A program made the translations under genes and the position numbers. From Verrucosispora sp. NA02020 (GTDB lineage Bacteria; Actinomycetota; Actinomycetes; Mycobacteriales; Micromonosporaceae), in contig NZ_CP054923.1 in NCBI RefSeq assembly GCF_013364215.1, forward strand, positions 682,001 to 746,000: 64,000 bases of DNA, written 5' to 3'. Below the pieces are notes generated by a model. It was not told the DNA's origin and made no database searches. It saw only the letters and a list, made by a program, of their open reading frames with translations. This document shows, one piece after another, positions 1 to 64,000 of the stretch (within the stretch, counting starts at the first letter, position 1; each line of letters opens with the position of its first letter).

Positions 1-239
1 CGCAACTCGACGTCGAGCTTGAGCTGCCGCTTCTTGGACTTCTCCAGCTGGTTCTTGGCCTTGGAGAAGTCGCGGTTGGCCGACTCGATCAGGTCGTTGA
101 GCATCGGCGGGTCGTCGTCGTGCTCGGCGGGGCTGGGTGGGTTCGGCGCGGCCATGGCCGGCAGAGGTCCGGCGAACACGGCGAACGCGGCGAACACGGC
201 CACCACGGGGGTCATCCAGCGGCGTAGGGGTGCCGTCAC
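1..239 (-). CDS. Secreted coiled-coil protein, N-terminal part (probable NlpC/P60-type wall hydrolase)
   Basis: Only the first 79 or so codons are in the window; the gene continues past the left edge. I place the start at a GTG (complement of 237-239) because a purine-rich GGAAGG-type ribosome site lies just upstream. The N-terminus has basic residues, then a hydrophobic stretch ending in an AMAAP-type signal peptidase site, so the product should be exported. The mature part begins with Pro/Asp-rich sequence and then a Lys/Glu/Gln-rich helix typical of the coiled coils that precede NlpC/P60 domains in actinobacterial peptidoglycan hydrolases. The catalytic domain is outside the window, so the enzyme call is inferred from this N-terminus and from the c-di-AMP riboswitch in front, a class known to control wall hydrolases in actinobacteria. 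Resuscitation-promoting factors or other secreted coiled-coil proteins are alternatives. Confidence 0.6.
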   Translation of the reverse strand, partial: MTAPLRRWMTPVVAVFAAFAVFAGPLPAMAAPNPPSPAEHDDDPPMLNDLIESANRDFSKAKNQLEKSKKRQLKLDVEL

Positions 240-254
240 TTCTTTCCCTTCCAT

Positions 255-412
255 CGACCGCCGACCGAGTTAGCTGACGGGTTCGGAACGGAAGTGGCCC
301 CTACCGCTGACGCGGATTCACCCCACCTACCTGGGTCCCCGGCTCGCCTCGCGGCGATTGGGCGGTGGCACCGCAGGCGCCGCTGCGCGCCTTCGGCGGT
401 GACCGGCAGTGA
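255..412 (-). promoter_or_regulatory. c-di-AMP riboswitch (ydaO/yuaA class)
   Basis: Read on the minus strand, the leader of the left-edge gene carries the conserved blocks of the ydaO class in order: a CCGCCGAA-type 5' element, GAGCCGGGGACCCAGG, GGGGTGAATC, and finally CCGAACCCGTCAGCTAAC shortly before the ribosome site. These blocks are diagnostic for riboswitches binding cyclic di-AMP, which in actinobacteria usually turn off wall-remodelling genes when c-di-AMP is high. Boundaries are approximate. Confidence 0.9.
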
Positions 413-540
413 GGTTACCCGAGAGTCCATGTCGGTCTCTACGCCCCGAACCTGACTAGATGCGTCATTTCGTAATCGCGATGGGTGACCAACGACACGG
501 GCACGAACCGTGTCGGCAGGGGCGGTCACGCTGCGGGGTG

Positions 541-1920
541 TCACCATGTGGTGTCCGTGCTCCTGTCCGGATCGGGCCACCGCGAACCGGTGGCGGGGGA
601 TGTGTCACGCGCACGCGCGGTGCTGAGTGCGTGCAGTGCCTCGGACCGGTCCGAGCCGGGCCGGGGAGTCGGTGGGGTGGGGCCGTCGCCGTCCGGCCCG
701 TCGTCGTGGCCGCCGGGTCCGCCGGGCTCCGGCGTGTCCCGCCGCCCGGCGGTGACCACCAGCGCGGCCAGGGCGGTCGTCAGCGGTACGGCGGCGACCA
801 GCCCGAGCGTGGCCACCACGCTGCGGACGATCTCCTGGGTGAGGAACTCGCTGGTCACGATCTGGCCGAGCGCGCGGGTGTCGGCGGTGAGCAGGAGCAG
901 CAGCGGCAGCGACGCGCCCGCGTACGCCAGCACGATGGTGTTCACCACCGAGGCGATGTGGGCCCGGCCGACCCGGGTCGCCGAGCGGTACAGCTCCCGG
1001 CGGGTGAAGCTCGGGTTGGCGTGCCGCAGTTCGGTCACCGCGGCGGCCTGGGTCACCGTGACGTCGTCGAGCACGCCGAGCGAGCCGATGATGATGCCGG
1101 CGAGCAGCAGGCCGTGCAGGTCGACGTCGCCCCGGAACATGGAGAGCGTGGTGGCGTCCTCGCTGCCGAAACCGGTCAGGTGGGTGGCCCGGGTGGCGGC
1201 CAGCCCGAGCAGGCCGGTGAGCACCAGGCTGCCGAGCGTGCCGAGGACGGCCACGGAGGTCTGTGCCGAGATGCCGTGCGTCAGGTACAGCACCACGAAC
1301 ATGATCAGTGCCGCGCCGACGATGGCCACCACCAGCGGCGGCTGGCCGGCGCTGATGCCGGGCAGCACGAAGGTGAGCAGGATGGCGAAACTGGCCGCCA
1401 GGCCGCCCAGCGCGGCCAGGCCGCGCAGCCGTCCGAAGGCCACGATGGCGGCGGCGAACAGCACCGCGAGCCAGATCAGCGGCTTGCCCCGCTGGTGCTC
1501 GGCGATGTTGTAGCTGCTGATCGAGGGATCCTCGGGATCGATCAGGGAGACCAGGATGATCGCGTCGCCGACGCTGACCCGGGGTGCCCCCGGCCCGTCC
1601 GGCAACGGCGTCTGCACGTCCTGACCTTCGTCCGGGCCGCTGTCGACCCGCACGGTGACCGTGCCGCACTGCTGCCCGGCCGTGGTCGGGGTGCCCTCGG
1701 GCACGACCGGGTTCGGTGGACAGGGCTCGTTCACCACCCGCGTGACCGTGCCGTGGTATCGGGGCAGGTCGTCGGCGGCCTCGGGCCGGGGCGGGTCCGA
1801 GGGCCAGAGCACGAGCGCGGCGACCAGGGTGGCGAGGAAGAGGGGGACCACCGTCACGATGAGGATCCGCCGCACCCGGGGTGGGGTGGGCGGAGCGGAA
1901 CGGGTGTGGTCGGCGCCCAT
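541..1920 (-). CDS. YibE/F family membrane protein
   Basis: 459 residues. After a short charged N-terminus there is one membrane helix (about residues 18-40). An extracytoplasmic beta-rich segment follows (about 50-140, containing RYHGTVTRVV and VSVGDAIILVSL), and then at least six further hydrophobic helices from about residue 145. The order of a single anchor, an OB-like external part and a polytopic core is that of the YibE/F family; the family's biochemical role is not established. The C-terminus is a Gly/Pro/Asp-rich tail that is probably disordered. The ATG start at 1920 fits the family length. It lies upstream of, and on the same strand as, the riboswitch-controlled gene, but the 300-bp gap suggests separate transcription. 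Confidence 0.85.
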   Translation of the reverse strand: MGADHTRSAPPTPPRVRRILIVTVVPLFLATLVAALVLWPSDPPRPEAADDLPRYHGTVTRVVNEPCPPNPVVPEGTPTTAGQQCGTVTVRVDSGPDEGQDVQTPLPDGPGAPRVSVGDAIILVSLIDPEDPSISSYNIAEHQRGKPLIWLAVLFAAAIVAFGRLRGLAALGGLAASFAILLTFVLPGISAGQPPLVVAIVGAALIMFVVLYLTHGISAQTSVAVLGTLGSLVLTGLLGLAATRATHLTGFGSEDATTLSMFRGDVDLHGLLLAGIIIGSLGVLDDVTVTQAAAVTELRHANPSFTRRELYRSATRVGRAHIASVVNTIVLAYAGASLPLLLLLTADTRALGQIVTSEFLTQEIVRSVVATLGLVAAVPLTTALAALVVTAGRRDTPEPGGPGGHDDGPDGDGPTPPTPRPGSDRSEALHALSTARARDTSPATGSRWPDPDRSTDTTW

Positions 1921-2305
1921 TCATTGTCTCCCAACGATTCCAAGGCGAACTACGTACCGGCGGGCGAGATGGTTCAGCGCCGCCGGTCGGCCACGGCGGC
2001 GGGCATCCGGAATGGCCCGAGCGTGGCAGGATGGCTGCGTACCGTGAGGGCGGGGCCGGCTCTCGGCAGCCGCAGCAGGGCTGCGGCGGGGCGGTCGGCA
2101 CCCCGTGGGGTATGGCGGCGGGCCGCCGGAGGGCTGCTGCGGCGGTGGTGCGTGCCCGACGGCGGGCGGGGGCCGGGAGGTCTCCGGATCGGCTGGCCAT
2201 CGTGGCGAATGGTAGCCAGGTCGGCATCGGAACGCAGGTCGCGAGCGTGTGTCGGATGCCGGGCGTCGGAGCCGACACCCGAGGCGGGCGTGCTGGTGGG
2301 GCGGG
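1921..2305. other. No supported gene (385 bp)
   Basis: The stretch between the YibE/F start and the csoR stop contains open frames on both strands, but they give Arg/Ala/Pro-rich translations without recognisable domains, and no plausible ribosome site precedes them. I see no repeat or clear terminator. It presumably holds the YibE/F promoter. Confidence 0.5.
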
Positions 2306-2602
2306 TCAGCCGCGCTTCATCAGACGGCCGACGGCGGCCATCATCTCGGAGGCCATCTCGTCGGCGCGGCCCTCGGCGGCGCCCTCGTGCATGCAGTGCC
2401 GGGCATGCCCGTCGAGCAGGCCGAGGGCGACCTTGTCCAGGGCGGCCTGGATCGCGGAGATCTGGGTGAGCACGTCGATGCAGTAGCGATCCTCGTCGAC
2501 CATCTTCTCGACGCCGCGTACCTGCCCCTCGACCCGGCGTAGTCGGGCGAGCAGTTGGTCCTTGCTGGCGGTGTAGCCGCGGATCGGCGCGGGTGTGCTC
2601 AT
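2306..2602 (-). CDS. csoR: CsoR-type copper-sensing repressor
   Basis: 98 residues from an ATG at 2602; a GTG two codons earlier is possible. CsoR proteins are all-helical tetramers that bind operators when metal-free and let go when Cu(I) binds. The copper ligands are present with canonical spacing: Cys41, His66 and Cys70, equivalent to Cys36/His61/Cys65 of the Mycobacterium tuberculosis protein. The helix with LLARLRRVEGQVRG is the family signature. It is transcribed away from copZ-copA, and the two palindromic sites between them match CsoR operators, so autoregulation plus control of the copper operon is the straightforward reading. Confidence 0.95.
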   Translation of the reverse strand: MSTPAPIRGYTASKDQLLARLRRVEGQVRGVEKMVDEDRYCIDVLTQISAIQAALDKVALGLLDGHARHCMHEGAAEGRADEMASEMMAAVGRLMKRG

Positions 2603-2617
2603 GAACACGAGGATAAC

Positions 2618-2670
2618 GTACCCCTGGGGGGTATGGTACGGTCACGGTTGTAGATACCCCCCGAGGGTAT
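2618..2670. promoter_or_regulatory. Two CsoR-type operators in the csoR/copZ intergenic region
   Basis: Two G/C-tract palindromes face each other across the divergent promoter region. One is TACCCCTGGGGGGTAT at 2619-2634, 16 bp ahead of the csoR start. The other is ATACCCCCCGAGGGTAT at 2654-2670, 49 bp ahead of copZ. Both follow the known CsoR pattern of a C-run and a G-run flanked by TA/AT. One site may serve each direction. Confidence 0.8.
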
Positions 2671-2719
2671 TCGACGGGGTGCCCGGCCCGGGTTGACGGG
2701 CCTGGAGAGGAGAGTTGCC

Positions 2720-2929
2720 ATGGTCACCACCACGTACCAGGTGCAGGGCATGACCTGCGGCCACTGCGTCAACGCGGTCAGCACCGAGGTCGGCGCGCTC
2801 CCCGGCGTCGACGACGTCCGGGTCGACCTGGCCAGCGGCGAGGTCACCGTCACCAGCGAGCAGCCACTGGACCCGGCCGCCGTCCGGGCCGCAGTCGACG
2901 AGGCCGGCTTCGAGTTGGTCGCCGCCTGA
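2720..2929 (+). CDS. copZ: Copper chaperone, heavy-metal-associated domain
   Basis: 69 residues forming one ferredoxin-like heavy-metal-associated domain. The Cu(I) site GMTCGHC is at residues 10-16 with cysteines 13 and 16. The ATG at 2720 is chosen over an upstream in-frame codon at 2693 because a GGAGAGGAG ribosome site lies just before it. Such proteins ferry cuprous ions in the cytoplasm to a CopA ATPase, here encoded two genes downstream on the same strand. Expression should respond to copper through the operator at 2654-2670. Confidence 0.93.
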   Translation: MVTTTYQVQGMTCGHCVNAVSTEVGALPGVDDVRVDLASGEVTVTSEQPLDPAAVRAAVDEAGFELVAA

Positions 2930-2954
2930 GGCGACCGGAGACCGAGGTGTCCCG

Positions 2955-3932
2955 ATGAACACGGCGACGAAGGTGAGTGGCTTCGCGCTCAGCCTCGCGG
3001 CGGTGTTCGCCGCCGCGTACGGGGTCGGCCAGGTGACCGGGCCGCCGGCCCCGGTCACCGCGACCGGCCACGACGGCACGGCGGACCACGGCGACGACCC
3101 GGCCCGGAACGGCCACGACGGTGACGCCGGACACGACGCGGGCGCCGCCGGGCACCTGCCCGGCGGGCTGCTCGTCTCCGAACGCGGCTACACGCTGGTG
3201 CCGGTCGGCGCCCCGGCCGGAGAGTTCGCCTTCCGGATCACCGGCCCGGACAGCCGGCCGGTGACCGGGTACGACGTGGTGCACGACAAGCCGATGCACC
3301 TGATCGTCGCCCGGCGTGACCTCTCCGGCTTCCGCCACGTACACCCCGAGCTGACGCCCGACGGCACCTGGCGGGTCGCCACGCCGCTGACCGCGCCCGG
3401 GGTGTGGCGGGCGTTCGCCGACTTCACCCCGACCGGAGGCGAGCCGTTGACACTCGGTGTCGACGTGACGGTCCCCGGTGCCCTGACCGAGCGTCCGCTG
3501 CCCGCACCGGCCCGCACCGCCACGGTCGACGGCTACACGGTCACCCTGGACGGCACGCCACAACCGGGCCAACCGTCCACGCTGACGCTGACCGTCGCGC
3601 GCGACGGCGTACCCGTCACGGACCTGGAGCCGTACCTTGGGGCGTACGGGCACCTGGTCGCACTACGGCAGGGTGACCTGGCGTACCTGCACGTCCACCC
3701 GGAGGGAGTGCCGGGCGACGGGCGCACCGAGCCCGGACCACGGGTGAGCTTCGCCACCGAGTTCCCGTCCGCCGGTGCGTACCGGCTCTATCTCGACTTC
3801 CGCCACGGCGGGGTGGTGCGCACCGCCGAGTTCACCGTGCACGTCGGGGACCCGGTGCGCGTCGGGGACCCGGTCGGTCCGACCGCCGCACCGGACGACG
3901 GGCACGGTACGCCTGGACACGGGCACGACTGA
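2955..3932 (+). CDS. His-rich exported protein of the copper operon
   Basis: 325 residues. A single N-terminal hydrophobic helix (about residues 6-25) acts as signal or anchor. It is followed by a low-complexity His/Asp/Gly stretch (about 36-66) and two beta-rich segments with HVHP motifs (RHVHPELTP and YLHVHPEG). The tail is again His-rich ([12 protein letters not shown]). The paired His clusters suggest extracytoplasmic metal binding, most likely copper given the genes on either side (copZ 25 bp upstream, copA 10 bp downstream). No catalytic domain is recognised. Related proteins are common in actinobacterial cop operons as uncharacterised secreted proteins, so copper binding is inference. 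Confidence 0.75.
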
Positions 3933-3942
3933 GGGACCAACC

Positions 3943-6228
3943 ATGACCACGAGTCGACCCCTGCCCACGGCAGCGAACCTGATCGAGTTGTCCATCGGCG
4001 GCATGACCTGCGCCTCCTGCGCCGCCCGTATCGAGAAGAAGCTGAACCGCCTGGACGGCGTGCAGGCCAGCGTCAACTACGCCACCGAGAAGGCCACCGT
4101 CACCTACGCCGACCCGGTCACCCCGCAGGAGCTGATCGCCACGGTCGAGAAGACCGGCTACACGGCGGCGGTGCCGCCGCCCCGGCAGGACACGCCGGAA
4201 GCCGTCGAGCCGGTGGACGAGCTGCGGGTGCTGCGTACCCGCCTCTGGGTGTCGGTGGTGCTCAGCGTGCCGGTGATCGCGCTGGCGATGGTGCCGGCCT
4301 GGCAGTTCACCTACTGGCAGTGGCTGTCGCTGACGCTGGCCGCCCCGGTGGTGGTCTACGGCGGACTGCCGTTCCACCGGGCCGCCCTGGTCAACCTGCG
4401 GCACGGCGCGGCGACCATGGACACCCTGGTCTCGGTCGGCACGCTCGCCGCCTTCGGCTGGTCGATCTGGGCGCTGTTCCTCGGCACCGCCGGCACGCCC
4501 GGCATGACCCATCCGTTCAGCTTCGCGATCAGCCGGACCGACGGCACCGGCCACATCTATCTGGAGGCGGCGGCCGGGGTCACCGCGTTCATCCTCGCCG
4601 GGCGGTACTTCGAGGCCCGCGCGAAGCGCACGGCGGGTACGGCCCTGCGAGCGCTGCTGGAGCTGGGTGCCAAGGACGTCGCCGTGCTGCGCGGCGGCGT
4701 GGAGACCCGGATCCCGGTCGACGAACTCGCCGTGGGGGACCGGTTCGTGGTGCGGCCGGGCGAGAAGATCGCCACCGACGGCACGGTGCACGAAGGTTCC
4801 TCGGCGGTCGACGCCAGCATGGTCACCGGCGAGTCGGTGCCGGTCGAGGTGGGCGTCGGCGACACCGTGGTCGGTGGCTGCGTCAACGCCGGTGGCCGGC
4901 TGGTGGTCACCGCCACCCGGGTCGGTGCCGACACCCAACTGGCCCAGATGGCCCGGCTGGTCGAGCAGGCGCAGACCGGCAAGGCCGCCGCGCAGCGGCT
5001 CGCCGACCGCATCTCGGGGATCTTCGTCCCGATCGTGATCGCCCTGGCCGTCGGCACGCTGGGTTGGTGGCTGGGCTCCGGTGCCGGGTCGACCGCCGCC
5101 TTCACCGCCGCCGTGGCGGTGCTGATCATCGCCTGCCCGTGCGCCCTCGGCCTGGCCACGCCGACCGCGCTGCTGGTCGGCACCGGGCGGGGCGCGCAGT
5201 TCGGCGTACTGATCAAGGGGCCGGAGGCGCTGGAGTCCACCCGACGGGTGGAGACCGTGGTGCTGGACAAGACCGGCACCGTCACCACCGGCCGGATGAC
5301 GCTCCTCGACGTCCACGCGGGCGAGGGTGAGCAGCGGGCCGAGGTGCTGCGGCTGGCCGCCGCGCTGGAGTCCGGCTCCGAGCACCCGGTCGCCCGGGCG
5401 GTCGTGTCCGGCGCGGACGAACTGGGCGAACTGCCGCCGGTCACCGGGTTCGCCAACGTCGAGGGGCTGGGCGTGACCGGCACCGTGGACGACCGCGAGG
5501 TGCTGCTCGGCCGATCCCGGCTGCTGCGGGAGCGGGGACTGGACGTACCCGACGATCTGGTGCGGGCGGCGAACGGAGCGGAGGCGGCCGGACGTACCGC
5601 CGTGCTGGTCGGATGGGCCGGGCGGGCCCGGGGCATGCTCGCGGTGGCCGACCAGGTCAAGCCGACCAGCCGGGAAGCGGTCCGCCGGCTGCGCGCCCTC
5701 GGTCTGACCCCGGTGCTGCTCACCGGCGACAACACCACCGTCGCCCGCGCGGTCGCCGCCGAGGTCGGCATCGACGAGGTGATCGCCGAGGTGCTGCCGA
5801 CCGAGAAGGTCGAGGTGGTCGCGGGGTTGCAGGCCGAGGGGCGGGCGGTGGCGATGGTCGGCGACGGGGTCAACGACGCCGCCGCGCTCGCCCAGGCCGA
5901 CCTGGGGTTGGCCATGGGCACCGGCACGGACGTGGCGATCGAGGCATCCGACCTGACCCTGGTCCGTGACGATCTGCTGGCCGCCGTGGACGCCATTCGG
6001 CTCGCCCGCAGCACCCTCGGCACGATCAAGGGGAACCTGTTCTGGGCGTTCGCCTACAACGTGGCGGCCCTGCCGCTGGCCGCCGCCGGGTTGCTCAATC
6101 CGATGATCGCCGGTGCGGCGATGGCCTTCTCCTCGGTCTTCGTGGTCGCCAACAGCCTCCGGCTGCGCCGCTTCCGACCGATTTCTTGGAAACAGGATGG
6201 TTCCGATGCGGTTCGGCTGGGTACCTGA
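3943..6228 (+). CDS. copA: Cu(I)-exporting P1B-type ATPase
   Basis: 761 residues from the ATG at 3943. An N-terminal heavy-metal domain holds GMTCASC (Cys23, Cys26). The membrane core carries the P1B-1 metal motif CPC at residues 398-400. The TGES actuator motif, DKTGT with phosphorylated Asp442, and the hinge [10 protein letters not shown] are all intact. This is the full set for ATP-driven export of Cu(I) from the cytoplasm. It closes the copZ-secreted protein-copA operon and should be de-repressed by copper through CsoR. Silver export is an alternative or additional activity for this subtype. Confidence 0.95.
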
Positions 6229-6270
6229 TTCGCGTAGCAAGAGCATGAGCCGATACCCCGGGAGGCTGAC

Positions 6271-6444
6271 ATGGGCTTCGATGACAAGTTGAACAACACC
6301 ACCGAGAACACCACCGGCAAGGTGAAGGAAGGTGTCGGCCGGGCCACCGACAACGAGCAGTTGGAGGCCGAGGGTCGCGGCGACCAGGTGAAGGCCAACA
6401 TCAAGCAGGCGGGCGAGAAGATCAAGGACGCCTTCCGGAGCTGA
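6271..6444 (+). CDS. CsbD family stress protein
   Basis: 57 residues, beginning MGFDDKLNNTTENTTGKVKE and preceded by a GGGAGG ribosome site 6 bp upstream. Composition is strongly hydrophilic with alternating Lys/Glu and no Cys or Trp, and the TGKVKEGVGRATDN core is the CsbD signature. CsbD proteins are abundant stress-induced small proteins of unknown mechanism. It lies 42 bp after copA and just before a strong terminator, so it may be the last gene of the copper transcript or have its own stress promoter. Confidence 0.88.
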   Translation: MGFDDKLNNTTENTTGKVKEGVGRATDNEQLEAEGRGDQVKANIKQAGEKIKDAFRS

Positions 6445-6460
6445 CCGGATCGCACCTCCG

Positions 6461-6494
6461 ACACCGCCGGGCCGCACTTCAGGCCCGGCGGTGT
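6461..6494 (+). terminator. Strong hairpin terminator after CsbD
   Basis: A perfect 13-bp GC-rich stem (ACACCGCCGGGCC against its complement) closes a 7-8 base loop 16 bp after the CsbD stop. There is no long T-run, as is usual in actinobacteria. It would end the copper-CsbD transcript before sigC. Confidence 0.75.
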
Positions 6495-6562
6495 CGTGTG
6501 CGTCGATGATTTTTCGGAAGTCGTCGGGAACCAACCCGGGAGCCGGAGCGACCAATACGGCG

Positions 6563-7144
6563 ATGACTGCCGTGACCGACGACATCAGCGGGTACGCGTT
6601 CGCCGCAGGGCGGGGCGACCAGGCTGCCGCCGCCGCATTCGTGCGCGCGACGCAGCACGACGTACGGCGGTTCCTGGCCCATCTGCCCGGCGTGCGGGAC
6701 GTCGACGACCTGGTCCAGGAGACGTACCTGCGGGCCTGGCGCGCGTTGCCCTCGTTCGCCGGCCGCTCCAGCGCCCGGACCTGGCTGCTCTCCATCGCCC
6801 GACGGGTCGCCGTCGACCAGGTGCGGGCAGCCGTGTCCCGGCCCCGCACCGCCAACCTCGCCGACTGGCAGTCCGCCGCCGAGGCGACTCCGGCCGGCGT
6901 CGAGGCCGCCATGGACGAGCAGGTGGTGCTGCGCGGGCTGCTGGACGGGCTCGTGCACGAACGGCGGGAGGCGTTCGTCGCCACCCAGCTACTCGGGCTC
7001 TCCTATGCCGAGGCGGCCCAGGTGTGTGACGTACCGATCGGCACGATCCGGTCCCGGGTGGCCCGCGCCCGCGAGGACCTCGTCGCAGCTCTGGAGACGG
7101 CGACCCCGCGCCTCCGTCGGGGCCGGGACGGCACCGCCGGCTGA
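6563..7144 (+). CDS. sigC: ECF-like RNA polymerase sigma factor, SigC type
   Basis: 193 residues from the ATG at 6563; an upstream in-frame GTG at 6491 lies inside the terminator stem, so I reject it. Region 2 is at about residues 25-90 (VDDLVQETYLRAWRALPSF, SSARTWLLSIARRVAVDQVR). Region 4 is at about 125-180 (QLLGLSYAEAAQVC, then VPIGTIRSRVARAREDL). The match to M. tuberculosis SigC in both regions and overall length is close and includes the short linker. SigC in mycobacteria has been tied to copper acquisition, and here the gene follows the copper-export operon. A zinc-finger anti-sigma gene points toward it from the other side. Confidence 0.85.
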   Translation: MTAVTDDISGYAFAAGRGDQAAAAAFVRATQHDVRRFLAHLPGVRDVDDLVQETYLRAWRALPSFAGRSSARTWLLSIARRVAVDQVRAAVSRPRTANLADWQSAAEATPAGVEAAMDEQVVLRGLLDGLVHERREAFVATQLLGLSYAEAAQVCDVPIGTIRSRVARAREDLVAALETATPRLRRGRDGTAG

Positions 7145-7173
7145 CGCGGCGGTCGGCGCAGCTCTTGTTGGTG

Positions 7174-7370
7174 CTGCGTTGTCAGGCGGCGCCTGTCGCG
7201 GCCCGTGTGGGGGCTGCCTTGTCGGGCGGCGCGGCGCTTGTCGCGGCCCGTGTGAGGGCTGCGTTTTGAGGCGGTGCGGGTCTTGTGGGGGCTGTGTGCG
7301 GCGGTCGTCCCGGCCCCTGTGGGGGCGCGTCGTCAGGCGGCGCGGCGGTCGTCGCGGCCGTGCCGGGCCT
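7174..7370. repeat. Degenerate GC-rich tandem repeat, about five units
   Basis: Units of roughly 35-45 bp share the pattern GGCTGC, TTGTC, GGCGGCGC, GTCGCGGCCCGTGTGGG. The first two are closest to each other and the last runs into the C-terminal codons of the anti-sigma gene. It fills the space between the convergent sigC and anti-sigma genes. Confidence 0.55.
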
Positions 7371-8130
7371 GGGCCGAGTGCGGCGGCAGCAGCCGCAGCG
7401 GAGCGGGCTCGTCGATCTCGTCGAGACGCAGCCGCCAGCGGGAGCGCTCGGGTCGTTGCCGGTCACTCGGGTCACCGGGGCGGCGCAGGCTGCGGGCCAG
7501 CAACACGGTGATCAGGTAGCCGACCACCAGGAACCCGTGGCTGACCAGCCGTTCCACGGCGACCTGCGAGGCGACCAGGTCGTTGACCGAGAGCAGGACC
7601 AGGGTGGCCACGAAGGCGCTGAGCATCGGCAGCAGCCCGGACGGGGCGGTCCGACGCAACGCGACGAAGAGGAAACCGGCGCCGACCGCCACGTTCCAGG
7701 CGGCGGACTCGTGCCACAGGTGCTGGCCGGTGGAGTGCACGTGCTCGGCCACCTCGGCCCGGCCGATCTGCGCCAGCCCGAGCACCAGTTGCACCGCCCC
7801 CAGCAGACCCAGCGACACCCGCAGCGCGGTGATCGTCCGGGCACGTCCGGCCAGCGACGTGAAGAGGTCGCCACGGGGCGTGACGGCGGCGAGCCGGACG
7901 CGCCAACCCGGGCGCGGCGGCGGTGCGGCGGCGAGGATCGTCGCGGTCAGGTCCGGCAGCGCGGACACCACCTGGGTACGCGCCCGCCGGGTCACCGTCG
8001 CCGCCGTGTTCAACCACCGGCGGCAGCCGGCACACCTGCTCAGGTGCAGATCGACACCGCGCTGCTCATCTGCCGTCGCCTCGCCGTCCAACTGCGCCGA
8101 GAGAATCTCCCGCCACTGCTCACACCCCAT
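7333..8130 (-). CDS. Zinc-finger anti-sigma factor with membrane domain
   Basis: 265 residues. The N-terminus has the ZAS zinc motif: Cys3, then HLSRCAGC giving His29, Cys33 and Cys36, within a short helical domain of the type that clamps ECF sigma factors. From about residue 95 there are four or five hydrophobic helices (for example LRVSLGLLGAVQLVLGLAQI and LPMLSAFVATLVLLSV), so it should sit in the inner membrane. The C-terminus is Arg-rich and cytoplasmic. It is convergent with sigC rather than co-transcribed with it, which is unusual for a cognate pair. Pairing with SigC is therefore proposed from proximity only. Confidence 0.8.
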   Translation of the reverse strand: MGCEQWREILSAQLDGEATADEQRGVDLHLSRCAGCRRWLNTAATVTRRARTQVVSALPDLTATILAAAPPPRPGWRVRLAAVTPRGDLFTSLAGRARTITALRVSLGLLGAVQLVLGLAQIGRAEVAEHVHSTGQHLWHESAAWNVAVGAGFLFVALRRTAPSGLLPMLSAFVATLVLLSVNDLVASQVAVERLVSHGFLVVGYLITVLLARSLRRPGDPSDRQRPERSRWRLRLDEIDEPAPLRLLPPHSAQARHGRDDRRAA

Positions 8131-8297
8131 GTATCCGTAGTCGCTCCCGGGCCCGGCATGGTTCCCGCCGAACCCGAAAGAGCCGAGGTCAGGACTCCGA
8201 CACGCGGCGGGGGGTCAGGAGGCCGTCGGTTCCGGCGCGGCTCCGGTTCCGGTTCCGGCTCGCTTCCGGCTTGGGTTTCGTTTCGGCTTTGGCGGTT

Positions 8298-8345
8298 AGG
8301 AAGGGTCCCCTGCTATGCACGAGGCGTTAGCAGGGGACCCTTCCT
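8298..8345 (-). repeat. Dispersed palindromic element, copy A
   Basis: A 17-bp arm (AGGAAGGGTCCCCTGCT) and its perfect complement enclose a 14-base centre. The element lies 16 bp after the GH15 stop. Read in the direction of that gene, its centre (AACGCCTCGTGCAT) is nearly the same as that of copy B at 11881, which also sits just after a stop codon. It may act as a terminator or be a scattered repeat family of this lineage. Confidence 0.75.
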
Positions 8346-8361
8346 TGCACCGGGGTCGGGG

Positions 8362-10161
8362 TCAGGAGCCGCCCCGGGCGGCCCAGGCGTGCAGGGCGTC
8401 CCGGTCGCCGGCCTCGTCGAGGTTGATCGCCGCCTCGATCAGGGCCAGGTGCGTGAACGCCTGCGGATAGTTGCCCAGCGCGGTGCCGTCGGGGTCGAGT
8501 TGTTCGGCGTACAGACCGAGCGGGCCCGCGTAGCTGAGGAGCTGGTCGAACGCCTTGCGGGCCTCGTCCCGTCGACCGGCCAGCACCAGCGCCGAGACCA
8601 GCTCGAACGAGCAGAGCAGGAACGCGCCCTCCTCGCCGGGCAGCCCGTCGTCGGCCCGGTAGCGGCGCAACAGGGCCGGGCCGATCTCCAACTCCTGCCG
8701 GATCCGGTCGATGGTGGACTGCATCCGGGGATCGTCGCCGGGCAGGAAACCGACCAGCGGGATGCGCAGGAGGGAGGCGTCCAGCTCGGTGGAGCCGTAC
8801 GCCATCACGAAGCTGCCGACCTCTGGGTCGTAGCCGCGTTCCAGCACCTCGGCGTGGACCGCGTCGCGAGCCGTACGCCAGTGTGCGACGTCCGCCGTCC
8901 GGTCGTCGAGCAGTTCGGCCAGCCGGATGCCCCGGTCCAGGCAGACCCAGGTCATCACCTTGGCGTTGACGTAGTGCTGGCGCGGTCCACGGATCTCCCA
9001 GATGCCGTGGTCCGGCTCGCTCCACCGGTCGGCCATCACCTCGACGTGCTTGCGGAGCAACTCCCACTGCTCCTGGGTCAGCTCGCCGGTCAGCTCGTGG
9101 TACACCAGCGCGGCATCCAGGATGTGCCCGTACGTGTCGAACTGCACCTGCTCGACGGCCTCGTTGCCGACCCGGACCGGCCGGGAGCCGGCGTACCCCT
9201 CCAGGTGTTCCAGCTCGCGTTCCTCGTCGATGTGGCCGTGGATGCCGATCAGCGGCGTGAGCAGGTCACCGGAGCAGACGGAGATCAGGAAGTGCAGGTA
9301 GCGTCGACCTTCCTCGGCGTGCCCGAGGCGGAACAACGCGAGCAGCAGCAACGCCGAGTCCCGGTGCCAGGCGTACCGGTAGTCCCAGTTGCGGACCCCG
9401 CCGATGTGCTCGGGGAGGCTGGTGGTCGGCGCGGCGATCAACGCGCCGGTCTCGTCGAACGCGAGCCCGCGCAGCACCAGCGCGCTGTGCCGGACCTCGT
9501 CCGCGCCGAAGCCGGCGTAGTCGCTGCGGGTGGACCACTCCTGCCAGGTCCGGCAGGTACGCGCCAGCATCTCGTCGGCGTCGACGTCCCGGGTGGCGTC
9601 CTCGTCGTAGCCGACCAGCACGGCCGCCTCCTGGCCGGCGGAGAGTTCCGCTTCGATCCGCAGCACCCCGTCGGCGCTCTCGGCCGGCAGGTCGGTGTCG
9701 ACCCAGAGCGGGGTGTCGGCGGCCCGCCAGCGTCCGTCGACCTGTTCCCACGTGGTGTCGCGGGCACCGTGGTCGGGCCGGGGCCGGATCCGCACGTCCA
9801 GCCGGACCGTGCCCTCCTCCACCGTCACCCGGCGCACCAGCACCTTGTCCGCGCGTAGCGGCTGGGCGTCGTCGCCCGGCGCCACCGCGAGGAAGTCCTT
9901 GACGACCGCCACCCCGTCGGGCGTCGACCACCGGCTCTCCAGCACCAGCGTGTCGGGCAGATACCGCCGGGTCGGGGCGTCGCATCCGGCCACGGTGAGG
10001 TCGAGCGCGCCGCCGACCTCACGATCCAGCAGGCGGGCGAAGACGGCGTCACCGGCGAAGTGCGGCACGCAGAACCACTCGACCGCGCCGTCGGCGGCGA
10101 CCAGCGCGGCGGTGTGGGTGTCGGAGAGAAAGGCGTACGAGTCGATCGGGGGATAGGTCAT
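8362..10161 (-). CDS. Glycoside hydrolase family 15 protein (glucoamylase/trehalase type)
   Basis: 599 residues from the ATG at 10161; an upstream in-frame ATG adds a non-conserved Arg-rich leader. The N-terminal beta domain starts YPPIDSYAFLSDTHTAALV, followed by an (alpha/alpha)6 catalytic region. Family landmarks are NWDYRYAWHRDSALLLLAL, the general-acid region GIWEIRGPRQHYV, and GNYPQAFTHLALIEAA near the end. No signal peptide is visible, so it should be cytoplasmic. It hydrolyses alpha-glucosidic bonds by family membership. Actinobacterial members of this architecture include trehalases, and substrate cannot be fixed from sequence alone. Confidence 0.85.
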   Translation of the reverse strand: MTYPPIDSYAFLSDTHTAALVAADGAVEWFCVPHFAGDAVFARLLDREVGGALDLTVAGCDAPTRRYLPDTLVLESRWSTPDGVAVVKDFLAVAPGDDAQPLRADKVLVRRVTVEEGTVRLDVRIRPRPDHGARDTTWEQVDGRWRAADTPLWVDTDLPAESADGVLRIEAELSAGQEAAVLVGYDEDATRDVDADEMLARTCRTWQEWSTRSDYAGFGADEVRHSALVLRGLAFDETGALIAAPTTSLPEHIGGVRNWDYRYAWHRDSALLLLALFRLGHAEEGRRYLHFLISVCSGDLLTPLIGIHGHIDEERELEHLEGYAGSRPVRVGNEAVEQVQFDTYGHILDAALVYHELTGELTQEQWELLRKHVEVMADRWSEPDHGIWEIRGPRQHYVNAKVMTWVCLDRGIRLAELLDDRTADVAHWRTARDAVHAEVLERGYDPEVGSFVMAYGSTELDASLLRIPLVGFLPGDDPRMQSTIDRIRQELEIGPALLRRYRADDGLPGEEGAFLLCSFELVSALVLAGRRDEARKAFDQLLSYAGPLGLYAEQLDPDGTALGNYPQAFTHLALIEAAINLDEAGDRDALHAWAARGGS

Positions 10162-10274
10162 CGCAGCTCCGGGAGGACGTGGTTGCCGAATTGCTCGTTC
10201 GACACGGGTTTGGTTCATGAATACCCAGCTCGCGGCCGGGTAAGCGCCCCGCTCGCCACGGAGAAGAGGTCGTG

Positions 10275-11492
10275 ATGCCCCAGCCGTTCGTGAACTGGTC
10301 CGGCAGCCTCTCCTTCACCCCCGGTGGCAACGCCGAGCCGGCCGACGAGGACGAGGTACGCGACCTGGTGTTGCGGGCCCGCGAGTCCGGCACCCACCTG
10401 AGGCCGGTCGGCTCGGGGCACTCGTCGAGTCCACTGGTCCGCACCAACGGGACGCTGGTCAGCCTGGACCGGCTCGCCGGGGTCGTCCACCAGGACGATG
10501 ACCAGTTCACGGTCTGGGGCGGCACCCGGTTGAAGGCGCTCGGTGAGAGCCTCTACGACGCCGGTCTGGCGATGGAGAACCTCGGCGACGTCGACTACCA
10601 GTCGATCGCGGGCGCCACCGCCACCGGTACGCACGGCACCGGCGTCCGCTTCGGCAACCTCTCCACTCAGGTCACCGGGGTGCGGTTGGTGACCGGCACC
10701 GGCGAAACGCTGGACATCTCGCCGACCAGCAACGCCGAGCTGCTGCCCGCCGCGCGGCTGTCGCTCGGTGCCCTGGGCGTGGTCACCAAGATCACCATTC
10801 ACGCGCAGCCCCGCTACGAACTGCGCCGACGGGCCTGGTGCGCGCCGGTCGACTGGACCCTGGACCACCTGGCCGAGTTGCAGCACACCAACCGCAACAT
10901 GGACTTCTACTGGTACCCGCGCAGCGACCTGACCCAGATCCGCACCATGAACCGCGCCGACGACCTGCCGGAGGGGCAGATGTGGGTGGCCCGCCAGGCG
11001 CTGGAGTCGACCCCGTGGACCGAACCCCTCGAACTGGAGATCGGCCCGACCCACCGGACCATCCCACAGGACCGGGACCTGCGCTTCGAGGAGATCGAGT
11101 ACATGCTGCCGGCCGAGGCGTTCACGTCCTGCTTCGCCGAGGTCCGCAAGCGGATCCTGAACCGGCACCGGCGCGTCGTGGGGTGGCGGGTGCTGGTGCG
11201 GACCATCGCCGCCGACGACATCTGGCTCAGCAACGCGTACGACCGCCCCACCACCACCATCGCCTGCCTGCAGAACACCTCGCTGCCGTACGAGGAGTAC
11301 TTCCGCGACATGGAGGCGATCTTCCGGCAGTACGGTGGCCGACCGCACTGGGGCAAGAAGCACTGGCTGACCGCACGGGAACTGCGCCCCATCTTCCCGC
11401 ACTGGGACGACTTCCGGGAGGCACGGCGTCGACTCGACCCGGACGGGGTGTTCCTCACCCCCGACCTGGCCCGACTGCTTGAGGAGGCGTGA
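10275..11492 (+). CDS. FAD-linked D-arabinono-1,4-lactone oxidase family protein
   Basis: About 405 residues, preceded by GAGAAGAGG at 10261; the GTG at 10272 is an equally possible start. The N-terminal FAD domain (PCMH type) includes VGSGHSSSPL, with the His in the GSGHS loop that commonly carries covalent flavin in this superfamily. The C-terminal substrate domain has the HWGK motif (GGRPHWGKKHW) of aldonolactone oxidases. It probably oxidises a sugar lactone or alditol using oxygen; the substrate is unknown. It is divergent from the GH15 gene and its stop overlaps the start of the next gene (TGATG), so the two are likely translated together. Confidence 0.85.
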   Translation: MPQPFVNWSGSLSFTPGGNAEPADEDEVRDLVLRARESGTHLRPVGSGHSSSPLVRTNGTLVSLDRLAGVVHQDDDQFTVWGGTRLKALGESLYDAGLAMENLGDVDYQSIAGATATGTHGTGVRFGNLSTQVTGVRLVTGTGETLDISPTSNAELLPAARLSLGALGVVTKITIHAQPRYELRRRAWCAPVDWTLDHLAELQHTNRNMDFYWYPRSDLTQIRTMNRADDLPEGQMWVARQALESTPWTEPLELEIGPTHRTIPQDRDLRFEEIEYMLPAEAFTSCFAEVRKRILNRHRRVVGWRVLVRTIAADDIWLSNAYDRPTTTIACLQNTSLPYEEYFRDMEAIFRQYGGRPHWGKKHWLTARELRPIFPHWDDFREARRRLDPDGVFLTPDLARLLEEA

Positions 11493-11869
11493 TGGGACAG
11501 CTCGGTGGACTCGTCTGGGTGGTGCCGGGCGGACACATCCCGCTCGACAGCAACGGACCCGAACCGGAGTTCACCAGCTTCGACAAGATCTGCGTCCTCA
11601 ACACCACCGACGCCGACGCCCGGCTCACGCTCACCTTCTACTACGAGGACGCCGAGCCGGTCGGCCCGTATCGCTTCGTCGTCGGTGCCCGACGGATCCG
11701 GCACGTCCGCGTCAACGACCTGATCGATCCGGAGGCCGTCCGCCTGGACCGCCCGTACGGCTGCGTGGTGCACGCCTCGGAGCCGGTGGTGGTGCAGTTC
11801 CTGCGGCAGGACTCCCGTCTCCCGGGCACCGTCACGCTCACCGGCACCATGGCCCATCCGGCCGGGTAG
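11492..11869 (+). CDS. Sensory rhodopsin transducer (ASRT) family protein
   Basis: 125 residues, almost all beta strand, starting at an ATG that overlaps the previous stop. The opening [18 protein letters not shown], the central [16 protein letters not shown] and [10 protein letters not shown] are the hallmarks of the family founded by the soluble transducer of Anabaena sensory rhodopsin, a tetrameric small beta-sandwich protein. No rhodopsin gene is in the window. The partner here appears to be the FAD oxidase it is coupled to. A role in binding DNA or small sugar-like ligands has been discussed for the family, but the function is open. Confidence 0.75.
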
Positions 11870-11880
11870 GCCGGGATGTA

Positions 11881-11930
11881 AGGAAGGGACCCGTACTAAC
11901 GCCTGGTGCATAGCAGGGGTCCCCTGCTTA
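11881..11930 (+). repeat. Dispersed palindromic element, copy B
   Basis: Starts AGGAAGGGACCCGTACTA, shares the centre AACGCCTGGTGCATAGCAGG with copy A read in gene direction, and lies 11 bp after the stop of the ASRT-family gene. The palindrome is less perfect than copy A. Confidence 0.7.
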
Positions 11931-11951
11931 CATCCGGGTAGGGTGCGGCCC

Positions 11952-12287
11952 GTGACCGTGCTGCGTTCCGTGCTGCTGTTCGTGCTCGCCGCCATCGCCG
12001 AGATCGGCGGGGCCTGGCTGGTGTGGCAGGGCTGGCGGGAGCATCGCGGGCTGTGGTTCGTCGCCGCCGGGGTGCTCGCCCTCGGGGCGTACGGCTTCGT
12101 CGCCACCTTCCAGCCGGACCCGAACTTCGGGCGCATCCTGGCCGCCTACGGTGGCGTCTTCGTCGCCGGTTCGCTGGCGTGGGGCATGATCTTCGACGGG
12201 TTCCGGCCGGATCGGTGGGACGTCACCGGCGCGGCGATCTGCCTGCTCGGCGTGGCCGTGATCATGTACGCCCCGCGCGGCGCCTGA
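11952..12287 (+). CDS. YnfA (UPF0060) family membrane protein
   Basis: 111 residues from the GTG at 11952, chosen because GGTAGGG lies at proper distance; a GTG at 11943 is the alternative. Four hydrophobic helices cover nearly the whole length. Family landmarks [40 protein letters not shown] and [12 protein letters not shown] are all present. YnfA proteins resemble small drug-metabolite transporters, but their substrate is unsettled. It stands alone between a repeat element and the glycosyltransferase gene, 16 bp before the latter, so the two may be co-transcribed. Confidence 0.9.
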
Positions 12288-12303
12288 CGAGTAGGAGACC
12301 TCG

Positions 12304-13302
12304 ATGCGTCTGATCTTCGCCAGCCTGGCCTCGATCGGTCACGCCTACCCGATGATCCCGCTGGCCGTCGCCGCCCGCGAGGCCGGGCACGAGGTGCACT
12401 TCGCCGCCGGGGAGGCGGTGCACGCCCCGCTGGCCGCGAACGGACTACGACCGTTCCGTCCCGCCGACACGTTCTACGAGATGTACGCCGAAGACCTGGC
12501 ACCGGACCTGGAGCGGTTGGCGCCGGATCTGGTGGTGCACGGCTGGGGCGTACCCGGGGCGGCCGTCGCCGCCGCGCGGGCCGGGGTTCCCGGGCTCTGG
12601 CACGGCTTCGGCCGGATGTTCCCGCCGCATATCGGCCTGGAGTCGCCGACCGCGATCGCCGACGCACCCGGGCGGCCGCACCTGGACATCTGCCCACCGT
12701 CGTTGCAGGACGCCACGTTCGCCGCGACGGCCGAGCGGATCGTCCTGCGGCCCGTCCCGTTCTCGGCACCGGGACCGACGCCGACCTGGGACGACGACAG
12801 GTCAGGGCCGCTGGTCTATCTGACCTTCGGGACCGCCTTCGGGACCGCTGACCTGGTGACGACCGCCGTCGCCGGGCTGGCTCGGCTGGGGGCCCGGGTG
12901 GTGGTGGCCGCCGGGCGGGTGCCGGTGGAGGAGATCGGCGTCGTACCGGCCGACGTGGTCGTGCGGGAGTGGGTGCCGCAGGCGGAGGTGCTGCCCCAGG
13001 CGGACCTGGTGGTGCACCACGGCGGCAGCGGCACCACGCTCGGTGCCCTCACCGCCGGTCTGCCGCAACTGATCCTCCCGCAGGGCGCCGACCAGTTCGC
13101 CAACGCCGACGCCGTGGTGGCCGCCGGTGCGGGGCTGCGGTTGCGGCCCGACGAGGTGTCCGCCGAGGCGGTCGCCGAGCAGGCCGCGCGCCTGCTGCCG
13201 CGCCGGTCGGCGCATCGTGAGGCCGCCGCCGCGCTGGCCCGGGAGATCGCCGCGATGCCGGGGCCGACCGAGGTGGCGCGGCGACTCCCTGAGTACGCCT
13301 GA
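12304..13302 (+). CDS. UDP-glycosyltransferase family (GT1/MGT-like) protein
   Basis: 332 residues with a TAGGAG ribosome site. It has a two-domain GT-B layout: the N-terminal acceptor half begins MRLIFASLASIGHAYPMIPL, and the C-terminal donor half holds VREWVPQAEVLPQADLVVHHGGSGTT, the nucleotide-sugar binding motif with its conserved HHGGSGTT. It is shorter than typical antibiotic glycosyltransferases (about 400), with the interdomain part reduced. Such enzymes move a sugar from a nucleotide donor to a small-molecule acceptor in the cytoplasm. No biosynthetic cluster surrounds it, so the acceptor is unknown; detoxification is possible. Confidence 0.85.
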   Translation: MRLIFASLASIGHAYPMIPLAVAAREAGHEVHFAAGEAVHAPLAANGLRPFRPADTFYEMYAEDLAPDLERLAPDLVVHGWGVPGAAVAAARAGVPGLWHGFGRMFPPHIGLESPTAIADAPGRPHLDICPPSLQDATFAATAERIVLRPVPFSAPGPTPTWDDDRSGPLVYLTFGTAFGTADLVTTAVAGLARLGARVVVAAGRVPVEEIGVVPADVVVREWVPQAEVLPQADLVVHHGGSGTTLGALTAGLPQLILPQGADQFANADAVVAAGAGLRLRPDEVSAEAVAEQAARLLPRRSAHREAAAALAREIAAMPGPTEVARRLPEYA

Positions 13303-13529
13303 CCCGAGCGCGCGGCGGCGATCCGGCCGGACGGTGCCGCGTCGTCGATCCCGGCCGGAGGCCGCGTAGCCGACATCGCGGGTGGGTCGGCACGCCGACA
13401 GGGGCTGGACCGGCGACACCGTCGCAGTGACCATAGGTAGCGGTCCGAACGCCTTCAGCGACGAAGTCGGTGGTCCTCGTCCGGCGCGCGACGGGGCGCC
13501 GCGCCGTCACCGCCCCAGGAGGTACGCCC

Positions 13530-15509
13530 ATGGCCGTCACCCCGACCCGACGTCGTGTCCGCCCTCCGCGCTCCACGCCGGTGCCCACCGAGTCGGTGCT
13601 GCCCGAGCTGCGGACGATGTGGTGGGAGACCGGGATGCGGGCCCGGACGGAGGCCGGCCTGTTCGCCGTCTTCGCCGAACTTCCCAAGCTGGTCTGGGCG
13701 GCGCTGCGGATCAGTTGGCGGGCGGACCGGCTGCGTACCTCGGTGGTGGCCGTGGCGACGGTCGGCGCGGGGGTGATGTCGGCGTTCGGGCTGCTGGCGA
13801 CGCAGCGGGTGCTGGTGGAGCTGTTCGCCGGTGGGCCGACCGGGGACAAGGTGGTGGCGGCGCTGCCGGCGCTCGCGGTGCTGGCGGCGGCGACCGCAGT
13901 GCGGTCCGGCATGGCGATCGCCACCGGGTACGCGTTGAACGGGCTGACGCCCCGGGTGAGCCGGGAGGTGGAGCGGGGCCTGTTCGAGGTGACCACGGCG
14001 GTCCGGTTGGAGGCGTTCGACGCGGACGCGTTCGCCGACGACATGGAACGGGCGTCGAGGGGCACCGACTCGGCGGTCAGTCTGGTGCCGGCCTCGATGA
14101 ACCTGCTCGCCGGGTTCGTCGGCGTGGTGGCGGTGGCCGTGGCCGTGGTGGTGGTCCACCCGTTGTTGCTGCTGGCGTTGCTGGTCGCGACGGTGCCGAA
14201 CGCCTGGGCGTCGCTGCGCGCCGGACACCTGCACTACCGGACCTACATCGCCGGCTCGGTGCGGCGACGGCGGATGTGGTTGCTGCACCGGCTGATGGCC
14301 GAACGGGACTCGGCACCGGAGCTGCGCTCGTACGGGCTGCGCCGGTTCCTGCTCGACCAGCACGACCGGGTGATGGGGGTGGAGACCGACATCCAGCTCG
14401 CGTTGGCCCGCCGGGTCACCACGACCACCACGGTGGGGTCGCTCGTCGGCGGTGTCGCCACCGGTCTGGTCTACGTCCTGCTCGGCCTCTTGCTCATCGA
14501 CGGGCAGATCCCGCTCGCCGCCGCGGCGACGTGTGTGATCGCGGTGCAGGCGGCGCAGCGTTCGCTCTCCGTGGTGACCTTCCAGATGGACCGGGTCTAC
14601 ACCGAGGGTCAGCACTTCCGCGACTACACCGGCTTCATGACGCGGGCCGCCGGGTACCTGCCGGAGGCGGTGGACGCCGTGCCGCCGGAGCGGTTGCGGG
14701 AGTTGACCGTCGACGGGGTGAGCCTGCGCTACCCGGAGCGGGACGACCTGGCCGTCGACGGGGTGACGCTGACCGTCCGGGCGGGGCAGACCGTGGCGTT
14801 CGTCGGGGAGAACGGTTCCGGCAAGAGCACTCTCGCCGCGTTGATCGCCTCCCTGCGTACCCCCACCGAGGGGACGATCCGGTGGAACGGGCGGGCGCTG
14901 ACCGAGTGGGACCGGGACGGCCTGCGCGGTCGGATCGCCGTGGTCACGCAGGAGTACCACAAGTGGCCGTTCACCGCCGCCACGAACATCGCCATCGGCG
15001 ACATCGAGGGCGAGGTCCGGCAGGACCGGATCGAGGCGGCGGCGGCCCGTGCGGTCGCCGACGAGATGATCCGCGACTTGCCGTACGGGTACGAGACGCT
15101 GCTCGACCGGACCTTCGCCAACGGGCAGGACCTCTCCGGCGGTCAGTGGCAGCGGATCACCGCCGCCCGTGGTTTTCTGCGCGATGCGGAGTTGCTGGTA
15201 ATGGACGAGCCCTCCTCGGCGCTCGACCCGAGGGCGGAGGACGCACTGTTCCAGGCGATCCGCGACCGGCAGGGGCGGGCGACCACGATCCTCATCACGC
15301 ACCGGCTGGCCAACGTCCGGCACGCCGACCGGATCTTCGTGCTGCACCACGGTCGCCTGGTCGAGGCCGGCACCCACGACGAACTGATGGCCGCCGCCGG
15401 CCGTTACGCCGACCTGTTCACCCTTCAGGCGGCCGGGTACGGTCCGGTCGACCGGCTGCCGGGCCCGCGACCGCCGGCCACGTCGGCCCCGGGCAGCACC
15501 GAGTCCTGA
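13530..15509 (+). CDS. ABC exporter, fused membrane and ATPase domains
   Basis: 659 residues from the ATG at 13530 after AGGAGG; an in-frame codon 20 residues earlier lacks a ribosome site. The first about 400 residues form a six-helix exporter domain. The ATPase domain has Walker A GENGSGKST, signature LSGGQWQR, Walker B ELLVMDEPSSALD and a His switch in LITHRLANVRHADRI. One such half-transporter would work as a homodimer. The substrate is not indicated by neighbours (a glycosyltransferase upstream, a royal-jelly family protein downstream). The 227-bp gap before it holds no gene. Confidence 0.88.
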   Translation: MAVTPTRRRVRPPRSTPVPTESVLPELRTMWWETGMRARTEAGLFAVFAELPKLVWAALRISWRADRLRTSVVAVATVGAGVMSAFGLLATQRVLVELFAGGPTGDKVVAALPALAVLAAATAVRSGMAIATGYALNGLTPRVSREVERGLFEVTTAVRLEAFDADAFADDMERASRGTDSAVSLVPASMNLLAGFVGVVAVAVAVVVVHPLLLLALLVATVPNAWASLRAGHLHYRTYIAGSVRRRRMWLLHRLMAERDSAPELRSYGLRRFLLDQHDRVMGVETDIQLALARRVTTTTTVGSLVGGVATGLVYVLLGLLLIDGQIPLAAAATCVIAVQAAQRSLSVVTFQMDRVYTEGQHFRDYTGFMTRAAGYLPEAVDAVPPERLRELTVDGVSLRYPERDDLAVDGVTLTVRAGQTVAFVGENGSGKSTLAALIASLRTPTEGTIRWNGRALTEWDRDGLRGRIAVVTQEYHKWPFTAATNIAIGDIEGEVRQDRIEAAAARAVADEMIRDLPYGYETLLDRTFANGQDLSGGQWQRITAARGFLRDAELLVMDEPSSALDPRAEDALFQAIRDRQGRATTILITHRLANVRHADRIFVLHHGRLVEAGTHDELMAAAGRYADLFTLQAAGYGPVDRLPGPRPPATSAPGSTES

Positions 15510-15662
15510 CCTTTTCGAATGTCTGGTTTAGCCATTTTCGTCCCTCCGTGAACGCGGAAGGGCGCAGGCTGCCGGTCATGGCCAGCGCCCGACCGTCGGT
15601 GTTGGTCACCCGGGCGGTCACCACTGGAAACCCGCCGGTGCCCGGCTCGGCTGCCGATCTAA

Positions 15663-15692
15663 GGACTAAAAACCCTAATGGGTTATAAGTCC
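15663..15692. promoter_or_regulatory. AT-rich imperfect palindrome
   Basis: GGACT, then A-rich, ACCC-TAAT-GGGT, T/A-rich, AGTCC: a 30-bp dyad with two mismatched pairs. It sits 72 bp ahead of the next start in DNA much poorer in GC than its surroundings. It could be an operator for the downstream gene or a terminator for the ABC exporter. Confidence 0.4.
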
Positions 15693-15764
15693 GTTTGCCT
15701 GACGCGGCGTTTGTCGCCCACGGCGGTGGGAACGGGAAGCGGCACCGACAGTCAGGAGCGGGGC

Positions 15765-16865
15765 ATGAGTCAACCGGTGCCGGGCGAGCCCGTCGGCGAA
15801 CTGGAACTCGTCCACACCTTCACCGGGCCGATGCCGACCGGGGTGAGCGTCTCGCACACCGGCCGGATCTTCGTCACCTTCCCCCGGTGGGGCGACGAGG
15901 TCCCCGCCACGGTGGTCGAGCTGCGCGACGGTGCCGAGGTGCCGTACCCGGATCCGGAGTGGAACCAGCCGGGCGGCGACGACGACGTGGGGGCGTTCGT
16001 CTCGGTGCAGAGCATCGTGGTCGACCCGGCCGACCGGCTCTGGGTGCTCGACACCGGCAGCCCGATGTTCCAGCCCACCCGGCCCGGCGGCCCCAAACTC
16101 GTCCGCGTCGACCTGACCACCGACACCGTCGCCCAGGTGATCACTTTCCCGCCGGACGTGGCGCTGCCCACCACCTACCTCAACGACGTACGGTTCGACC
16201 TGCGGCGCGGGGCCGCCGGGATCGCGTACGTCACCGACTCGGCGGTCGCCGGGGCGAACGGGATCATCGTCGTGGACCTCGACACCGGCGCCTCGTGGCG
16301 GCGGCTGCACGAGCACCCGTCCACCAAACCGGAGCCGCTGTCCCGCTTCCGGCCGGTGGTGGAGGGCCGCCCGTTCCTGGAGCGGCCGGCGCAGGGGCCA
16401 CCGAAACCGGTCACCGTCGGCTCGGACGGCATCGCCATCTCCGCCGACGGGACCCGACTCCACTTCTGCGCGCTCGCCTCACGCCAGTGGTACAGCGTGT
16501 CCACCGACGCCCTGGTGGACGTCTCGCTCGGCGAGGACGAGGTGGCCGCCACCGTCCGGCACGAGGGCGACAAGGGCACCGGGTCGGACGGCCTGGAGAG
16601 CGACGACGCCGGGCGGATCTACCTGACGTCGTACGAGCACAACGCGGTGCTCCGCCGCCGCAGGGACGGCGACTACGAGACGGTGGTGCACGATCCCCGC
16701 CTGCTCTGGCCGGACAGCATGTCGGTGGCCGTCGACGGGTATCTCTACGTGACCGCCAACCAACTCCACCGGCAGGCCGTGTACCACCGGGGCGAGGACC
16801 TGCGCCGCAAGCCGTACGCGTTGTTCCGGACCCGGATCGACGCCGGGCCGGTGCTCTTGCGCTGA
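15765..16865 (+). CDS. Major royal jelly protein/Yellow-related beta-propeller
   Basis: 366 residues from the ATG at 15765 (ribosome site CAGGAGCGGGG). The sequence shows repeated beta-propeller blades with family landmarks LWVLDTGSPMF, YLNDVRFDLR, AYVTDSAVAG, GIAISADGTRLHFC and WPDSMSVAVDGYLYVT. Bacterial members are annotated as L-dopachrome tautomerase-related, and some act as lactonase-like propellers. No signal peptide is visible. The reaction is unknown. It is convergent with the CopC gene (7 bp between stops). Confidence 0.8.
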   Translation: MSQPVPGEPVGELELVHTFTGPMPTGVSVSHTGRIFVTFPRWGDEVPATVVELRDGAEVPYPDPEWNQPGGDDDVGAFVSVQSIVVDPADRLWVLDTGSPMFQPTRPGGPKLVRVDLTTDTVAQVITFPPDVALPTTYLNDVRFDLRRGAAGIAYVTDSAVAGANGIIVVDLDTGASWRRLHEHPSTKPEPLSRFRPVVEGRPFLERPAQGPPKPVTVGSDGIAISADGTRLHFCALASRQWYSVSTDALVDVSLGEDEVAATVRHEGDKGTGSDGLESDDAGRIYLTSYEHNAVLRRRRDGDYETVVHDPRLLWPDSMSVAVDGYLYVTANQLHRQAVYHRGEDLRRKPYALFRTRIDAGPVLLR

Positions 16866-16872
16866 GCCGGGC

Positions 16873-17493
16873 TCACTGCCCGGCGGTGCGACGGCGGCGC
16901 AGCAGGAACACCGCCGCTCCGACCGCCAGGATGACCAGCACCCCGGCGCCGACCAACAGCCCCACCGGGGTCGAGTCGTCGTCGGCGTCGCTCGCGGCGG
17001 GACTGGTGGAGACGGTCGGCTCGGCCGACGGGGTGGTCTCGGTCGGCTCCGGGCTGGGCGTGGGGCTCGGGGTCGGGCTGGGGGTCGGCTCGGCGGTGGC
17101 GGTCGGGTCGGCCACGGTGAACGTGTACGACCCCTGCACCGGGTGCCCGTCGGCGGAGACGATCCGGTACGCCACCGTGTAGACGCCGTTGACCAGCGGC
17201 TCGTCGATGGTGACCGTGCCCTTGGTGCCGTCCACCTCCGGCTCGCTGGTGGCCACCTTCTCCTTGTCCGCGTCACTGAGCGTGATCGTGGTGTAGTCCG
17301 GGTTCAGCCGCTGGAGGAACTGCAGGGTGACCTTGGTCGGCGCCTTCTTGACCTCGGCGTCCTGCGCCGGGGTGGCCTTGGTCAGCACGTTGTGCGCGTA
17401 CGCGGGGGAGGCGGGCGTGGCCAGCAGCGCCGTGGCGGCCAGCAGCGAGGCGGCCAGCGCGGCGGTGACCCGGTGGCGGAGGCGGGTGGACAT
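16873..17493 (-). CDS. CopC-domain copper-binding protein with C-terminal anchor
   Basis: 206 residues. A signal peptide ends at SPAYA, leaving the mature protein to begin with His (HNVLTKATPAQDAEV), the usual N-terminal Cu(II) ligand of CopC domains. The beta-barrel domain runs to about residue 128 and ends with SADGHPVQGSYTFTV, supplying the second His. A Thr/Pro/Ser/Glu linker (about 130-170) and one membrane helix plus Arg stop sequence anchor it outside the membrane. It is last in a three-gene set with Dyp peroxidase and PCu(A)C, so it should act in extracytoplasmic copper handling. Confidence 0.9.
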   Translation of the reverse strand: MSTRLRHRVTAALAASLLAATALLATPASPAYAHNVLTKATPAQDAEVKKAPTKVTLQFLQRLNPDYTTITLSDADKEKVATSEPEVDGTKGTVTIDEPLVNGVYTVAYRIVSADGHPVQGSYTFTVADPTATAEPTPSPTPSPTPSPEPTETTPSAEPTVSTSPAASDADDDSTPVGLLVGAGVLVILAVGAAVFLLRRRRTAGQ

Positions 17494-17510
17494 GCGGGTG
17501 ATTCTCCTCG

Positions 17511-18728
17511 TCAGTCGAGCAGTTGCCGGCCGATCCAGCCGTCCTCCGGGCACCCCGGCGGGACGGCGAAGACGGCGGAACCGATCGGGGTGACCCACTC
17601 GTTGAGCAGGTCCCGCTCGGCGAGCCGCCGCTGGATGGGCAGGAACTGGCGGTCGATGTCGGCCTGGTAGGAGGCGAAGATCAGTCCGCTGTCGGCGGTG
17701 CCGTCGGCGGCCGGTGTTCCATCGTAGTTGTAGGGGCGGCGGAGGATCCGGAACCGGTCGTCGGTGACGTGTGCGCGGGTGACGTGGGAGAAGTCCGGCA
17801 TCACGGTCAGCCCGTCCGGGCCGAGGGCGGCGAAGTCCGGCTCGTCGTGCTCGTCCGCGCCGGTCAGCGGGGCACCGTCGTTCAGTCGCCGGCCGACGGC
17901 CATTTCCCGGTCGACGCGGCCGAGCAGGTCCCAGGTCTCCAGGTCCATCCTGATGCGCCGCACCACGAGCGTGGTGCCGTGCCGCAGCCAGTCCGGGCCG
18001 TCCGGCACCCAGACCGCAGTCTCCACCGGCGCGCCCGGCTTCGGGTTGGCGGTGCCGTCGAGCTGACCGAACAGGTTGCGTTGGGTCCGGCCCGGCTCGG
18101 CACCGGCGGCCCGCCGGAAACCCTGCTGGACCCAGCGGACGGTGGCGAACGGGCGGCTGTCCTTGACCAGCACCCGCTGGGCGTGCGCGACGGTGATCGG
18201 GTCGTCGGCGCAGACCTGCACCAGCAGGTCCCCGCCGGACCAGCGCGGTTGCAGCCGGTCGATGCGGAACGCGGGCAGGTCGGCGACTGAGGGCGGGCGG
18301 CGGTCGTCGAGGCCGGCGGCGGTGAAGAGACCCGGGCCGAAGCCGAAGGTCACGGTGAGCCGGGCGGGAAGCATCCCGAGTTCGGGCTCGGTGTCGGCCA
18401 GCGCCGGCCGGCCCTGGGTGAGCCGGGCGGCGTCGTCGGAGAGCAGCCGTAGCATCCGGCCGAGGGCGGCCCGGTCGGTGCCGGGGCGCAGGGTGAAGGC
18501 GACGAACGCCGCGTGCGCCTGGGGCTCGGTGGTGATCCCGGACTGGTGTACGCCGTGGAACGGCTCGACCGCCGCGCCGACGGTGACCGCGACCGGCTCG
18601 GGGCGTACCGGTGGCGGGTCGTTGCGGCCGGCGGCGACCGCAGCGGCGCCGGCCAGCGTGCCCCCGGCGGCCAGGGCGCCGCCGGTGAGCAGGCCGCGTC
18701 GGCTCACCGGCCGACGGGTCGGGGTCAC
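17511..18728 (-). CDS. Tat-exported Dyp-type haem peroxidase
   Basis: 405 residues. The N-terminus has the twin-arginine motif VSRRGLLTGG followed by an Ala/Gly-rich hydrophobic stretch, so the enzyme is exported folded with its haem. The GxxDG motif of Dyp peroxidases is in LFGQLDGTANP, and the later SHVTRAHVTDD segment is where family members place haem-pocket residues. These enzymes oxidise dyes, phenols or metal centres with peroxide; EfeB-type members take part in iron uptake. Here the gene overlaps the PCu(A)C gene by 4 bp and precedes CopC by 17 bp. A link to copper or oxidative chemistry at the cell surface is inferred. Confidence 0.9.
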   Translation of the reverse strand: MTPTRRPVSRRGLLTGGALAAGGTLAGAAAVAAGRNDPPPVRPEPVAVTVGAAVEPFHGVHQSGITTEPQAHAAFVAFTLRPGTDRAALGRMLRLLSDDAARLTQGRPALADTEPELGMLPARLTVTFGFGPGLFTAAGLDDRRPPSVADLPAFRIDRLQPRWSGGDLLVQVCADDPITVAHAQRVLVKDSRPFATVRWVQQGFRRAAGAEPGRTQRNLFGQLDGTANPKPGAPVETAVWVPDGPDWLRHGTTLVVRRIRMDLETWDLLGRVDREMAVGRRLNDGAPLTGADEHDEPDFAALGPDGLTVMPDFSHVTRAHVTDDRFRILRRPYNYDGTPAADGTADSGLIFASYQADIDRQFLPIQRRLAERDLLNEWVTPIGSAVFAVPPGCPEDGWIGRQLLD

Positions 18729-19315
18729 GACGCGGGGCTGGGGCTGGTGTGCGGCATCGGTTCGCCGTGGCCCGGGGCGTAGCTCTCCTGCGCGCCGGTG
18801 AACGGCTTGGCGACGGCGGTGAACGACTGGGTCCGGCCGTCGGCGAAGGTGAGCGTGATGGTCAGCTCGTCACCGGCCTTGACCGGCGTGGCGAGGTTCA
18901 TCAGCATCAGGTGGTCGCCGCCGGGCTCCAGTTTGTGCTCGCCACCGGCCTTGATCACCACGCCGCCCTCCTTGGCCTGCATGACCATCTTGCCGTCCCG
19001 CATGGCCATCTCGTGCACCTCCATCGGGGAGACCTCGGTGCTGGCGCCGGTCAGGGTGACGTCGGTGGTGCCGTCGTTGACCAGTGTGGCGAACGCGGCG
19101 GTCATGCCGTCGTCGGCGGCCTTGACCCACGGGTCGCGTACGCCCAGCACGCCGGCGGCCTCGCTCGATGCGGCGGCGGCCGGGGTGGCCGACGGGCCGG
19201 GGGCGGCGGTGGAGGTGTCGTCGGACGAGCCGCAGCCCACGACGGCGGCGGCCAGGACGGCGGCGGTGAGCAGGGCTGCCGGGCGGACGAGCCGGCGGGA
19301 GGCGGTGCTGGACAT
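18725..19315 (-). CDS. PCu(A)C-family periplasmic copper chaperone, lipoprotein
   Basis: 196 residues from the ATG at 19315 with GAGGGGAAG upstream. A lipobox VVGC places lipidated Cys at residue 28. After an Ala/Ser/Pro linker, the PCu(A)C domain carries the Cu(I) ligands of the family: EVHEMAMRDGKMVMQ and, further on, GGDHLMLMNL (His and Met pairs). Such chaperones deliver copper to cytochrome oxidase or other exported enzymes. First gene of the PCu(A)C-Dyp-CopC operon, which points away from the molybdate genes. Confidence 0.92.
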   Translation of the reverse strand: MSSTASRRLVRPAALLTAAVLAAAVVGCGSSDDTSTAAPGPSATPAAAASSEAAGVLGVRDPWVKAADDGMTAAFATLVNDGTTDVTLTGASTEVSPMEVHEMAMRDGKMVMQAKEGGVVIKAGGEHKLEPGGDHLMLMNLATPVKAGDELTITLTFADGRTQSFTAVAKPFTGAQESYAPGHGEPMPHTSPSPAS

Positions 19316-19507
19316 GGGCTTCCCCTCGATGAGCGATCTCGTGAGTTTGGTCGGCTCCGACGGGTCGGAAGTTCCGGGCCGCCAGGTAACCCGGATCACG
19401 GTCGTTCCCCGGGCGCGGCAGGTTCGGCCGGTATCGGGCAAATGTCATCGTGAATGCGACCGTGATCGGGCCTGTCGAGCCGCATCTGCGGCCGTTACGA
19501 TGCGTCC

Positions 19508-19930
19508 GTGACGATGTTCCGGATGGGTGAGGCGGCCGAGTTGCTCGGGGTCAGCGTCGACACCATGCGTCGGTGGGTGGACGCCGGTCGGCTCACCGCC
19601 GACCGTGACGAGCACGGCCACCGGGTGATCGACGGCGTCGAGCTGGCCGCGTTCGTCCGCGCCCAGGCCGCCGAGCCCGGCGGGCGGACCGACGAGTCCT
19701 CGGCGCGGAACCGGCTGCGCGGCATCGTCACCGCTGTGGTCAAGGACGCGGTGATGGCCCAGGTCGACATCCAGGCCGGGCCGTTCCGGCTGGTCTCGCT
19801 GATGAGCCGGGAAGCGGTCGACCACCTCGGCCTGGAGGTCGGCTCGGTGGCGGAAGCAGTGATCAAGTCGACCACCGTCGTGGTGGAGAAGCCTGCCGTG
19901 ACCGGCAGCAGAGGAAGGGCCCACGCGTGA
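19508..19930 (+). CDS. HTH-TOBE molybdate-responsive regulator
   Basis: 140 residues from a GTG. The first about 50 residues are a MerR/excisionase-like winged HTH (GEAAELLGVSVDTMRRWVDAGRL). The second half is a Mop/TOBE domain (SARNRLRGIVTAVVKDAVMAQVDI to VIKSTTVVVEKP), which binds molybdate or tungstate as an oligomer. This layout is a known actinobacterial substitute for ModE. It is first in a four-gene operon, and its stop overlaps the modA start, so it probably adjusts molybdate uptake to supply. Confidence 0.88.
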   Translation: MTMFRMGEAAELLGVSVDTMRRWVDAGRLTADRDEHGHRVIDGVELAAFVRAQAAEPGGRTDESSARNRLRGIVTAVVKDAVMAQVDIQAGPFRLVSLMSREAVDHLGLEVGSVAEAVIKSTTVVVEKPAVTGSRGRAHA

Positions 19931-20700
19931 GAGCAGTACGTCTGCTGGCCGCCGTCACCGCACTCGCACTGCTCGGCGGATGCGCCGAGGACCCCGCCGA
20001 CCCGACGACCGGCGGCACCGGGATCGGCGGTGAGCTGACCGTCTTCGCAGCCGCGTCACTGACCGAGTCGTTCACCCGGATCGGGCGGGACTTCGAAGCG
20101 GCCCACCAGGGCGTGAAGGTGACGTTCAGTTTCGCCGGCAGCTCCGCGCTGGCCACCCAGATCAACCAGGGCGCACCCGCCGACGTGTTCGCCTCCGCCG
20201 CCCCCGCCCCGATGGCCACCGTCACCGAGGCGGGCAACGGCGACGGCGAGCCGGTCACCTTCGTACGCAATCAGCTCGTCATCGCCGTACCCGAGGGCAA
20301 CCCCGACCGGGTGACCGGGCTGAGTGACCTGACCAGGCCCGGCGCGAAGGTGGCCCTCTGCGCCGAGCAGGTGCCGTGCGGGGCGGCGGCACGGATGGTG
20401 CTGGACGCGGCCGGGGTGGCGCTCACCCCGGTCACCCTGGAGCAGGACGTGAAGGCCGCGCTCTCCAAGGTGCGCCTGGGCGAGGTGGACGCCGCGCTGG
20501 TCTATCGGACCGACGCGCGGGCCGCTGCCGCAGACGTGGACGGCGTGGAGTTCCCCGAGTCGGCGGAGGCGATCAACGGCTATCCGATCCTGGTGCTCAA
20601 GGAGGCGCGGAACACGACGACCGCGCGGGCCTTCGTGGAGTACGTCCGCTCCGACACCGGGCAGGCCGTGCTCACCGAGGCCGGATTCCAGGCGCCGTAG
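19927..20700 (+). CDS. modA: Molybdate ABC transporter, binding lipoprotein
   Basis: 257 residues starting at a GTG that overlaps the previous stop by 4 bp. The lipobox LLGGC gives a lipid anchor. The binding-protein fold opens with LTVFAAASLTESFTRIG, the classic ModA start of the mature protein, and has FSFAGSSALATQINQGAPADVFASA, residues that wrap the oxyanion. It captures molybdate outside the membrane for ModBC encoded directly downstream. Tungstate is an alternative ligand. Confidence 0.93.
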   Translation: MRAVRLLAAVTALALLGGCAEDPADPTTGGTGIGGELTVFAAASLTESFTRIGRDFEAAHQGVKVTFSFAGSSALATQINQGAPADVFASAAPAPMATVTEAGNGDGEPVTFVRNQLVIAVPEGNPDRVTGLSDLTRPGAKVALCAEQVPCGAAARMVLDAAGVALTPVTLEQDVKAALSKVRLGEVDAALVYRTDARAAAADVDGVEFPESAEAINGYPILVLKEARNTTTARAFVEYVRSDTGQAVLTEAGFQAP

Positions 20701-20703
20701 CCC

Positions 20704-21516
20704 GTGACCCGCGCCGTGCCCACCCGTACCCGCCGCACCGGGCGGATACCGATCGCCCTGCTGGTGCCCGCGACGCTCGGGATGGTCTTCCTGGTGCTGC
20801 CGTTGGTCGGGCTGCTGGTCCGGACACCGTGGAGCACGCTGCCGCAGCGGCTCACCGAACCGGGCGTGCTGACCGCGTTGCGGCTGTCGGTGCAGACCGC
20901 CTCGCTGGCCACCCTGCTCTGCCTGGTCCTCGGCATCCCGCTGGCCTGGTTGCTGGCCCGGGTGTCGTTCCCCGGCCGCCGGGTGGTGCGCGCCCTCATC
21001 ACGGTGCCGCTGGTGCTGCCTCCGGTGGTCGGCGGCGTGGCGCTGCTGCTCGTGTTCGGCCGGCGCGGGCTGGTCGGTTCCTGGTTGGACAGCACGTTCG
21101 GCGTCACGGTGCCGTTCACCACCACGGCGGTGGTGCTCGCCGAGGCGTTCGTGGCCATGCCCTTCCTGATCATCGCGGTGGAGGGGGCGTTGCGGGGCGC
21201 GGACACCCGGTACGAGGAGGCCGCCGCGACCCTCGGCGCGGGCCGGTGGACCACCTTCACCCACGTCACACTGCCGCTGGTGGCACCCGGTATCGCGGCG
21301 GGGGCGGTGCTCTGCTGGGCCCGCGCGCTCGGCGAGTTCGGGGCCACCATCACGTTCGCCGGCAACTATCCCGGCCGGACGCAGACCATGCCGTTGGCCG
21401 TCTATCTGGCGCTGGAGACCGACCTGGAGGCCGCGATCGTGCTCAGTCTCATCCTGCTCACCGTCTCCGTGGTGATCCTGGCCTGTCTCCGCGACCGGTG
21501 GATCAGCTCGCCATGA
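20704..21516 (+). CDS. modB: Molybdate ABC transporter, permease
   Basis: 270 residues with about six membrane helices. The EAA-type coupling loop contains EEAAATLGAGRWTTFTHVTLPLVAPGI. Family features PLVLPPVVGGVALLLVFG and LGEFGATITFAGNYPGRTQTMPLAVY are those of ModB. It starts 3 bp after modA and its stop overlaps the modC start (ATGA), as expected for an equimolar transporter. Confidence 0.93.
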   Translation: MTRAVPTRTRRTGRIPIALLVPATLGMVFLVLPLVGLLVRTPWSTLPQRLTEPGVLTALRLSVQTASLATLLCLVLGIPLAWLLARVSFPGRRVVRALITVPLVLPPVVGGVALLLVFGRRGLVGSWLDSTFGVTVPFTTTAVVLAEAFVAMPFLIIAVEGALRGADTRYEEAAATLGAGRWTTFTHVTLPLVAPGIAAGAVLCWARALGEFGATITFAGNYPGRTQTMPLAVYLALETDLEAAIVLSLILLTVSVVILACLRDRWISSP

Positions 21517-22586
21517 CCGCCTCGCCGCTGCTCGACGCCCACCTGACGGTGGCGCGCGGCGACTTCCGGCTGGACCTGCCGCTGACCATCGGCCCCGGCG
21601 AGGTGGTCGCGCTGCTCGGGCCCAACGGGGCCGGCAAGACCACGGCCCTGCGTACGCTCGCCGGGCTGCTTCCGCTCTCGGCCGGGCATCTCACCCTGGA
21701 CGGCCGCGACCTCGACCATCCCGAGCGGCGGATCTGGACCCCGCCCGAGCGCCGCTCCATCGGCGTGGTCTTCCAGGACTACCTGCTCTTTCCGCACCTC
21801 AGCGCCGTCGACAACGTCGCGTTCGGCCCGCGTCGGCAAGGCCTCAACCGTCGGGAGGCCCGCAGCCGGGCCGCCGACTGGCTGGCCCGGATGGGGTTGA
21901 CCGCACACGCCGGGCACAAGCCCCGGCAGCTCTCCGGCGGGCAGGCCCAGCGGGTCGCCCTCGCCCGGGCGCTGGCGGTGGCACCGGCGCTGCTGCTGCT
22001 CGACGAGCCGCTGGCCGCGCTCGACGCCGGGACCCGGCTCGACACCCGGGCCCAGTTGCAGCGGCACCTCGCCGCGCACACCGGTGCCACCCTGCTGGTG
22101 ACGCACGACCCGCTCGACGCGCTGGTGCTCGCCGACCGGCTGGTCATCGTCGAGCAGGGCGAGGTCGTACAGGAGGGCAGCGCGGCCACCATCACCGCGC
22201 AGCCGCGCACCGACTACGTGGCCCGCCTGGTCGGCCTCAACCTGTATCGGGGGCAGGCCAACGGGCATCAGGTCCGGCTCGCCGACGGGTTCCGGCTGAC
22301 CGCCGGGGACCCGCAGGACGGCGACGTGTTCGTGGCGTTCCCGCCGTCCGCGGTGGCGCTGCACCCCCGGCAGCCCGACGGCAGCCCGCGCAACACCTGG
22401 CCGGCCACCATCACCGGCGTCCAGCGGCACGGCGACAACCTGCGTATCCAGCTCAGCGGCCCGATCGAGGTCGCGGCCGACGTCACGCCGGCCGCCGCCG
22501 CGCAACTCGCGCTCACCCCGGGCCAACCGGTCTGGGCTGCGGTCAAGGCCGCCGAGACCCGCGCCTACCCGGCCGGGCCGGTCTGA
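21513..22586 (+). CDS. modC: Molybdate ABC transporter, ATPase
   Basis: 357 residues from the ATG overlapping the modB stop. Walker A GPNGAGKTT, signature LSGGQAQRVALARAL and Walker B LLLLDEPLAALD are intact. The C-terminal about 100 residues (from about 250) form a TOBE-like regulatory domain ending in RAYPAGPV. The last 22 bp overlap the 3' end of the convergent ATPase gene, and a 30-bp tandem duplication starts at its final codons. Confidence 0.93.
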   Translation: MTASPLLDAHLTVARGDFRLDLPLTIGPGEVVALLGPNGAGKTTALRTLAGLLPLSAGHLTLDGRDLDHPERRIWTPPERRSIGVVFQDYLLFPHLSAVDNVAFGPRRQGLNRREARSRAADWLARMGLTAHAGHKPRQLSGGQAQRVALARALAVAPALLLLDEPLAALDAGTRLDTRAQLQRHLAAHTGATLLVTHDPLDALVLADRLVIVEQGEVVQEGSAATITAQPRTDYVARLVGLNLYRGQANGHQVRLADGFRLTAGDPQDGDVFVAFPPSAVALHPRQPDGSPRNTWPATITGVQRHGDNLRIQLSGPIEVAADVTPAAAAQLALTPGQPVWAAVKAAETRAYPAGPV

Positions 22587-24688
22587 TCCTGCGGCCGGAG
22601 CCGCGCACCGGTCTGATCCTGCGGCCGGAGCCGGACCCGGCGCAGCAGTTGGGCGTTGAGGGCGACCACGATGGTCGAGGCGGACATCAGCACCGCCGCG
22701 ACCGCCGGGCTCAGCGCCACTCCGACCCCGGCCAGCACCCCGGCGGCCAGCGGCAGCGCGACCACGTTGTAACCGGCGGCCCAGACCAGGTTCTGGACCA
22801 TCTTCCGGTACGCGGCACGGGACAGCCGGATCACCCCGGTCACGCCGCGCGGGTCGGAGGAGGCGAGCACCACCCCGGCGGACTCGATCGCCACGTCGGT
22901 ACCCGCGCCGATCGCGATGCCCACGGTGGCGCGGGCCAGCGCCGGAGCGTCGTTCACCCCGTCACCGACCATCGCCACCCGCAGCCCGCGCCGGTGCAGG
23001 TCCGCCACCGTGTCGTCCTTCTCCGCCGGCAGCACCTCGGCGAAGACCTCGTCCTCTCCGGGGCGGAACCCGAGATCGGCGGCGACCGCCTCGGCCACCG
23101 GACGGGCATCACCGGTGATCATCACGATCTTGCGGATGCCCTCAGCGCGCAGGTCGGCGACAGCCTGCCGAGCCTCCGGGCGTACCTCGTCCTCCAGGGC
23201 GAGCGCACCCACCACCCGTGCCCCGTCGTCCTGCACCCGCAGGAGGTGCAGCACCGCCGCGCCGCGCTCGGACCACTCCCGCTGCCGTCGGGCGAGGTTC
23301 TCGGGCACGTTCACGCCGAACTCCCGCAGCAGCGCCGGTCCGCCGACCGCGTAGGCGACGCCGTCCACCTCGGCGCGGACGCCCCAGCCGGGCAGCGACC
23401 GGAATCCGGTCGCCGTCCGCCGGTCCGCCTGCCGGTCGGCGGCGGCCACGATGGCCCGGGCCAGGGGATGCTCACTGTCCGCCTCCACCGCCGCCGCGAT
23501 GGCGAGTACGTCCCGCGCGCCGTCACCGGCCCCGTCCGCTGCGGGGTACCCGCTCGTGGCGGCGACGTCGGTGACCACGTGTTCGCCCCGGGTCAGCGTG
23601 CCGGTCTTGTCGAACAGCACGGTGTCCACCGTGCGCATCCGCTCCAGCGCCAACCGGTCCTTGACCAGGATGCCGCCCTTCGCGGCGACCGCCGTGGAGA
23701 GGGCGACCACCAGCGGGATGGCCAGGCCGAGCGCGTGCGGGCAGGCGATGACCAGCACCGTCACCGTACGCACGACCGCCTGGTCCAGGTTGCCGAGCAC
23801 CGTCCACACCAGCAGGGTGACCAGGGCGGTGGCGGTGGCGACGAAGAACAGCCAGGCGGCGAAGCGGTCCGCCAGCACCTGCGCCCGTCCGCCGGACTGC
23901 TGGGCCTGCGCCACCAGTCGTTGGATGCCGGCCAGTGCGGTGTCGTCGCCGACCGCGTCGACCCGTACCCGCAGGGCCGCGTCGGTGGCAACCGTGCCCG
24001 CCACCACCCGGTCGCCGGACGAGCGGGACACCGGCCGGGACTCCCCGGTGATCATGGACTCGTCCATCTCGGCCGCGCCGTCGACGACCTGCCCGTCCGC
24101 CGGCACCCGACCGCCCGGCCGGACCAGGACCAGATCACCGACGCGCAGGTCGGCCACGGAGACCGCCTGCGGTCGGCCGTGCGGGTCGAGGCGTTCCGCG
24201 TCGTCGGGCAGCAACGCGGCAAGGGCCGACAGGGCGCCACGGGCCTGGCCGATCGCCTTCATCTCCTGCCAGTGCCCGAGCAGCATGATGGTGACCAGCG
24301 CGGCCAGTTCCCACCAGAAGTCCAGGTCGAACGCGCCGAACGCGGTGGCCAGCGACGCCACGTACGCGACCGTGATCGCCATGGCGATCAGCAGCATCAT
24401 TCCGGGGGCGCGGTCACGGACCTCGCGGACCGCGCCCTGGAGGAAGGGCCAGCCGCCGTAGCCGAAGACCACCGTGCCGAGGACCGGTCCCACCAGGTCG
24501 ACGCCGGGGAAGTCCAGCCGGTAGCCGAACCAGTCCATCACCATGGGGCTGGTGAACACGACGGGCACGGTCAGCGCGAGGCTCAGCCAGAACTTCCGGC
24601 GGAACGCCTCCGGATCGTGCCCGGCGTGCGTGTCGTGCCCGGCGTGTTTGTCGTGCCCGCCGTCGTGGTGACGGCCGTGCTGAGGCAT
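22565..24688 (-). CDS. CopB-type (P1B-3) copper P-type ATPase
   Basis: 707 residues from an ATG at 24688; upstream in-frame codons lie in the preceding gene. The N-terminus is a His/Gly/Asp metal-rich tail (repeated AGHD) in place of a Cys-based metal domain. The membrane motif is CPH (residues 316-318), which defines the Cu(II)/Cu(I) CopB subgroup and contrasts with CPC in copA above. TGES, DKTGT with Asp360, and GDGVNDAPAL are intact. It would export copper, probably with different affinity or redox preference. It lies 13 bp after a small acidic protein gene, 330 bp after bL36, and runs head-on into modC. Confidence 0.9.
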   Translation of the reverse strand: MPQHGRHHDGGHDKHAGHDTHAGHDPEAFRRKFWLSLALTVPVVFTSPMVMDWFGYRLDFPGVDLVGPVLGTVVFGYGGWPFLQGAVREVRDRAPGMMLLIAMAITVAYVASLATAFGAFDLDFWWELAALVTIMLLGHWQEMKAIGQARGALSALAALLPDDAERLDPHGRPQAVSVADLRVGDLVLVRPGGRVPADGQVVDGAAEMDESMITGESRPVSRSSGDRVVAGTVATDAALRVRVDAVGDDTALAGIQRLVAQAQQSGGRAQVLADRFAAWLFFVATATALVTLLVWTVLGNLDQAVVRTVTVLVIACPHALGLAIPLVVALSTAVAAKGGILVKDRLALERMRTVDTVLFDKTGTLTRGEHVVTDVAATSGYPAADGAGDGARDVLAIAAAVEADSEHPLARAIVAAADRQADRRTATGFRSLPGWGVRAEVDGVAYAVGGPALLREFGVNVPENLARRQREWSERGAAVLHLLRVQDDGARVVGALALEDEVRPEARQAVADLRAEGIRKIVMITGDARPVAEAVAADLGFRPGEDEVFAEVLPAEKDDTVADLHRRGLRVAMVGDGVNDAPALARATVGIAIGAGTDVAIESAGVVLASSDPRGVTGVIRLSRAAYRKMVQNLVWAAGYNVVALPLAAGVLAGVGVALSPAVAAVLMSASTIVVALNAQLLRRVRLRPQDQTGARLRPQDQTGPAG
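22578..22633. repeat. Two tandem copies of a 30-bp unit at the modC/ATPase junction
   Basis: The same 26 bases, starting CCGGTCTGATCCTGCGG, occur at 22578-22603 and 22608-22633. The first copy contains the modC stop. On the other strand the two copies encode RLRPQDQTGA and RLRPQDQTGP at the end of the ATPase. A recent slip duplication that extended the ATPase C-terminus into modC is the simplest explanation. Confidence 0.85.
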
Positions 24689-24701
24689 CCGACGGCTCGC
24701 G

Positions 24702-24938
24702 TCAGCGGGAGGCGTCGGGGTGCCCCGGCATGCTGGAACCGCCGCCACTGCTGCCCGAGGAACCGCCCGTCATCCCCGACCCGTTGTCCTCGGTGACCAG
24801 GTCCGGCCGTACGTCGGTGTCGGCCGGCGCGGGCACCTCGGTATCCGCCTCGACCTGGACCAGTGGCACCTGACCGGCCTCGTCCTCGGCGTGGTCCGGA
24901 TCGACCGGCTGCTCGCCGTCCCGCGCTCTGAAGCTCAC
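24702..24938 (-). CDS. Small acidic hypothetical protein
   Basis: 78 residues from a GTG with a clear AGGAGG upstream (complement near 24946-24952). Sequence is acidic and low in complexity: an Asp/Glu/Val-rich half, then a Ser/Gly/Met-rich tail (MTGGSSGSSGGGSSMPGHP). There is no hydrophobic segment and no cysteine. I do not recognise a family. Its good ribosome site and tight spacing to the copper ATPase gene support it being real and co-transcribed. The Met/His tail could bind copper, but that is speculation. Confidence 0.55.
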   Translation of the reverse strand: MSFRARDGEQPVDPDHAEDEAGQVPLVQVEADTEVPAPADTDVRPDLVTEDNGSGMTGGSSGSSGGGSSMPGHPDASR

Positions 24939-24998
24939 GGTCGCCTCCTGTCGTGCGGTGACTGCACCGCGACGTCGCTTTTCCGGTGGCGGGGAATG

Positions 24999-25121
24999 TC
25001 AGCCCTGTCGGGCCTTCTGGCGCGGATCCTTCTTGTTGACCACGACGACCTTGCCCCGACGGCGGACCACGATCGAGTTCATCTTCCGCGTCAACGACCG
25101 CAACGAACTCCTGACCTTCAT
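24999..25121 (-). CDS. rpmJ: Ribosomal protein bL36, zinc-free (type B) form
   Basis: 40 residues, beginning [10 protein letters not shown] and ending [11 protein letters not shown], preceded by GGGAGGGG. The MKVRSSL opening and the [17 protein letters not shown] core are those of the C-minus paralogue of bL36, which lacks the Cys/His zinc site of the standard protein. Such paralogues replace the zinc form when zinc is short, usually under Zur control. No obvious Zur box is seen in the 200 bp upstream. It lies 60 bp before the small acidic gene and the CopB-type ATPase, so it may head that transcript. Confidence 0.85.
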
Positions 25122-25325
25122 CGCCCCTCCCGTCCCCAGCGGGTGACCGCACGCGGTGCCGCGTGCCGTGCGACCCGTCTACCCGTACCTGCGGACACCA
25201 CACGCGGTATGCGGGCCCGGCGGGGCCGCGACCGGCCGCAGGATTCGGTGCGGCCGGGGTCCGTCTCGCGGCGGCCCTGGCCGCTTTCGGCGCGGGCCGC
25301 GCGATCGTCGGCCAGGGTGATCGGG

Positions 25326-26030
25326 TCACAGACCTTCTTTGCCGGTCGCCCAGTACGGCTTCGTGACGATGGCCCTCCGCGTCAGTACCTGGCGCCGAAG
25401 CAGGTGTGTGCGGTGCCGTTGCAGGGACTGCGCATGGCCGAGCAGCAGGGCGCCGTCGATGCCGTCGAGAGTGCCGGCGTCGATCGCCCTCTCCAGCCAG
25501 TGCTCCATCGCGTCGCCCGGCAGCGGGCCGGCGGGGACGAAGTGGTGGTGGGGCCATCGCTGTGCGAGTGCCGCGACGGCGGCCGGCGGGACCTCGACGG
25601 CCACGAGGTGGCCGGTGCGGTCGTGGGTGTGGGCGTCGATCGTGCCGAGGGCGGAGCTGTCACCGAGGTGGAGCCGCCGGGTGCCGGGCAGCCGCAAGGG
25701 TATGTGCCGGCCCGCCAGGATCGTGGTCTCGGCGCCTGCGCGGAGATTCTTCGCCCAGGTGGTGCCCGGTCCGTTGGCGCGGGTGGCGACGAGGAGACCG
25801 ATGCGGTCGGCATGGTCCGGGTCGACGGTGCGGATGTTGTACCGGCGGCTGCGCGTGGGGGTGACGCGGAACTGGAGTTCGTGGGTGGGGTGCCAGCCAC
25901 CAGGTGGTGGGTCGGCACGCAGGCGCACGTCGAGAAAGCCGGGAAAGGGCTCGGTGACGCCTTCGACGCGGCCGGTACGCCCGAGCAGCGCTTCGGCGAT
26001 GGCTCCCAGGACGGCTGGTGCTGTGGGCAT
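25326..26030 (-). CDS. Siderophore-interacting (ViuB-like) flavoreductase family protein
   Basis: 234 residues. The N-terminal half (GFLDVRLRADPPPGGWHPTHELQFRVTPTRSRRYNIRTVDPDH) follows the FAD-binding fold of siderophore-interacting proteins, where R-x-Y-x-x-R contacts flavin. The second half has the family ending KPYWATGKEGL, similar to the GYWR-type end of ViuB. These enzymes reduce ferric siderophores in the cytoplasm with NAD(P)H. It is divergent from a TetR gene across two tandem palindromes and is probably repressed by it. No siderophore uptake genes are nearby, so a general flavin reductase role is possible. Confidence 0.7.
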   Translation of the reverse strand: MPTAPAVLGAIAEALLGRTGRVEGVTEPFPGFLDVRLRADPPPGGWHPTHELQFRVTPTRSRRYNIRTVDPDHADRIGLLVATRANGPGTTWAKNLRAGAETTILAGRHIPLRLPGTRRLHLGDSSALGTIDAHTHDRTGHLVAVEVPPAAVAALAQRWPHHHFVPAGPLPGDAMEHWLERAIDAGTLDGIDGALLLGHAQSLQRHRTHLLRRQVLTRRAIVTKPYWATGKEGL

Positions 26031-26085
26031 GGCTCTCTCGTGCTCTCTGTCGAGTGGTGGCGTCGGGCCGACGCTCGATAAAAAC

Positions 26086-26129
26086 TAAACGGTTCAGTTC
26101 AGTAGGGCAAGACTGAACGGTATAGTTCA
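26086..26129. promoter_or_regulatory. Two tandem TetR-type operators
   Basis: TAAACGGTTCAGTTCA (26086-26101) and TGAACGGTATAGTTCA (26114-26129) lie 28 bp apart between the divergent flavoreductase and TetR genes. The second is a perfect TGAAC-N6-GTTCA palindrome and the first differs at one arm base. Both sit in AT-rich promoter DNA. Binding by the adjacent TetR protein is inferred. Confidence 0.75.
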
Positions 26130-26165
26130 CTTGGGCGGACACAACGATGACGAGGAGCGAGGTCA

Positions 26166-26816
26166 GTGGAAGCAGGTCAGGCCGAGAAGCCGGTGCGGGA
26201 GAGGGCGGCGGCCAAACGGAAGGCGGTCCTCGCGGCGGCGCGCGAGCTGTTCGTCCGGCAGGGCGTCGACCGGGTGAGCATGGACGCCGTCGCGGCCGAG
26301 GCAAAGGTCTCCAAGGCCACCGTCTACGACTACTTCGGCGACAAGCGGCGTCTCTTCCTGGCCATCCTCGCGGACGCCTCCGACTCGCTGCTGGCCTCCG
26401 CCCATCACGCCTTCGACGAGCACCTCTCCGCCGAGGTGCCGATCACCACGGTCGCCCGACTCGAAGAGGCCCTGACCGCACTGCTCGTCGACTTCGGCAC
26501 GACGATGGTCGGGTCCGCCGACTACGCCGCCGCCTTCGCCCTCGCCGCTCAGGAGCGCCTGCGTACCCCCACCGCCAGCGACGACGTGTCGACCGACATG
26601 GCCGAGGAGTTGATGGCGGAGTACGTCGCCGGCTTCGCCGAGGCCGGCCTGCTGGAGACCGACGACCCGCGTCTGGCCACCGAGCACCTCTTCGCGCTGA
26701 CCGTCCTGTTGGCCTACAACCAGCAGCCCGACCCGGCCCGCGTCGATCCCGACCGGGTCAGAAAGACCATGATCGACGGCGTACGCGCCTTCATCCGCGC
26801 CTACGGCGCGCGTTGA
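26166..26816 (+). CDS. TetR family regulator
   Basis: 216 residues from a GTG at 26166. The N-terminal HTH (RKAVLAAARELFVRQGVDRVSMDAVAAEAKVSKATVYDYFGDKRRLF) is a textbook TetR domain. The C-terminal ligand domain is helical and not diagnostic, similar in length to AcrR-type regulators. It most likely represses itself and the divergent flavoreductase via the tandem palindromes just upstream. The effector is unknown. Confidence 0.88.
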   Translation: MEAGQAEKPVRERAAAKRKAVLAAARELFVRQGVDRVSMDAVAAEAKVSKATVYDYFGDKRRLFLAILADASDSLLASAHHAFDEHLSAEVPITTVARLEEALTALLVDFGTTMVGSADYAAAFALAAQERLRTPTASDDVSTDMAEELMAEYVAGFAEAGLLETDDPRLATEHLFALTVLLAYNQQPDPARVDPDRVRKTMIDGVRAFIRAYGAR

Positions 26817-26824
26817 TCTCCGTC

Positions 26825-26899
26825 CGCCCTGCCCGGCTCACGCGACGCGCGCCCTGCCCGGCTCACGCGACGCGCGCCCTGCCCGGCTCACGCGGCGCG
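26825..26899. repeat. 25-bp unit in three tandem copies
   Basis: Three head-to-tail units beginning CGCCCTGCCCGGCTCACG at 26825, 26850 and 26875. The first two are identical and the third has one change. The stop codon of the convergent aldo/keto reductase gene lies in the third unit. Confidence 0.9.
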
Positions 26900-27910
26900 G
26901 CGCTCGTCGACCGGGCGGCGGCGTAGGGCGGGTTCGATCAGGGCCGGCGGCACGTATGCCTGGTCGAGTCGGGTGACGTCGGTGCCGGGCGGGACGATCT
27001 CGTCGATCCGGTCGAGGACGTCGTCGGAGAGCGCGACGTCGACGCCGTCGAGCAGGCCGTCGAGCTGGTCCAGGGTGCGGGCACCCAGCAGCGCGCTGGT
27101 CACGCCCGGGTGCGCGATGGCGAAGGCCATGGCGAGGTGGGTCAGCGGCACGCCGACCTCCTCGGCGAGCGGGACGAGCCGTTCGACGACGTCGATCCGG
27201 CGTACGTCGGTGAGGTGGCGGAAGAGGTGGGCCCGCCGCAGGTCGTTCTGCTCGCCCTTGCGTACCCGGCCGGTGAGCATCCCCTGGCCGAGCGGGCCCC
27301 AGACCAACGTGCCCATCCCGTAGCGCTGGGCGGTCGGCAGCACCTCGTTCTCGATGCCACGGTTGAGGATCGAGTACGGCGACTGCTCGGTGCGGAACCG
27401 TGCCAGTCCGCGTCGTTCGGCGATCGTCTGCGCCTCGACGATGTCACCGGCCGGGGTGTTGGACGATCCGATCGCCCGCACCTTTCCGGCGCGGATCAGG
27501 TCGGTGAGCGCGGAGAGCGTCTCCTCGATGTCGGTGTCCGGGTCCAGCCGGTGCACCTGGTACAGGTCGATGTGGTCGGTGCGCAGGCGGCGCAGGGAGT
27601 CCTCGATCGCGGTCATGATCCAGCGTCGGGACGTGCCCTGCTGGTTGGGGTCGGTGCCCGTCGGCCGACTGAACTTGGTGGCCAGGACGACGGTGTCCCG
27701 CCGCCCCACGAGCGCCCGGCCGACGACCTCCTCCGAGTCGCCGTACGCGTCGGAGGTGTCGATGAGGTTGACGCCGGCGTCGAGTGCCTTGTGGATCACC
27801 CGGACCGAGTCCTGCGGGTCGGGGTTGCCGACCTGGGTGGCGAACATCAGCGCGCCGAGCGCGTACGGACTGACCTTGATGCCGGTCCGGCCCAGGGAGC
27901 GGTAGTGCAT
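26888..27910 (-). CDS. Aldo/keto reductase
   Basis: 340 residues with the (beta/alpha)8 family layout. The catalytic tetrad is visible: Asp and Tyr in LIDTSDAYGDSEE, Lys in VLATKFSRP, and His in YQVHRLDP. NADPH-binding features IGSSNTPAGD and SALLGARTLDQLD are present. It reduces aldehydes or ketones; members near TetR genes often detoxify reactive carbonyls. It is divergent from a TetR regulator with two palindromes in the shared promoter. The C-terminal RRAA tail is encoded in a tandem repeat. Confidence 0.9.
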   Translation of the reverse strand: MHYRSLGRTGIKVSPYALGALMFATQVGNPDPQDSVRVIHKALDAGVNLIDTSDAYGDSEEVVGRALVGRRDTVVLATKFSRPTGTDPNQQGTSRRWIMTAIEDSLRRLRTDHIDLYQVHRLDPDTDIEETLSALTDLIRAGKVRAIGSSNTPAGDIVEAQTIAERRGLARFRTEQSPYSILNRGIENEVLPTAQRYGMGTLVWGPLGQGMLTGRVRKGEQNDLRRAHLFRHLTDVRRIDVVERLVPLAEEVGVPLTHLAMAFAIAHPGVTSALLGARTLDQLDGLLDGVDVALSDDVLDRIDEIVPPGTDVTRLDQAYVPPALIEPALRRRPVDERRAA

Positions 27911-27941
27911 GATCGTCTCCTCGCGGTATTGTCAGGTAAAG

Positions 27942-27979
27942 CGGAATGGTTTTCCGGAACTATACGGAACAGCTTTCCG
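27942..27979. promoter_or_regulatory. Two tandem palindromic operators
   Basis: CGGAATGGTTTTCCG (27942-27956) and CGGAACAGCTTTCCG (27965-27979) are each a CGGAA-N5-TTCCG palindrome, 23 bp apart, roughly two helical turns. They lie between the divergent reductase and TetR genes and overlap the likely promoters of both. Confidence 0.8.
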
Positions 27980-27998
27980 GAACAGCAAGGGGGTTGAT

Positions 27999-28598
27999 GT
28001 GTCGGAGGCTGGTCCACAGGCGGTCGGGCGGGTGCCGCGCCGGAAGCGCACCGACGCGCAGCGCAACGTCGACGCGCTGCTCGACGCGGCGAAGACGGTC
28101 TTCGGCACCGCCGGCGTGGACGCGCCCGCGAAGGAGATCACCGATCTGGCCGGCGTCGGGGTCGGCACGCTCTACCGGCACTTTCCCCAGCGCTCCGACC
28201 TGATCAAAGCGGTGATCGAGCGGGAGATCGACGCCTGCGCCGACGCGGGCCCGGCGCTGGCCGCCGCACACGAGCCGCTGGCCGCCCTCGCCGGGTGGCT
28301 CGACCGCCTCGCCGCGCTCGTCGCGACCAAACGAGGCTTCGCCGCGGCGTTGCACTCCGGCAATCCGGCGTACGACGGCCTCTCCGGCTATCTGATGGAG
28401 AAGCTGGGCCCGCCCCTCGAATCCCTGCTCGACAGCGCGACGGCGGCCGGCGAGATCCGGGCCGAGGTCAGCCCGCAGGACCTGATCTATGCGGTCGCGA
28501 AGCTGTGCGCGCCGATGCCGGACGAGGAGCCCGACTACGCGCGTCGCATGGTCGCGCTCCTGGTCAACGGCCTACGGTCCGGTGACGTGCAGCGCTGA
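27999..28598 (+). CDS. TetR family regulator
   Basis: 199 residues from a GTG at 27999 after CAAGGGGG; an upstream frame extension would cross the operator. The HTH is RKRTDAQRNVDALLDAAKTVFGTAGVDAPAKEITDLAGVGVGTLYRHFPQRSDLI. The rest is helical with a SbtR-like C-terminal domain (FAAALHSGNPAYDGLSGYLMEKL). It should repress the aldo/keto reductase and itself by the CGGAA-N5-TTCCG pair. Confidence 0.88.
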   Translation: MSEAGPQAVGRVPRRKRTDAQRNVDALLDAAKTVFGTAGVDAPAKEITDLAGVGVGTLYRHFPQRSDLIKAVIEREIDACADAGPALAAAHEPLAALAGWLDRLAALVATKRGFAAALHSGNPAYDGLSGYLMEKLGPPLESLLDSATAAGEIRAEVSPQDLIYAVAKLCAPMPDEEPDYARRMVALLVNGLRSGDVQR

Positions 28599-28620
28599 GA
28601 CCACGGGGAAAGGGCCTTCG

Positions 28621-29289
28621 TCAGAGCGGGGAGCAGACGTCGTTGCGCCATGCCCAGGCGGCGATCTCGACGCGGTTGCGAACGGCGAGCTTGCGCTGCA
28701 CGTTGGCCAGGTGCGTCTTGACCGTCGACAGCGTCACGAAGAGCCGTCCGGCGATCTCGTCGTTGGTGTTCCCGTGCGCCACGAGCCGGACCACGGCGAG
28801 TTCGCGTTCGGTGAGCGGCTCGGTGGGGGGCGCCTCCGGCGTCTCGGGTTCGTCCCCTCGGCGCGGTGCCAGGTGCGACAGCAGACGTACGGTCACCGCC
28901 GGGGAGATCAGCGAGGTCCCGGCGGCGGCGGCGCGTACCGCCTCCACCAGCAGGTTGGGTGACGTGTCCTTGAGCAGGAACCCGCAGGCGCCGTTGCGGA
29001 GCGCCCGGTACACGTACTCGTCTAGGTCGAAGGTGGTCACGATGAGGACGTTCAGCGGGTTCCGGACACCCGGACCGGCCAGCAGCCGGGTCGCTTCGAG
29101 GCCGTCGAGCTTCGGCATTCGGATGTCGAGCAGGCACACGTCGGGGCGGAGCCGGCGGGCCTGGTCCACGGCGGCCTCGCCGTCCGCCGCCTCGGCCACC
29201 ACCTCGATGTCCGGCTGGGTGGTGAGGATCATGCGGAACGCCGTACGGATCATGTCCTGGTCGTCGGCGAGCAGAAGTCGGATCGTCAT
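28621..29289 (-). CDS. NarL/LuxR-type response regulator
   Basis: 222 residues from the ATG at 29289. The receiver domain has the acidic pair in LLLADDQDM, the phospho-acceptor Asp in VCLLDIRMPKLDG, and the Lys in FLLKDTSPN. The C-terminal LuxR HTH contains LTERELAVVRLVAHGNTNDEIAGRLFVTLSTVKTHL. It overlaps the kinase gene stop by 4 bp, so the two form one operon, and it probably controls the divergent ABC exporter genes. Confidence 0.93.
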   Translation of the reverse strand: MTIRLLLADDQDMIRTAFRMILTTQPDIEVVAEAADGEAAVDQARRLRPDVCLLDIRMPKLDGLEATRLLAGPGVRNPLNVLIVTTFDLDEYVYRALRNGACGFLLKDTSPNLLVEAVRAAAAGTSLISPAVTVRLLSHLAPRRGDEPETPEAPPTEPLTERELAVVRLVAHGNTNDEIAGRLFVTLSTVKTHLANVQRKLAVRNRVEIAAWAWRNDVCSPL

Positions 29290-30542
29290 CTGAGCTCCTT
29301 CACGGCTGTTCCGGATGCTGCCCGGCGCAGCTCCGATCGCCATCGACCCGTCGCAGGGCGGTCGGTGATCGGCAGGACGGCGGTGACCCGCCAACCTGAC
29401 TCGACCGACCCGGCCGAGAGGTCACCGCCTGCGGCGCGTACCCGCTCGCCGAGGCCGGTCAGGCCGAAGCCGCCAGCCGGTAGCGGCGACACGGTCGGAC
29501 GGCCGTCGTTCTCGACCATCACCTCGGCGTGATCGGGTCGATCGGGGTGGACCCGGACCCGGATGTCGATCCGGGTCGTTCCGCTGGTGTGGCGCAACAC
29601 GTTCGTCAGGGCCTCCAGGACGGTATGGTGCGCCGCGTCGAGGCTGGCCGGGGGCCACGGCCGGTCGGACAGCGCCTCGTCGACCGAGACCGTCGGCGGG
29701 GGATGTCCAGGCGTCAGGGTGCCGACGACCTCGGTGAGCATCTCGTCCAGACCGGCATGCGCGGTCGCGGTGGCGGGTGTCTCGTCGCGCAGGATGCCGA
29801 CGAGCTTGCGCATCGAGGTGAGGGCCTGCCCGCCGGCTTGTTCGACGCCGGCCAGCAACTCGTCCAGATCCTCGGCCGACGGCGCGGCACCGGAACTCGT
29901 GACGAATCGGATGGCACGCGTCTGCGCGACGATCGCGGTCACGTGATGGGCGACGTAGTCGTGCAGGTCGCGGGCGTGGTCCATGCGCTCCGCCTGCCGG
30001 GCCAGCCGGTCGAGGTCGGCCCGGCGGCGCTCCAGCAGGCGCAGATAGAGGCCGAGCAGCGCCAGGAACAGCACCCAGGCGGTCAGCGCGACGACGAGCA
30101 CGTCGCCGTACTGCGACATCGTTCCCGCGTTGACCGGATGGAGCAGGACCCGGGTCGGCAGCACGGCGATCGCGAGGATCGCCAGGGCGGCCGGACCCGC
30201 CGCGCGCCGGAGCGGATGCTGCATGACCAGGCGGATCACCGCCACCGAGAGCACGGCGAGTTCCACGATGCCGAAGGTGTGCTCCGGGCGGAGCGTCGGC
30301 ACGAGCCCGAAGGCGGCCGAGACCGCGAGAGAGACCGCCGCCGCCACGGCGAGGGCGATCGGGCGGGCCTCGGCGAGCAGCACCACGGCGACCGCGAGCA
30401 GCCCGCTGACGATCAGGCCGAGCGTGGCGGGCAGGGTGGGGCCGTCCAGCCCTTCGAGGACGACGAGGACCGCCGCCACGGCGGCGAGCAGACCCGCCGT
30501 CACCCGCTGTGACCTGCGAGGGCCCGGAAAGATAACGAACAC
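29286..30542 (-). CDS. Sensor histidine kinase, HisKA_3 type
   Basis: About 418 residues from a GTG at 30542. The start is uncertain because no clear ribosome site is visible and the frame stays open upstream. Six hydrophobic helices occupy the first about 190 residues with almost no external loops. The dimerisation/phosphorylation helix follows (MDHARDLHDYVAHHVTAIV, His in DLHDYV), then a GHKL ATPase domain (EALTNVLRHT and GFGLTGLGERVRAAGG). This is the DesK/NarX-like layout of membrane-stress kinases. It pairs with the response regulator next to it. Confidence 0.88.
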   Translation of the reverse strand: MFVIFPGPRRSQRVTAGLLAAVAAVLVVLEGLDGPTLPATLGLIVSGLLAVAVVLLAEARPIALAVAAAVSLAVSAAFGLVPTLRPEHTFGIVELAVLSVAVIRLVMQHPLRRAAGPAALAILAIAVLPTRVLLHPVNAGTMSQYGDVLVVALTAWVLFLALLGLYLRLLERRRADLDRLARQAERMDHARDLHDYVAHHVTAIVAQTRAIRFVTSSGAAPSAEDLDELLAGVEQAGGQALTSMRKLVGILRDETPATATAHAGLDEMLTEVVGTLTPGHPPPTVSVDEALSDRPWPPASLDAAHHTVLEALTNVLRHTSGTTRIDIRVRVHPDRPDHAEVMVENDGRPTVSPLPAGGFGLTGLGERVRAAGGDLSAGSVESGWRVTAVLPITDRPATGRWRSELRRAASGTAVKELR

Positions 30543-30689
30543 GGAAGGCCACGGTACGACACCGGCGTGCAGGCGGCGTAGTTCTTTCGGCCGACTCCCC
30601 GCCGGATCGCTCGGCAACACGGCCGAGGTGTGCGCCCGCCCCGGCAACGCACGATCGACACCGCACCGAACAGACGAGCGGAGAAGATC

Positions 30690-31457
30690 GTGGCAACGAC
30701 AGTGCAGGCCGAGGGCCTGCGAGTGAGAACCGGCCGGTACGTGGCCGTCGACGGCGTCGACCTGGACCTGGGTCCCGGCGTCCACGGGCTGCTCGGCCCG
30801 AACGGCGCCGGCAAGACCACCCTGATCCGGGCGCTGGCCACCGTGCTGCCCCCGTACGCGGGTCGGCTCCGGTTGCGGGGACAGTCGATGGATTCGCGGC
30901 CCGACCTGCGGGCGGTGCGGCGTGGCCTGGGCTACCTGCCCCAGGAGTTCGGCTACTACCCGCGCTTCACCGTGTCCGAGTTCGTCGAGTACATGGCGTG
31001 GACCAAGGACGTACCCGGCGGCCGACGTCGCCGTGCCGTACGCCACGCGATCGAGCGGGTCGGTCTGACCGACCGGGCCGACTCCCGGATGAAGGCGCTC
31101 TCCGGTGGCATGCTGCGACGCGCCGGCATCGCCCAGGCGATCGTGAACGAGCCGGACCTGCTGCTGCTCGACGAGCCGACCGTGGGCCTCGACCCGCAGC
31201 AGCGGCTCGACTTCCGGGCCCTGCTGCGTGACCTCGGCGAACGCTCCTGCGTCGTCGTCTCGACCCACCTCGTCGAGGATGTGGCCGCCGCCTGCACCAG
31301 CGTCGTACTCGCCGACGCCGGCCGGATCGTGTTCCACGGCACGCCGGACGACATCGCGGCGGCCGGCGGTCCCGGCGACGCCGGGGACAGCCCGATCGAA
31401 CGCGGCTACTCGGCGCTGATCGGGCGGCACCGCGCCGGACTGGTGGTGGCGCCGTGA
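30690..31457 (+). CDS. ABC transporter ATPase (drug/lantibiotic-export type)
   Basis: 255 residues from the GTG at 30690 with GGAGAAG upstream. Walker A GPNGAGKTT, signature LSGGMLRRAGIAQAI and Walker B LLLLDEPTVGLDP are intact, with the His of the switch in VVSTHLVEDV. It is first of three overlapping genes whose other members are membrane proteins, and it is divergent from the two-component operon. Export of a peptide or drug, induced by the kinase, is the usual meaning of this arrangement. Confidence 0.9.
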   Translation: MATTVQAEGLRVRTGRYVAVDGVDLDLGPGVHGLLGPNGAGKTTLIRALATVLPPYAGRLRLRGQSMDSRPDLRAVRRGLGYLPQEFGYYPRFTVSEFVEYMAWTKDVPGGRRRRAVRHAIERVGLTDRADSRMKALSGGMLRRAGIAQAIVNEPDLLLLDEPTVGLDPQQRLDFRALLRDLGERSCVVVSTHLVEDVAAACTSVVLADAGRIVFHGTPDDIAAAGGPGDAGDSPIERGYSALIGRHRAGLVVAP

Positions 31458-32791
31458 ACCGCATCCTCCGGATCGAGCTACGCCGTTCCGACGCGCTTCT
31501 CGCGGGTGCCGTGACCGCCGCGCTCGGCGTGGCGGGACTCTATGTGCTCGCGTTCACCGGGCAGACCGCCCTCTGGGACCAGCAGTGGAACCTCCTCGCC
31601 GTCTTCCAGCGCATCATGCTGGTGATTCTCTGGCCGCTGGCGCTGGCGGCCGGCGCCTGGCAGGCCGGCCGGGACCGACGCCACCGGATCGAGGAACTGC
31701 TCGGCACCACACCGGCTCCCCGCTGGCGGCGCACCGGCCCGTTCGCCGTGGTCACGGCGGCCTGCCTCGCTGCCGGTTTCCTGCTCGTGCTGCTCGGCGG
31801 GGCACCGAAGGTCGCCGCCACCGCCGGGTACCCGGGCACCGGTTGGCCGGCGGTGACGCTGGTCGGCGTACTGGCCCTGGTCGCCGCCGGGTGGCTCGGC
31901 CTCGGCGTGGGCCGGTTGCTGCCGTTCGCGTACACCCCTGCGGTCCTGGGTGTGGGTGGTCTCGCCGGACTTCTCGCGGCGATCGAGCTGACCCGGCCCA
32001 GCGAGGCCACGGACCCCGGCGCGGCCCTCCTGCTGCCCTTCTTCACCAGCACGATCTCCGAGTTCGAGATGGTCGCCAGCGCGGTGAGCGCGGGCCAGGC
32101 CTGGTGGTTCGGTGGGTTGGCCGCCGGGGGACTGGTGCTGTTCCTCGTGAGGAACCCGCTGGTACGGCTGCTCGCCGTCGTCCCGCCGGCACTCGGCCTG
32201 GCGCTCGCCGCGCCGATGCTGACCGTCCCGCTGGAGGAGGCGTTCCCGGTCGACCCGGCCGCAGTCGCCGAGGTCTGCACCACCGACGACGGGCCACGGG
32301 TCTGCGTCACCGCCGCCCACAGCCGGGAGCTGCCCGCTCTCGTCGCACCGGCCCGGGAAGCACTGCGCATGATGGCCACGCTGCCGGACGCGCCGACCTC
32401 GGTCCACGAGGCGGCACCCGGCCGCGACCGCCCACAGCCAGCTTCCGAGGCGTGGGTGGACACCGACAACCTCGGTGCCACCGACGATCCCGCCGAGCTG
32501 ACCGCCCGCATCCTGGCCGGTGCCGGTACGCCGCTCTGCGTCCGCGCCGACGACGACGCGTACCTCGACGTGCTGCGCGCCCGCTCCGTGGCGGCGGCCT
32601 GGCTGCACGGCACTCACCCGGTGCCCGGTCAGAGCCTCTTCGGGGACGAACAGGCCGTGCGGGAGCAGATGTGGCAGACCTTCACCGCGCTCCCCGCCGA
32701 CGAGCAGCTACGCCGGGTCGCCGCCGTCCGCGCTGCCGGCCTGACCTGCGGTGACCAGGCAGCCGCCCTCGGCATCGGCGCCGACCGATGA
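31454..32791 (+). CDS. ABC exporter permease-like protein
   Basis: 445 residues, overlapping the ATPase gene by 4 bp. Six hydrophobic helices occupy about residues 15-270. A cytoplasmic-looking charged segment occurs early (GRDRRHRIEELLGTT), as in ABC-2 permeases. The last about 170 residues are a soluble domain with paired cysteines in EVCTTDDGPRVCV and LTCGDQ, probably outside the membrane. I do not recognise that domain; a substrate-sensing or peptidase-like role cannot be shown. Confidence 0.75.
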   Translation: MNRILRIELRRSDALLAGAVTAALGVAGLYVLAFTGQTALWDQQWNLLAVFQRIMLVILWPLALAAGAWQAGRDRRHRIEELLGTTPAPRWRRTGPFAVVTAACLAAGFLLVLLGGAPKVAATAGYPGTGWPAVTLVGVLALVAAGWLGLGVGRLLPFAYTPAVLGVGGLAGLLAAIELTRPSEATDPGAALLLPFFTSTISEFEMVASAVSAGQAWWFGGLAAGGLVLFLVRNPLVRLLAVVPPALGLALAAPMLTVPLEEAFPVDPAAVAEVCTTDDGPRVCVTAAHSRELPALVAPAREALRMMATLPDAPTSVHEAAPGRDRPQPASEAWVDTDNLGATDDPAELTARILAGAGTPLCVRADDDAYLDVLRARSVAAAWLHGTHPVPGQSLFGDEQAVREQMWQTFTALPADEQLRRVAAVRAAGLTCGDQAAALGIGADR

Positions 32792-33366
32792 CGCCCGCGC
32801 TGCTGTTCCTGCGCTCCCGTGAGGTGCCGGGCGGGCTGCTGTTCGCGGTGCCGGCCATGGCCCTTCTCGCCTGGTTCGGCGCCATCCAGACCCACCCCAG
32901 CCACGCCGTGACCACCGCCGCCCTCGCCCTGGCGCTGGGTGTGGCCGTCCTCGGGTACGGCCTCGGCGGGCCGGACGGCACCCTGGACGCGACCGCCGCG
33001 ATCCGCTGGGCCCCGCGCCGAGCGGCACACCTGGCCGCCATCTTCGTGGTCGCGTCCGCCGTGGTGACGGCCGTGACGACGGCGCCGGTCGGCATCGTCC
33101 TGCGGGACGCGGCGGGCTTCACCGGGCTGGCCGCACTGGCGGTGGTGGTGTTCGGTCGGCGACTGGCCTGGACGCTGCCGGTCGTCGTGGGTTGCGTGTC
33201 GGCCGCCATCCCGGCCGTCCCGGAGCCGTTCGCGCTGTACCTGCTCACCTGGGCGGGCCAGCCGTCGGACAGTGTCGCGGCCATGGTGACCGCAGGGGTC
33301 CTCGCGGTGATCGGTGTGAGCGCCTACGTGATCCGTGGTCCCCGCCTGATCAGCCCGGTCAGCTGA
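32788..33366 (+). CDS. Polytopic membrane protein of the ABC operon
   Basis: 192 residues with about five or six hydrophobic helices and short loops, overlapping the previous gene by 4 bp. Such small all-membrane partners are common as the second permease of two-component-controlled exporters. No known motif; function is inferred from operon position only. Confidence 0.7.
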   Translation: MTPALLFLRSREVPGGLLFAVPAMALLAWFGAIQTHPSHAVTTAALALALGVAVLGYGLGGPDGTLDATAAIRWAPRRAAHLAAIFVVASAVVTAVTTAPVGIVLRDAAGFTGLAALAVVVFGRRLAWTLPVVVGCVSAAIPAVPEPFALYLLTWAGQPSDSVAAMVTAGVLAVIGVSAYVIRGPRLISPVS

Positions 33367-33469
33367 CCCCGTTCCGCCCGTGGTCCGTCGCTCGGCGCCC
33401 GTGGTCCGGCGGGTCGCCGGTCGATGGGCTGTTCGCTGGGAGATCCGCGGCGCAGCGCATACTCGACCG

Positions 33470-34006
33470 GTGTCCTCCCAGCAGCACAAGAAGATGCGGC
33501 AGCGGTATGTGAGTATCGGCAGCGGGGAGCTCGTTTCCGTCGTGGTGTTCGCCGTGGTGGCATGGCGGGTCACACCACGATTCGCAGACCCGACGGATGT
33601 ACGCGCTCTGTGGTCCGCGCTCGTTCCGCTCCTGCTGATCCTGATTCAGGGCGGGGCGTACTGGCTGCTCGCGCGTCGCTGGATCGGGACGGGCCACATG
33701 CCGCGCGGGCTCGCGGCGGTGTATCGCGTATTTCGCGTGGTCGATGTGGCCATCCTCGCCGGCGGTCTGGTCGGGGTGCTCGTATGGTTCCCGGACTCCC
33801 TCGCCATGAGCGCCCTGGTGGTCGGAATCTGGCTGTTCGGTGTGCTCGAGTATGTGAACTACTTCGTGGTGAGGCTGAGCTACCCGCTGCGCACCTGGTT
33901 GTCGCAGGTCGCCCGAGGACGATCACCACGGCTCGTCCAGGACCTGCGCCGCAGCCGGCAGCAGCCGCCCCCGGCGGACTATCACCATCGAGGCAGCACC
34001 GACTGA
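33470..34006 (+). CDS. Small membrane protein
   Basis: 178 residues from a GTG at 33470, chosen because the upstream extension is Arg-rich and non-conserved in character. Four hydrophobic helices (about 20-37, 48-68, 85-108, 112-132) are followed by a basic C-terminal tail (RGRSPRLVQDLRRSRQQ). No family recognised. It stands alone, 57 bp before the left repeat of the tRNA-flanked island, so it marks the chromosomal side of the junction. Confidence 0.6.
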   Translation: MSSQQHKKMRQRYVSIGSGELVSVVVFAVVAWRVTPRFADPTDVRALWSALVPLLLILIQGGAYWLLARRWIGTGHMPRGLAAVYRVFRVVDVAILAGGLVGVLVWFPDSLAMSALVVGIWLFGVLEYVNYFVVRLSYPLRTWLSQVARGRSPRLVQDLRRSRQQPPPADYHHRGSTD

Positions 34007-34063
34007 GGAGGCATCCCTGCGGTCGTGGTCCCCTCCGGCCCGTCTCGCCCCGGACACCAACCC

Positions 34064-34213
34064 GCCCGGCGACGTGCGGGCGTGGGTGATCCGCTGGTGG
34101 CGGTGCCAGCGCTGATCACCCCGGGAGCTTCCTGCGGTACGCTGACAGCCGCCGCCGCGCGGCGTTGATCGTCCGGCCCTCGTAGCTCAGGGGATAGAGC
34201 ATCGGTTTCCTAA
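34064..34213. repeat. Left 150-bp direct repeat of the island
   Basis: Identical to 41607-41756 except for one base (C at 34158, A at 41701). It comprises about 112 bp upstream of a tRNA-Arg gene plus the first 38 bases of that gene. Identity ends exactly after CCTAA in the anticodon loop. Confidence 0.97.
34176..34213 (+). pseudogene. 5' half of tRNA-Arg(CCT), truncated
   Basis: Begins GCCCTCGTAGCTCAGGGG and continues through the D arm and anticodon triplet CCT, then departs from tRNA sequence. No T arm or acceptor 3' strand follows, so it cannot give a functional tRNA. It is the left half of a gene split or duplicated by the island. Confidence 0.93.
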
Positions 34214-34426
34214 CACCGGTCGCTGCCCGTTTATGCAGGCCGATGACCTGTTGTTTTCCGCATTTTCCCCACGTTGGCCTGTCGCTTAGCGGCGCTGCTG
34301 TGATCTATTGCTGAAGCGGCGTTTGTCCTGGTCATTCTTGATTGGATCAAGAGTGCAGGGTGCCTTCCAACGTCAACGGAGTGCCGCAGGATCAGCGGAC
34401 CGATCAGTGGTAAGTCGAGCGGATTT
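34214..34426. other. Island left end, no supported gene
   Basis: Relatively AT-rich stretch (for example TTGTTTTCCGCATTTTCCCC near 34250). A minus-strand frame continues here from the toxin shadow but shows no recombinase motif. I see no att-like inverted repeats beyond the tRNA repeat itself. Confidence 0.5.
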
Positions 34427-35065
34427 CTACTCGCCGAGCAGTTCGCGACGCCATTCGGCGAATCGGTTATGGAGATTGTCCAGCGCGTGGCCGGTGACGC
34501 CGTATTGGGCGAAGTCGTCGGGATCGAGCTGGGTGGCTTGTCCGAGAGCGTCGGCGAAGATGCGCGGATCGAAGCCACGGTCGGCGCGCTGCGCGAGAGC
34601 GAGAAGGGCGTCGCGGGTGTAGCGGCCGGACCGGAGCGTGGCGTCGATGTCGATGAAGTCCCGGGCGAACGCTCGTCCGTAGAGGGCGCTCATCTTGTTC
34701 GCGACCGCGTCGTCGGGGTGGAGGACCGGTCCGATCGCCATGAGGATCGGTTCGTTGGCGCGCCAGTCCACGCCGAGTTCGACCTTGGAAACCCGCGTAC
34801 CGTCGGTGACGGCCAGCCGGGCGAAGGTGTCGTACTGCCGCTCGGTCTCGACGGTGAGGCCGTCGTCTCGGTAGGCGTGCACGACGGCAACGACCGCGGC
34901 GGTGAACTCGTCGCGGCGGTCCCAGGCGGTGAACAGGTCGACGTCCTCGCTTGGTCGCTCGACGAGACCGGCGGCCTGGACCGCGTAGCCGCCGGCCAGC
35001 GCGAAGCCGTATCGATCGGCTGCCGCGAGTCCGGTACGGGCGAGGCGTTCGTGGAAGGGGTCCAC
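34427..35065 (-). CDS. AbiEii-type nucleotidyltransferase toxin
   Basis: 212 residues from a GTG at 35065. Nucleotidyltransferase landmarks of the AbiEii/AbiGii family are clear: GGYAVQAAGLVERPSEDVDLFT (GG followed by the D-x-D metal pair), the mid-protein VSKVELGVDW, and the later VANKMSALYGRAFARDFIDI with conserved Lys and Asp. AbiE systems are type IV-like toxin-antitoxin modules that abort phage infection; related toxins add nucleotides to tRNA. The antitoxin candidate ends only 2 bp upstream, giving one operon. Confidence 0.85.
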   Translation of the reverse strand: MDPFHERLARTGLAAADRYGFALAGGYAVQAAGLVERPSEDVDLFTAWDRRDEFTAAVVAVVHAYRDDGLTVETERQYDTFARLAVTDGTRVSKVELGVDWRANEPILMAIGPVLHPDDAVANKMSALYGRAFARDFIDIDATLRSGRYTRDALLALAQRADRGFDPRIFADALGQATQLDPDDFAQYGVTGHALDNLHNRFAEWRRELLGE

Positions 35066-35067
35066 CG

Positions 35068-35634
35068 CTATGCCGCGTTGCTGCGGGTGGCGGCGAGTTC
35101 GGGGAAGGCGTCCTCCCAGCGCTGGCGGAGCTGGGGTGGCAGCCAGAGGGTGGGCCAGAGCCGCCGGAGGAGGTCGGCGTCGAGCCAGGTGTTGAGATCC
35201 TCGACCGTGGCGGCTTCGGTGAGCACCACCTTGTACATGCTGGCCAGGCGTGCGGCCCGATTCAGGTCGTACTCGGGGTGCCCGGACCAGTCGAGATGAC
35301 GCGGAAGCGTGACCGTGCCTTCGGTGGGGCCGTGCATCGCGTCGAGAGCCTCGGCCACCACGTAGGGCTTCCGGTCGCCGTAGGGCTGGTAGTCCGCTGG
35401 CGGCTGGGGCGATGTCCTGCGTCGGCTGATGTTGGTCGCCCGTCGGACTTCCGGTCGTAGCGCCTGGCGTATCGTCTCCCGGCTGTACCCGGTGACCCGC
35501 TGCAGATCCACCGGCCGCCAGCCGGCCGCGTGAAACGCCCGTAGTCGCTCGTCCCGCTCGGTCAACGCGGCCACGCGCGTCGCTTCGTACCGGGAGACCA
35601 CCGCGTGCAGCTCATCCTCGGAGAACCGGCCCAT
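35068..35634 (-). CDS. HTH antitoxin partner of the AbiEii-type toxin
   Basis: 188 residues. The N-terminal part (LRAFHAAGWRPVDLQRVTGYSRETIRQALRP) is a helix-turn-helix suited to autoregulation. The C-terminal part is helical (EYDLNRAARLASMYKVVLTEAATVEDLNTWLDADLL). The layout of HTH plus helical domain immediately before an AbiEii gene is that of known cognate antitoxins, although the sequence is not a standard AbiEi. It should neutralise the toxin and repress the operon. Confidence 0.7.
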   Translation of the reverse strand: MGRFSEDELHAVVSRYEATRVAALTERDERLRAFHAAGWRPVDLQRVTGYSRETIRQALRPEVRRATNISRRRTSPQPPADYQPYGDRKPYVVAEALDAMHGPTEGTVTLPRHLDWSGHPEYDLNRAARLASMYKVVLTEAATVEDLNTWLDADLLRRLWPTLWLPPQLRQRWEDAFPELAATRSNAA

Positions 35635-35719
35635 GCCCGTAGCCTACTACGCTAGGCCAAGCGCGCTTGGCCTCTTGTGGTATCCCCGTAGCCGGCGGGA
35701 CGAGCCAGATCGGATGCAC

Positions 35720-38077
35720 TCATGTTCTGGTGAACCCGAGGGCCCGGTATCCGGGCATGCGGCGTGGGAGTGAGGCGGCGAGGATGGGGGCGGCCGGGTC
35801 GTGGTAGTCGTGGACCTCGGCGAGTTCCTTGCCGGGTGCGGCGCGGATGACGCGGCCGGCGCATTGGACGAGCAGGCCGTCGTAGGAGATCGGGCCGGCG
35901 AGGAAGAGGGTGTCGAGGGCGGGGGCGTCGAAGCCTTCACCGATGAACGGTGTGGTGCCGATGACGAGCAGGCCGTCGCCGATCTTGGCGCCGTCGAGCC
36001 GGTCGACGATGGTCCGCCGTTCGCGGGTGCTCATCGCGCCTTGGAGCACGAGTGGCTGGTGTCCGCGTGCGGCGAGCAGAGCGGTGAGGGCCTCGACCTG
36101 GGCGACCCGTCGGGTCAGGACGAGACAGTTGCGCCCGCGCGTCAGGGCTGCGGCGACATCATCGGCGATCTGGGTGTTGCGTGGCTCGTCGAGGGCCAGT
36201 CGCCGGTGCACTTCGGCGAGCGCGCCGGGTGCGTCCAGGTCGATGTCGCCGGGTTGGAATGTGGTCTCGTGGATGAATAGCGCTCGATGTGGTCCGGAGT
36301 CGGCGTGCATCGCTGCCGCGAGGGTGCCTTGTTCTTCGTCGGTCAGGGTGTGGCGGACGGGTCCGAGTTGCCAGGTGACGAGTTGGCCGAGGCCGTCGCG
36401 TCGGGTGGGGGTGGCGGTGAGGCCGAGCCAGAACTGCGCGGCGATCCGTTTGACCGAGTGCTCGTATGCGGCGTCGCCGAGGTGGTGGCATTCGTCGACG
36501 ATGACGTGCCCGTACCCGTTGGTCAGGGTGGCGACGTCGTCGCGCCGCGCGAGGGAGGGCAGCAGTGCGATGTCCACCGTGTCGGTGAGCTTGCGTCGGC
36601 CGCCGCCGAGTTGACCGGGCTTGATGCCGAGAAACTGTTGGATGCGGGTGCGCCACTGGTCGGCGAGGGCCTTGCGGTCGACGAGGACGAGGGTGGAGGT
36701 GTTGCGTTCGGCGATCACGGCGCAGGCCATGACGGTCTTGCCGGAGCCGGGTGGGGCGACCAGGATTCCGTCGTCGTGGGCGAGAAGTGCGCCGACCGCG
36801 GTGGCCTGTCTGCTGGTGAGTTCGGCGGTGAACGCGATGTCGATCTCGGTGCCGGAGTTTCGTGCGTCCGTGACTGCCAGCCGCGATGCGGCGCGTTCGA
36901 CGATGGTGGCGGTGGTGTGCCGCAGTCCCCGCGGGAGTACCAGGCGGTCATCGAGGGTGAGGTCGTAGCCCTGGATGAAGCGGGGTGTGTCCCAGGTGGA
37001 CTTGCGGAGTCGTTGCAGCTCGTAGAACTTCGGGTTCGCCATGGCAGCGGCGTGCTTGAACGTCGCCAGCGCGGCGGGGGTGAGCTGCCTGGCGTCGATA
37101 CTCAGCCCGGCACCTGCCTCCGCGTGGACCACCGGAGGTAGCGGTGGATGGACCTGGGTCGCGGCGGACCGGCTCATCGTGGCGAGGTCAGCACCGGTGA
37201 CGGCTTGCTTCGCTTGCCGGGCGATGTGTTCGGCGTCGCCGGGGCTGAGCCGGTCCAGCGTCGACAGGAACGCCCACTGGTCGGCGTACGGCTCGAGCGT
37301 GCCGAGGTTGAGAAACGTGGTCAGTCCGTCCTTGCGGCGGCGGCCCTGCAGGGGTGCGGCGATGAGGTTGCCGAAGCCACCCTCGGGCAGGACGTCCTGG
37401 TTGGGGAAGAGCCGATCGTACGAGCGCAGGTCCATCGACCCGCGCAGCACCATCGCCTCCCGCAGCAGGACCGTGCCGACGGCCCGCCCCGTGGCGGCCG
37501 GGACCGCGCCGGTGAAGAAGACCCACACGTGGGCGCCGCGGCCTGACTGGGAGATCTCCAACGCAGCAGGCACCGCGCTGGCTCGCGCCGCCTTCACGTA
37601 CGCGAGGGCGTCGAGCATCGCCGTCGAACCGTCGAAGTCGGCCACGACGAAGTGGCAGGTGTTGCCGGGCATCAGCGGGTACAGGCCCATGAACACGTCG
37701 CCGACCAGATGCGCCGCGACGACCTCCGTCGTGCGGGGCAGGTAGGCGGCACCGCGCCGGTCCATACCCTTCCGCCAGCCACCGGCGACTGCGGGCATCC
37801 ACCCGGCAGCGCCGGTACGGGCGTTGTCCCACCGCACGGCGTACACGTCGGCCCGGGCTCGGAACCGGTCGGCGAACAAGGTCAGCTTGTCCTGCGTGGG
37901 CGACGCCATGGTGACCAGCCCTGGCGGCTCCACCGGCGCGGACAACTGCTCCGGTGCCGCAGTCGTGTCCTGGCCGCGCAGCTCCAGCAGACGCGCCATC
38001 CGGGCGTTCTCCGCCCGTAACCGCTCCACCTCCCGCCGAAGATCGACGAACTCGGCCACCGAACCCATGCCGACCAT
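35720..38077 (-). CDS. TOTE-type primase fused to superfamily 2 helicase
   Basis: 785 residues. A short coiled coil (about 5-35) precedes an archaeo-eukaryotic primase domain (about 60-330) with catalytic acidic pair in FVVADFDGS (near residue 143) and ISQSGRGAHVWVFF (near 180), the TOTE-subfamily form. The second half is a DEAD/DEAH helicase: Walker A APPGSGKTV (near 440), DECHH box (near 527), TATPTR, and QCAGRVIR near the end. TOTE systems were proposed by comparative genomics as conflict (defence) systems; the mechanism is unproven. It lies between the toxin module and two divergent genes in the island. Confidence 0.85.
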   Translation of the reverse strand: MVGMGSVAEFVDLRREVERLRAENARMARLLELRGQDTTAAPEQLSAPVEPPGLVTMASPTQDKLTLFADRFRARADVYAVRWDNARTGAAGWMPAVAGGWRKGMDRRGAAYLPRTTEVVAAHLVGDVFMGLYPLMPGNTCHFVVADFDGSTAMLDALAYVKAARASAVPAALEISQSGRGAHVWVFFTGAVPAATGRAVGTVLLREAMVLRGSMDLRSYDRLFPNQDVLPEGGFGNLIAAPLQGRRRKDGLTTFLNLGTLEPYADQWAFLSTLDRLSPGDAEHIARQAKQAVTGADLATMSRSAATQVHPPLPPVVHAEAGAGLSIDARQLTPAALATFKHAAAMANPKFYELQRLRKSTWDTPRFIQGYDLTLDDRLVLPRGLRHTTATIVERAASRLAVTDARNSGTEIDIAFTAELTSRQATAVGALLAHDDGILVAPPGSGKTVMACAVIAERNTSTLVLVDRKALADQWRTRIQQFLGIKPGQLGGGRRKLTDTVDIALLPSLARRDDVATLTNGYGHVIVDECHHLGDAAYEHSVKRIAAQFWLGLTATPTRRDGLGQLVTWQLGPVRHTLTDEEQGTLAAAMHADSGPHRALFIHETTFQPGDIDLDAPGALAEVHRRLALDEPRNTQIADDVAAALTRGRNCLVLTRRVAQVEALTALLAARGHQPLVLQGAMSTRERRTIVDRLDGAKIGDGLLVIGTTPFIGEGFDAPALDTLFLAGPISYDGLLVQCAGRVIRAAPGKELAEVHDYHDPAAPILAASLPRRMPGYRALGFTRT

Positions 38078-38129
38078 CCTCGCGCACCAGGCTCCGAACT
38101 CCCCGACACCGGTCCGCTAGCCTCCGCGG

Positions 38130-38453
38130 ATGGCATCGAAGGGAACCGCCGCGCTGGAGGCGATGATCGAGGAAGCCACCGTCGATGCGTACGGCGACGA
38201 CCAACAGCTCACCGGCCTGTTCACCATGATCGAGGAGCATCTGGCGGTGCCGTTCACCACCACCGTCCTCGGCGTCGAGGTCACCGTGCGCAAGGTCGAC
38301 CTGACCGCGGACAGTATCGTCGCGGTCTGCGCCCGAGGCCGCCACCAGCAGAGAATCGATCTCCTCGACCCTGCCGCTACCCACTCCCGCGCCGGACGGT
38401 ACCGGGTGGATCGACGCCTACCGGCACTGGGCCGGGAGGTAGGCCGGCGATGA
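38130..38453 (+). CDS. CcbP-like small protein
   Basis: 107 residues from an ATG at 38130, divergent from the primase-helicase with only 52 bp between. The core VDAYGDDQQLTGLFTMIEEHLAVPFTTTVLGVEVTVRKVDL resembles the fold of the plant-type/cyanobacterial calcium-binding protein CcbP (Pfam calcium-binding family), though the C-terminal half is shorter and basic. Calcium binding is not evident, since acidic residues are few. Its stop overlaps the next start by 4 bp, so the two genes are translated together. Confidence 0.5.
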   Translation: MASKGTAALEAMIEEATVDAYGDDQQLTGLFTMIEEHLAVPFTTTVLGVEVTVRKVDLTADSIVAVCARGRHQQRIDLLDPAATHSRAGRYRVDRRLPALGREVGRR

Positions 38454-39601
38454 GCGAGTACCAGTACTACGAGTTCACCACCGTCGACCGGCCTCTCAGC
38501 GACCGGGAGCGGGCCGCGCTGCGGTCGCTGTCGACCCGGGCCGACATCACCGCCTCCAGCTTCGTCAACACCTACGAGTGGGGCGACTTCAAGGGCGACC
38601 CGCGCACGCTGATGGAACGGTACTTCGACGCGCACCTGTACCTGGCCAACTGGGGCACCCGCCAGCTCATGCTGCGACTACCGAAACACCTGCTCGACCC
38701 CGCCACCGTCGCCCAGTACTGCCAGGGTGACAGCGCATCTGTCTGGACCGCCGGCAAGCACGTCATCATCGACCTGCACGACGAGGACGAGGACGGCGCC
38801 GACGAGTGGGACCTCGACGGCCACGGCCTGCTCGCCTCCATCATCCCGGTCCGGGCCGGCCTCGCCGCCGGCGACCTGCGCCTGCTCCACCTGGCCTGGC
38901 TCCGCTGCGTACAGTCCACCGAGATCGCCGACGACGAGCCCGAACCGCCCGTCCCCGCCGGACTGGGCACCCTCGACGCGGCCCTCACCGCCGTCGCCGA
39001 GTTCCTGCGCATCGACCCCGATCTGATCGCGGCTGCGGCGGCCGGGTCGTCGCCGGCCGCCTCCGGTGAACTGACCGCCGGGCAACTACGCACCTGGGTC
39101 GCCGGGCTGCCCGCCCAGGACAAGGACACCATCCTGACCGACCTGATCACCAGCGGCGACAGCCACCTACGCAGCCGACTACTACGCCGCTACCACGACG
39201 AACACCGCACCGATGCCCCCGCCCCGGCAGCCACCCGCACCGCCCGGCAACTGCTCGCCACCGCCGCGAAGTTGCGCGCCGAACGGGAACGACGGGACGC
39301 CGAGCAACGCGAACGCGACCGGATTCGCCGCGAACGGTCCGCTGCGGCAGCACGGCAACGACACCTTGACACCCTCGCAGTCGACCAACCCGCCGCCTGG
39401 CAGCGGGTCACCGAACTCATCGCCACGAAGAAACCCCGCGAGTACGACACCGCCGTTCAACTCCTCGTCGACCTGCGCGACCTCGCTAAACGAGACGGAG
39501 ACAGCACATCGTTCCGAAATCGCCTGACCGAGCTACGGACGGTGCACGCCCGCAAGCCCAGCCTGCTCGAACGCCTCAACCGCACAGGTCTCGAAACCTG
39601 A
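38450..39601 (+). CDS. Uncharacterised partner protein of the island
   Basis: 383 residues starting MSEYQYYEFTTVDRPLSDRE. The first 140 residues are a compact domain (VNTYEWGDFKGDPRTLMERYFDAHLYLANWG). An acidic patch HDEDEDGADEWDLDGHG and a helical region follow. From about 265 there is a long charged coiled coil (RAERERRDAEQRERDRIRRERSAAAARQR). I do not know a function. Proteins of this kind are frequent as unnamed genes in actinobacteria. Here it is coupled to the CcbP-like gene and divergent from the TOTE protein, which suggests a shared system. Confidence 0.65.
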   Translation: MSEYQYYEFTTVDRPLSDRERAALRSLSTRADITASSFVNTYEWGDFKGDPRTLMERYFDAHLYLANWGTRQLMLRLPKHLLDPATVAQYCQGDSASVWTAGKHVIIDLHDEDEDGADEWDLDGHGLLASIIPVRAGLAAGDLRLLHLAWLRCVQSTEIADDEPEPPVPAGLGTLDAALTAVAEFLRIDPDLIAAAAAGSSPAASGELTAGQLRTWVAGLPAQDKDTILTDLITSGDSHLRSRLLRRYHDEHRTDAPAPAATRTARQLLATAAKLRAERERRDAEQRERDRIRRERSAAAARQRHLDTLAVDQPAAWQRVTELIATKKPREYDTAVQLLVDLRDLAKRDGDSTSFRNRLTELRTVHARKPSLLERLNRTGLET

Positions 39602-39966
39602 CGCATGGTGCCCCGCTGACCATCGCCAAGGTGCGACGAGGATCGTGGAGGGCCGGTGCGGCGTGCCAGTCTGACGCCCCAGACAGTCGACGCCGGCGGC
39701 GGTGCGCTCCAGGCGTCCGTCGGGACCCGCAACCGGACATCGAACCGCGCCGTTTGGCGGGGTGGACCCGGAGGGTCGGGTGACTGTCTGGGTGTGTGCC
39801 GCCGACGTCATGGCCAGCTCGGAGTAGGACGCCCCGGCCCTCGCTGATGACCGCTGTATCAGCACTGAATGGAGACTTGCGACCGATCGCCCCTTCCGAA
39901 GTTGTGACTACTGAACCGCGGCGGGTCCACGCCCCTTGATCAGACAACCGAAGAGGGTGATGCCCG
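39602..39966. other. No gene; probable IS110 left end
   Basis: 365 bp without a convincing gene. From about 39868 the sequence (TGGAGACTTGCGACC) resembles the untranslated leader of IS110-family elements and runs into the transposase remnant. The first 260 bp are featureless. Confidence 0.4.
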
Positions 39967-40725
39967 GTGGGCAGCCTGTGGGCCGGCGTCCGATGGCGGC
40001 AAGACCCACCACCACGTGTGCGTCGTCGACGACGATACCGTCGTTCTGTCCGAGAAGATCCCCAACGACCAGCAGGCCATTTCCGGCATCGCTGGACGGC
40101 TCGGTAAGCGTCGTAAGCCGATCCGCTGGGCCGTCGACCTGCGGGGTGGACCTGCCTCGCTGCTGTTGGCGGTCCTGTTCGACCGGGGCGCGGACGTGCG
40201 CTACGTCAGCGGCACCGTCACCTCGCGGATGGCGGAGGCGTTCCACGGCGAACGCAAGACCGACGCTCACGACGCGTACGTCATCGCCCGCCTGGACCTG
40301 GTCGCCGACCGGGTCCGCATCACCGCCCGCATCCAGGACCTACTGACCATGATCAGCCCCGCCCTGGAGAAGACGCTGAACCTGCGCAGCAAGGGCGCGC
40401 TTCGGCTCCTCGTCCAGTGGCAGACCCCCGGCGGGCTGCGCCGTGCCGGCGAAGCTTGCATCCTTGCCTACCTGCGCCAGCACGGCGTGCGGGCCGCCAA
40501 GGCGCTGACCGTCAAAGTCCTCACTGCCGCGCGGACGTAGACCGTCGCCATCGCGGGGAAGGCCACTGCGGCCGGGATCGTGGCGCAGATGGCGACCGAT
40601 CTGGAAGCGGTCAACGACCGCATCATCGCCATCGAGAAAACCATCACCGCAGTGGTCGCCGAGCACGAACTGGGAGAGATCGTCACCAGCCTGCCCGGCA
40701 TCGGCACCACGGTTCCGGATTTGTG
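39967..40725 (+). pseudogene. IS110-family transposase, decayed
   Basis: Three in-order pieces match an IS110 DEDD transposase. The start SLWAGV shifts frame by one extra base near 39991 into DGGKTHHHVCVVDDDTVVLSEK. RMAEAFHGERKTDAHDAYVIA follows. A nonsense TAG at 40538-40540 interrupts VLTAART/TVAIAGKA, and the C-terminal helix-hairpin part ITAVVAEHELGEIVTSLPGIGT ends abruptly. With a frameshift, a nonsense codon and a missing 3' end it cannot be active. The 3' edge is fused to an oxidase fragment. Confidence 0.85.
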
Positions 40726-40733
40726 GGGCGGGC

Positions 40734-41351
40734 GAGCTTCCGGACGGCTTCGTCTCCGGGTGGCGATACATCGCGCCGCTGGTCGACATGCCGGTCTATC
40801 TCGGCTACCTGCGGCGGCGATATGAAGGGGCCGGCGGCGTGGTCGAGATTCGGCGGATCGACGCGTTCGACCAGGCCGCTGGTGTCACTCCTGTTGTCGT
40901 CAACTGCGCCGGCCTGGGCGCTCGGCACCTCGTACCCGATCCTGAGCTGGTTCCGATACGCGGACAGCTCGTCGTGGTTAAGAACCCCGGCATCACCGAG
41001 TTCTTCTCCGAGGACACGGGCCTCTCACCGGACCTGACGCACCTCTACCCCCACGGCGAGACAGTCGTCGTCGGCGGGACCGCGCTGCCCGGCGACTGGA
41101 GCAGAGAACCCGATCCGGACACCGCTGCGGCGATCATCACCCGCTGCGCCGAGATCGAGCCACGTCTTCGGGACGCCCGGGTCATCGCCCACCGGGTCGG
41201 TCTGCGCCCCACACGGCCGTGCGTCCGTGTCGAGCAGGAACGACTCGACGGCATCCGTGTGATCCACAACTACGGCCACGGCGGGGCAGGACTCACGCTG
41301 TGCTGGGGCTGCGCTTCAGAGGCGGTGGCACGAGCGGTGCGCCCGCGATGA
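40734..41351 (+). pseudogene. D-amino-acid oxidase, C-terminal fragment
   Basis: About 205 residues matching the C-terminal two thirds of D-amino-acid oxidase: FVSGWRYIAPLVDMPVYLGYL, VVNCAGLGARHLVPDP, PIRGQLVVVKNPG, GLRPTRPCVRVE and NYGHGGAGLTLCWGCA. The N-terminal FAD-binding Gly-rich loop is absent because IS110 sequence replaces it. An ATG at 40788 would give only a truncated, non-functional product. The fragment is otherwise undamaged, so the truncation may be fairly recent. Confidence 0.85.
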
Positions 41352-41606
41352 GGCCGACATGCGGATGGCTGACGAACGGATGTTCGGCGACTCCCAGCCG
41401 GCCACGATCAGCTCGCAACCGAGATGTGGGGCAGGCCTCCAGCGGCGAGCCCGATTGCACGACTGCCCGCGAAGATCAGCCGCGAGCGGCAGACTACCAA
41501 CCGGTAGATGATCTTTGGTGATGTGCGCGGTGTGTGCTCCGCAGCCGGTGACCGTAGGTAAACGGCGTCGCGCGACCGTGGCCGCCGATGACGGACGGCC
41601 CGGTCG
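41352..41606. other. Island right end, no supported gene
   Basis: 255 bp between the oxidase fragment and the right direct repeat. No open frame with recognisable content, no integrase remnant, no clear inverted repeat. Confidence 0.5.
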
Positions 41607-41756
41607 GCCCGGCGACGTGCGGGCGTGGGTGATCCGCTGGTGGCGGTGCCAGCGCTGATCACCCCGGGAGCTTCCTGCGGTACGCTGACAGCCGCCGCCG
41701 AGCGGCGTTGATCGTCCGGCCCTCGTAGCTCAGGGGATAGAGCATCGGTTTCCTAA
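41607..41756. repeat. Right 150-bp direct repeat of the island
   Basis: 149 of 150 bases match 34064-34213. It contains the probable promoter region and first 38 bases of the intact tRNA-Arg gene, which continues without break past the repeat end. Confidence 0.97.
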
Positions 41757-41791
41757 ACCGTGTGTCGCAGGTTCGAATCCTGCCGGGGGCA
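41719..41791 (+). tRNA. tRNA-Arg, anticodon CCT
   Basis: 73 bases with a 7-bp acceptor stem (GCCCTCG with CGGGGGC, one G-T pair), D arm GCTC/GAGC, anticodon loop TTCCTAA, T arm GCAGG-TTCGAAT-CCTGC and discriminator A. CCA is not encoded. The anticodon reads AGG, a rare arginine codon in high-GC genomes. The first half lies in the island's direct repeat, so the gene is reconstituted by the element. Confidence 0.97.
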
Positions 41792-41868
41792 CCTCGAAGA
41801 TCAGCCCAAACGCCTTCTGGCCTGCAGACACGCTTCACCGTCGATCCGTCGAAGTGTCCGCTGCGGGG

Positions 41869-44800
41869 CTAACAGCTCGCCAACCTCTCGATCAGCAGGT
41901 TCAGCAGCTTCTCGTGCTCGGGTGCCGGCACACCGTTGCGGTCGGGGTGGCCGGGGATGCCGAATATGAGCACCCGACCGCGTAGCTCGTCCATCCGGTC
42001 CACCCAGAACGCTTTGTCGAGCGGATCGAGTTCGCAGGCGTCCACCGCGTCGATTTCCGGCCAGCCTCCGGTCGGCCCGGGGGTCCCTGCTCTCGTCACC
42101 GACATTCTCAGCACGCGGTGCACGGCGGCGAAGACCATCGCGTTGCCCTGTCCGTAGTCGAAACCGGCATGCCGGCCCTGCGTCGGGTGCTCGCCGCGCT
42201 CGACGACACCCCATGCCAGCATCACTGCCAGCTCTCGGAACGCCTCTCGTTCGTACATCATGCGGAGAAGTTGGTCGTTCCACGGTCGGCGGGCCTGTCG
42301 ATCGGGTCTCACCCGCAAGTAGTCGAAGGCGAACGCCGTCGGCACGGGGCCGGTCGGCACCAGCCACGGCTGCGTACCGTCGGGGTCTATCGCTGTTTCG
42401 GGGCGGTGTCGCGCGTCGGTCGGCTCCGCCACGCCGCCGGCGAGATCCACCAGTTCGAGAATCGCGCGGTAGGGGGCCGCCACGCGATTCTCCGGATCGT
42501 GGTGACTGAGGGCGCGCATCGCCTCGATGCTCTCCCGCTGCTTCAGCTCGGCGACGTGCTGCCGGAGGTACTGCTGGGCGGCCGGCCAGTCCGCCTGCTC
42601 GAGCCATCCGGTCAGGACCTCCGGCAAGATGCGCGGTGGGGCGGCCGGACCCGACGTCTCGGGTGTGCTGAAGATGCCCGGTGCGCCGCGAAGGGACCAC
42701 AACTCGTCCGCGAACCGCTGTGCCGTACGTCGGCTCAGCTCGGAAACGTTTTCCCCGGTGAGCGGGGAGAGGGTCAACGACAGTCTCGCGTCCGCCGGTA
42801 CACCTGCGGCGGTGAGTTGGTCGTTGAACCTCACCGGTCCGTAGCGGCGGGCGCCGGCGACCAGTTCTGCCGTGCCGGGGTCCAGGGTCGCGAAGGCCGA
42901 GACGTAGCTCTGGTATCGCGGCATCCATTCGATTACCGGCGGGGAAGCAGGGTCGTCTCCATGCGGCAGGTACACCCCGGCCCGGACCGGCACCAGCACC
43001 GGCTGCCGTTGCACCGCCACCGGTGCCTCGGCAGGTTCTGCCGGTTTGCCGGTCATCGGTTCAGCCTCGTCTGTGGCGGTGACATCGGTCAGCAGCCCGG
43101 CGAGGCCCGCGTCGGTGAGTCTGGTCCCTGCCCAGCTCAGCAATCTGTCTCGGGCGTTCGCTGCGCGCTCCTGCGTCGGGTCGCCGGTGTGGAAGCCCTG
43201 CCGCTCAGCCAGCCGGTCCAACCGGCCGACCAGGACCTCGACGTCGCTCTCCGTCGGATCGGCGCCGGCGAGGTCCAGCAGTACGTCGGCCACGTGGCTG
43301 AGAGTCAGCCTCTCCACGACGGCGACACCCTCGTTCGACACCAACACATTAGCCTCGACAAGCGGGCTCTCGTTCTCGAAGGCGCGCTGGAACAGCCGCA
43401 CGTCCCGATCACCGACCTGGTGGGCAACCGCCGGGTCCAGGGGTGGCACCGACGGCTTCGGGCCGAGGCGTCCGAGCCGGTGGACGATCTCCTCGGACGT
43501 GAGGTCGGTGCCGACAGTGACCGCCGTGCCGAGCCGCTGGCCCAGGACCCACACTGTCCATGGTGTTTCCTCCTCCGGTACGCCGATGACGATCCGGGCG
43601 GACCCGGAGTAGGGCAGATCCTGCTCCGGGTGGTCGGCCGGGCGGATCCAGAGACGGTCGCCCATCGGCACGATGTGCCAGCCCGGCAGCAACCCGTGTC
43701 TGCCGTCACCGACGTGTACCAGAGCAAGGTCGGCGATCAGCAGTCCGTGACGTTGAGGTTCGGGATGGACGGTGTAGTACGCCGCGAACGGGTGGAGAGT
43801 CGGCGTGTGCACACGGGTGTGGGCCACGAAATGATCGGTCAGGTCGGCGGGATCGACCAGGTTCGCGGCCAGTGCCAGTGTCCGGTCACCACCCACCAGT
43901 CCGGCAAGCTCCACGGCCCGGGACGCGCTCACTGGAGCGGACATCACCAGCTCCACGGTCGAGGATTCCGGGAGACCGTCGCGTACCTGCGTCAACACGT
44001 GGGGAGCCGTGGCCGGATCGCCCACCTCCACGATGTCGAGGCGTCGGGTCGGATGCGTCATCCGTGTCGGCGGATCCGTCCGGGACCCCGCCGGGCGTAC
44101 GAAGCTCCCCGCCGGGCCCAGGTCGACCATCTCGAACCCCGGGACCTCCGACACTCGGATGGTCGACGCCGTCCGCCAGTCCCGCAGCGAACCAGCCTCC
44201 GTGAACTGCTGCTCGAGAAGTAGCTGCGCCTCGGCCACCGAATCGATGGTGGAGGCCATCACATCGGCGTACTGTCGTTGTGTGGCGAGCACGCCCTGCG
44301 TCAGTCGGTGACGCAGCCGGGGTGACCTCTCCAGAGGCCCGATGGTCGAGAGTCGATGGGCTGTCATCAGGATTTCGCGTTGCGCGCTGTCGCGGGCGGT
44401 GGCAGCACGCGCCCGTACGTGGGCGTAGTCGGACGGCCAGGCTTCCAGTCGGGTGTCTTCCCCGACACGCGTGTCCCACAGGTGGCGCGCGACATCGTGG
44501 GCCGTCGTGTGTTTGCTCATGTCCGGTGGTGAGGACACTGCCCGGGCCTGCATCGTGATCACTTCTGCGACGAGCAGTTGTTTCATCAGCGCGATGAGTG
44601 CGCCGTCGACAGAGGTGACTGCGAGGTCCAATCTCCAGCGTCTTGGGTCGAATATTGCTATGTCGCCGAAATCGATAAAATCGACGAAAGTGGGCATCGG
44701 CGGCACGTCGACCCATTTGACGAGCAGATCCACCAGCTTGGCCCACGCCATCCGCCGCTCGTTCCAGCCCCGACCGCCGTCGAGAATCGAGTAGCGCTCG

Positions 44801-47800
44801 CGTACCCAGCTCCGGGCGAAGTCCCAGAGGTGCGTATCCAGTGTGTCAGCGTGCCGTGCCGGCACTGAGGAGGACGGGTCCGCGCTGATGAGCGGCCCGT
44901 ACGCCTGGTACGTGTCGGGGCGGAACCGGTCCGTGTCGGTGCGGAACAGGTGCAGTGCCGGGCGGGGCCCGGGATGCGTCTGCTCGACCGGACGCTGGTC
45001 GCCGTGCACGATGATGTTGATGTCGAGTGCCCTGGCGACGACTGCGGGAAGGTGTCGCCCCAGGGCCGTCAGCTGGAGGTCGACCCGTTCGATCCCCGCC
45101 TGCAGGTGACGGGCACCGGATGTCGCACCCCCTGACGCCAGGTGCGTCAGTTGTACGCGGGCATGGTCGAAATCCATGACGGCCCGTAGGAGCCGGGCGT
45201 GGAAAGTGGGAGTCGGCTGCTCCACACGCCGGGCGAACTCCGCCCGCCACTGGCTGCGCCGGTGCTCGCGCGTCCGCGCGCTGCTCGCCGCCAGCACCGC
45301 CTCCCGGATCGTGTGGTCGTCCGCGTCGGGCAGTCGACGCCGCACCACGGCCGACGCTTCGGCCCGCCACCGACCGAGCTGCTCGGGCGTCGGCTCCGTC
45401 GGCCGGAAATCGGCCAGGAGCGCGGTCGACGTGCTGAACGGCAGCTCCTCGGCCAGCAGAGCGCCCCGACCCCCCGCCACGTCGGCGAACCGCGCCGGCT
45501 CGGTCGCCACCACCCCCGTGACGACGTCACGCAGATGACTCGGCGTGCGAATCTCGGGTGGTAGCGGAACACCCTGCCACACGGCGGCATCGAGGACCGC
45601 CCCCAGCAACCCCCGGTGCGCCCACTGCCCGTTCCGGGCCTCCATCGACGTCGGGGCCGGGCGGAGTGGTCCGGGAGCCGCCGCGTCCAGCCGGTCCGCG
45701 ACCTCACGACGCAGCAGATCGATCCGGCTCTCGCCGGCAGCGTCCAACCAGGGCCTTGTCTTCGACGTCAGCCAGGAGTCCACGGCCCTCAGCGCGATCA
45801 CGTCCTCGACGGTGGCACCGCCGACGGCGGGAACGGTGTCCAGGACGCCCTGTGCCTCGTCCACCAGGGCCGGTATCGGACCATGCTGCGACACGTCTAC
45901 GCCCAGGTCACCCAGCCTGACCTGCTCGTTCCGGAATCGCTCGCGCCAGGCGCCGACCGTCGCGCCGCTACGCTCCAACTCGTCCCAGAGCCCCGCCACG
46001 CTGGCCTGCCGCAGCTCCAACTCAGTGGCGGCATCGGTGACCGGTGGTGCCGTACGCAGGTAGAGGTCGGCCCGCCGCTGGATGCCCATCAGGTGGTCCA
46101 GCGGAACGCGGAGTGCCTCGCTGTCGGTGACGGCGTCCCGAGCTGCCATCTCCGGGTCCAAGCCGGCGACTGCGGTGACGAACGCGGCGGGATGCTCCGA
46201 TCTGGTGGAGACCGGCCATACGGGGTGGTCGGCCATGCCCCGCACCGCTCCGTGACCGTGGTCCGGCGGCGGATACCACGAGTTCAGGTGAAACAGCGCG
46301 GCTACCTGTGCGCGTCCGGCCGGGTCCAGATCCAGGGCTGCCAGCAATGACCTGAGCTGCGGTCCCCCCGACGGGTCGAGGAACCAACCGTGTACCTGCT
46401 GCGGCTCTGACCTGGTGGTGGCGAAGTTCGTGCCGACCACGTCCGCAGCGGAGTCGGGCAGGGCCGAGGCCGCCAACGGGTCGCGCGTCGTGGCAGCCAG
46501 GAGCGCCCAGACCACGCGGACCCCGCCCTGTAGCCCGCCCAGCCCGGACGTCGGGATGCCGGGATAGGTGAAGCCGACCTCGACGGCGTGAGGTCGCGAT
46601 TCGGCTGCGGTCACCTTCGGCGGATTCGCATGGTTGAGCCAGGGCAGTTCCGGTGAACCGAACAGCCGGGTCAGCGCGTCCTCGTGGGCGCGGACGAGGC
46701 GGCCCAGCGCCGCCGCAACATCGACCGGCTCCCCGATCCCCGCTGCCGACAACGGGGCGTGATCGACTTCGATCACCATCTTGGAGACGGACACGCCGTA
46801 CCGCCGCATGGCCTCGACCACGGATCCGAGCGCTCGCCACACCGGTGGGCTGTCCACGAGATCCGTGGCGCGGATGACGAACCTGCCGGCTTCGTCCAGG
46901 TCGAACTCGGTCCGCAGCCGTGACCTACCGCCATACACCGACAGCGCAGACTCTGCGGCGGCCAGCGCATCGACGAGTATCTCCCGACGATCCTCGGGGG
47001 CCACCCACGTCCACGGCTCGTGTGGCAGGTCGTCACTCCACGCGCCGTCGATGGTGAGAGCGAACGTCCGCCCGGACGCGGGATCGCCCAGGCCCCCCAA
47101 CGCCTGAGTCAGGATGTACGGCACGGGTGGTGTGCCGGCGTTGATCCGGTGCCGGAGCCAGTCCACGGTCTCCGACGGTTCCGGCCACCTCTCGGACCAG
47201 TCCGAGGCGTACGCCTCGACACTCGCCGGTAGGGTCTCGGTCAGGAGGCGACCCTGCGGTACCTCGTGCGTCCGTGGCAGGGCTTCCGGGATCGTCGGAG
47301 CGGCCCGGACCGGGCCCAGTCCCCGTGCCATCGGGAACTTCGAGGCCACTCGCCGCGCCGGGAAGATGGTCAACAACGCTGCGGCCTGCGCGCGGGTCGA
47401 CCCGTCCACGAGTAACTTCACCAGCCGCCACCCGTCGAGGCCCAGATCGAAGGCGTCGTCCGCGTGATCGCCGGGCGGCCGGAACGGCCAGTCCCACCAC
47501 CGCGGCTCGGGGAACGGTTGACGGGCCAACTCCACCAACTCCGCGAATATCCGCAACCCGGCCTGTCGTACGCCGGGCCATAGGAGTTCCTTCCTGGAGC
47601 TCATGCGGAGCCTGACGACATCGGCGGAACTCCAAGCCACGTCGAAAGACAGGCCACTGTCCTTGCGGTGGGCGCGGAGAAACCCGGCGAAGCTCGCGAA
47701 GCCGTACGGTGGCGGCGGGCTGCTTCTGCTCGCCAGGCCGATCTGGCTCATCGCGTTGAGATGCGAGTAGTAGAGGTGGGCCAGCCGCAGGTATGCGGCG

Positions 47801-50800
47801 GCGTCGGCGCCGTACCCTGTCCTGACCTCGACCGTCGCCTTGCTGAGGGTGAATCTCAGATCCCTCAGTGTGTCGAGCACCTGCGCAAGGTCGGTCCATC
47901 CAGCCTGCTCGTGGCCGAACGTGACCGTCAACGAGTACTGGCCGCCCGTGGGTGGCTCGACGCGCACACCGGCTACCTGTGACAGGCGAGCGAACGCTCT
48001 CTCGGCCTCCGGTGACTGTTGGTCAAGGAACGACAGGAGGTTGATCGACATGCCGTCCGGCACGGGTGCGTCCGGGAGCAACGGGCTCAGCCATTCGTGC
48101 GGCGCGGAGCCGGGTCCCGCCGCCGCGCCCATCGCCCGGATCAGACCGGCGACAGACTGCGGAACGTCCTGCCGGGCGGCACGGGCGATGATCCGGCGAA
48201 ACAGCTCAGCGCGCCGATCCGACGCGGCGTACCGCAGGGCTGCGGCGCTGACCTCGGCGACGTCGCCTCGGGTGAGGGTCGCCGACCCGTCGTGGTTCCA
48301 CACCGGCCACAAGTCCGACGTGTCGAGTCCGTACTTCTCCTCATCGGACCGCCGCCAAGTCTGAAACGCCCCGATCACCCGGCGCGGCCCGGCCGGACCG
48401 GCATCAGGTACCTTCGGCGGCCGACTCAGGTTGGCGTAGACCGCCAGCGACTGTGTCGGGAGATCCGACCTTGCGGCGACTTCCAACAGTCCGCGGAGAC
48501 CAAGCCAGCCACCGTCGTGGTTGAGCTGCTGGGCCAGCCTGGGTGGTACGTCGCCCTGCTCGAACACGATGTCGTACAGGTGGTCGGTGGGCGTGCCGGT
48601 CAACTGCCGCGTCGGCCAGTCCGGACGGCTTCGGATCGAGTCGGCGACCGGGCCCACCATGGCGAACCTCGGCGCGCCGGCCTCGTCAGCGTCGTTGAGG
48701 CGCGCGAGGTCGTCCGCCGGGTCGAGTACTGCGGGGTCGACACCGAGAACGGAGGCGAGCGCGAACAGTCTGTCGGGCGGGACACCCAGCCGCGACGCAT
48801 GCTCCTCGATGTCGGGCACCTGCCCGATCCGGAGGCTCAACCCGGTGACCCAGAAGGTGCTGATGCGCAGTCGTGTCGCCAACTCGTGGCGCCGGTGGAG
48901 GTCGAGGCCGAGCTGTTCGGCCACCTCCGACAGGGTCGTCAGGTACCGCTCGCGCTGGTGGTCGTTCAGGTCCGCCCACATCTGGTCGGCGAAGACCCTG
49001 TTCGGGCCGGCGGCCGACTCGCTGCTCGTGTCGGTGTCCGACCCGCTGGTCATCTCGACATCGGAGTCGGTGTCCATCGCGGAACCTGGGCCGTCGGTGT
49101 AGGTGGCGTCCGGCAGACCCAGCACACTGGTCAGCCACCAGCCGAGATCGATTTCGTCACCTGACCAGTCGGCCAGAGTCAGGCCCCAGTCGGTGAGGAA
49201 CGCCAGCGGCACCTGCGCGAGCCAGAACGTGTCCGTCACATCGAATCCGGCGTTTCTGGGCCACAACTGTCGCAGCACGTCGTCGGCGATCGCCGGGATC
49301 TCCTTCGGCGGGCCCTGTCGACGCGGCAACGTGGCCACGACCGGCCCGAGTTGGACCAGCGGCACATCCCACCGTGCGGCCATGCCGAACAGCTGTGTCA
49401 CGGTGTCGGGATGTGCGTCCGGTGGCAGCGGCGGGATGTCGGAGGCGCGCAGTCCACCCCACCGACGGGCGTAGGCCAGGGCCGTCGGCACCGGCACCGC
49501 CAGATCACGGGCGGCGTCGAGTACCGCGACATGGTCCAGCCACGGACGGTCGATCAGGTCGCGCTCGACCTCGTGACGCGACATGCCCATCTTCTGAGCG
49601 AGCCACTCGGCCAGCCACAGGTCGGCGTCGCGTGCTGCCGGCAACTGCGGGCGGATCGGCGGAGGCTCGTCCTCGTCGAACCGGCGTGCCGAGTCGTCCA
49701 TCGCCTGCTCCAACAGCCCGATCCAGTCCAGGCCCGCGAGCCGCCGGTGATACTCCGCGACGCTGGCGTGGCCCACCCGGAACGTGCTGAACAAAAGGTC
49801 GTGTAGCTCGTTCGGGGTCAGCCCGTCGGCCCCGGACCCGTCGGGTAGGCGCGCCCCTACCCAGAAGGTCCACGACGGAAATGGCACCGGCTCACCGTCC
49901 GGCCCCTGCGTGAGCAGGCGAACCAGGTGTTCGACGGTCAGTCGGTCGTCCGACCGCTCGGGCGTGTGTACCGCCAGCCGGTTCAGGACTGACCGTATCG
50001 GCAGGAGATCCAGGATGTTCGCGTTCAACCGCCAGGACAGCTCCAGCGCGACCTCCGGCTCGATCCCGGCCCGATAGGCGAACCAGTCCAGGCGGTCCGG
50101 CACGTGGCCGGTGTCCGCGATCACGTCGAGCAGTCGCGCGATCTGCTCCTTCGGCAGGTGCAGTTTGTCGACCAACCGGGCAACGCGCGGCAGGTCGACC
50201 AAGGGGAGCTCGGCCACCGCCCGGACCTGCTCCTCGGGCACCTCCCACCGGTCGGCCCAGCCGGCGGCCTCCCGCACGCTCAACCTCGTCGATGTCGACG
50301 CCGGCATCAGATCAGGTTCCAGATCGGCCGACTGCCGAATCAACCGGGCGGGAGCCACTTCCGTCAGGAACCGCGTGATCTGGGACGTCGGAACGTTGCC
50401 GACCAGCTGGTATACGAGCGAGGGCAAGTGGCCGGACGGCAGGAGGTTGCTCAACTCGGTGACCGGGAATCCGAGCTTGCCGCTCAACTCCGCATACCGC
50501 GTGACGTGCTGCAGCGACTTGAACCCGAGTTCTTCAGCGATGAGTCGGACCTGATCCACCAGCCGCTCGACCAGCGTCCCGACCTCGGCGGGCCGGACGC
50601 GGTCCGCTCTCATGTCGACAATCCCCGCCGCGGTCCGGATCATTTCTCGGATGGACAACAGGCCGGCAAGATCGATCCTGCCTGCCGTCTCCAGTCGTGC
50701 GGACGGCGGATCCCCCGCCGCGTCGACGGGAGGGGCATCCGGAGGCGCCGGGTGCTCGCTCTCGGTGCCGGATGGGGCGACCGGCCCGAGGCTCAGCTGC

Positions 50801-53800
50801 CCGGCGAGCGCTTCGAGCGCCAGCAATCGCAGCTTGCGCCGCACCTTTCGGACCGACTCGTCCGGCCCGACCGAGACGAGGAACATTCCCAGTTCCTTCG
50901 CCACACCGGCGATGTCGTCGCCCCGGCGGACCTGATCGGCGGCCCAGGCCACGGACCGTCCGGCCAACCTGTCCGGAAGGGTGTGCACCAGTTCCAGCAG
51001 CACCCCCCGCTCGCTCAGCCAGCGGAACGACGGAAGATCATCCGGACCCAGTCCGAGCCGGGCGCTCAGCTCGGCCAGATACACCACCTCGACATCGGTC
51101 GACACCCCGAACGGCCCCAACCGCTCGCGTAGCCCGGTCAGCAGCTCGTCAGCCGTGGCCACCCTGGTGTTGGTGGCACGCGTCCGCACCACGGTGACCA
51201 GTTCCCTACCGACGATCCGCAGGGCGCCCGGCGGTAGACCGAGATCCTGGGCGACCGCGTACCACGCCCGCCGGAGCGGCTCCACGAGATCCGCCGAGGC
51301 GCGCTCCTGCGCGTCGGTCGGGAGCGGCCCGTGCACCGCCGAGATCGCCTCGACCGTCAGATCGGTGACCTCGTCCGGGTCCGGCACGCTCTCGATCAGA
51401 CGTACCCACTGCCGCGTCCTGGCCTCGTCCGGGCCCGTCACACCCAGGTCGCCGACCAGTCGGGTCCATTCGTCGCCGTGGAAGAGGTCGTCGGTCTGCG
51501 GCTGCCGACCCGCCGACGGGGTGACCGCCGGCGCCGTCGGGGACGCCTCCGACACCGGCTCGTCCGGCTCCCACACCCGCTGGTACGCCGGTGGTGGCGT
51601 CTCCTGCCTGAACCGGTCTGCGGTGGGCGTGTCCAGCGCCAGTTCCAGTGCGCCGTCGAGCCGGAAGACGAGCTGCGGCAGGCCACGCACTTCTGCCGGC
51701 TCCACCTGCACCAGCAGCCCGCCCCGGACCCGTTGGTAGACCACGTCGTCGCTGCTGAGCGTGCCCAGGGGCAGCGCGTCGACCAACGCCATCCGGAACC
51801 TCAGCGGACCCGCCGTTGCGCCCTGGGGGCGCAGGGCAGCGCCGAGCATTCCGGACAGCCCTGGTCCGGAAACCACCTGGTGCAGCGTGTCGGCCCGCAT
51901 CAACTGCCGTCCAGCCGATCGCCAGCGACCCACCTCGACCTCCGCGACGACTGCGTCGTGCAGTGTCCGTACCGACACCGGATCGATGGCGGCCACTCGC
52001 GCCAGGCCCCGCCGCAGCGTCTCCGGTGGAAGATCCAGCACTACGGGGTTGAGCCGGTCCACCGTCGCGGCCAACTTCTCATCCACACCGACCAGTTCGG
52101 CCCCGCGCCGCGCCACCCGCGACCGTGGCCCGGACAACACCTCGTCCGACACCAACGCCCGCAACTGCACCAGCGCCGCGCGGACCACCGGCAGGTCAGC
52201 CGTCGGCGGATGCCCGGAGTGCTCCCACCGCACCGTCACCAGCAACGGGGCGGCATACCACTGCGCGGACTCCGCCGCGCCCACATGCTGGTACGCGCCG
52301 ACCGGCTCCGCGCGCACCACCAGCCGGATCCCCCTGTCCTCCGGCCCGCTCCCGCGCGCCGGGCGCAGCACCACACCGCTGTCGAACAGACCGGACTTCC
52401 GCCAGGCCGTCAGTTGCTCGGCACTCAACAGGTCACGCAGCACGACGCGCTGGCTGGTGACTGCGGTGTCATACGTGACCGCCCGCCAGTCAGCGTCCTG
52501 CAGATGCTTCGCGTGATCCTTCACCAGATTCGCCGCCAGCCCCTCGACCCGCTCCGTCGGCGCCTCGTCTGGTTCGGACAGCGCGTCGACGGCCATGGAG
52601 TCCGACGCGGTCTCGTCGGCTTCGGGCGACGTGTCGATGTCCATCGGGTCCGACGGCGCTTCGTCGGCGGCATCCTCGGCGGCGTCCTCGGCATCGGGTT
52701 CGGGTTCGGGTTCGGGTTCGGGTTCGGAGGAGATCACCAGATCTTCGACGACCAGGGGGAACTCGTCCGGTGTCAGCACGGCCGGCGGCCACGAACCGAC
52801 CGCGACCGGCTCTTCGGCGGGCGAGGGCGGACTGGCGTCGAGTTCCAGATGTTCGTCGGGATGCGCAGCGGTGCTGCCTGGCGGCGTCTGCGGGTCGAAC
52901 TCGGTGAGGATCCGGTAGTACGTGCCCGCGTCGCGCCACAGTCGCCGGAGCAACTCACGCCGGGTCGCCACCGGGCTCGCCGTCGCATGTGGCAGGCGCA
53001 ACCGCTCGGCGTACCGGTCGAGATGGGCCACCAGCGCTGCCGGGTCCTGCTCGGCCGGATCGGCACCGGCCTCGTCCAGCAGCGCGTCCAGCAGGTAGTG
53101 ACCGACCCGCGCCGGGACGCTCCCGGACGCGAACAGGGCCTCCTGCCACCGTGGACCGAAGGCCAGGTCGAGTAGCCGCCGGTCGTGAGCGGTCTCCGCG
53201 TGCAGCGACGCGGTCGACGGCCACGGTCGCGGCGACACCGGAGGCGCGGGCCGGTGCACCCGGACGAAGTCCGCGTCGGCGACGGCCCCGGTGTGGCTGG
53301 CCAGCACCCGGGCCACCCACATGCCGTACTGCCACACCGTCCACGGGACGGGGCGGTCAGGGGTGCCGATCACCACGCGCGGGTCGCCGTCGCCGACCTG
53401 TGGTGACACGTCTGCCGGACCGATCCACACCCGGTCGCCGACCGTGACGACATGCCAGCCCGGCAACATCTCGTACCTGCCGTCGTCGCGGGCGCTCAGC
53501 GTGAACATGCCACCGACAGGAACATCCCGCTGCGAGCCGGGATGCACGGTGTAGTAGGTGGCGAACGGTGTCATCGTCGGCTGGTGTGCCCCGCTGTGCG
53601 CGACGAGACGGCCGGCGTCGGCACCGCTGGGATCCACCAGGTCCCGGCCGACCGCCAGGACGTGCCCGTCGCCCAGCACCTCGGCCAACGCCACCACGTG
53701 GGCCGCCGACAGACGCGCGGCGGGCACCAACTCCACGAGCGCGTCGGAGGGAAGGGCGGCCCCGATGTCCGTGAGTCGTCGACGCGCGTCCGACACGTCC

Positions 53801-55248
53801 CCGACCTCGACGACCACCAGCGGCCGGTCCGGATGAGGCAGCCGCTGCGGCGGTGACGCCGTCGGTGTCGTCGGCAGGAAGACGCCCGCCGGGCCCAGGC
53901 TCAGAGCCCCCAGATCCGCGAGTACGGCCACCAACCCGTCGATCTCGACGTGCCAGTCCCGCACCGAACCGTCGGCGGCGAGGGACAACTCCAGGCGAAA
54001 AGCCTGGGCCTCGGTCGGGTCGGCCTGGTACACGGCGCGTACGTCGGCCCTGGCCAGCAGAGCCCGATCGTGGCCGGCCGCCAGCCGCCGCAGCACCCGT
54101 GGGCCGAACCGGCCGAGTCTGCGGGCTGAGTCGAGCCGCATGTGTGTCCGATCCACCAGATCCACCACGGCGGGATGGGCGGCTCCCACCCACCGCCGAG
54201 CACGTACCGCCTCGCGCACCCCGGGATCCGCCGAACGGAACAGGCGGAAGTCCTCCACGTCGGTGATGCCGAGCAGCGTCCGGTGCGCCTGCTGCACCGG
54301 GCCGAACACCACCACGGCGGTCGCGGGATCCCGCAGCGCCGCCGACACCCAGCCCTCGCCCACCGGCACGATGACCGGCCCCGGACCACCACCCGGGGCG
54401 GGTGATGCCCCGAACCACCACACCACATCGTCGTGCGTGACCAGCCAGCCCAGCTCACCCGCGCCCAGACCGGGCCGCAAGCGCACCAGCGCCGACGAGT
54501 CGGGGGCCCGCAGGAGGCCGTCGAGCAGCGCGTCGACGTCCGCCGTCGGCGTCGGTTCGCCACCCGCCACCGACAGCACGTCGGCCATCGAGACCGGCAT
54601 CACCTTCCGCATCAGCTCGGCCGCGTCCGGCCCTGGCGGGAGGCCGTGACGCACCAGGCGGAACGCCATCGCGACGGCCGCCGTCGGCACCGGGACCCGC
54701 AACCGCTGGTGCGACTCCGCCAACCACCCGGCCAACGCCTCGATGCGGGTCCAGGACGGCGAGGTGCGGTCGGACGCGATCTCGACCGCCGTGCGGACCG
54801 CCTCTCGGGCGGCGACGTGCGACCACGGCAGGCTCCGCACCGCCACGGCGTCGTCCCACGAGGTCTCCCGACCCTGCGGGTCCACCGGCACCAGCCGCGC
54901 CGAGCGCGCCGACCCGACCGGTACCTGCACCTGCACCCGGTACAGATCCGCGAGCTTCTCCACCGCTTCCGCGTCGTCCACCAGGCGGCGCCCGTCGACC
55001 CCCCAGCGCTCGACCTCCCACGGCACCAGCACCAACTGGTCGGAGAAGGGCTGCCCGTGGACGAAGTCCGCGCCGACCGCCGAACGGGGCTTCTCCTCCG
55101 CCAGGAAGACCAGGGCCGCGTCGACCGGCCGCACCGCGGCGAGCGAGGCCGCCAACGCCGCCGAATGCCCGGTCTGGGTCAGCTCACCGGTGAGGACCAG
55201 CCGGCCCGCCACCACGAGAATCTCCCGGCAACCATGCGCGACCGGCAC
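41869..55248 (-). CDS. Giant 4,459-residue protein of a WXG100 locus
   Basis: One uninterrupted frame; I take the GTG at 55248 as start, with open frame to 55518 upstream as an uncertain extension. No signal peptide or membrane helix is seen. Around residues 470-640 and again 3730-3905 there is a related module (P/T-rich entry, VEVGD, VELV, HPFA/TPFATYYTVHP, LPGWH, GDR-W-I-x-P, IG-P, PWTVW). Acidic low-complexity segments lie near 835-890 and 2055-2075, and most of the rest is predicted helical. I find only three cysteines: residue 7, one near 4406 (DACELDPLDKAFW) and the last residue. A segment near 3410-3440 (INIIVHGD, then LHLFRTDTDRF) resembles a degenerate peptidase edge. The divergent WXG100 pair suggests type VII-type secretion. 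Streptomyces giant 'lonely Cys' proteins are a possible comparison. Function unknown. Confidence 0.85.
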   Translation of the reverse strand: MPVAHGCREILVVAGRLVLTGELTQTGHSAALAASLAAVRPVDAALVFLAEEKPRSAVGADFVHGQPFSDQLVLVPWEVERWGVDGRRLVDDAEAVEKLADLYRVQVQVPVGSARSARLVPVDPQGRETSWDDAVAVRSLPWSHVAAREAVRTAVEIASDRTSPSWTRIEALAGWLAESHQRLRVPVPTAAVAMAFRLVRHGLPPGPDAAELMRKVMPVSMADVLSVAGGEPTPTADVDALLDGLLRAPDSSALVRLRPGLGAGELGWLVTHDDVVWWFGASPAPGGGPGPVIVPVGEGWVSAALRDPATAVVVFGPVQQAHRTLLGITDVEDFRLFRSADPGVREAVRARRWVGAAHPAVVDLVDRTHMRLDSARRLGRFGPRVLRRLAAGHDRALLARADVRAVYQADPTEAQAFRLELSLAADGSVRDWHVEIDGLVAVLADLGALSLGPAGVFLPTTPTASPPQRLPHPDRPLVVVEVGDVSDARRRLTDIGAALPSDALVELVPAARLSAAHVVALAEVLGDGHVLAVGRDLVDPSGADAGRLVAHSGAHQPTMTPFATYYTVHPGSQRDVPVGGMFTLSARDDGRYEMLPGWHVVTVGDRVWIGPADVSPQVGDGDPRVVIGTPDRPVPWTVWQYGMWVARVLASHTGAVADADFVRVHRPAPPVSPRPWPSTASLHAETAHDRRLLDLAFGPRWQEALFASGSVPARVGHYLLDALLDEAGADPAEQDPAALVAHLDRYAERLRLPHATASPVATRRELLRRLWRDAGTYYRILTEFDPQTPPGSTAAHPDEHLELDASPPSPAEEPVAVGSWPPAVLTPDEFPLVVEDLVISSEPEPEPEPEPDAEDAAEDAADEAPSDPMDIDTSPEADETASDSMAVDALSEPDEAPTERVEGLAANLVKDHAKHLQDADWRAVTYDTAVTSQRVVLRDLLSAEQLTAWRKSGLFDSGVVLRPARGSGPEDRGIRLVVRAEPVGAYQHVGAAESAQWYAAPLLVTVRWEHSGHPPTADLPVVRAALVQLRALVSDEVLSGPRSRVARRGAELVGVDEKLAATVDRLNPVVLDLPPETLRRGLARVAAIDPVSVRTLHDAVVAEVEVGRWRSAGRQLMRADTLHQVVSGPGLSGMLGAALRPQGATAGPLRFRMALVDALPLGTLSSDDVVYQRVRGGLLVQVEPAEVRGLPQLVFRLDGALELALDTPTADRFRQETPPPAYQRVWEPDEPVSEASPTAPAVTPSAGRQPQTDDLFHGDEWTRLVGDLGVTGPDEARTRQWVRLIESVPDPDEVTDLTVEAISAVHGPLPTDAQERASADLVEPLRRAWYAVAQDLGLPPGALRIVGRELVTVVRTRATNTRVATADELLTGLRERLGPFGVSTDVEVVYLAELSARLGLGPDDLPSFRWLSERGVLLELVHTLPDRLAGRSVAWAADQVRRGDDIAGVAKELGMFLVSVGPDESVRKVRRKLRLLALEALAGQLSLGPVAPSGTESEHPAPPDAPPVDAAGDPPSARLETAGRIDLAGLLSIREMIRTAAGIVDMRADRVRPAEVGTLVERLVDQVRLIAEELGFKSLQHVTRYAELSGKLGFPVTELSNLLPSGHLPSLVYQLVGNVPTSQITRFLTEVAPARLIRQSADLEPDLMPASTSTRLSVREAAGWADRWEVPEEQVRAVAELPLVDLPRVARLVDKLHLPKEQIARLLDVIADTGHVPDRLDWFAYRAGIEPEVALELSWRLNANILDLLPIRSVLNRLAVHTPERSDDRLTVEHLVRLLTQGPDGEPVPFPSWTFWVGARLPDGSGADGLTPNELHDLLFSTFRVGHASVAEYHRRLAGLDWIGLLEQAMDDSARRFDEDEPPPIRPQLPAARDADLWLAEWLAQKMGMSRHEVERDLIDRPWLDHVAVLDAARDLAVPVPTALAYARRWGGLRASDIPPLPPDAHPDTVTQLFGMAARWDVPLVQLGPVVATLPRRQGPPKEIPAIADDVLRQLWPRNAGFDVTDTFWLAQVPLAFLTDWGLTLADWSGDEIDLGWWLTSVLGLPDATYTDGPGSAMDTDSDVEMTSGSDTDTSSESAAGPNRVFADQMWADLNDHQRERYLTTLSEVAEQLGLDLHRRHELATRLRISTFWVTGLSLRIGQVPDIEEHASRLGVPPDRLFALASVLGVDPAVLDPADDLARLNDADEAGAPRFAMVGPVADSIRSRPDWPTRQLTGTPTDHLYDIVFEQGDVPPRLAQQLNHDGGWLGLRGLLEVAARSDLPTQSLAVYANLSRPPKVPDAGPAGPRRVIGAFQTWRRSDEEKYGLDTSDLWPVWNHDGSATLTRGDVAEVSAAALRYAASDRRAELFRRIIARAARQDVPQSVAGLIRAMGAAAGPGSAPHEWLSPLLPDAPVPDGMSINLLSFLDQQSPEAERAFARLSQVAGVRVEPPTGGQYSLTVTFGHEQAGWTDLAQVLDTLRDLRFTLSKATVEVRTGYGADAAAYLRLAHLYYSHLNAMSQIGLASRSSPPPPYGFASFAGFLRAHRKDSGLSFDVAWSSADVVRLRMSSRKELLWPGVRQAGLRIFAELVELARQPFPEPRWWDWPFRPPGDHADDAFDLGLDGWRLVKLLVDGSTRAQAAALLTIFPARRVASKFPMARGLGPVRAAPTIPEALPRTHEVPQGRLLTETLPASVEAYASDWSERWPEPSETVDWLRHRINAGTPPVPYILTQALGGLGDPASGRTFALTIDGAWSDDLPHEPWTWVAPEDRREILVDALAAAESALSVYGGRSRLRTEFDLDEAGRFVIRATDLVDSPPVWRALGSVVEAMRRYGVSVSKMVIEVDHAPLSAAGIGEPVDVAAALGRLVRAHEDALTRLFGSPELPWLNHANPPKVTAAESRPHAVEVGFTYPGIPTSGLGGLQGGVRVVWALLAATTRDPLAASALPDSAADVVGTNFATTRSEPQQVHGWFLDPSGGPQLRSLLAALDLDPAGRAQVAALFHLNSWYPPPDHGHGAVRGMADHPVWPVSTRSEHPAAFVTAVAGLDPEMAARDAVTDSEALRVPLDHLMGIQRRADLYLRTAPPVTDAATELELRQASVAGLWDELERSGATVGAWRERFRNEQVRLGDLGVDVSQHGPIPALVDEAQGVLDTVPAVGGATVEDVIALRAVDSWLTSKTRPWLDAAGESRIDLLRREVADRLDAAAPGPLRPAPTSMEARNGQWAHRGLLGAVLDAAVWQGVPLPPEIRTPSHLRDVVTGVVATEPARFADVAGGRGALLAEELPFSTSTALLADFRPTEPTPEQLGRWRAEASAVVRRRLPDADDHTIREAVLAASSARTREHRRSQWRAEFARRVEQPTPTFHARLLRAVMDFDHARVQLTHLASGGATSGARHLQAGIERVDLQLTALGRHLPAVVARALDINIIVHGDQRPVEQTHPGPRPALHLFRTDTDRFRPDTYQAYGPLISADPSSSVPARHADTLDTHLWDFARSWVRERYSILDGGRGWNERRMAWAKLVDLLVKWVDVPPMPTFVDFIDFGDIAIFDPRRWRLDLAVTSVDGALIALMKQLLVAEVITMQARAVSSPPDMSKHTTAHDVARHLWDTRVGEDTRLEAWPSDYAHVRARAATARDSAQREILMTAHRLSTIGPLERSPRLRHRLTQGVLATQRQYADVMASTIDSVAEAQLLLEQQFTEAGSLRDWRTASTIRVSEVPGFEMVDLGPAGSFVRPAGSRTDPPTRMTHPTRRLDIVEVGDPATAPHVLTQVRDGLPESSTVELVMSAPVSASRAVELAGLVGGDRTLALAANLVDPADLTDHFVAHTRVHTPTLHPFAAYYTVHPEPQRHGLLIADLALVHVGDGRHGLLPGWHIVPMGDRLWIRPADHPEQDLPYSGSARIVIGVPEEETPWTVWVLGQRLGTAVTVGTDLTSEEIVHRLGRLGPKPSVPPLDPAVAHQVGDRDVRLFQRAFENESPLVEANVLVSNEGVAVVERLTLSHVADVLLDLAGADPTESDVEVLVGRLDRLAERQGFHTGDPTQERAANARDRLLSWAGTRLTDAGLAGLLTDVTATDEAEPMTGKPAEPAEAPVAVQRQPVLVPVRAGVYLPHGDDPASPPVIEWMPRYQSYVSAFATLDPGTAELVAGARRYGPVRFNDQLTAAGVPADARLSLTLSPLTGENVSELSRRTAQRFADELWSLRGAPGIFSTPETSGPAAPPRILPEVLTGWLEQADWPAAQQYLRQHVAELKQRESIEAMRALSHHDPENRVAAPYRAILELVDLAGGVAEPTDARHRPETAIDPDGTQPWLVPTGPVPTAFAFDYLRVRPDRQARRPWNDQLLRMMYEREAFRELAVMLAWGVVERGEHPTQGRHAGFDYGQGNAMVFAAVHRVLRMSVTRAGTPGPTGGWPEIDAVDACELDPLDKAFWVDRMDELRGRVLIFGIPGHPDRNGVPAPEHEKLLNLLIERLASC

Positions 55249-55533
55249 ACCATCACCCCCCGGTCGCTTCTCCGGCACCGACAGCTTCGGATGGGTTTCC
55301 GCCGTTCGGTGCCCTGAGCCGGCCTCCCTGCCCAAGCCATCCCCGCCGCACGGTGGCACGACTCGCCGGATCCCCGGTAGTCCCTTTATGTCCGCACCGG
55401 GCGTCCTCACCGTCCGGTGCGGCGGGTGTCCCTGGAACTGGTGACTGTGCCGGTCCCGTGCCGAGCGGGCAGGCTGGCACGGGACCGCCGTCCGGACGGC
55501 CAGGAGGCCGAGCGGCATCGACCGGGAGGGCCT
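55249..55533. promoter_or_regulatory. Divergent promoter region, giant gene/WXG100 operon
   Basis: 285 bp between the opposed starts must hold promoters for both transcripts. I find no long palindrome or known operator. A GGGAGGG ribosome site for the WXG100 gene is at its right end. Confidence 0.45.
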
Positions 55534-55869
55534 ATGAAGCTAGTCGACATCACTCCGCAGATGCTGCTGGACGGGTCACAGTCCTGCACCGACACGGCTG
55601 CACAGCTACAGGCGCGGCTCGCGACGCTGCGACGGGACGTGGACGACCTGGCGTCGTACTGGTTGGGGCCGGGTTCCAAGGCCTACAAGCAGACCATGGA
55701 GGAGTACGACACCTGCGGCCGGATGCTCAACGACGCCCTGAACGGAATCTCGCGGGGCCTGCAGCGCAACGCCGGCAACTACGCCACGGCCGACGAGGCG
55801 ACGGTGCGCACCATGCCCGAGATCAATGGTATTCCGGCGGCCCGTCTCGGGCCTGAGCCCGGCGCCTGA
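55534..55869 (+). CDS. WXG100 family protein
   Basis: 111 residues from the ATG at 55534 after GGGAGGG. It has two helices joined by the WLG turn (Trp43-Leu-Gly45 in ASYWLGPGSKAYKQTMEEYD), as in ESAT-6-like proteins, with a slightly long helix 2 and a Pro-rich tail. WXG100 proteins are secreted as dimers by type VII systems. The next gene encodes a second WXG100 protein 36 bp away, a likely heterodimer partner. Confidence 0.88.
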   Translation: MKLVDITPQMLLDGSQSCTDTAAQLQARLATLRRDVDDLASYWLGPGSKAYKQTMEEYDTCGRMLNDALNGISRGLQRNAGNYATADEATVRTMPEINGIPAARLGPEPGA

Positions 55870-55905
55870 CCGGAACCGTCAGCCCGCCCGAGTAGAGGAG
55901 TTCGC

Positions 55906-56217
55906 GTGACCGACAGTATGGGTAGTCGCATCCGGGTCCCCCCGGAGCTGGAGTTCGCCGGCGCCAGGCTCAAGAGCACCGCCGACGAGCTGGTCGACAT
56001 GCTCGCCACCCTGAAGGCCAAGCTCGTTCCGTTGGAGGAGAGCTGGGTCGGTGAGGCACGCGAGGAGTACGTCGGACTCCAGGGGCAGTGGAACGCCGGG
56101 GCGAACGGTCTGTTCGGTGTGGACGGCGCACTGGGCGACATCGCCAACGCCGCCAACCTCGCCTGGAACAACTACTCCGAGGCGGAGTTCTCGAACCTGC
56201 GTACCTGGCGGGGCTGA
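55906..56217 (+). CDS. WXG100 family protein
   Basis: 103 residues from a GTG at 55906. Helix 1 (FAGARLKSTADELVDMLATLKAKL), the WVG turn (Trp47-Val-Gly49) and helix 2 (EEYVGLQGQWNAGANGLFGVDGALGDIANAANLAW) are clear. A YSEAE near the end may be the Y-x-x-x-D/E type VII signal. Second gene of the three-gene operon with the discoidin membrane protein downstream. Confidence 0.88.
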   Translation: MTDSMGSRIRVPPELEFAGARLKSTADELVDMLATLKAKLVPLEESWVGEAREEYVGLQGQWNAGANGLFGVDGALGDIANAANLAWNNYSEAEFSNLRTWRG

Positions 56218-56275
56218 CGATCACCGCAGGCCGGGGGTCTTGAACATCCGAGACCTCCGGCTCGTAGTATTCGGC

Positions 56276-58843
56276 ATGATCCGTGATCAACGAGGCCGTA
56301 CCTCCGACGCGCAGCCGTCGCCGGAACCGGTCGGACCGGGTGCCGAGTCGAACCCGGAGTCGCTCGCGGACAGCAGCCGGTTCCGCAAGCTCGGTTCGGC
56401 CCTGAACTGGGTCGGTGACCGGGTGGCCGTGGTCGGCGCCGACCCGACGGGAGCGGTCGCCGCCGCAGCGACCGGGCTGGCGGCGGAGCGCGACGTGGTG
56501 ACCGTCGTCGGGCCGCTCGACACCGCCGAGGACTGGGCGTTCGTCGAGACGGTGCTCCCCATCGCGGTGCCGCCGGGCAGTCGTGCCCGGGTCGCGGTGG
56601 CCGGGGCGGCCGGTCGCGGCCTGGCCGGTCGGCTGGCCCGGGAGCTGACCGCCACCCTCGACGTCCCCCGGGCCGAGGTGCTGCTGGTGCCCGGGGGCTC
56701 GCTGTTCGCGGTGGACGGCTGGCTGCGGCACACCCCCGACGGGGTGGCCTCCCCGGCCGGCCATCGCAGCCCGCAGCCGCCCTGGGAGAACGACGTCGAC
56801 GAGCTGTGCGCCGCGACGCGCCCCGGTGAGCTGGTGCTGCTTCCCGTACCGGCCGGGATGTGGCTGTTCGGTCGGCTGCCGGGCACCCCGATGCCGGACT
56901 ACGACGACCCCGCGTACGGGGTGCCGATGGACGCTGACCGGCCGGTGCTGCTGATCGGGCGGCCCGGGCAGCCGGAGCCGGAGGCGGACGCCATCGTGGA
57001 ATTCCTCGACCGGCTCCCGTCCCGGCTACGCCAGCAACTCGTGCTGGCCTCCTACGGATCGGTGACCACGACTGCGGCGGCGGCGACGAGCCTGGCCCGT
57101 GAAACGGGTGTCCCGGTGCAGGTGCACACCGGCCTGCCGGCGCTCACGCCCGAGGGCCGACCGACGAGTCTCGCCGTCGACCACGCGGCGGCCACCTGGG
57201 AACCGATCGCGACCGTCCTCAGCTTTCCGCCCGAGGGTCCGGCCCGTCCGGTCGGACCGGTACGCGGACTCGACGGCTACCAGGAGCTGACGGAGAACGT
57301 CTTCCGGCTCGGCGAGCGGTGGGTGGCCGAGGTGACACAGTCCGGCCTCTGGGTGCGGCCACCCGAGCAGGAGCACGCCGCACGCCTCGTGCGGTCGCAC
57401 CCGTGGACCTCCGGCAAGGTGCGGATCTTCGTGGGCGTACCCGGCAAGCCGCCCCGGTACCACGTGTTGCCGGTGCTCGGCGCGATGCTGGGCCGGATGC
57501 CCGCCGAGACCCGTCAGCGGGTCGAGTTGTCGCCGGCCCGGTTCGCGGTGGCGGCCGGGGACGACGCGGTCCCGACGCCGGACCCGGAGCAGGGTGAGCC
57601 GGCCGCGCCGGTGGTGCAGCGCACCGTCGTGCTGCGCGCCCCGCAGTCCGGTGGCGCGATCCCGGTCGTCCCGGCACCGGCGGAGCGGCCGGAGGACCCG
57701 ACGGCCGCGAGGCGGAGTCCCGAAGGTGGACGGACGATCGGGGCGGGCGCGGCGTCGCCGGAGACGACCGCGTCGCCTGCGTCCGGCGGGAACGCCCCGG
57801 TCGGGCCCGCGCTGGTGGCCGCGCCGACGACGCAGTATCCGATCCGTCCGGTGGCGCGGCACGAGGCCGTCCGTCCGGTCCGCCGCGACGAGCCGAAGCT
57901 GGGTACGGAGGCGGTGCGCCCACCGCGTACCGAGGCGTCCCGTCCGCCGGTCTCGCCCCCGGCCGGTCCGGACGACGAGCGGCGACACCCGTCCGGGTCC
58001 GGTCCGGCCGGACCGGAGACCCGGCGGCGGCGCAAGCCCCGGCTGTCGGCCCAGATCCTGACCGCCGTCGCGGTCCTGACAGTGGCGGTCGCCAGCGGGT
58101 ACGTGCTGAATCCGAACGGGCAGCCGTCCGGCGCCGACACACCGCCGGGGTACGCCGTACCGCCGCCGCAGGGTCTTCCGGAGTTCTCCGCCGGGACGCC
58201 GGTCGCCGCCGACCCGTCCGGTACCCCGGCCGACGATCCGTCCACCTCGGTCAGTCCCGCCTCCGGCAGCAGCGGCCAGACCGGTGCGGCCCCCGGCCCG
58301 AGCTTTCCCGGGCAGAGCCAGGCGTCGACGGGCGGCACCGACCGGGTGCCCGCGCCGGTGGCCCCGCCCCGACCCAGCGGGTCGCCGTCGTCCGCACCGA
58401 GTGCCACCCCCCGGCCCGCGGCGTCCTCGGCGATGCCGGGTCAGGTGAACAGTTCGGGACGGAACCTGGCCCTCTCCGGGACCGCCAGCGCGTCGAGCTT
58501 CGAGACGATCTACCGGCCGTCGAGCGCGATCGACGGGGACCGGGAGTCCCGGTGGGGTAGCGCGTTCACCCCGGACACCCAGTGGCTCGCCGTCGACCTG
58601 GGCGAACTCTGGCAGGTCACCGAGGTGCGGCTGCGGTGGCAGCGGGCCTACGCGACCGCGTACCGGGTCGAGGTGTCCGCCGACGGCGGGACGTGGCGGA
58701 CGGTCTACCAGACCGGTAGCGGCGCGGGCGGGACCGTCGACATCGCCGTCACCCGCACTCCGGTCCGCTACGTCCGCATGGTCGGCACGGCCAAGGCGAT
58801 GCCCGGGTACGGGTACTCGATCCACGAGTTCGAGGTGCGCTGA
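56276..58843 (+). CDS. Membrane protein with external F5/8-type (discoidin) domain
   Basis: 855 residues from the ATG at 56276. Residues about 45-210 and 220-410 are soluble alpha/beta regions; the second is related to the module of the giant protein (RLGERWVAEVTQSGLWVRPP then KVRIFVGVPGKPPRYHVL). A Pro/Ala/Arg linker leads to one membrane helix near 587-612 (ILTAVAVLTVAVASGYVL) preceded by RRRRKPR, so the N-terminus is cytoplasmic. Outside come a Pro/Ser/Thr stalk and, from about 728, an F5/8 type C domain (NLALSGTASASSF, SSAIDGDRESRWGS, WLAVDLGELWQVTEVRLRW), which usually binds carbohydrate. It may link surface glycans to the cytoplasmic module. Confidence 0.8.
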   Translation: MIRDQRGRTSDAQPSPEPVGPGAESNPESLADSSRFRKLGSALNWVGDRVAVVGADPTGAVAAAATGLAAERDVVTVVGPLDTAEDWAFVETVLPIAVPPGSRARVAVAGAAGRGLAGRLARELTATLDVPRAEVLLVPGGSLFAVDGWLRHTPDGVASPAGHRSPQPPWENDVDELCAATRPGELVLLPVPAGMWLFGRLPGTPMPDYDDPAYGVPMDADRPVLLIGRPGQPEPEADAIVEFLDRLPSRLRQQLVLASYGSVTTTAAAATSLARETGVPVQVHTGLPALTPEGRPTSLAVDHAAATWEPIATVLSFPPEGPARPVGPVRGLDGYQELTENVFRLGERWVAEVTQSGLWVRPPEQEHAARLVRSHPWTSGKVRIFVGVPGKPPRYHVLPVLGAMLGRMPAETRQRVELSPARFAVAAGDDAVPTPDPEQGEPAAPVVQRTVVLRAPQSGGAIPVVPAPAERPEDPTAARRSPEGGRTIGAGAASPETTASPASGGNAPVGPALVAAPTTQYPIRPVARHEAVRPVRRDEPKLGTEAVRPPRTEASRPPVSPPAGPDDERRHPSGSGPAGPETRRRRKPRLSAQILTAVAVLTVAVASGYVLNPNGQPSGADTPPGYAVPPPQGLPEFSAGTPVAADPSGTPADDPSTSVSPASGSSGQTGAAPGPSFPGQSQASTGGTDRVPAPVAPPRPSGSPSSAPSATPRPAASSAMPGQVNSSGRNLALSGTASASSFETIYRPSSAIDGDRESRWGSAFTPDTQWLAVDLGELWQVTEVRLRWQRAYATAYRVEVSADGGTWRTVYQTGSGAGGTVDIAVTRTPVRYVRMVGTAKAMPGYGYSIHEFEVR

Positions 58844-58853
58844 GAACGGCGGC

Positions 58854-60770
58854 TCACCGGTTGTTGCTGGTGAGGTTCTTGGTGTTCTGCTCTTCGACGT
58901 CGGTGTACATCGTGTGGGTGTGCTTCATCCGCCGGATCGCCTCGTTGAGGACGTCGCGCACCTGCCCGCTCAGACCGTCGACCTGATCGAGTATCAGCGC
59001 GAAGTTCTTGCCGGCGGGGCTCATCCAGTAGTCACGCAGCGTGCGGAACTCCTTGTTGATCTCGTTCAGCTTGCCTTCCAGCGCGTCCCGTTCGGTGGCG
59101 ATCTTCTTGGCGGCGTCGGCCAGCTTGTCGAGCTCCACGGCGAAGGTGAACTGGGAGCCGTCCGGGTTGATCTGAGTGATCGGCGTACCGTCCGCGTTGG
59201 TGATCACGGTGATCGAGGGCTTGCCGTTGTCGGTGTACGCCCACTTGATGTCGCTGCCGCTGCTGCCGTACTCGATGGTGACCGTCTTGGTGCCCTGGGT
59301 GCCGTACGTCGGCCGACCTTCGGAGTCGAAGGTGGTGAACGTCCAGCCGTTCTGCTCCATGCTGGTGACCGCACCGTCCGAGTTGCGGAAGATGGTCGTG
59401 CCACCGGAGTAGGTCCACTGGAAACCACCGCCGGCCGTCGGCGTGATGGTCACCGTCTCCCGGGTCTCCGAGTTGACGCCGGACGTCGGCGCCCCGTCCT
59501 TGTACGTGATGACCCACCCGTCGCCACGGTCCTCGGTGAGGATCTGGCCCTCCGAGTCGTACGTCACGACGCTCTCGTCGTCGTACGTGTAGACGGTGTT
59601 GCCGTCCCGGTAGCTGATGGTGGCGGTGACGCCGGGGCGTTCCTCGGTGGCGGGGATGTCGACGTAGTGCGGGCGGTTGTCGGCGTCGAACTGGCTGTAG
59701 GTGGTGCCGTCGGCACGCTCCTCGGTCAGGATCTTGCCGCCGGAGTTGTAGGTGATGACGGTGTCGTCGGCGTACGTGTAGAGGGTGTTGCCGTCCTGGT
59801 AGGTGATGTCGGCGCTGGTGGCGGGGCGGCCTTCGGTGGCGGGGACGTCGATGTGGCCGGGCCGGTTGTCGGCGTCGAAGTCGCTGTAGGTGGTGCCGTC
59901 GGGGCGTTGCTCCTTGAGCATCTTGCCGTCGGCGTTGTAGGTGATGACGGTGTCGTCGGCGTACGTGTAGAGGGTGTTGCCGCCTTCGTAGCTGATGTCG
60001 GCGCTGGTGGCGGGGCGGCCTTCGGTGGCGGGCACGTCGATGTGGCCGGGCCGGTTGCTGGCGTCGAAGTCGCTGTACGTCGTGCCGTCCGGGCGTTGCT
60101 CGCTGAGGATCTTGCCGTCGGCGTTGTACGTGACGACGCTGTCGTCGGCGTACGTGTAGACGGTGTTGCCGCCCTGATAGTCGATCTCGGCGCTGGTGGC
60201 GGGGCGGCCCTCGGTGGCGGGGACGTCGATGTGGCCCGGCCGGTTGTCGGCGTCGAAGTCGCTGTACGTCGTGCCGTCGGCGCGTTGCTCTTTGAGGATC
60301 TTGCCGTCGGCGTTGTACGTGACGACGCTGTCGTCGGCGTACGTGTAGACGGTGTTGCCGTTGACGTAGCTGATCTCGGCACTGGTCGCCGGCTGGCCGC
60401 TGCGGGCCGGGATCTCGACGTACTGCGGCTGGTCGTTCGCGTTGAAGTCGGTGTACAGGGTGCCGTCGGGCAGCCGCTGGCTGACCAGGTCCTGGCTGTG
60501 ACTGTCGAAGGTCAGCACCGACTTGTCGGAGTACCGGAAAATCGTCAGGTTGTCCTGGTAGCCGATGTGCGCGTACGTCGCCGCCTGACCGTCCGACGGC
60601 GGGATCTCCACGTACCGGGCGCGTCCCGCGTCGTCGAAGGAGCTGTAGACCCGCCCGTCCGGCATCACCTGCTGGACCGGCTGACCGTTGGCGTCGTACG
60701 TCACCACGGAGCCGTCGCTCTGCCGCTCGAACGTGTGCCCCTTGGTCGGCGTCAGCTCCGGCCCGGTCAT
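58854..60770 (-). CDS. YD/RHS-like repeat protein with C-terminal WXG100-like domain
   Basis: 638 residues. From residue 15 to about 450 there are about seven beta-rich repeats of 63 residues with the consensus NTVYTYADDSVVTYNADGK followed by DGTTYSDFDADNRPGHIDVP, the pattern of YD/RHS shells. A transition segment follows. The last about 95 residues (from VELDKLADAAKKIATERDALE) form two helices joined by DYWMSPAGKNF, a WXG100-like turn near Trp581. WXG domains normally sit at the N-terminus of secreted effectors, so the C-terminal placement is unusual. The start is coupled to the upstream gene (TGATG). Secretion by a type VII route is inferred. Confidence 0.8.
   Translation of the reverse strand: MTGPELTPTKGHTFERQSDGSVVTYDANGQPVQQVMPDGRVYSSFDDAGRARYVEIPPSDGQAATYAHIGYQDNLTIFRYSDKSVLTFDSHSQDLVSQRLPDGTLYTDFNANDQPQYVEIPARSGQPATSAEISYVNGNTVYTYADDSVVTYNADGKILKEQRADGTTYSDFDADNRPGHIDVPATEGRPATSAEIDYQGGNTVYTYADDSVVTYNADGKILSEQRPDGTTYSDFDASNRPGHIDVPATEGRPATSADISYEGGNTLYTYADDTVITYNADGKMLKEQRPDGTTYSDFDADNRPGHIDVPATEGRPATSADITYQDGNTLYTYADDTVITYNSGGKILTEERADGTTYSQFDADNRPHYVDIPATEERPGVTATISYRDGNTVYTYDDESVVTYDSEGQILTEDRGDGWVITYKDGAPTSGVNSETRETVTITPTAGGGFQWTYSGGTTIFRNSDGAVTSMEQNGWTFTTFDSEGRPTYGTQGTKTVTIEYGSSGSDIKWAYTDNGKPSITVITNADGTPITQINPDGSQFTFAVELDKLADAAKKIATERDALEGKLNEINKEFRTLRDYWMSPAGKNFALILDQVDGLSGQVRDVLNEAIRRMKHTHTMYTDVEEQNTKNLTSNNR
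59560..60700 (-). repeat. 189-bp tandem repeats within the YD-protein gene
   Basis: The GCGTTGTA word recurs at 59932, 60121 and 60310, a period of 189 bp (63 codons). The central copies are nearly identical in DNA and the outer ones diverge, as expected from unequal exchange in the middle of an array. Confidence 0.85.
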
Positions 60771-61396
60771 CAGGCGGATTCCTCGGGGCCGCCGACCCGG
60801 GGAAGCGACTCGGGTGCCGTCGGCACCGTCTCGCCGAAGGACTGCTTGTCGGCCTCGGCGTAGAACTGGGCGGCGTTGTTGACCCGGACGACGTACTGCG
60901 CGACCGCCTGGATCGAACCGCCGACCGCCTTGAGCAGCGAGAGCTGGGTGTCCACGAGCATCTGCGTCTGATCCGGATTGGGATCCTCGACCGGCGGGAG
61001 GTCCTCGCCCTTGACCGTGTGCCGCGAGATGTGACTGCCGCCGTCGTGGCTTCTGATCTCGCGGTCGTTCTGTACGCCGCCCTCGTTCTCGGCGTAGAAG
61101 ATCCAGCCGCCCTTGCTGAGCACGTCCGCCTTGAACGACTCGAACTCGTCGACCTGGGTGTTGAGTTCGTTCAGCATGTAGTTCTGCGCCCCGCGAAGGT
61201 CGGCGGGCGTGACCCCGAACGCGCGGACGGTCGGCTCGACGAGTTCCTTCGTCTCGTCGCCCGCGTCCTTGGGCGGGTTGAACAGATTGTCGCCGGTGAC
61301 CGATCGCGCATAGCGTTCTTCCATGTGCAGTTCGGGTATGTGTTTAATCGACGCCTGTACGTAGGTGTCCAGCTCAGGGTCGGCCATCTTAGACAT
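60770..61396 (-). CDS. Helical partner protein of the YD/WXG gene
   Basis: 208 residues from ATG 61396; a second ATG at 61387 is equally likely and neither has a strong ribosome site. Its stop shares one base with the start of the YD protein, so the two are translationally coupled. The sequence is mostly helical (RGAQNYMLNELNTQVDEFESFKADVLSKGG and AVGGSIQAVAQYVVRVNNAAQFYAEADKQ), with a short His/Asp region between. No cysteine, no membrane helix. It resembles ESX-associated helical proteins in size and pattern. A chaperone or co-secreted partner of the YD protein is inferred. Confidence 0.7.
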   Translation of the reverse strand: MSKMADPELDTYVQASIKHIPELHMEERYARSVTGDNLFNPPKDAGDETKELVEPTVRAFGVTPADLRGAQNYMLNELNTQVDEFESFKADVLSKGGWIFYAENEGGVQNDREIRSHDGGSHISRHTVKGEDLPPVEDPNPDQTQMLVDTQLSLLKAVGGSIQAVAQYVVRVNNAAQFYAEADKQSFGETVPTAPESLPRVGGPEESA

Positions 61397-61536
61397 GTAC
61401 CACGCGGGTCCTCGCGGACGGATGTCCCTCTTCGGGGGACGCCCACCGTCACCAACATTGAGATGGTCCGGTTGAGCTGGGCCGATGCTAGCGTCTCCGG
61501 CACGAGACCGATTGGTGTGCGGGCGGGGGGCTGAAG

Positions 61537-62061
61537 ATGGGGAGCGGTGCGCCCGCACACTACGACGACGGCCAGAGCATCAACGTCGACCCGCAGGGCA
61601 TGTGGACGATCGGGTCGGAGCGAGTCGTCAAACTCATGGGCGATGTCGTCGACTCGTGGGAGCGAATCGGTAACACCTGGAAGAACCTCGAACTCAGTTG
61701 GGCCGGCGAGACCGCCGAGGAGGTCCAGCAGTTCAACTATCGGTTGCAGAAATTGCAGTGGGATCTGTTCGGATCGCAGGAACAGGAAACCTACGGACTG
61801 ATTTCGCAGGTGTGCGGGATCGCGGCGAGCGCCGCGTCGAACTACGGCGAGGCCGAGAAGACGGTCATCAAGATGTTCGACGAGTTCACCGCCGCCATCC
61901 CCGCTGATGACCTGCCGCCCGAGGAGGACGGCGAGGGCGACGGCGGCACGCCTCCACCCATCGATCTCGGGGATGCGTACAACACGACCGAGTCGCCGGT
62001 GCACACCCTCTACCCCAACAATCCCGACGCGAACAAGCCGCCGCCGCCGGATAACGAGTGA
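61537..62061 (+). CDS. WXG100 protein with acidic proline tail
   Basis: 174 residues from the ATG at 61537. The helical hairpin spans about 28-115, with the WAG turn at Trp55-Ala-Gly57 (LELSWAGETAEEVQQFNYRLQ). A C-terminal tail rich in Asp/Glu, Gly and Pro follows. It is divergent from the YD-partner gene and 3 bp ahead of the large effector-like gene, whose own N-terminus also has a WXG turn; the two could pair for export. Confidence 0.85.
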   Translation: MGSGAPAHYDDGQSINVDPQGMWTIGSERVVKLMGDVVDSWERIGNTWKNLELSWAGETAEEVQQFNYRLQKLQWDLFGSQEQETYGLISQVCGIAASAASNYGEAEKTVIKMFDEFTAAIPADDLPPEEDGEGDGGTPPPIDLGDAYNTTESPVHTLYPNNPDANKPPPPDNE

Positions 62062-62064
62062 CGG

Positions 62065-64000
62065 ATGGCGAGCGACACCCATCCGGATCCTGACAAACTC
62101 GATGCGCTCGCCGCGCAGTGGGAGGCCAAGGCCGAGGACCTCGATCGGTTGCGCCTCGTACCGGCGAAGGCCCTGAACCAGGTCGGCAACTGGCAGGGTA
62201 GCGGTCGGGCAGCGGCTACCCGCACGCTGCCCAATCTTGAGAAGAACCTCCGCAACACCGCCGAGTTGTGTCGCCGCTGGGCCCGACGGTTGCGCAAGAT
62301 GGCGGACGAGATCCGCAAGAAGCTCGAAGAGCTCCGCAAACAGTCGCTCGTCACGATCCTGAGCGTCATCTTCGGACTGCTCTTCGGTTTCATCGTCGGT
62401 TTCGCGATCGGCCCGGCGCTTGCCGCGCTCGTCGCGGCGATGGCGCGGGCGGTCGCCGGTCTCGCCACGGCGCTGCGGGCCATCATCAACCTGTCGTTCC
62501 AGTTCGGTGTCGGCGCGGCCGTGTTCGGTTCCACCCAACTTGCCGCCGAGGTCTTCGCCCAGGCGATCGCGTCGCACGTCGACGGCAAGTTCGAGATCAC
62601 CAACGAGAGTTGGATCAGCGTCGGTGCCGCCGCCGGTCTGGGCGGTCTGTTCGGACTCTCCACCCGGGGACTCGGCAAGGTCGGCGGCGGTGGGCCGAAG
62701 TCGACCGACGTGCCGACGGTCAAGGGCCTGGACGGCACGAACACCGGTGGCCGACCCAGCGACACCCCCACCCCGGACCCACGGACCGGTCGCGGAGACG
62801 TGCCGGGTGTCGGCTCGCCGGACGGCCCTCCGCTCGGCGCACCACCCCCGTACGGTGCTGTCGGTGGCCGGCCCCCGACGCCGGGCCCGGTCAGTGCCAG
62901 TTCGACGCCGCCACCGGTCCGCCCTGTCGGTGGGCGGGGAAACGCCGGTGGTGCCGCGCCGACGCGGACCACCCGACCCACCACGGTCGACCAACCCCCA
63001 CCCTCGGCGCTCGGCGGCGCGCCGGCGCGGACCACACCGCCACCGGCCCGCCTCGACGGCCCGGTGAACACGCCACCACCAGCCCAACCGCAACCCCGCG
63101 CCGGGGTGCCGCAGCCCGACGGTCGGCCACCGGCGGTCGGCAACGGCAACGCGGCCAGCAGCCTGCCACCGCCCGCCCGCACCACTCCGCCGCCGAAGGC
63201 CGACGCGGGTGCTCCACCCGTCGGTTCGCGGACGCCGGGTGGACCGGCGATGGCCGGAGTGGACGCGCCCGCGCCGCCTCCGCGCGCCGTCGCCGCCGAT
63301 CCTCGGCCGCCGTCGGTGCTGACGCCCGAGCCGGCGCCCGGCGGAGGACGGCCGCCTGCGGCGAGCCCGGACCTGCCCGCCACCCCCGCTGGTGGGCGGC
63401 CGCCCGCCGCGAGCCCGGACCTGCCCGCCACCCCGGCTGGTGGACGGCCGCCCGCCGCCAGCCCCGACCTGCCCGCGACCCCGGGCGCGGGTCGGGACGT
63501 ACCCGTCAACGGCCCTGCCCGGGACGTGTCACCGATCGCCCCCGAACCGGTCCGGCACGGCACTCCGCCGCCGGGCCAGGGCCTGACGGTCGATCCGCCC
63601 GTGGCACGGCCCGGTGGCGTCGGCGCGGTGACGGACGTTCCCCCGCCGACTGGCAGACCTGCCGGTACCACTCCCGATGCCACGGTGTCGGTGCCACCGC
63701 CCGGCCGCCCGGTCCAGCCGGGTGTCGAGGGGAACCCGGTGAACACGCCCGGCGGCGGCACCATCGGCGGGGCCCCGCGTCCAGGGCGTCCCGTCGAGGG
63801 AATCCCGGCCAACCAGGTGGTCGACGTCCCCACGCCCACCCCGAGACCGGCCACCCCCGAGCCGTCCACACCGGTGCCACCCGCCGGGCAGCCCGGCCCA
63901 CGGGGCAACCTCGCCGCCACCGACCTGCCGGCCGACGTCAGGACCCCGGTCACCACGCGACCACCGCTGGACCGGGCACCCGTCTCCGGCGAGCCGCCGG
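62065..64000 (+). CDS. Large WXG-membrane-proline-rich protein, N-terminal part (effector-like)
   Basis: The frame is open to the window edge (at least 645 codons). The first about 95 residues are a WXG100-like hairpin with Trp43-Gln-Gly45 in VGNWQGSGRAA. Hydrophobic helices follow near 96-135 and 140-165 (ILSVIFGLLFGFIVGFAIG), then an Ala/Gly loop. From about 215 a very long Pro/Gly/Ala/Arg low-complexity stretch holds three 16-residue repeats at 426-473. WXG plus membrane-like segment plus long Pro-rich linker is the front of many polymorphic toxins, whose toxic domain is at the far C-terminus, here outside the window. A structural surface protein is an alternative. Confidence 0.75.
   Translation, partial: MASDTHPDPDKLDALAAQWEAKAEDLDRLRLVPAKALNQVGNWQGSGRAAATRTLPNLEKNLRNTAELCRRWARRLRKMADEIRKKLEELRKQSLVTILSVIFGLLFGFIVGFAIGPALAALVAAMARAVAGLATALRAIINLSFQFGVGAAVFGSTQLAAEVFAQAIASHVDGKFEITNESWISVGAAAGLGGLFGLSTRGLGKVGGGGPKSTDVPTVKGLDGTNTGGRPSDTPTPDPRTGRGDVPGVGSPDGPPLGAPPPYGAVGGRPPTPGPVSASSTPPPVRPVGGRGNAGGAAPTRTTRPTTVDQPPPSALGGAPARTTPPPARLDGPVNTPPPAQPQPRAGVPQPDGRPPAVGNGNAASSLPPPARTTPPPKADAGAPPVGSRTPGGPAMAGVDAPAPPPRAVAADPRPPSVLTPEPAPGGGRPPAASPDLPATPAGGRPPAASPDLPATPAGGRPPAASPDLPATPGAGRDVPVNGPARDVSPIAPEPVRHGTPPPGQGLTVDPPVARPGGVGAVTDVPPPTGRPAGTTPDATVSVPPPGRPVQPGVEGNPVNTPGGGTIGGAPRPGRPVEGIPANQVVDVPTPTPRPATPEPSTPVPPAGQPGPRGNLAATDLPADVRTPVTTRPPLDRAPVSGEPP
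63340..63483 (+). repeat. Three 48-bp tandem repeats (GGRPPAASPDLPATPA)
   Basis: Units at 63340, 63388 and 63436 encode the same 16 residues, with silent changes and one altered final residue. They lie in the proline-rich linker of the right-edge gene. Confidence 0.9.

Follow-up and report, generated by a model that had tools for sequence, protein, structure and literature searches.

The 64,000-nucleotide stretch of DNA analysed here (the window) carries, on its plus strand, two WXG100 genes followed by the gene of a membrane protein, and this operon adjoins, in divergent orientation, the gene of a giant protein of 4459 residues. Close homologues of both the giant and the membrane protein come from Micromonospora and Verrucosispora, on which ground we assign the genome to the Micromonosporaceae. 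The original prediction held that the two proteins share a module, which it placed at giant residues 470-640 and 3730-3905 and at residues 220-410 of the membrane protein. Our boundaries, counted from the GTG at 55248 and from Met56276, are 466-654 (copy c1), 3726-3915 (copy c2) and 216-404, in close agreement, and the sequence strings that it quoted are present, for those that were looked up. The span it gave, 53330..57510, takes in or closely borders c1 and the stretch of the membrane protein, whereas c2 lies outside it (Table 1).

Table 1. Features of the locus; positions are those of the window unless preceded by C1.
Feature	Position	Strand	Basis or remark
Giant protein, 4459 aa from GTG at 55248	41869..55248	-	Start supported by homologues
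Module copy c1 of giant, ORF residues 556-744	53287..53853	-	BLASTP, iterated profile
Module copy c2 of giant, ORF residues 3816-4005	43504..44073	-	BLASTP, iterated profile
Zincin-like metallopeptidase-related region before c2, ORF residues 3538-3795	44134..44907	-	HExxH lost
WXG100 protein a	55534..55869	+	PF06013 E 2.4e-14, ATG start
WXG100 protein b	55906..56217	+	PF06013 E 1.2e-10
Membrane protein, 855 aa from Met56276	56276..58843	+	Homologues P0003-P0006 share the start Met
Degenerate first module copy, P0002 residues 143-281	56477..56893	+	Domain E 9.3e-17
Second module copy, P0002 residues 291-479 (216-404 from Met56276)	56921..57487	+	Profile alignment
Basic cluster RRRRKPR, then single TM helix	58022..58111	+	Best 19-residue hydropathy 1.93
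F5/8 type C (discoidin, CBM32-like) domain	58484..58804	+	PF00754 E 1.1e-19
17,162-aa giant	62065..64000, on to C1:795553 (C1:744065-795553)	+	4 module copies
12,960-aa giant frame	C1:815761-854643		3 module copies

The open reading frame of the 4459-residue giant opens upstream, at 55518, and its first 90 codons are without counterpart in homologues. Given that all eight homologues (P0028-P0035) begin at ORF residue 91, to which their own residue 1 aligns, we set the start at the GTG at 55248. No Pfam or NCBIfam family matched over cut-off anywhere in the whole protein, its C-terminus included, where no toxin domain was recognised. Cysteine occurs only at residues 7, 4405 and 4459, and neither c1 nor c2 contains one. 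A cysteine is likewise the last residue of P0028, P0030-P0032, P0034, P0035 and a further giant of 12,960 residues in the locus; in the giants that end in this way a second cysteine stands 51-54 residues earlier and the residue is very scarce overall, that at residue 7 being an additional one in the window giant and its homologues. P0033 has one residue beyond its final cysteine and an extra cysteine at 3240, and a giant of 17,162 residues, also in the locus, has six cysteines and a different C-terminal residue. The three local giants are related in sequence, residues 908-2787 of the window giant matching two successive stretches of the 17,162-residue protein and both of its ends matching the ends of the 12,960-residue protein.

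The membrane protein is composed, in order, of two module copies, a proline-rich linker, one transmembrane helix (beginning at about residue 665 of P0002) and a discoidin domain. The last (PF00754, 71.2 bits against a cut-off of 28.2) is the sole domain over curated cut-off in the membrane protein and the 4459-residue giant combined. No signal peptide was found by eye. Under the positive-inside rule, the RRRRKPR cluster directly before the helix would place the modules in the cytosol and the discoidin domain outside the cell. Two genomes (G005 and G063) encode a proline-rich transmembrane-discoidin protein separately from the module protein, in an adjacent gene, and in a third (G057) the module gene adjoins that of a Ser/Thr kinase with a transmembrane helix and a discoidin domain (L086:14775-16508); these separate genes fit with modules inside, discoidin outside and parts that are separable. 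A profile search of the membrane family collected 25 copies with a length of 170 residues or more, and a second, weaker copy precedes the main one in 25 of the 26 family members, the 26th sequence being without that end. The motifs YG and W..E....G.W.R are invariant in the membrane-type module across 25 aligned sequences.

The surrounding genes are those of a type VII secretion system. They encode EccC, an FtsK/SpoIIIE ATPase (C1:797794; PF01580 in three stretches, E 2.9e-91), EccD (YukD E 1.2e-16, EccD E 4.1e-9), a mycosin protease (Peptidase_S8 E 1.2e-16) and an EccA-like protein, all of them beyond the window. The 17,162-codon frame contains no internal stop and the N-terminus of its product is WXG100-like, with a PF25547 match just under the cut-off; the Pfam scan covered 9,978 of its 17,162 residues and left out the 12,960-residue giant. 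Added together, the three giants encoded in this single secretion locus come to about 34,600 residues. We conclude that the giant and membrane genes are very probably both members of one type VII (ESX-like) locus. A sigma-70-type gene (regions 2 and 4), which we label ECF, lies inside this locus at C1:809139-809732 (L007:6140-6733), and in the product of 58854-60770 the WXG100 domain (E 4e-7) is C-terminal, at residues 543-627 of 638, rather than N-terminal. Elsewhere in the window, 35720-38077 encodes a primase-helicase of the TOTE conflict system (PF22548 E 2.5e-71), and an AbiEii-like gene (34427-35065) is found one gene away from it.

The module is about 190 residues long and of the alpha/beta class. 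Within the window giant its two copies are plainly related: c1 and c2 are 40.8% identical over 250 residues (BLASTP E 1.8e-48), with a Smith-Waterman z of 57 and a score that none of 1000 shuffles equalled. An iterated c1/c2 profile recovered two copies in this giant, four in the 17,162-residue giant and three in the 12,960-residue one (represented by its first 9413 residues in this search and by its full length in a later one); the eight giants P0028-P0035, homologues of the window giant, have one or two copies apiece. As further copies we considered the N-terminal (330 residues) and C-terminal (290 residues) domains of the giant; by hhalign they score 12-17 against both family profiles, inside the range of 40 shuffles each, and they served as a negative control. 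A 706-residue neighbour (L004:11619-13739) was likewise rejected as a module carrier, the module models giving no match to it. The 1095-residue product of C1:805737-809024 has a stretch that resembles the first membrane module copy by eye (LAGILGRDVLISPAGSMLRYDG), and the module models do not match this protein.

The case for the copy in the membrane protein is weak by pairwise comparison. With default settings, BLASTP aligned the membrane stretch with the giant copies at E values of 0.5-4, which are not significant; with BLOSUM45 and without composition correction, c2 was matched over 182 positions at E 8.9e-5 and c1 by an off-register piece at E 0.02. Smith-Waterman scores stood above shuffled sequence for c1 (z 5.8, reached by 0 of 1000 shuffles) and less clearly for c2 (z 4.0, reached by 6 of 1000). 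Profiles, however, settled the question. Aligned by hhalign, the giant and membrane profiles gave a colinear match of 161 columns with a score of 54.9 (E 4.9e-8), against a maximum of 23.2 among 200 column-shuffled profiles and 10.0 for the reversed profile, which bears out the original claim of a common module. Profile-profile comparison of longer alignments gave a probability of 96 (E 4.3e-9, 216 columns), and limiting the alignments to the window columns gave 95.1 (E 3.4e-8, 220 columns). A model built from giants only also matches the window membrane copy directly, though weakly (E 1.7e-4). One genome, G083, bridges the two types: its giant of 5291 residues has tandem copies at 866-1060 and 1119-1306, each matched by both models (membrane model E 4e-5 and 8.6e-14; giant model 8.4e-15 and 1.1e-3). 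The same bridge appeared in the genome search, at G083:C1:55866-56423 with the membrane query (E 2.1e-10) and at G083:C1:55914-56408 with the giant alignment (E 2.8e-7). The giant and membrane modules are homologous, a conclusion that we regard as close to certain.

The AlphaFold models of a giant and a membrane-protein segment, each including the module, were both confident (pLDDT 85; pTM 0.84 and 0.82), and we compared the two folds through the profile alignment together with their predicted strand/helix strings. At the register of the profile alignment the strings agree at 60.5% of 220 positions, against 27-49% at offsets of 3-30; circular shifts gave a mean of 36.2% and a best of 59.1%, the latter probably the neighbouring register (60%). 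That the strings match most closely in this register speaks for the reading we prefer. In Foldseek the best rows for the membrane model were nitrilase-like amidases, at E values of 0.009 or more and rmsd of 14-17, and VIA-align matched the long helices of the giant model, so that the module itself was hardly probed. Kinship with Rossmann dehydrogenases was considered and rejected: Foldseek lists the hydroxyisobutyrate dehydrogenase chains 5y8g, 5y8j and 5y8m for both models at E values of only about 1, and 68 positions of the giant-unit profile match a glycerol-3-phosphate dehydrogenase chain (E 0.0034). We take these matches to reflect a common alpha/beta core rather than kinship.

In the giants the module is usually the end of a larger unit. 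A domain bearing HExxH precedes it in 18 of 22 aligned units, with the motif some 173-182 residues upstream of the module in the copies measured, and in 4 of the 22 this domain matches DUF6782 (PF20573, a putative metallopeptidase; best E 2.4e-5). Both window rows of the alignment are without HExxH, which is absent from the whole window giant, and in the alignment of the 22 units no zincin-like peptidase domain is recognisable before c1. With the peptidase unrecognisable before one copy and its motif lost before the other, the window giant would keep only the non-catalytic remainder of the unit. Three of the four module copies in the 17,162-residue giant are also without HExxH at the usual upstream distance. 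Two Dactylosporangium giants, P0032 and P0033, have stretches of the HExxHxxGxxH type, labelled in the database as matrixin/reprolysin-like Pfam families; active-looking and dead peptidase domains therefore coexist in the giant family.

No cysteine, and hence no catalytic one, is present in c1, c2 or the membrane copy at 291-479, and the single cysteine of the first membrane copy (in DELCAAT), while the majority residue of the family, is conserved in less than 90% of members and absent in P0023. Membership of the caspase-like peptidases was rejected on sequence, no caspase-like Pfam family matching at E 0.1 in 26 + 22 members. A search for PF11713 was silent in all 61 genomes, as was its control, and CHAT gave two matches in the genome of the window, both away from the locus. 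The three cysteines of the giant, all outside the module, and the absence of HExxH at either window copy argue for a module without catalysis of its own; that it serves instead as an interaction domain is a proposal for which we see about even odds.

Both module types were then traced through 150 genomes of the family, in searches that score about 16-22 candidates per genome, the absences and copy numbers given here being lower bounds. The membrane type was found in 52 genomes (in G038 and G074 weakly and with an internal stop) and the giant type in 21, or 19 after dropping G085 and G130, in which the match is the membrane-type place itself. Fifteen genomes have both types, four the giant type only (G011, G019, G032 and G086), 37 the membrane type only and 94 neither, an association with a Fisher p of 3e-5 that ignores kinship among genomes that are not independent. 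The original prediction had asked whether genomes always carry both proteins; they do not, as the membrane type is missing from 4 of 19 giant-type genomes and no giant type was detected in 37 of 52 membrane-type genomes. An EccC at least 50% identical to the local one occurs, among the matches listed, in at least 19 of the 150 genomes, and 14 of these 19 have the membrane type (p 4e-4) and nine the giant type (p 5e-5). The two types share a contig in 12 of the 15 genomes that have both; eight of these pairs are at most 65 kb apart, a limit chosen after seeing the distances, and the other four are separated by 157 kb to 6.1 Mb, measured linearly along the contig. Across the class, the membrane type was found in 8 of 196 genomes, counting the window's own and one weak match with an internal stop.

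We surveyed the 20-kb regions around membrane-type genes in 19 genomes chosen from the 52. Eleven of these regions have an EccA-like gene, another two have a mycosin-like one, and six (G101, G088, G108, G130, G083 and G126) have neither; in G116, G142 and G057 the EccA-like gene has a membrane-type gene on either side. In G101 and G075 a sigma-70-type gene directly follows the membrane-type gene, and in G055 and G075 zf-HC2 (anti-sigma-like) genes lie near it. Carbohydrate-sensing anti-sigma factors, those of the RsgI type, are known, and we entertained the possibility that the membrane protein acts as a sensor at the cell surface. Its discoidin domain would read a glycan outside the cell and its module would relay the signal to the secretion system or to gene expression, the giants sharing the module by descent only. 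The regulatory genes of these genomes, the sigma-70-type gene of the window locus, the kinase-transmembrane-discoidin protein of G057 and the closeness of the discoidin family to the discoidin domains of glucanases and chitosanases would all suit such a role; yet Pfam and NCBIfam revealed neither a kinase nor a zinc-finger nor any other signalling domain in the membrane protein of the window, and the module itself stays unexplained. We consider a sensor rather unlikely.

Judging by the tandem copies inside the G083 giant, the shuffling of domains within loci of this kind accounts for some of the sharing. Carried to its limit, this would make of the module a structural spacer or a defunct repeat of peptidase-like type, spread through type VII loci without implying any joint function of its bearers, as the two, four and three copies in the local giants could also suggest. 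It is not obvious, however, why a membrane protein with a single transmembrane helix would need an array of spacers, and the invariant YG and W..E....G.W.R of its module suggest a retained function; recycling of this kind is to us an account of low probability. Lower by far stands the idea of a protective decoy, in which the module of the membrane protein shields the producer from the giants or from their processing peptidase. The divergent arrangement of the two genes and the occurrence of membrane-type genes where no giant-type module was detected could be read in this way, but Pfam and NCBIfam recognised no toxin domain in the giant, and in 13 of the 19 genomes surveyed the relatives of the membrane gene stand beside secretion genes, company for which a pure immunity gene would have no use.

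The reading that we prefer, with a probability of about 45% for the whole of it, is that a mobile, non-catalytic interaction module of about 190 residues is common to proteins of one type VII secretion locus and that the membrane protein docks the giants at the secretion machine. The membrane protein, with two copies predicted to be cytosolic and a discoidin domain predicted to be extracellular, would be an accessory or docking subunit of that machine; the giants, its presumed cargo, would carry the module, usually as the end of a zincin-like metallopeptidase unit, so that they can be kept in place, put in order or passed on in the course of export. Besides homology and fold, this reading is supported by the Ecc/WXG100/mycosin locus, by the split genes of G005 and G063 and by the association of the two types, and against it we count the genomes with one type alone, the six regions lacking Ecc and mycosin genes and the four distant pairs. 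The earlier suggestion that the two proteins belong to one machine stands in part: module homology and the common type VII locus speak for it, constant co-occurrence does not hold, and the recognition of each other or of a common partner, offered there as an example, stays a conjecture. That the membrane module pairs directly with the giant module seems unlikely, and we consider it improbable that a membrane receptor recognises giant cargo like with like, by pairing of the same pseudo-enzyme modules, with the cargo threaded past it or stacked. To our knowledge, little is understood of how type VII systems choose and transport very large proteins; a module found both in presumed giant cargo and in a machine-linked membrane protein gives studies of cargo recognition a concrete starting point that can be tested, and it links the giant orphan proteins of these actinomycetes (4,459 to 17,162 residues) to a secretion route.

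Our literature searches brought up nothing on this module or on its sharing with a membrane protein of a secretion locus, and the nearest comparisons are with its parts. Among the actinobacterial polymorphic toxins that they describe, Zhang et al. (2012, PMC3482391) report caspase-like repeats that form arrays and of which some have lost catalysis, and they count type VII secretion as one of the export routes. In contrast to the arrays as described there, the present module matches neither Peptidase_C80 nor any other caspase-like Pfam family in sequence, it occurs also in a membrane protein, and no C-terminal toxin domain was recognised. The domain before the module resembles DUF6782 in the matching units and in its HExxH; the window differs in that the c2 unit has lost the motif and the domain is unrecognisable before c1. 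The discoidin part of the membrane family profile matches the CBM32/discoidin domains of glucanases and chitosanases (PDB 4zy9, 4zxe and 2rv9; 4zy9 at E 6.5e-38), but here it is attached to a transmembrane protein, and no enzyme domain was recognised. As in the ESX/type VII loci of other actinobacteria, EccC, EccD, a mycosin, an EccA-like protein and a WXG100 pair are present, EccB not being recognised among the nine locus proteins scanned; unlike them, this locus brings together three giants and a membrane protein that joins module, transmembrane helix and discoidin domain.
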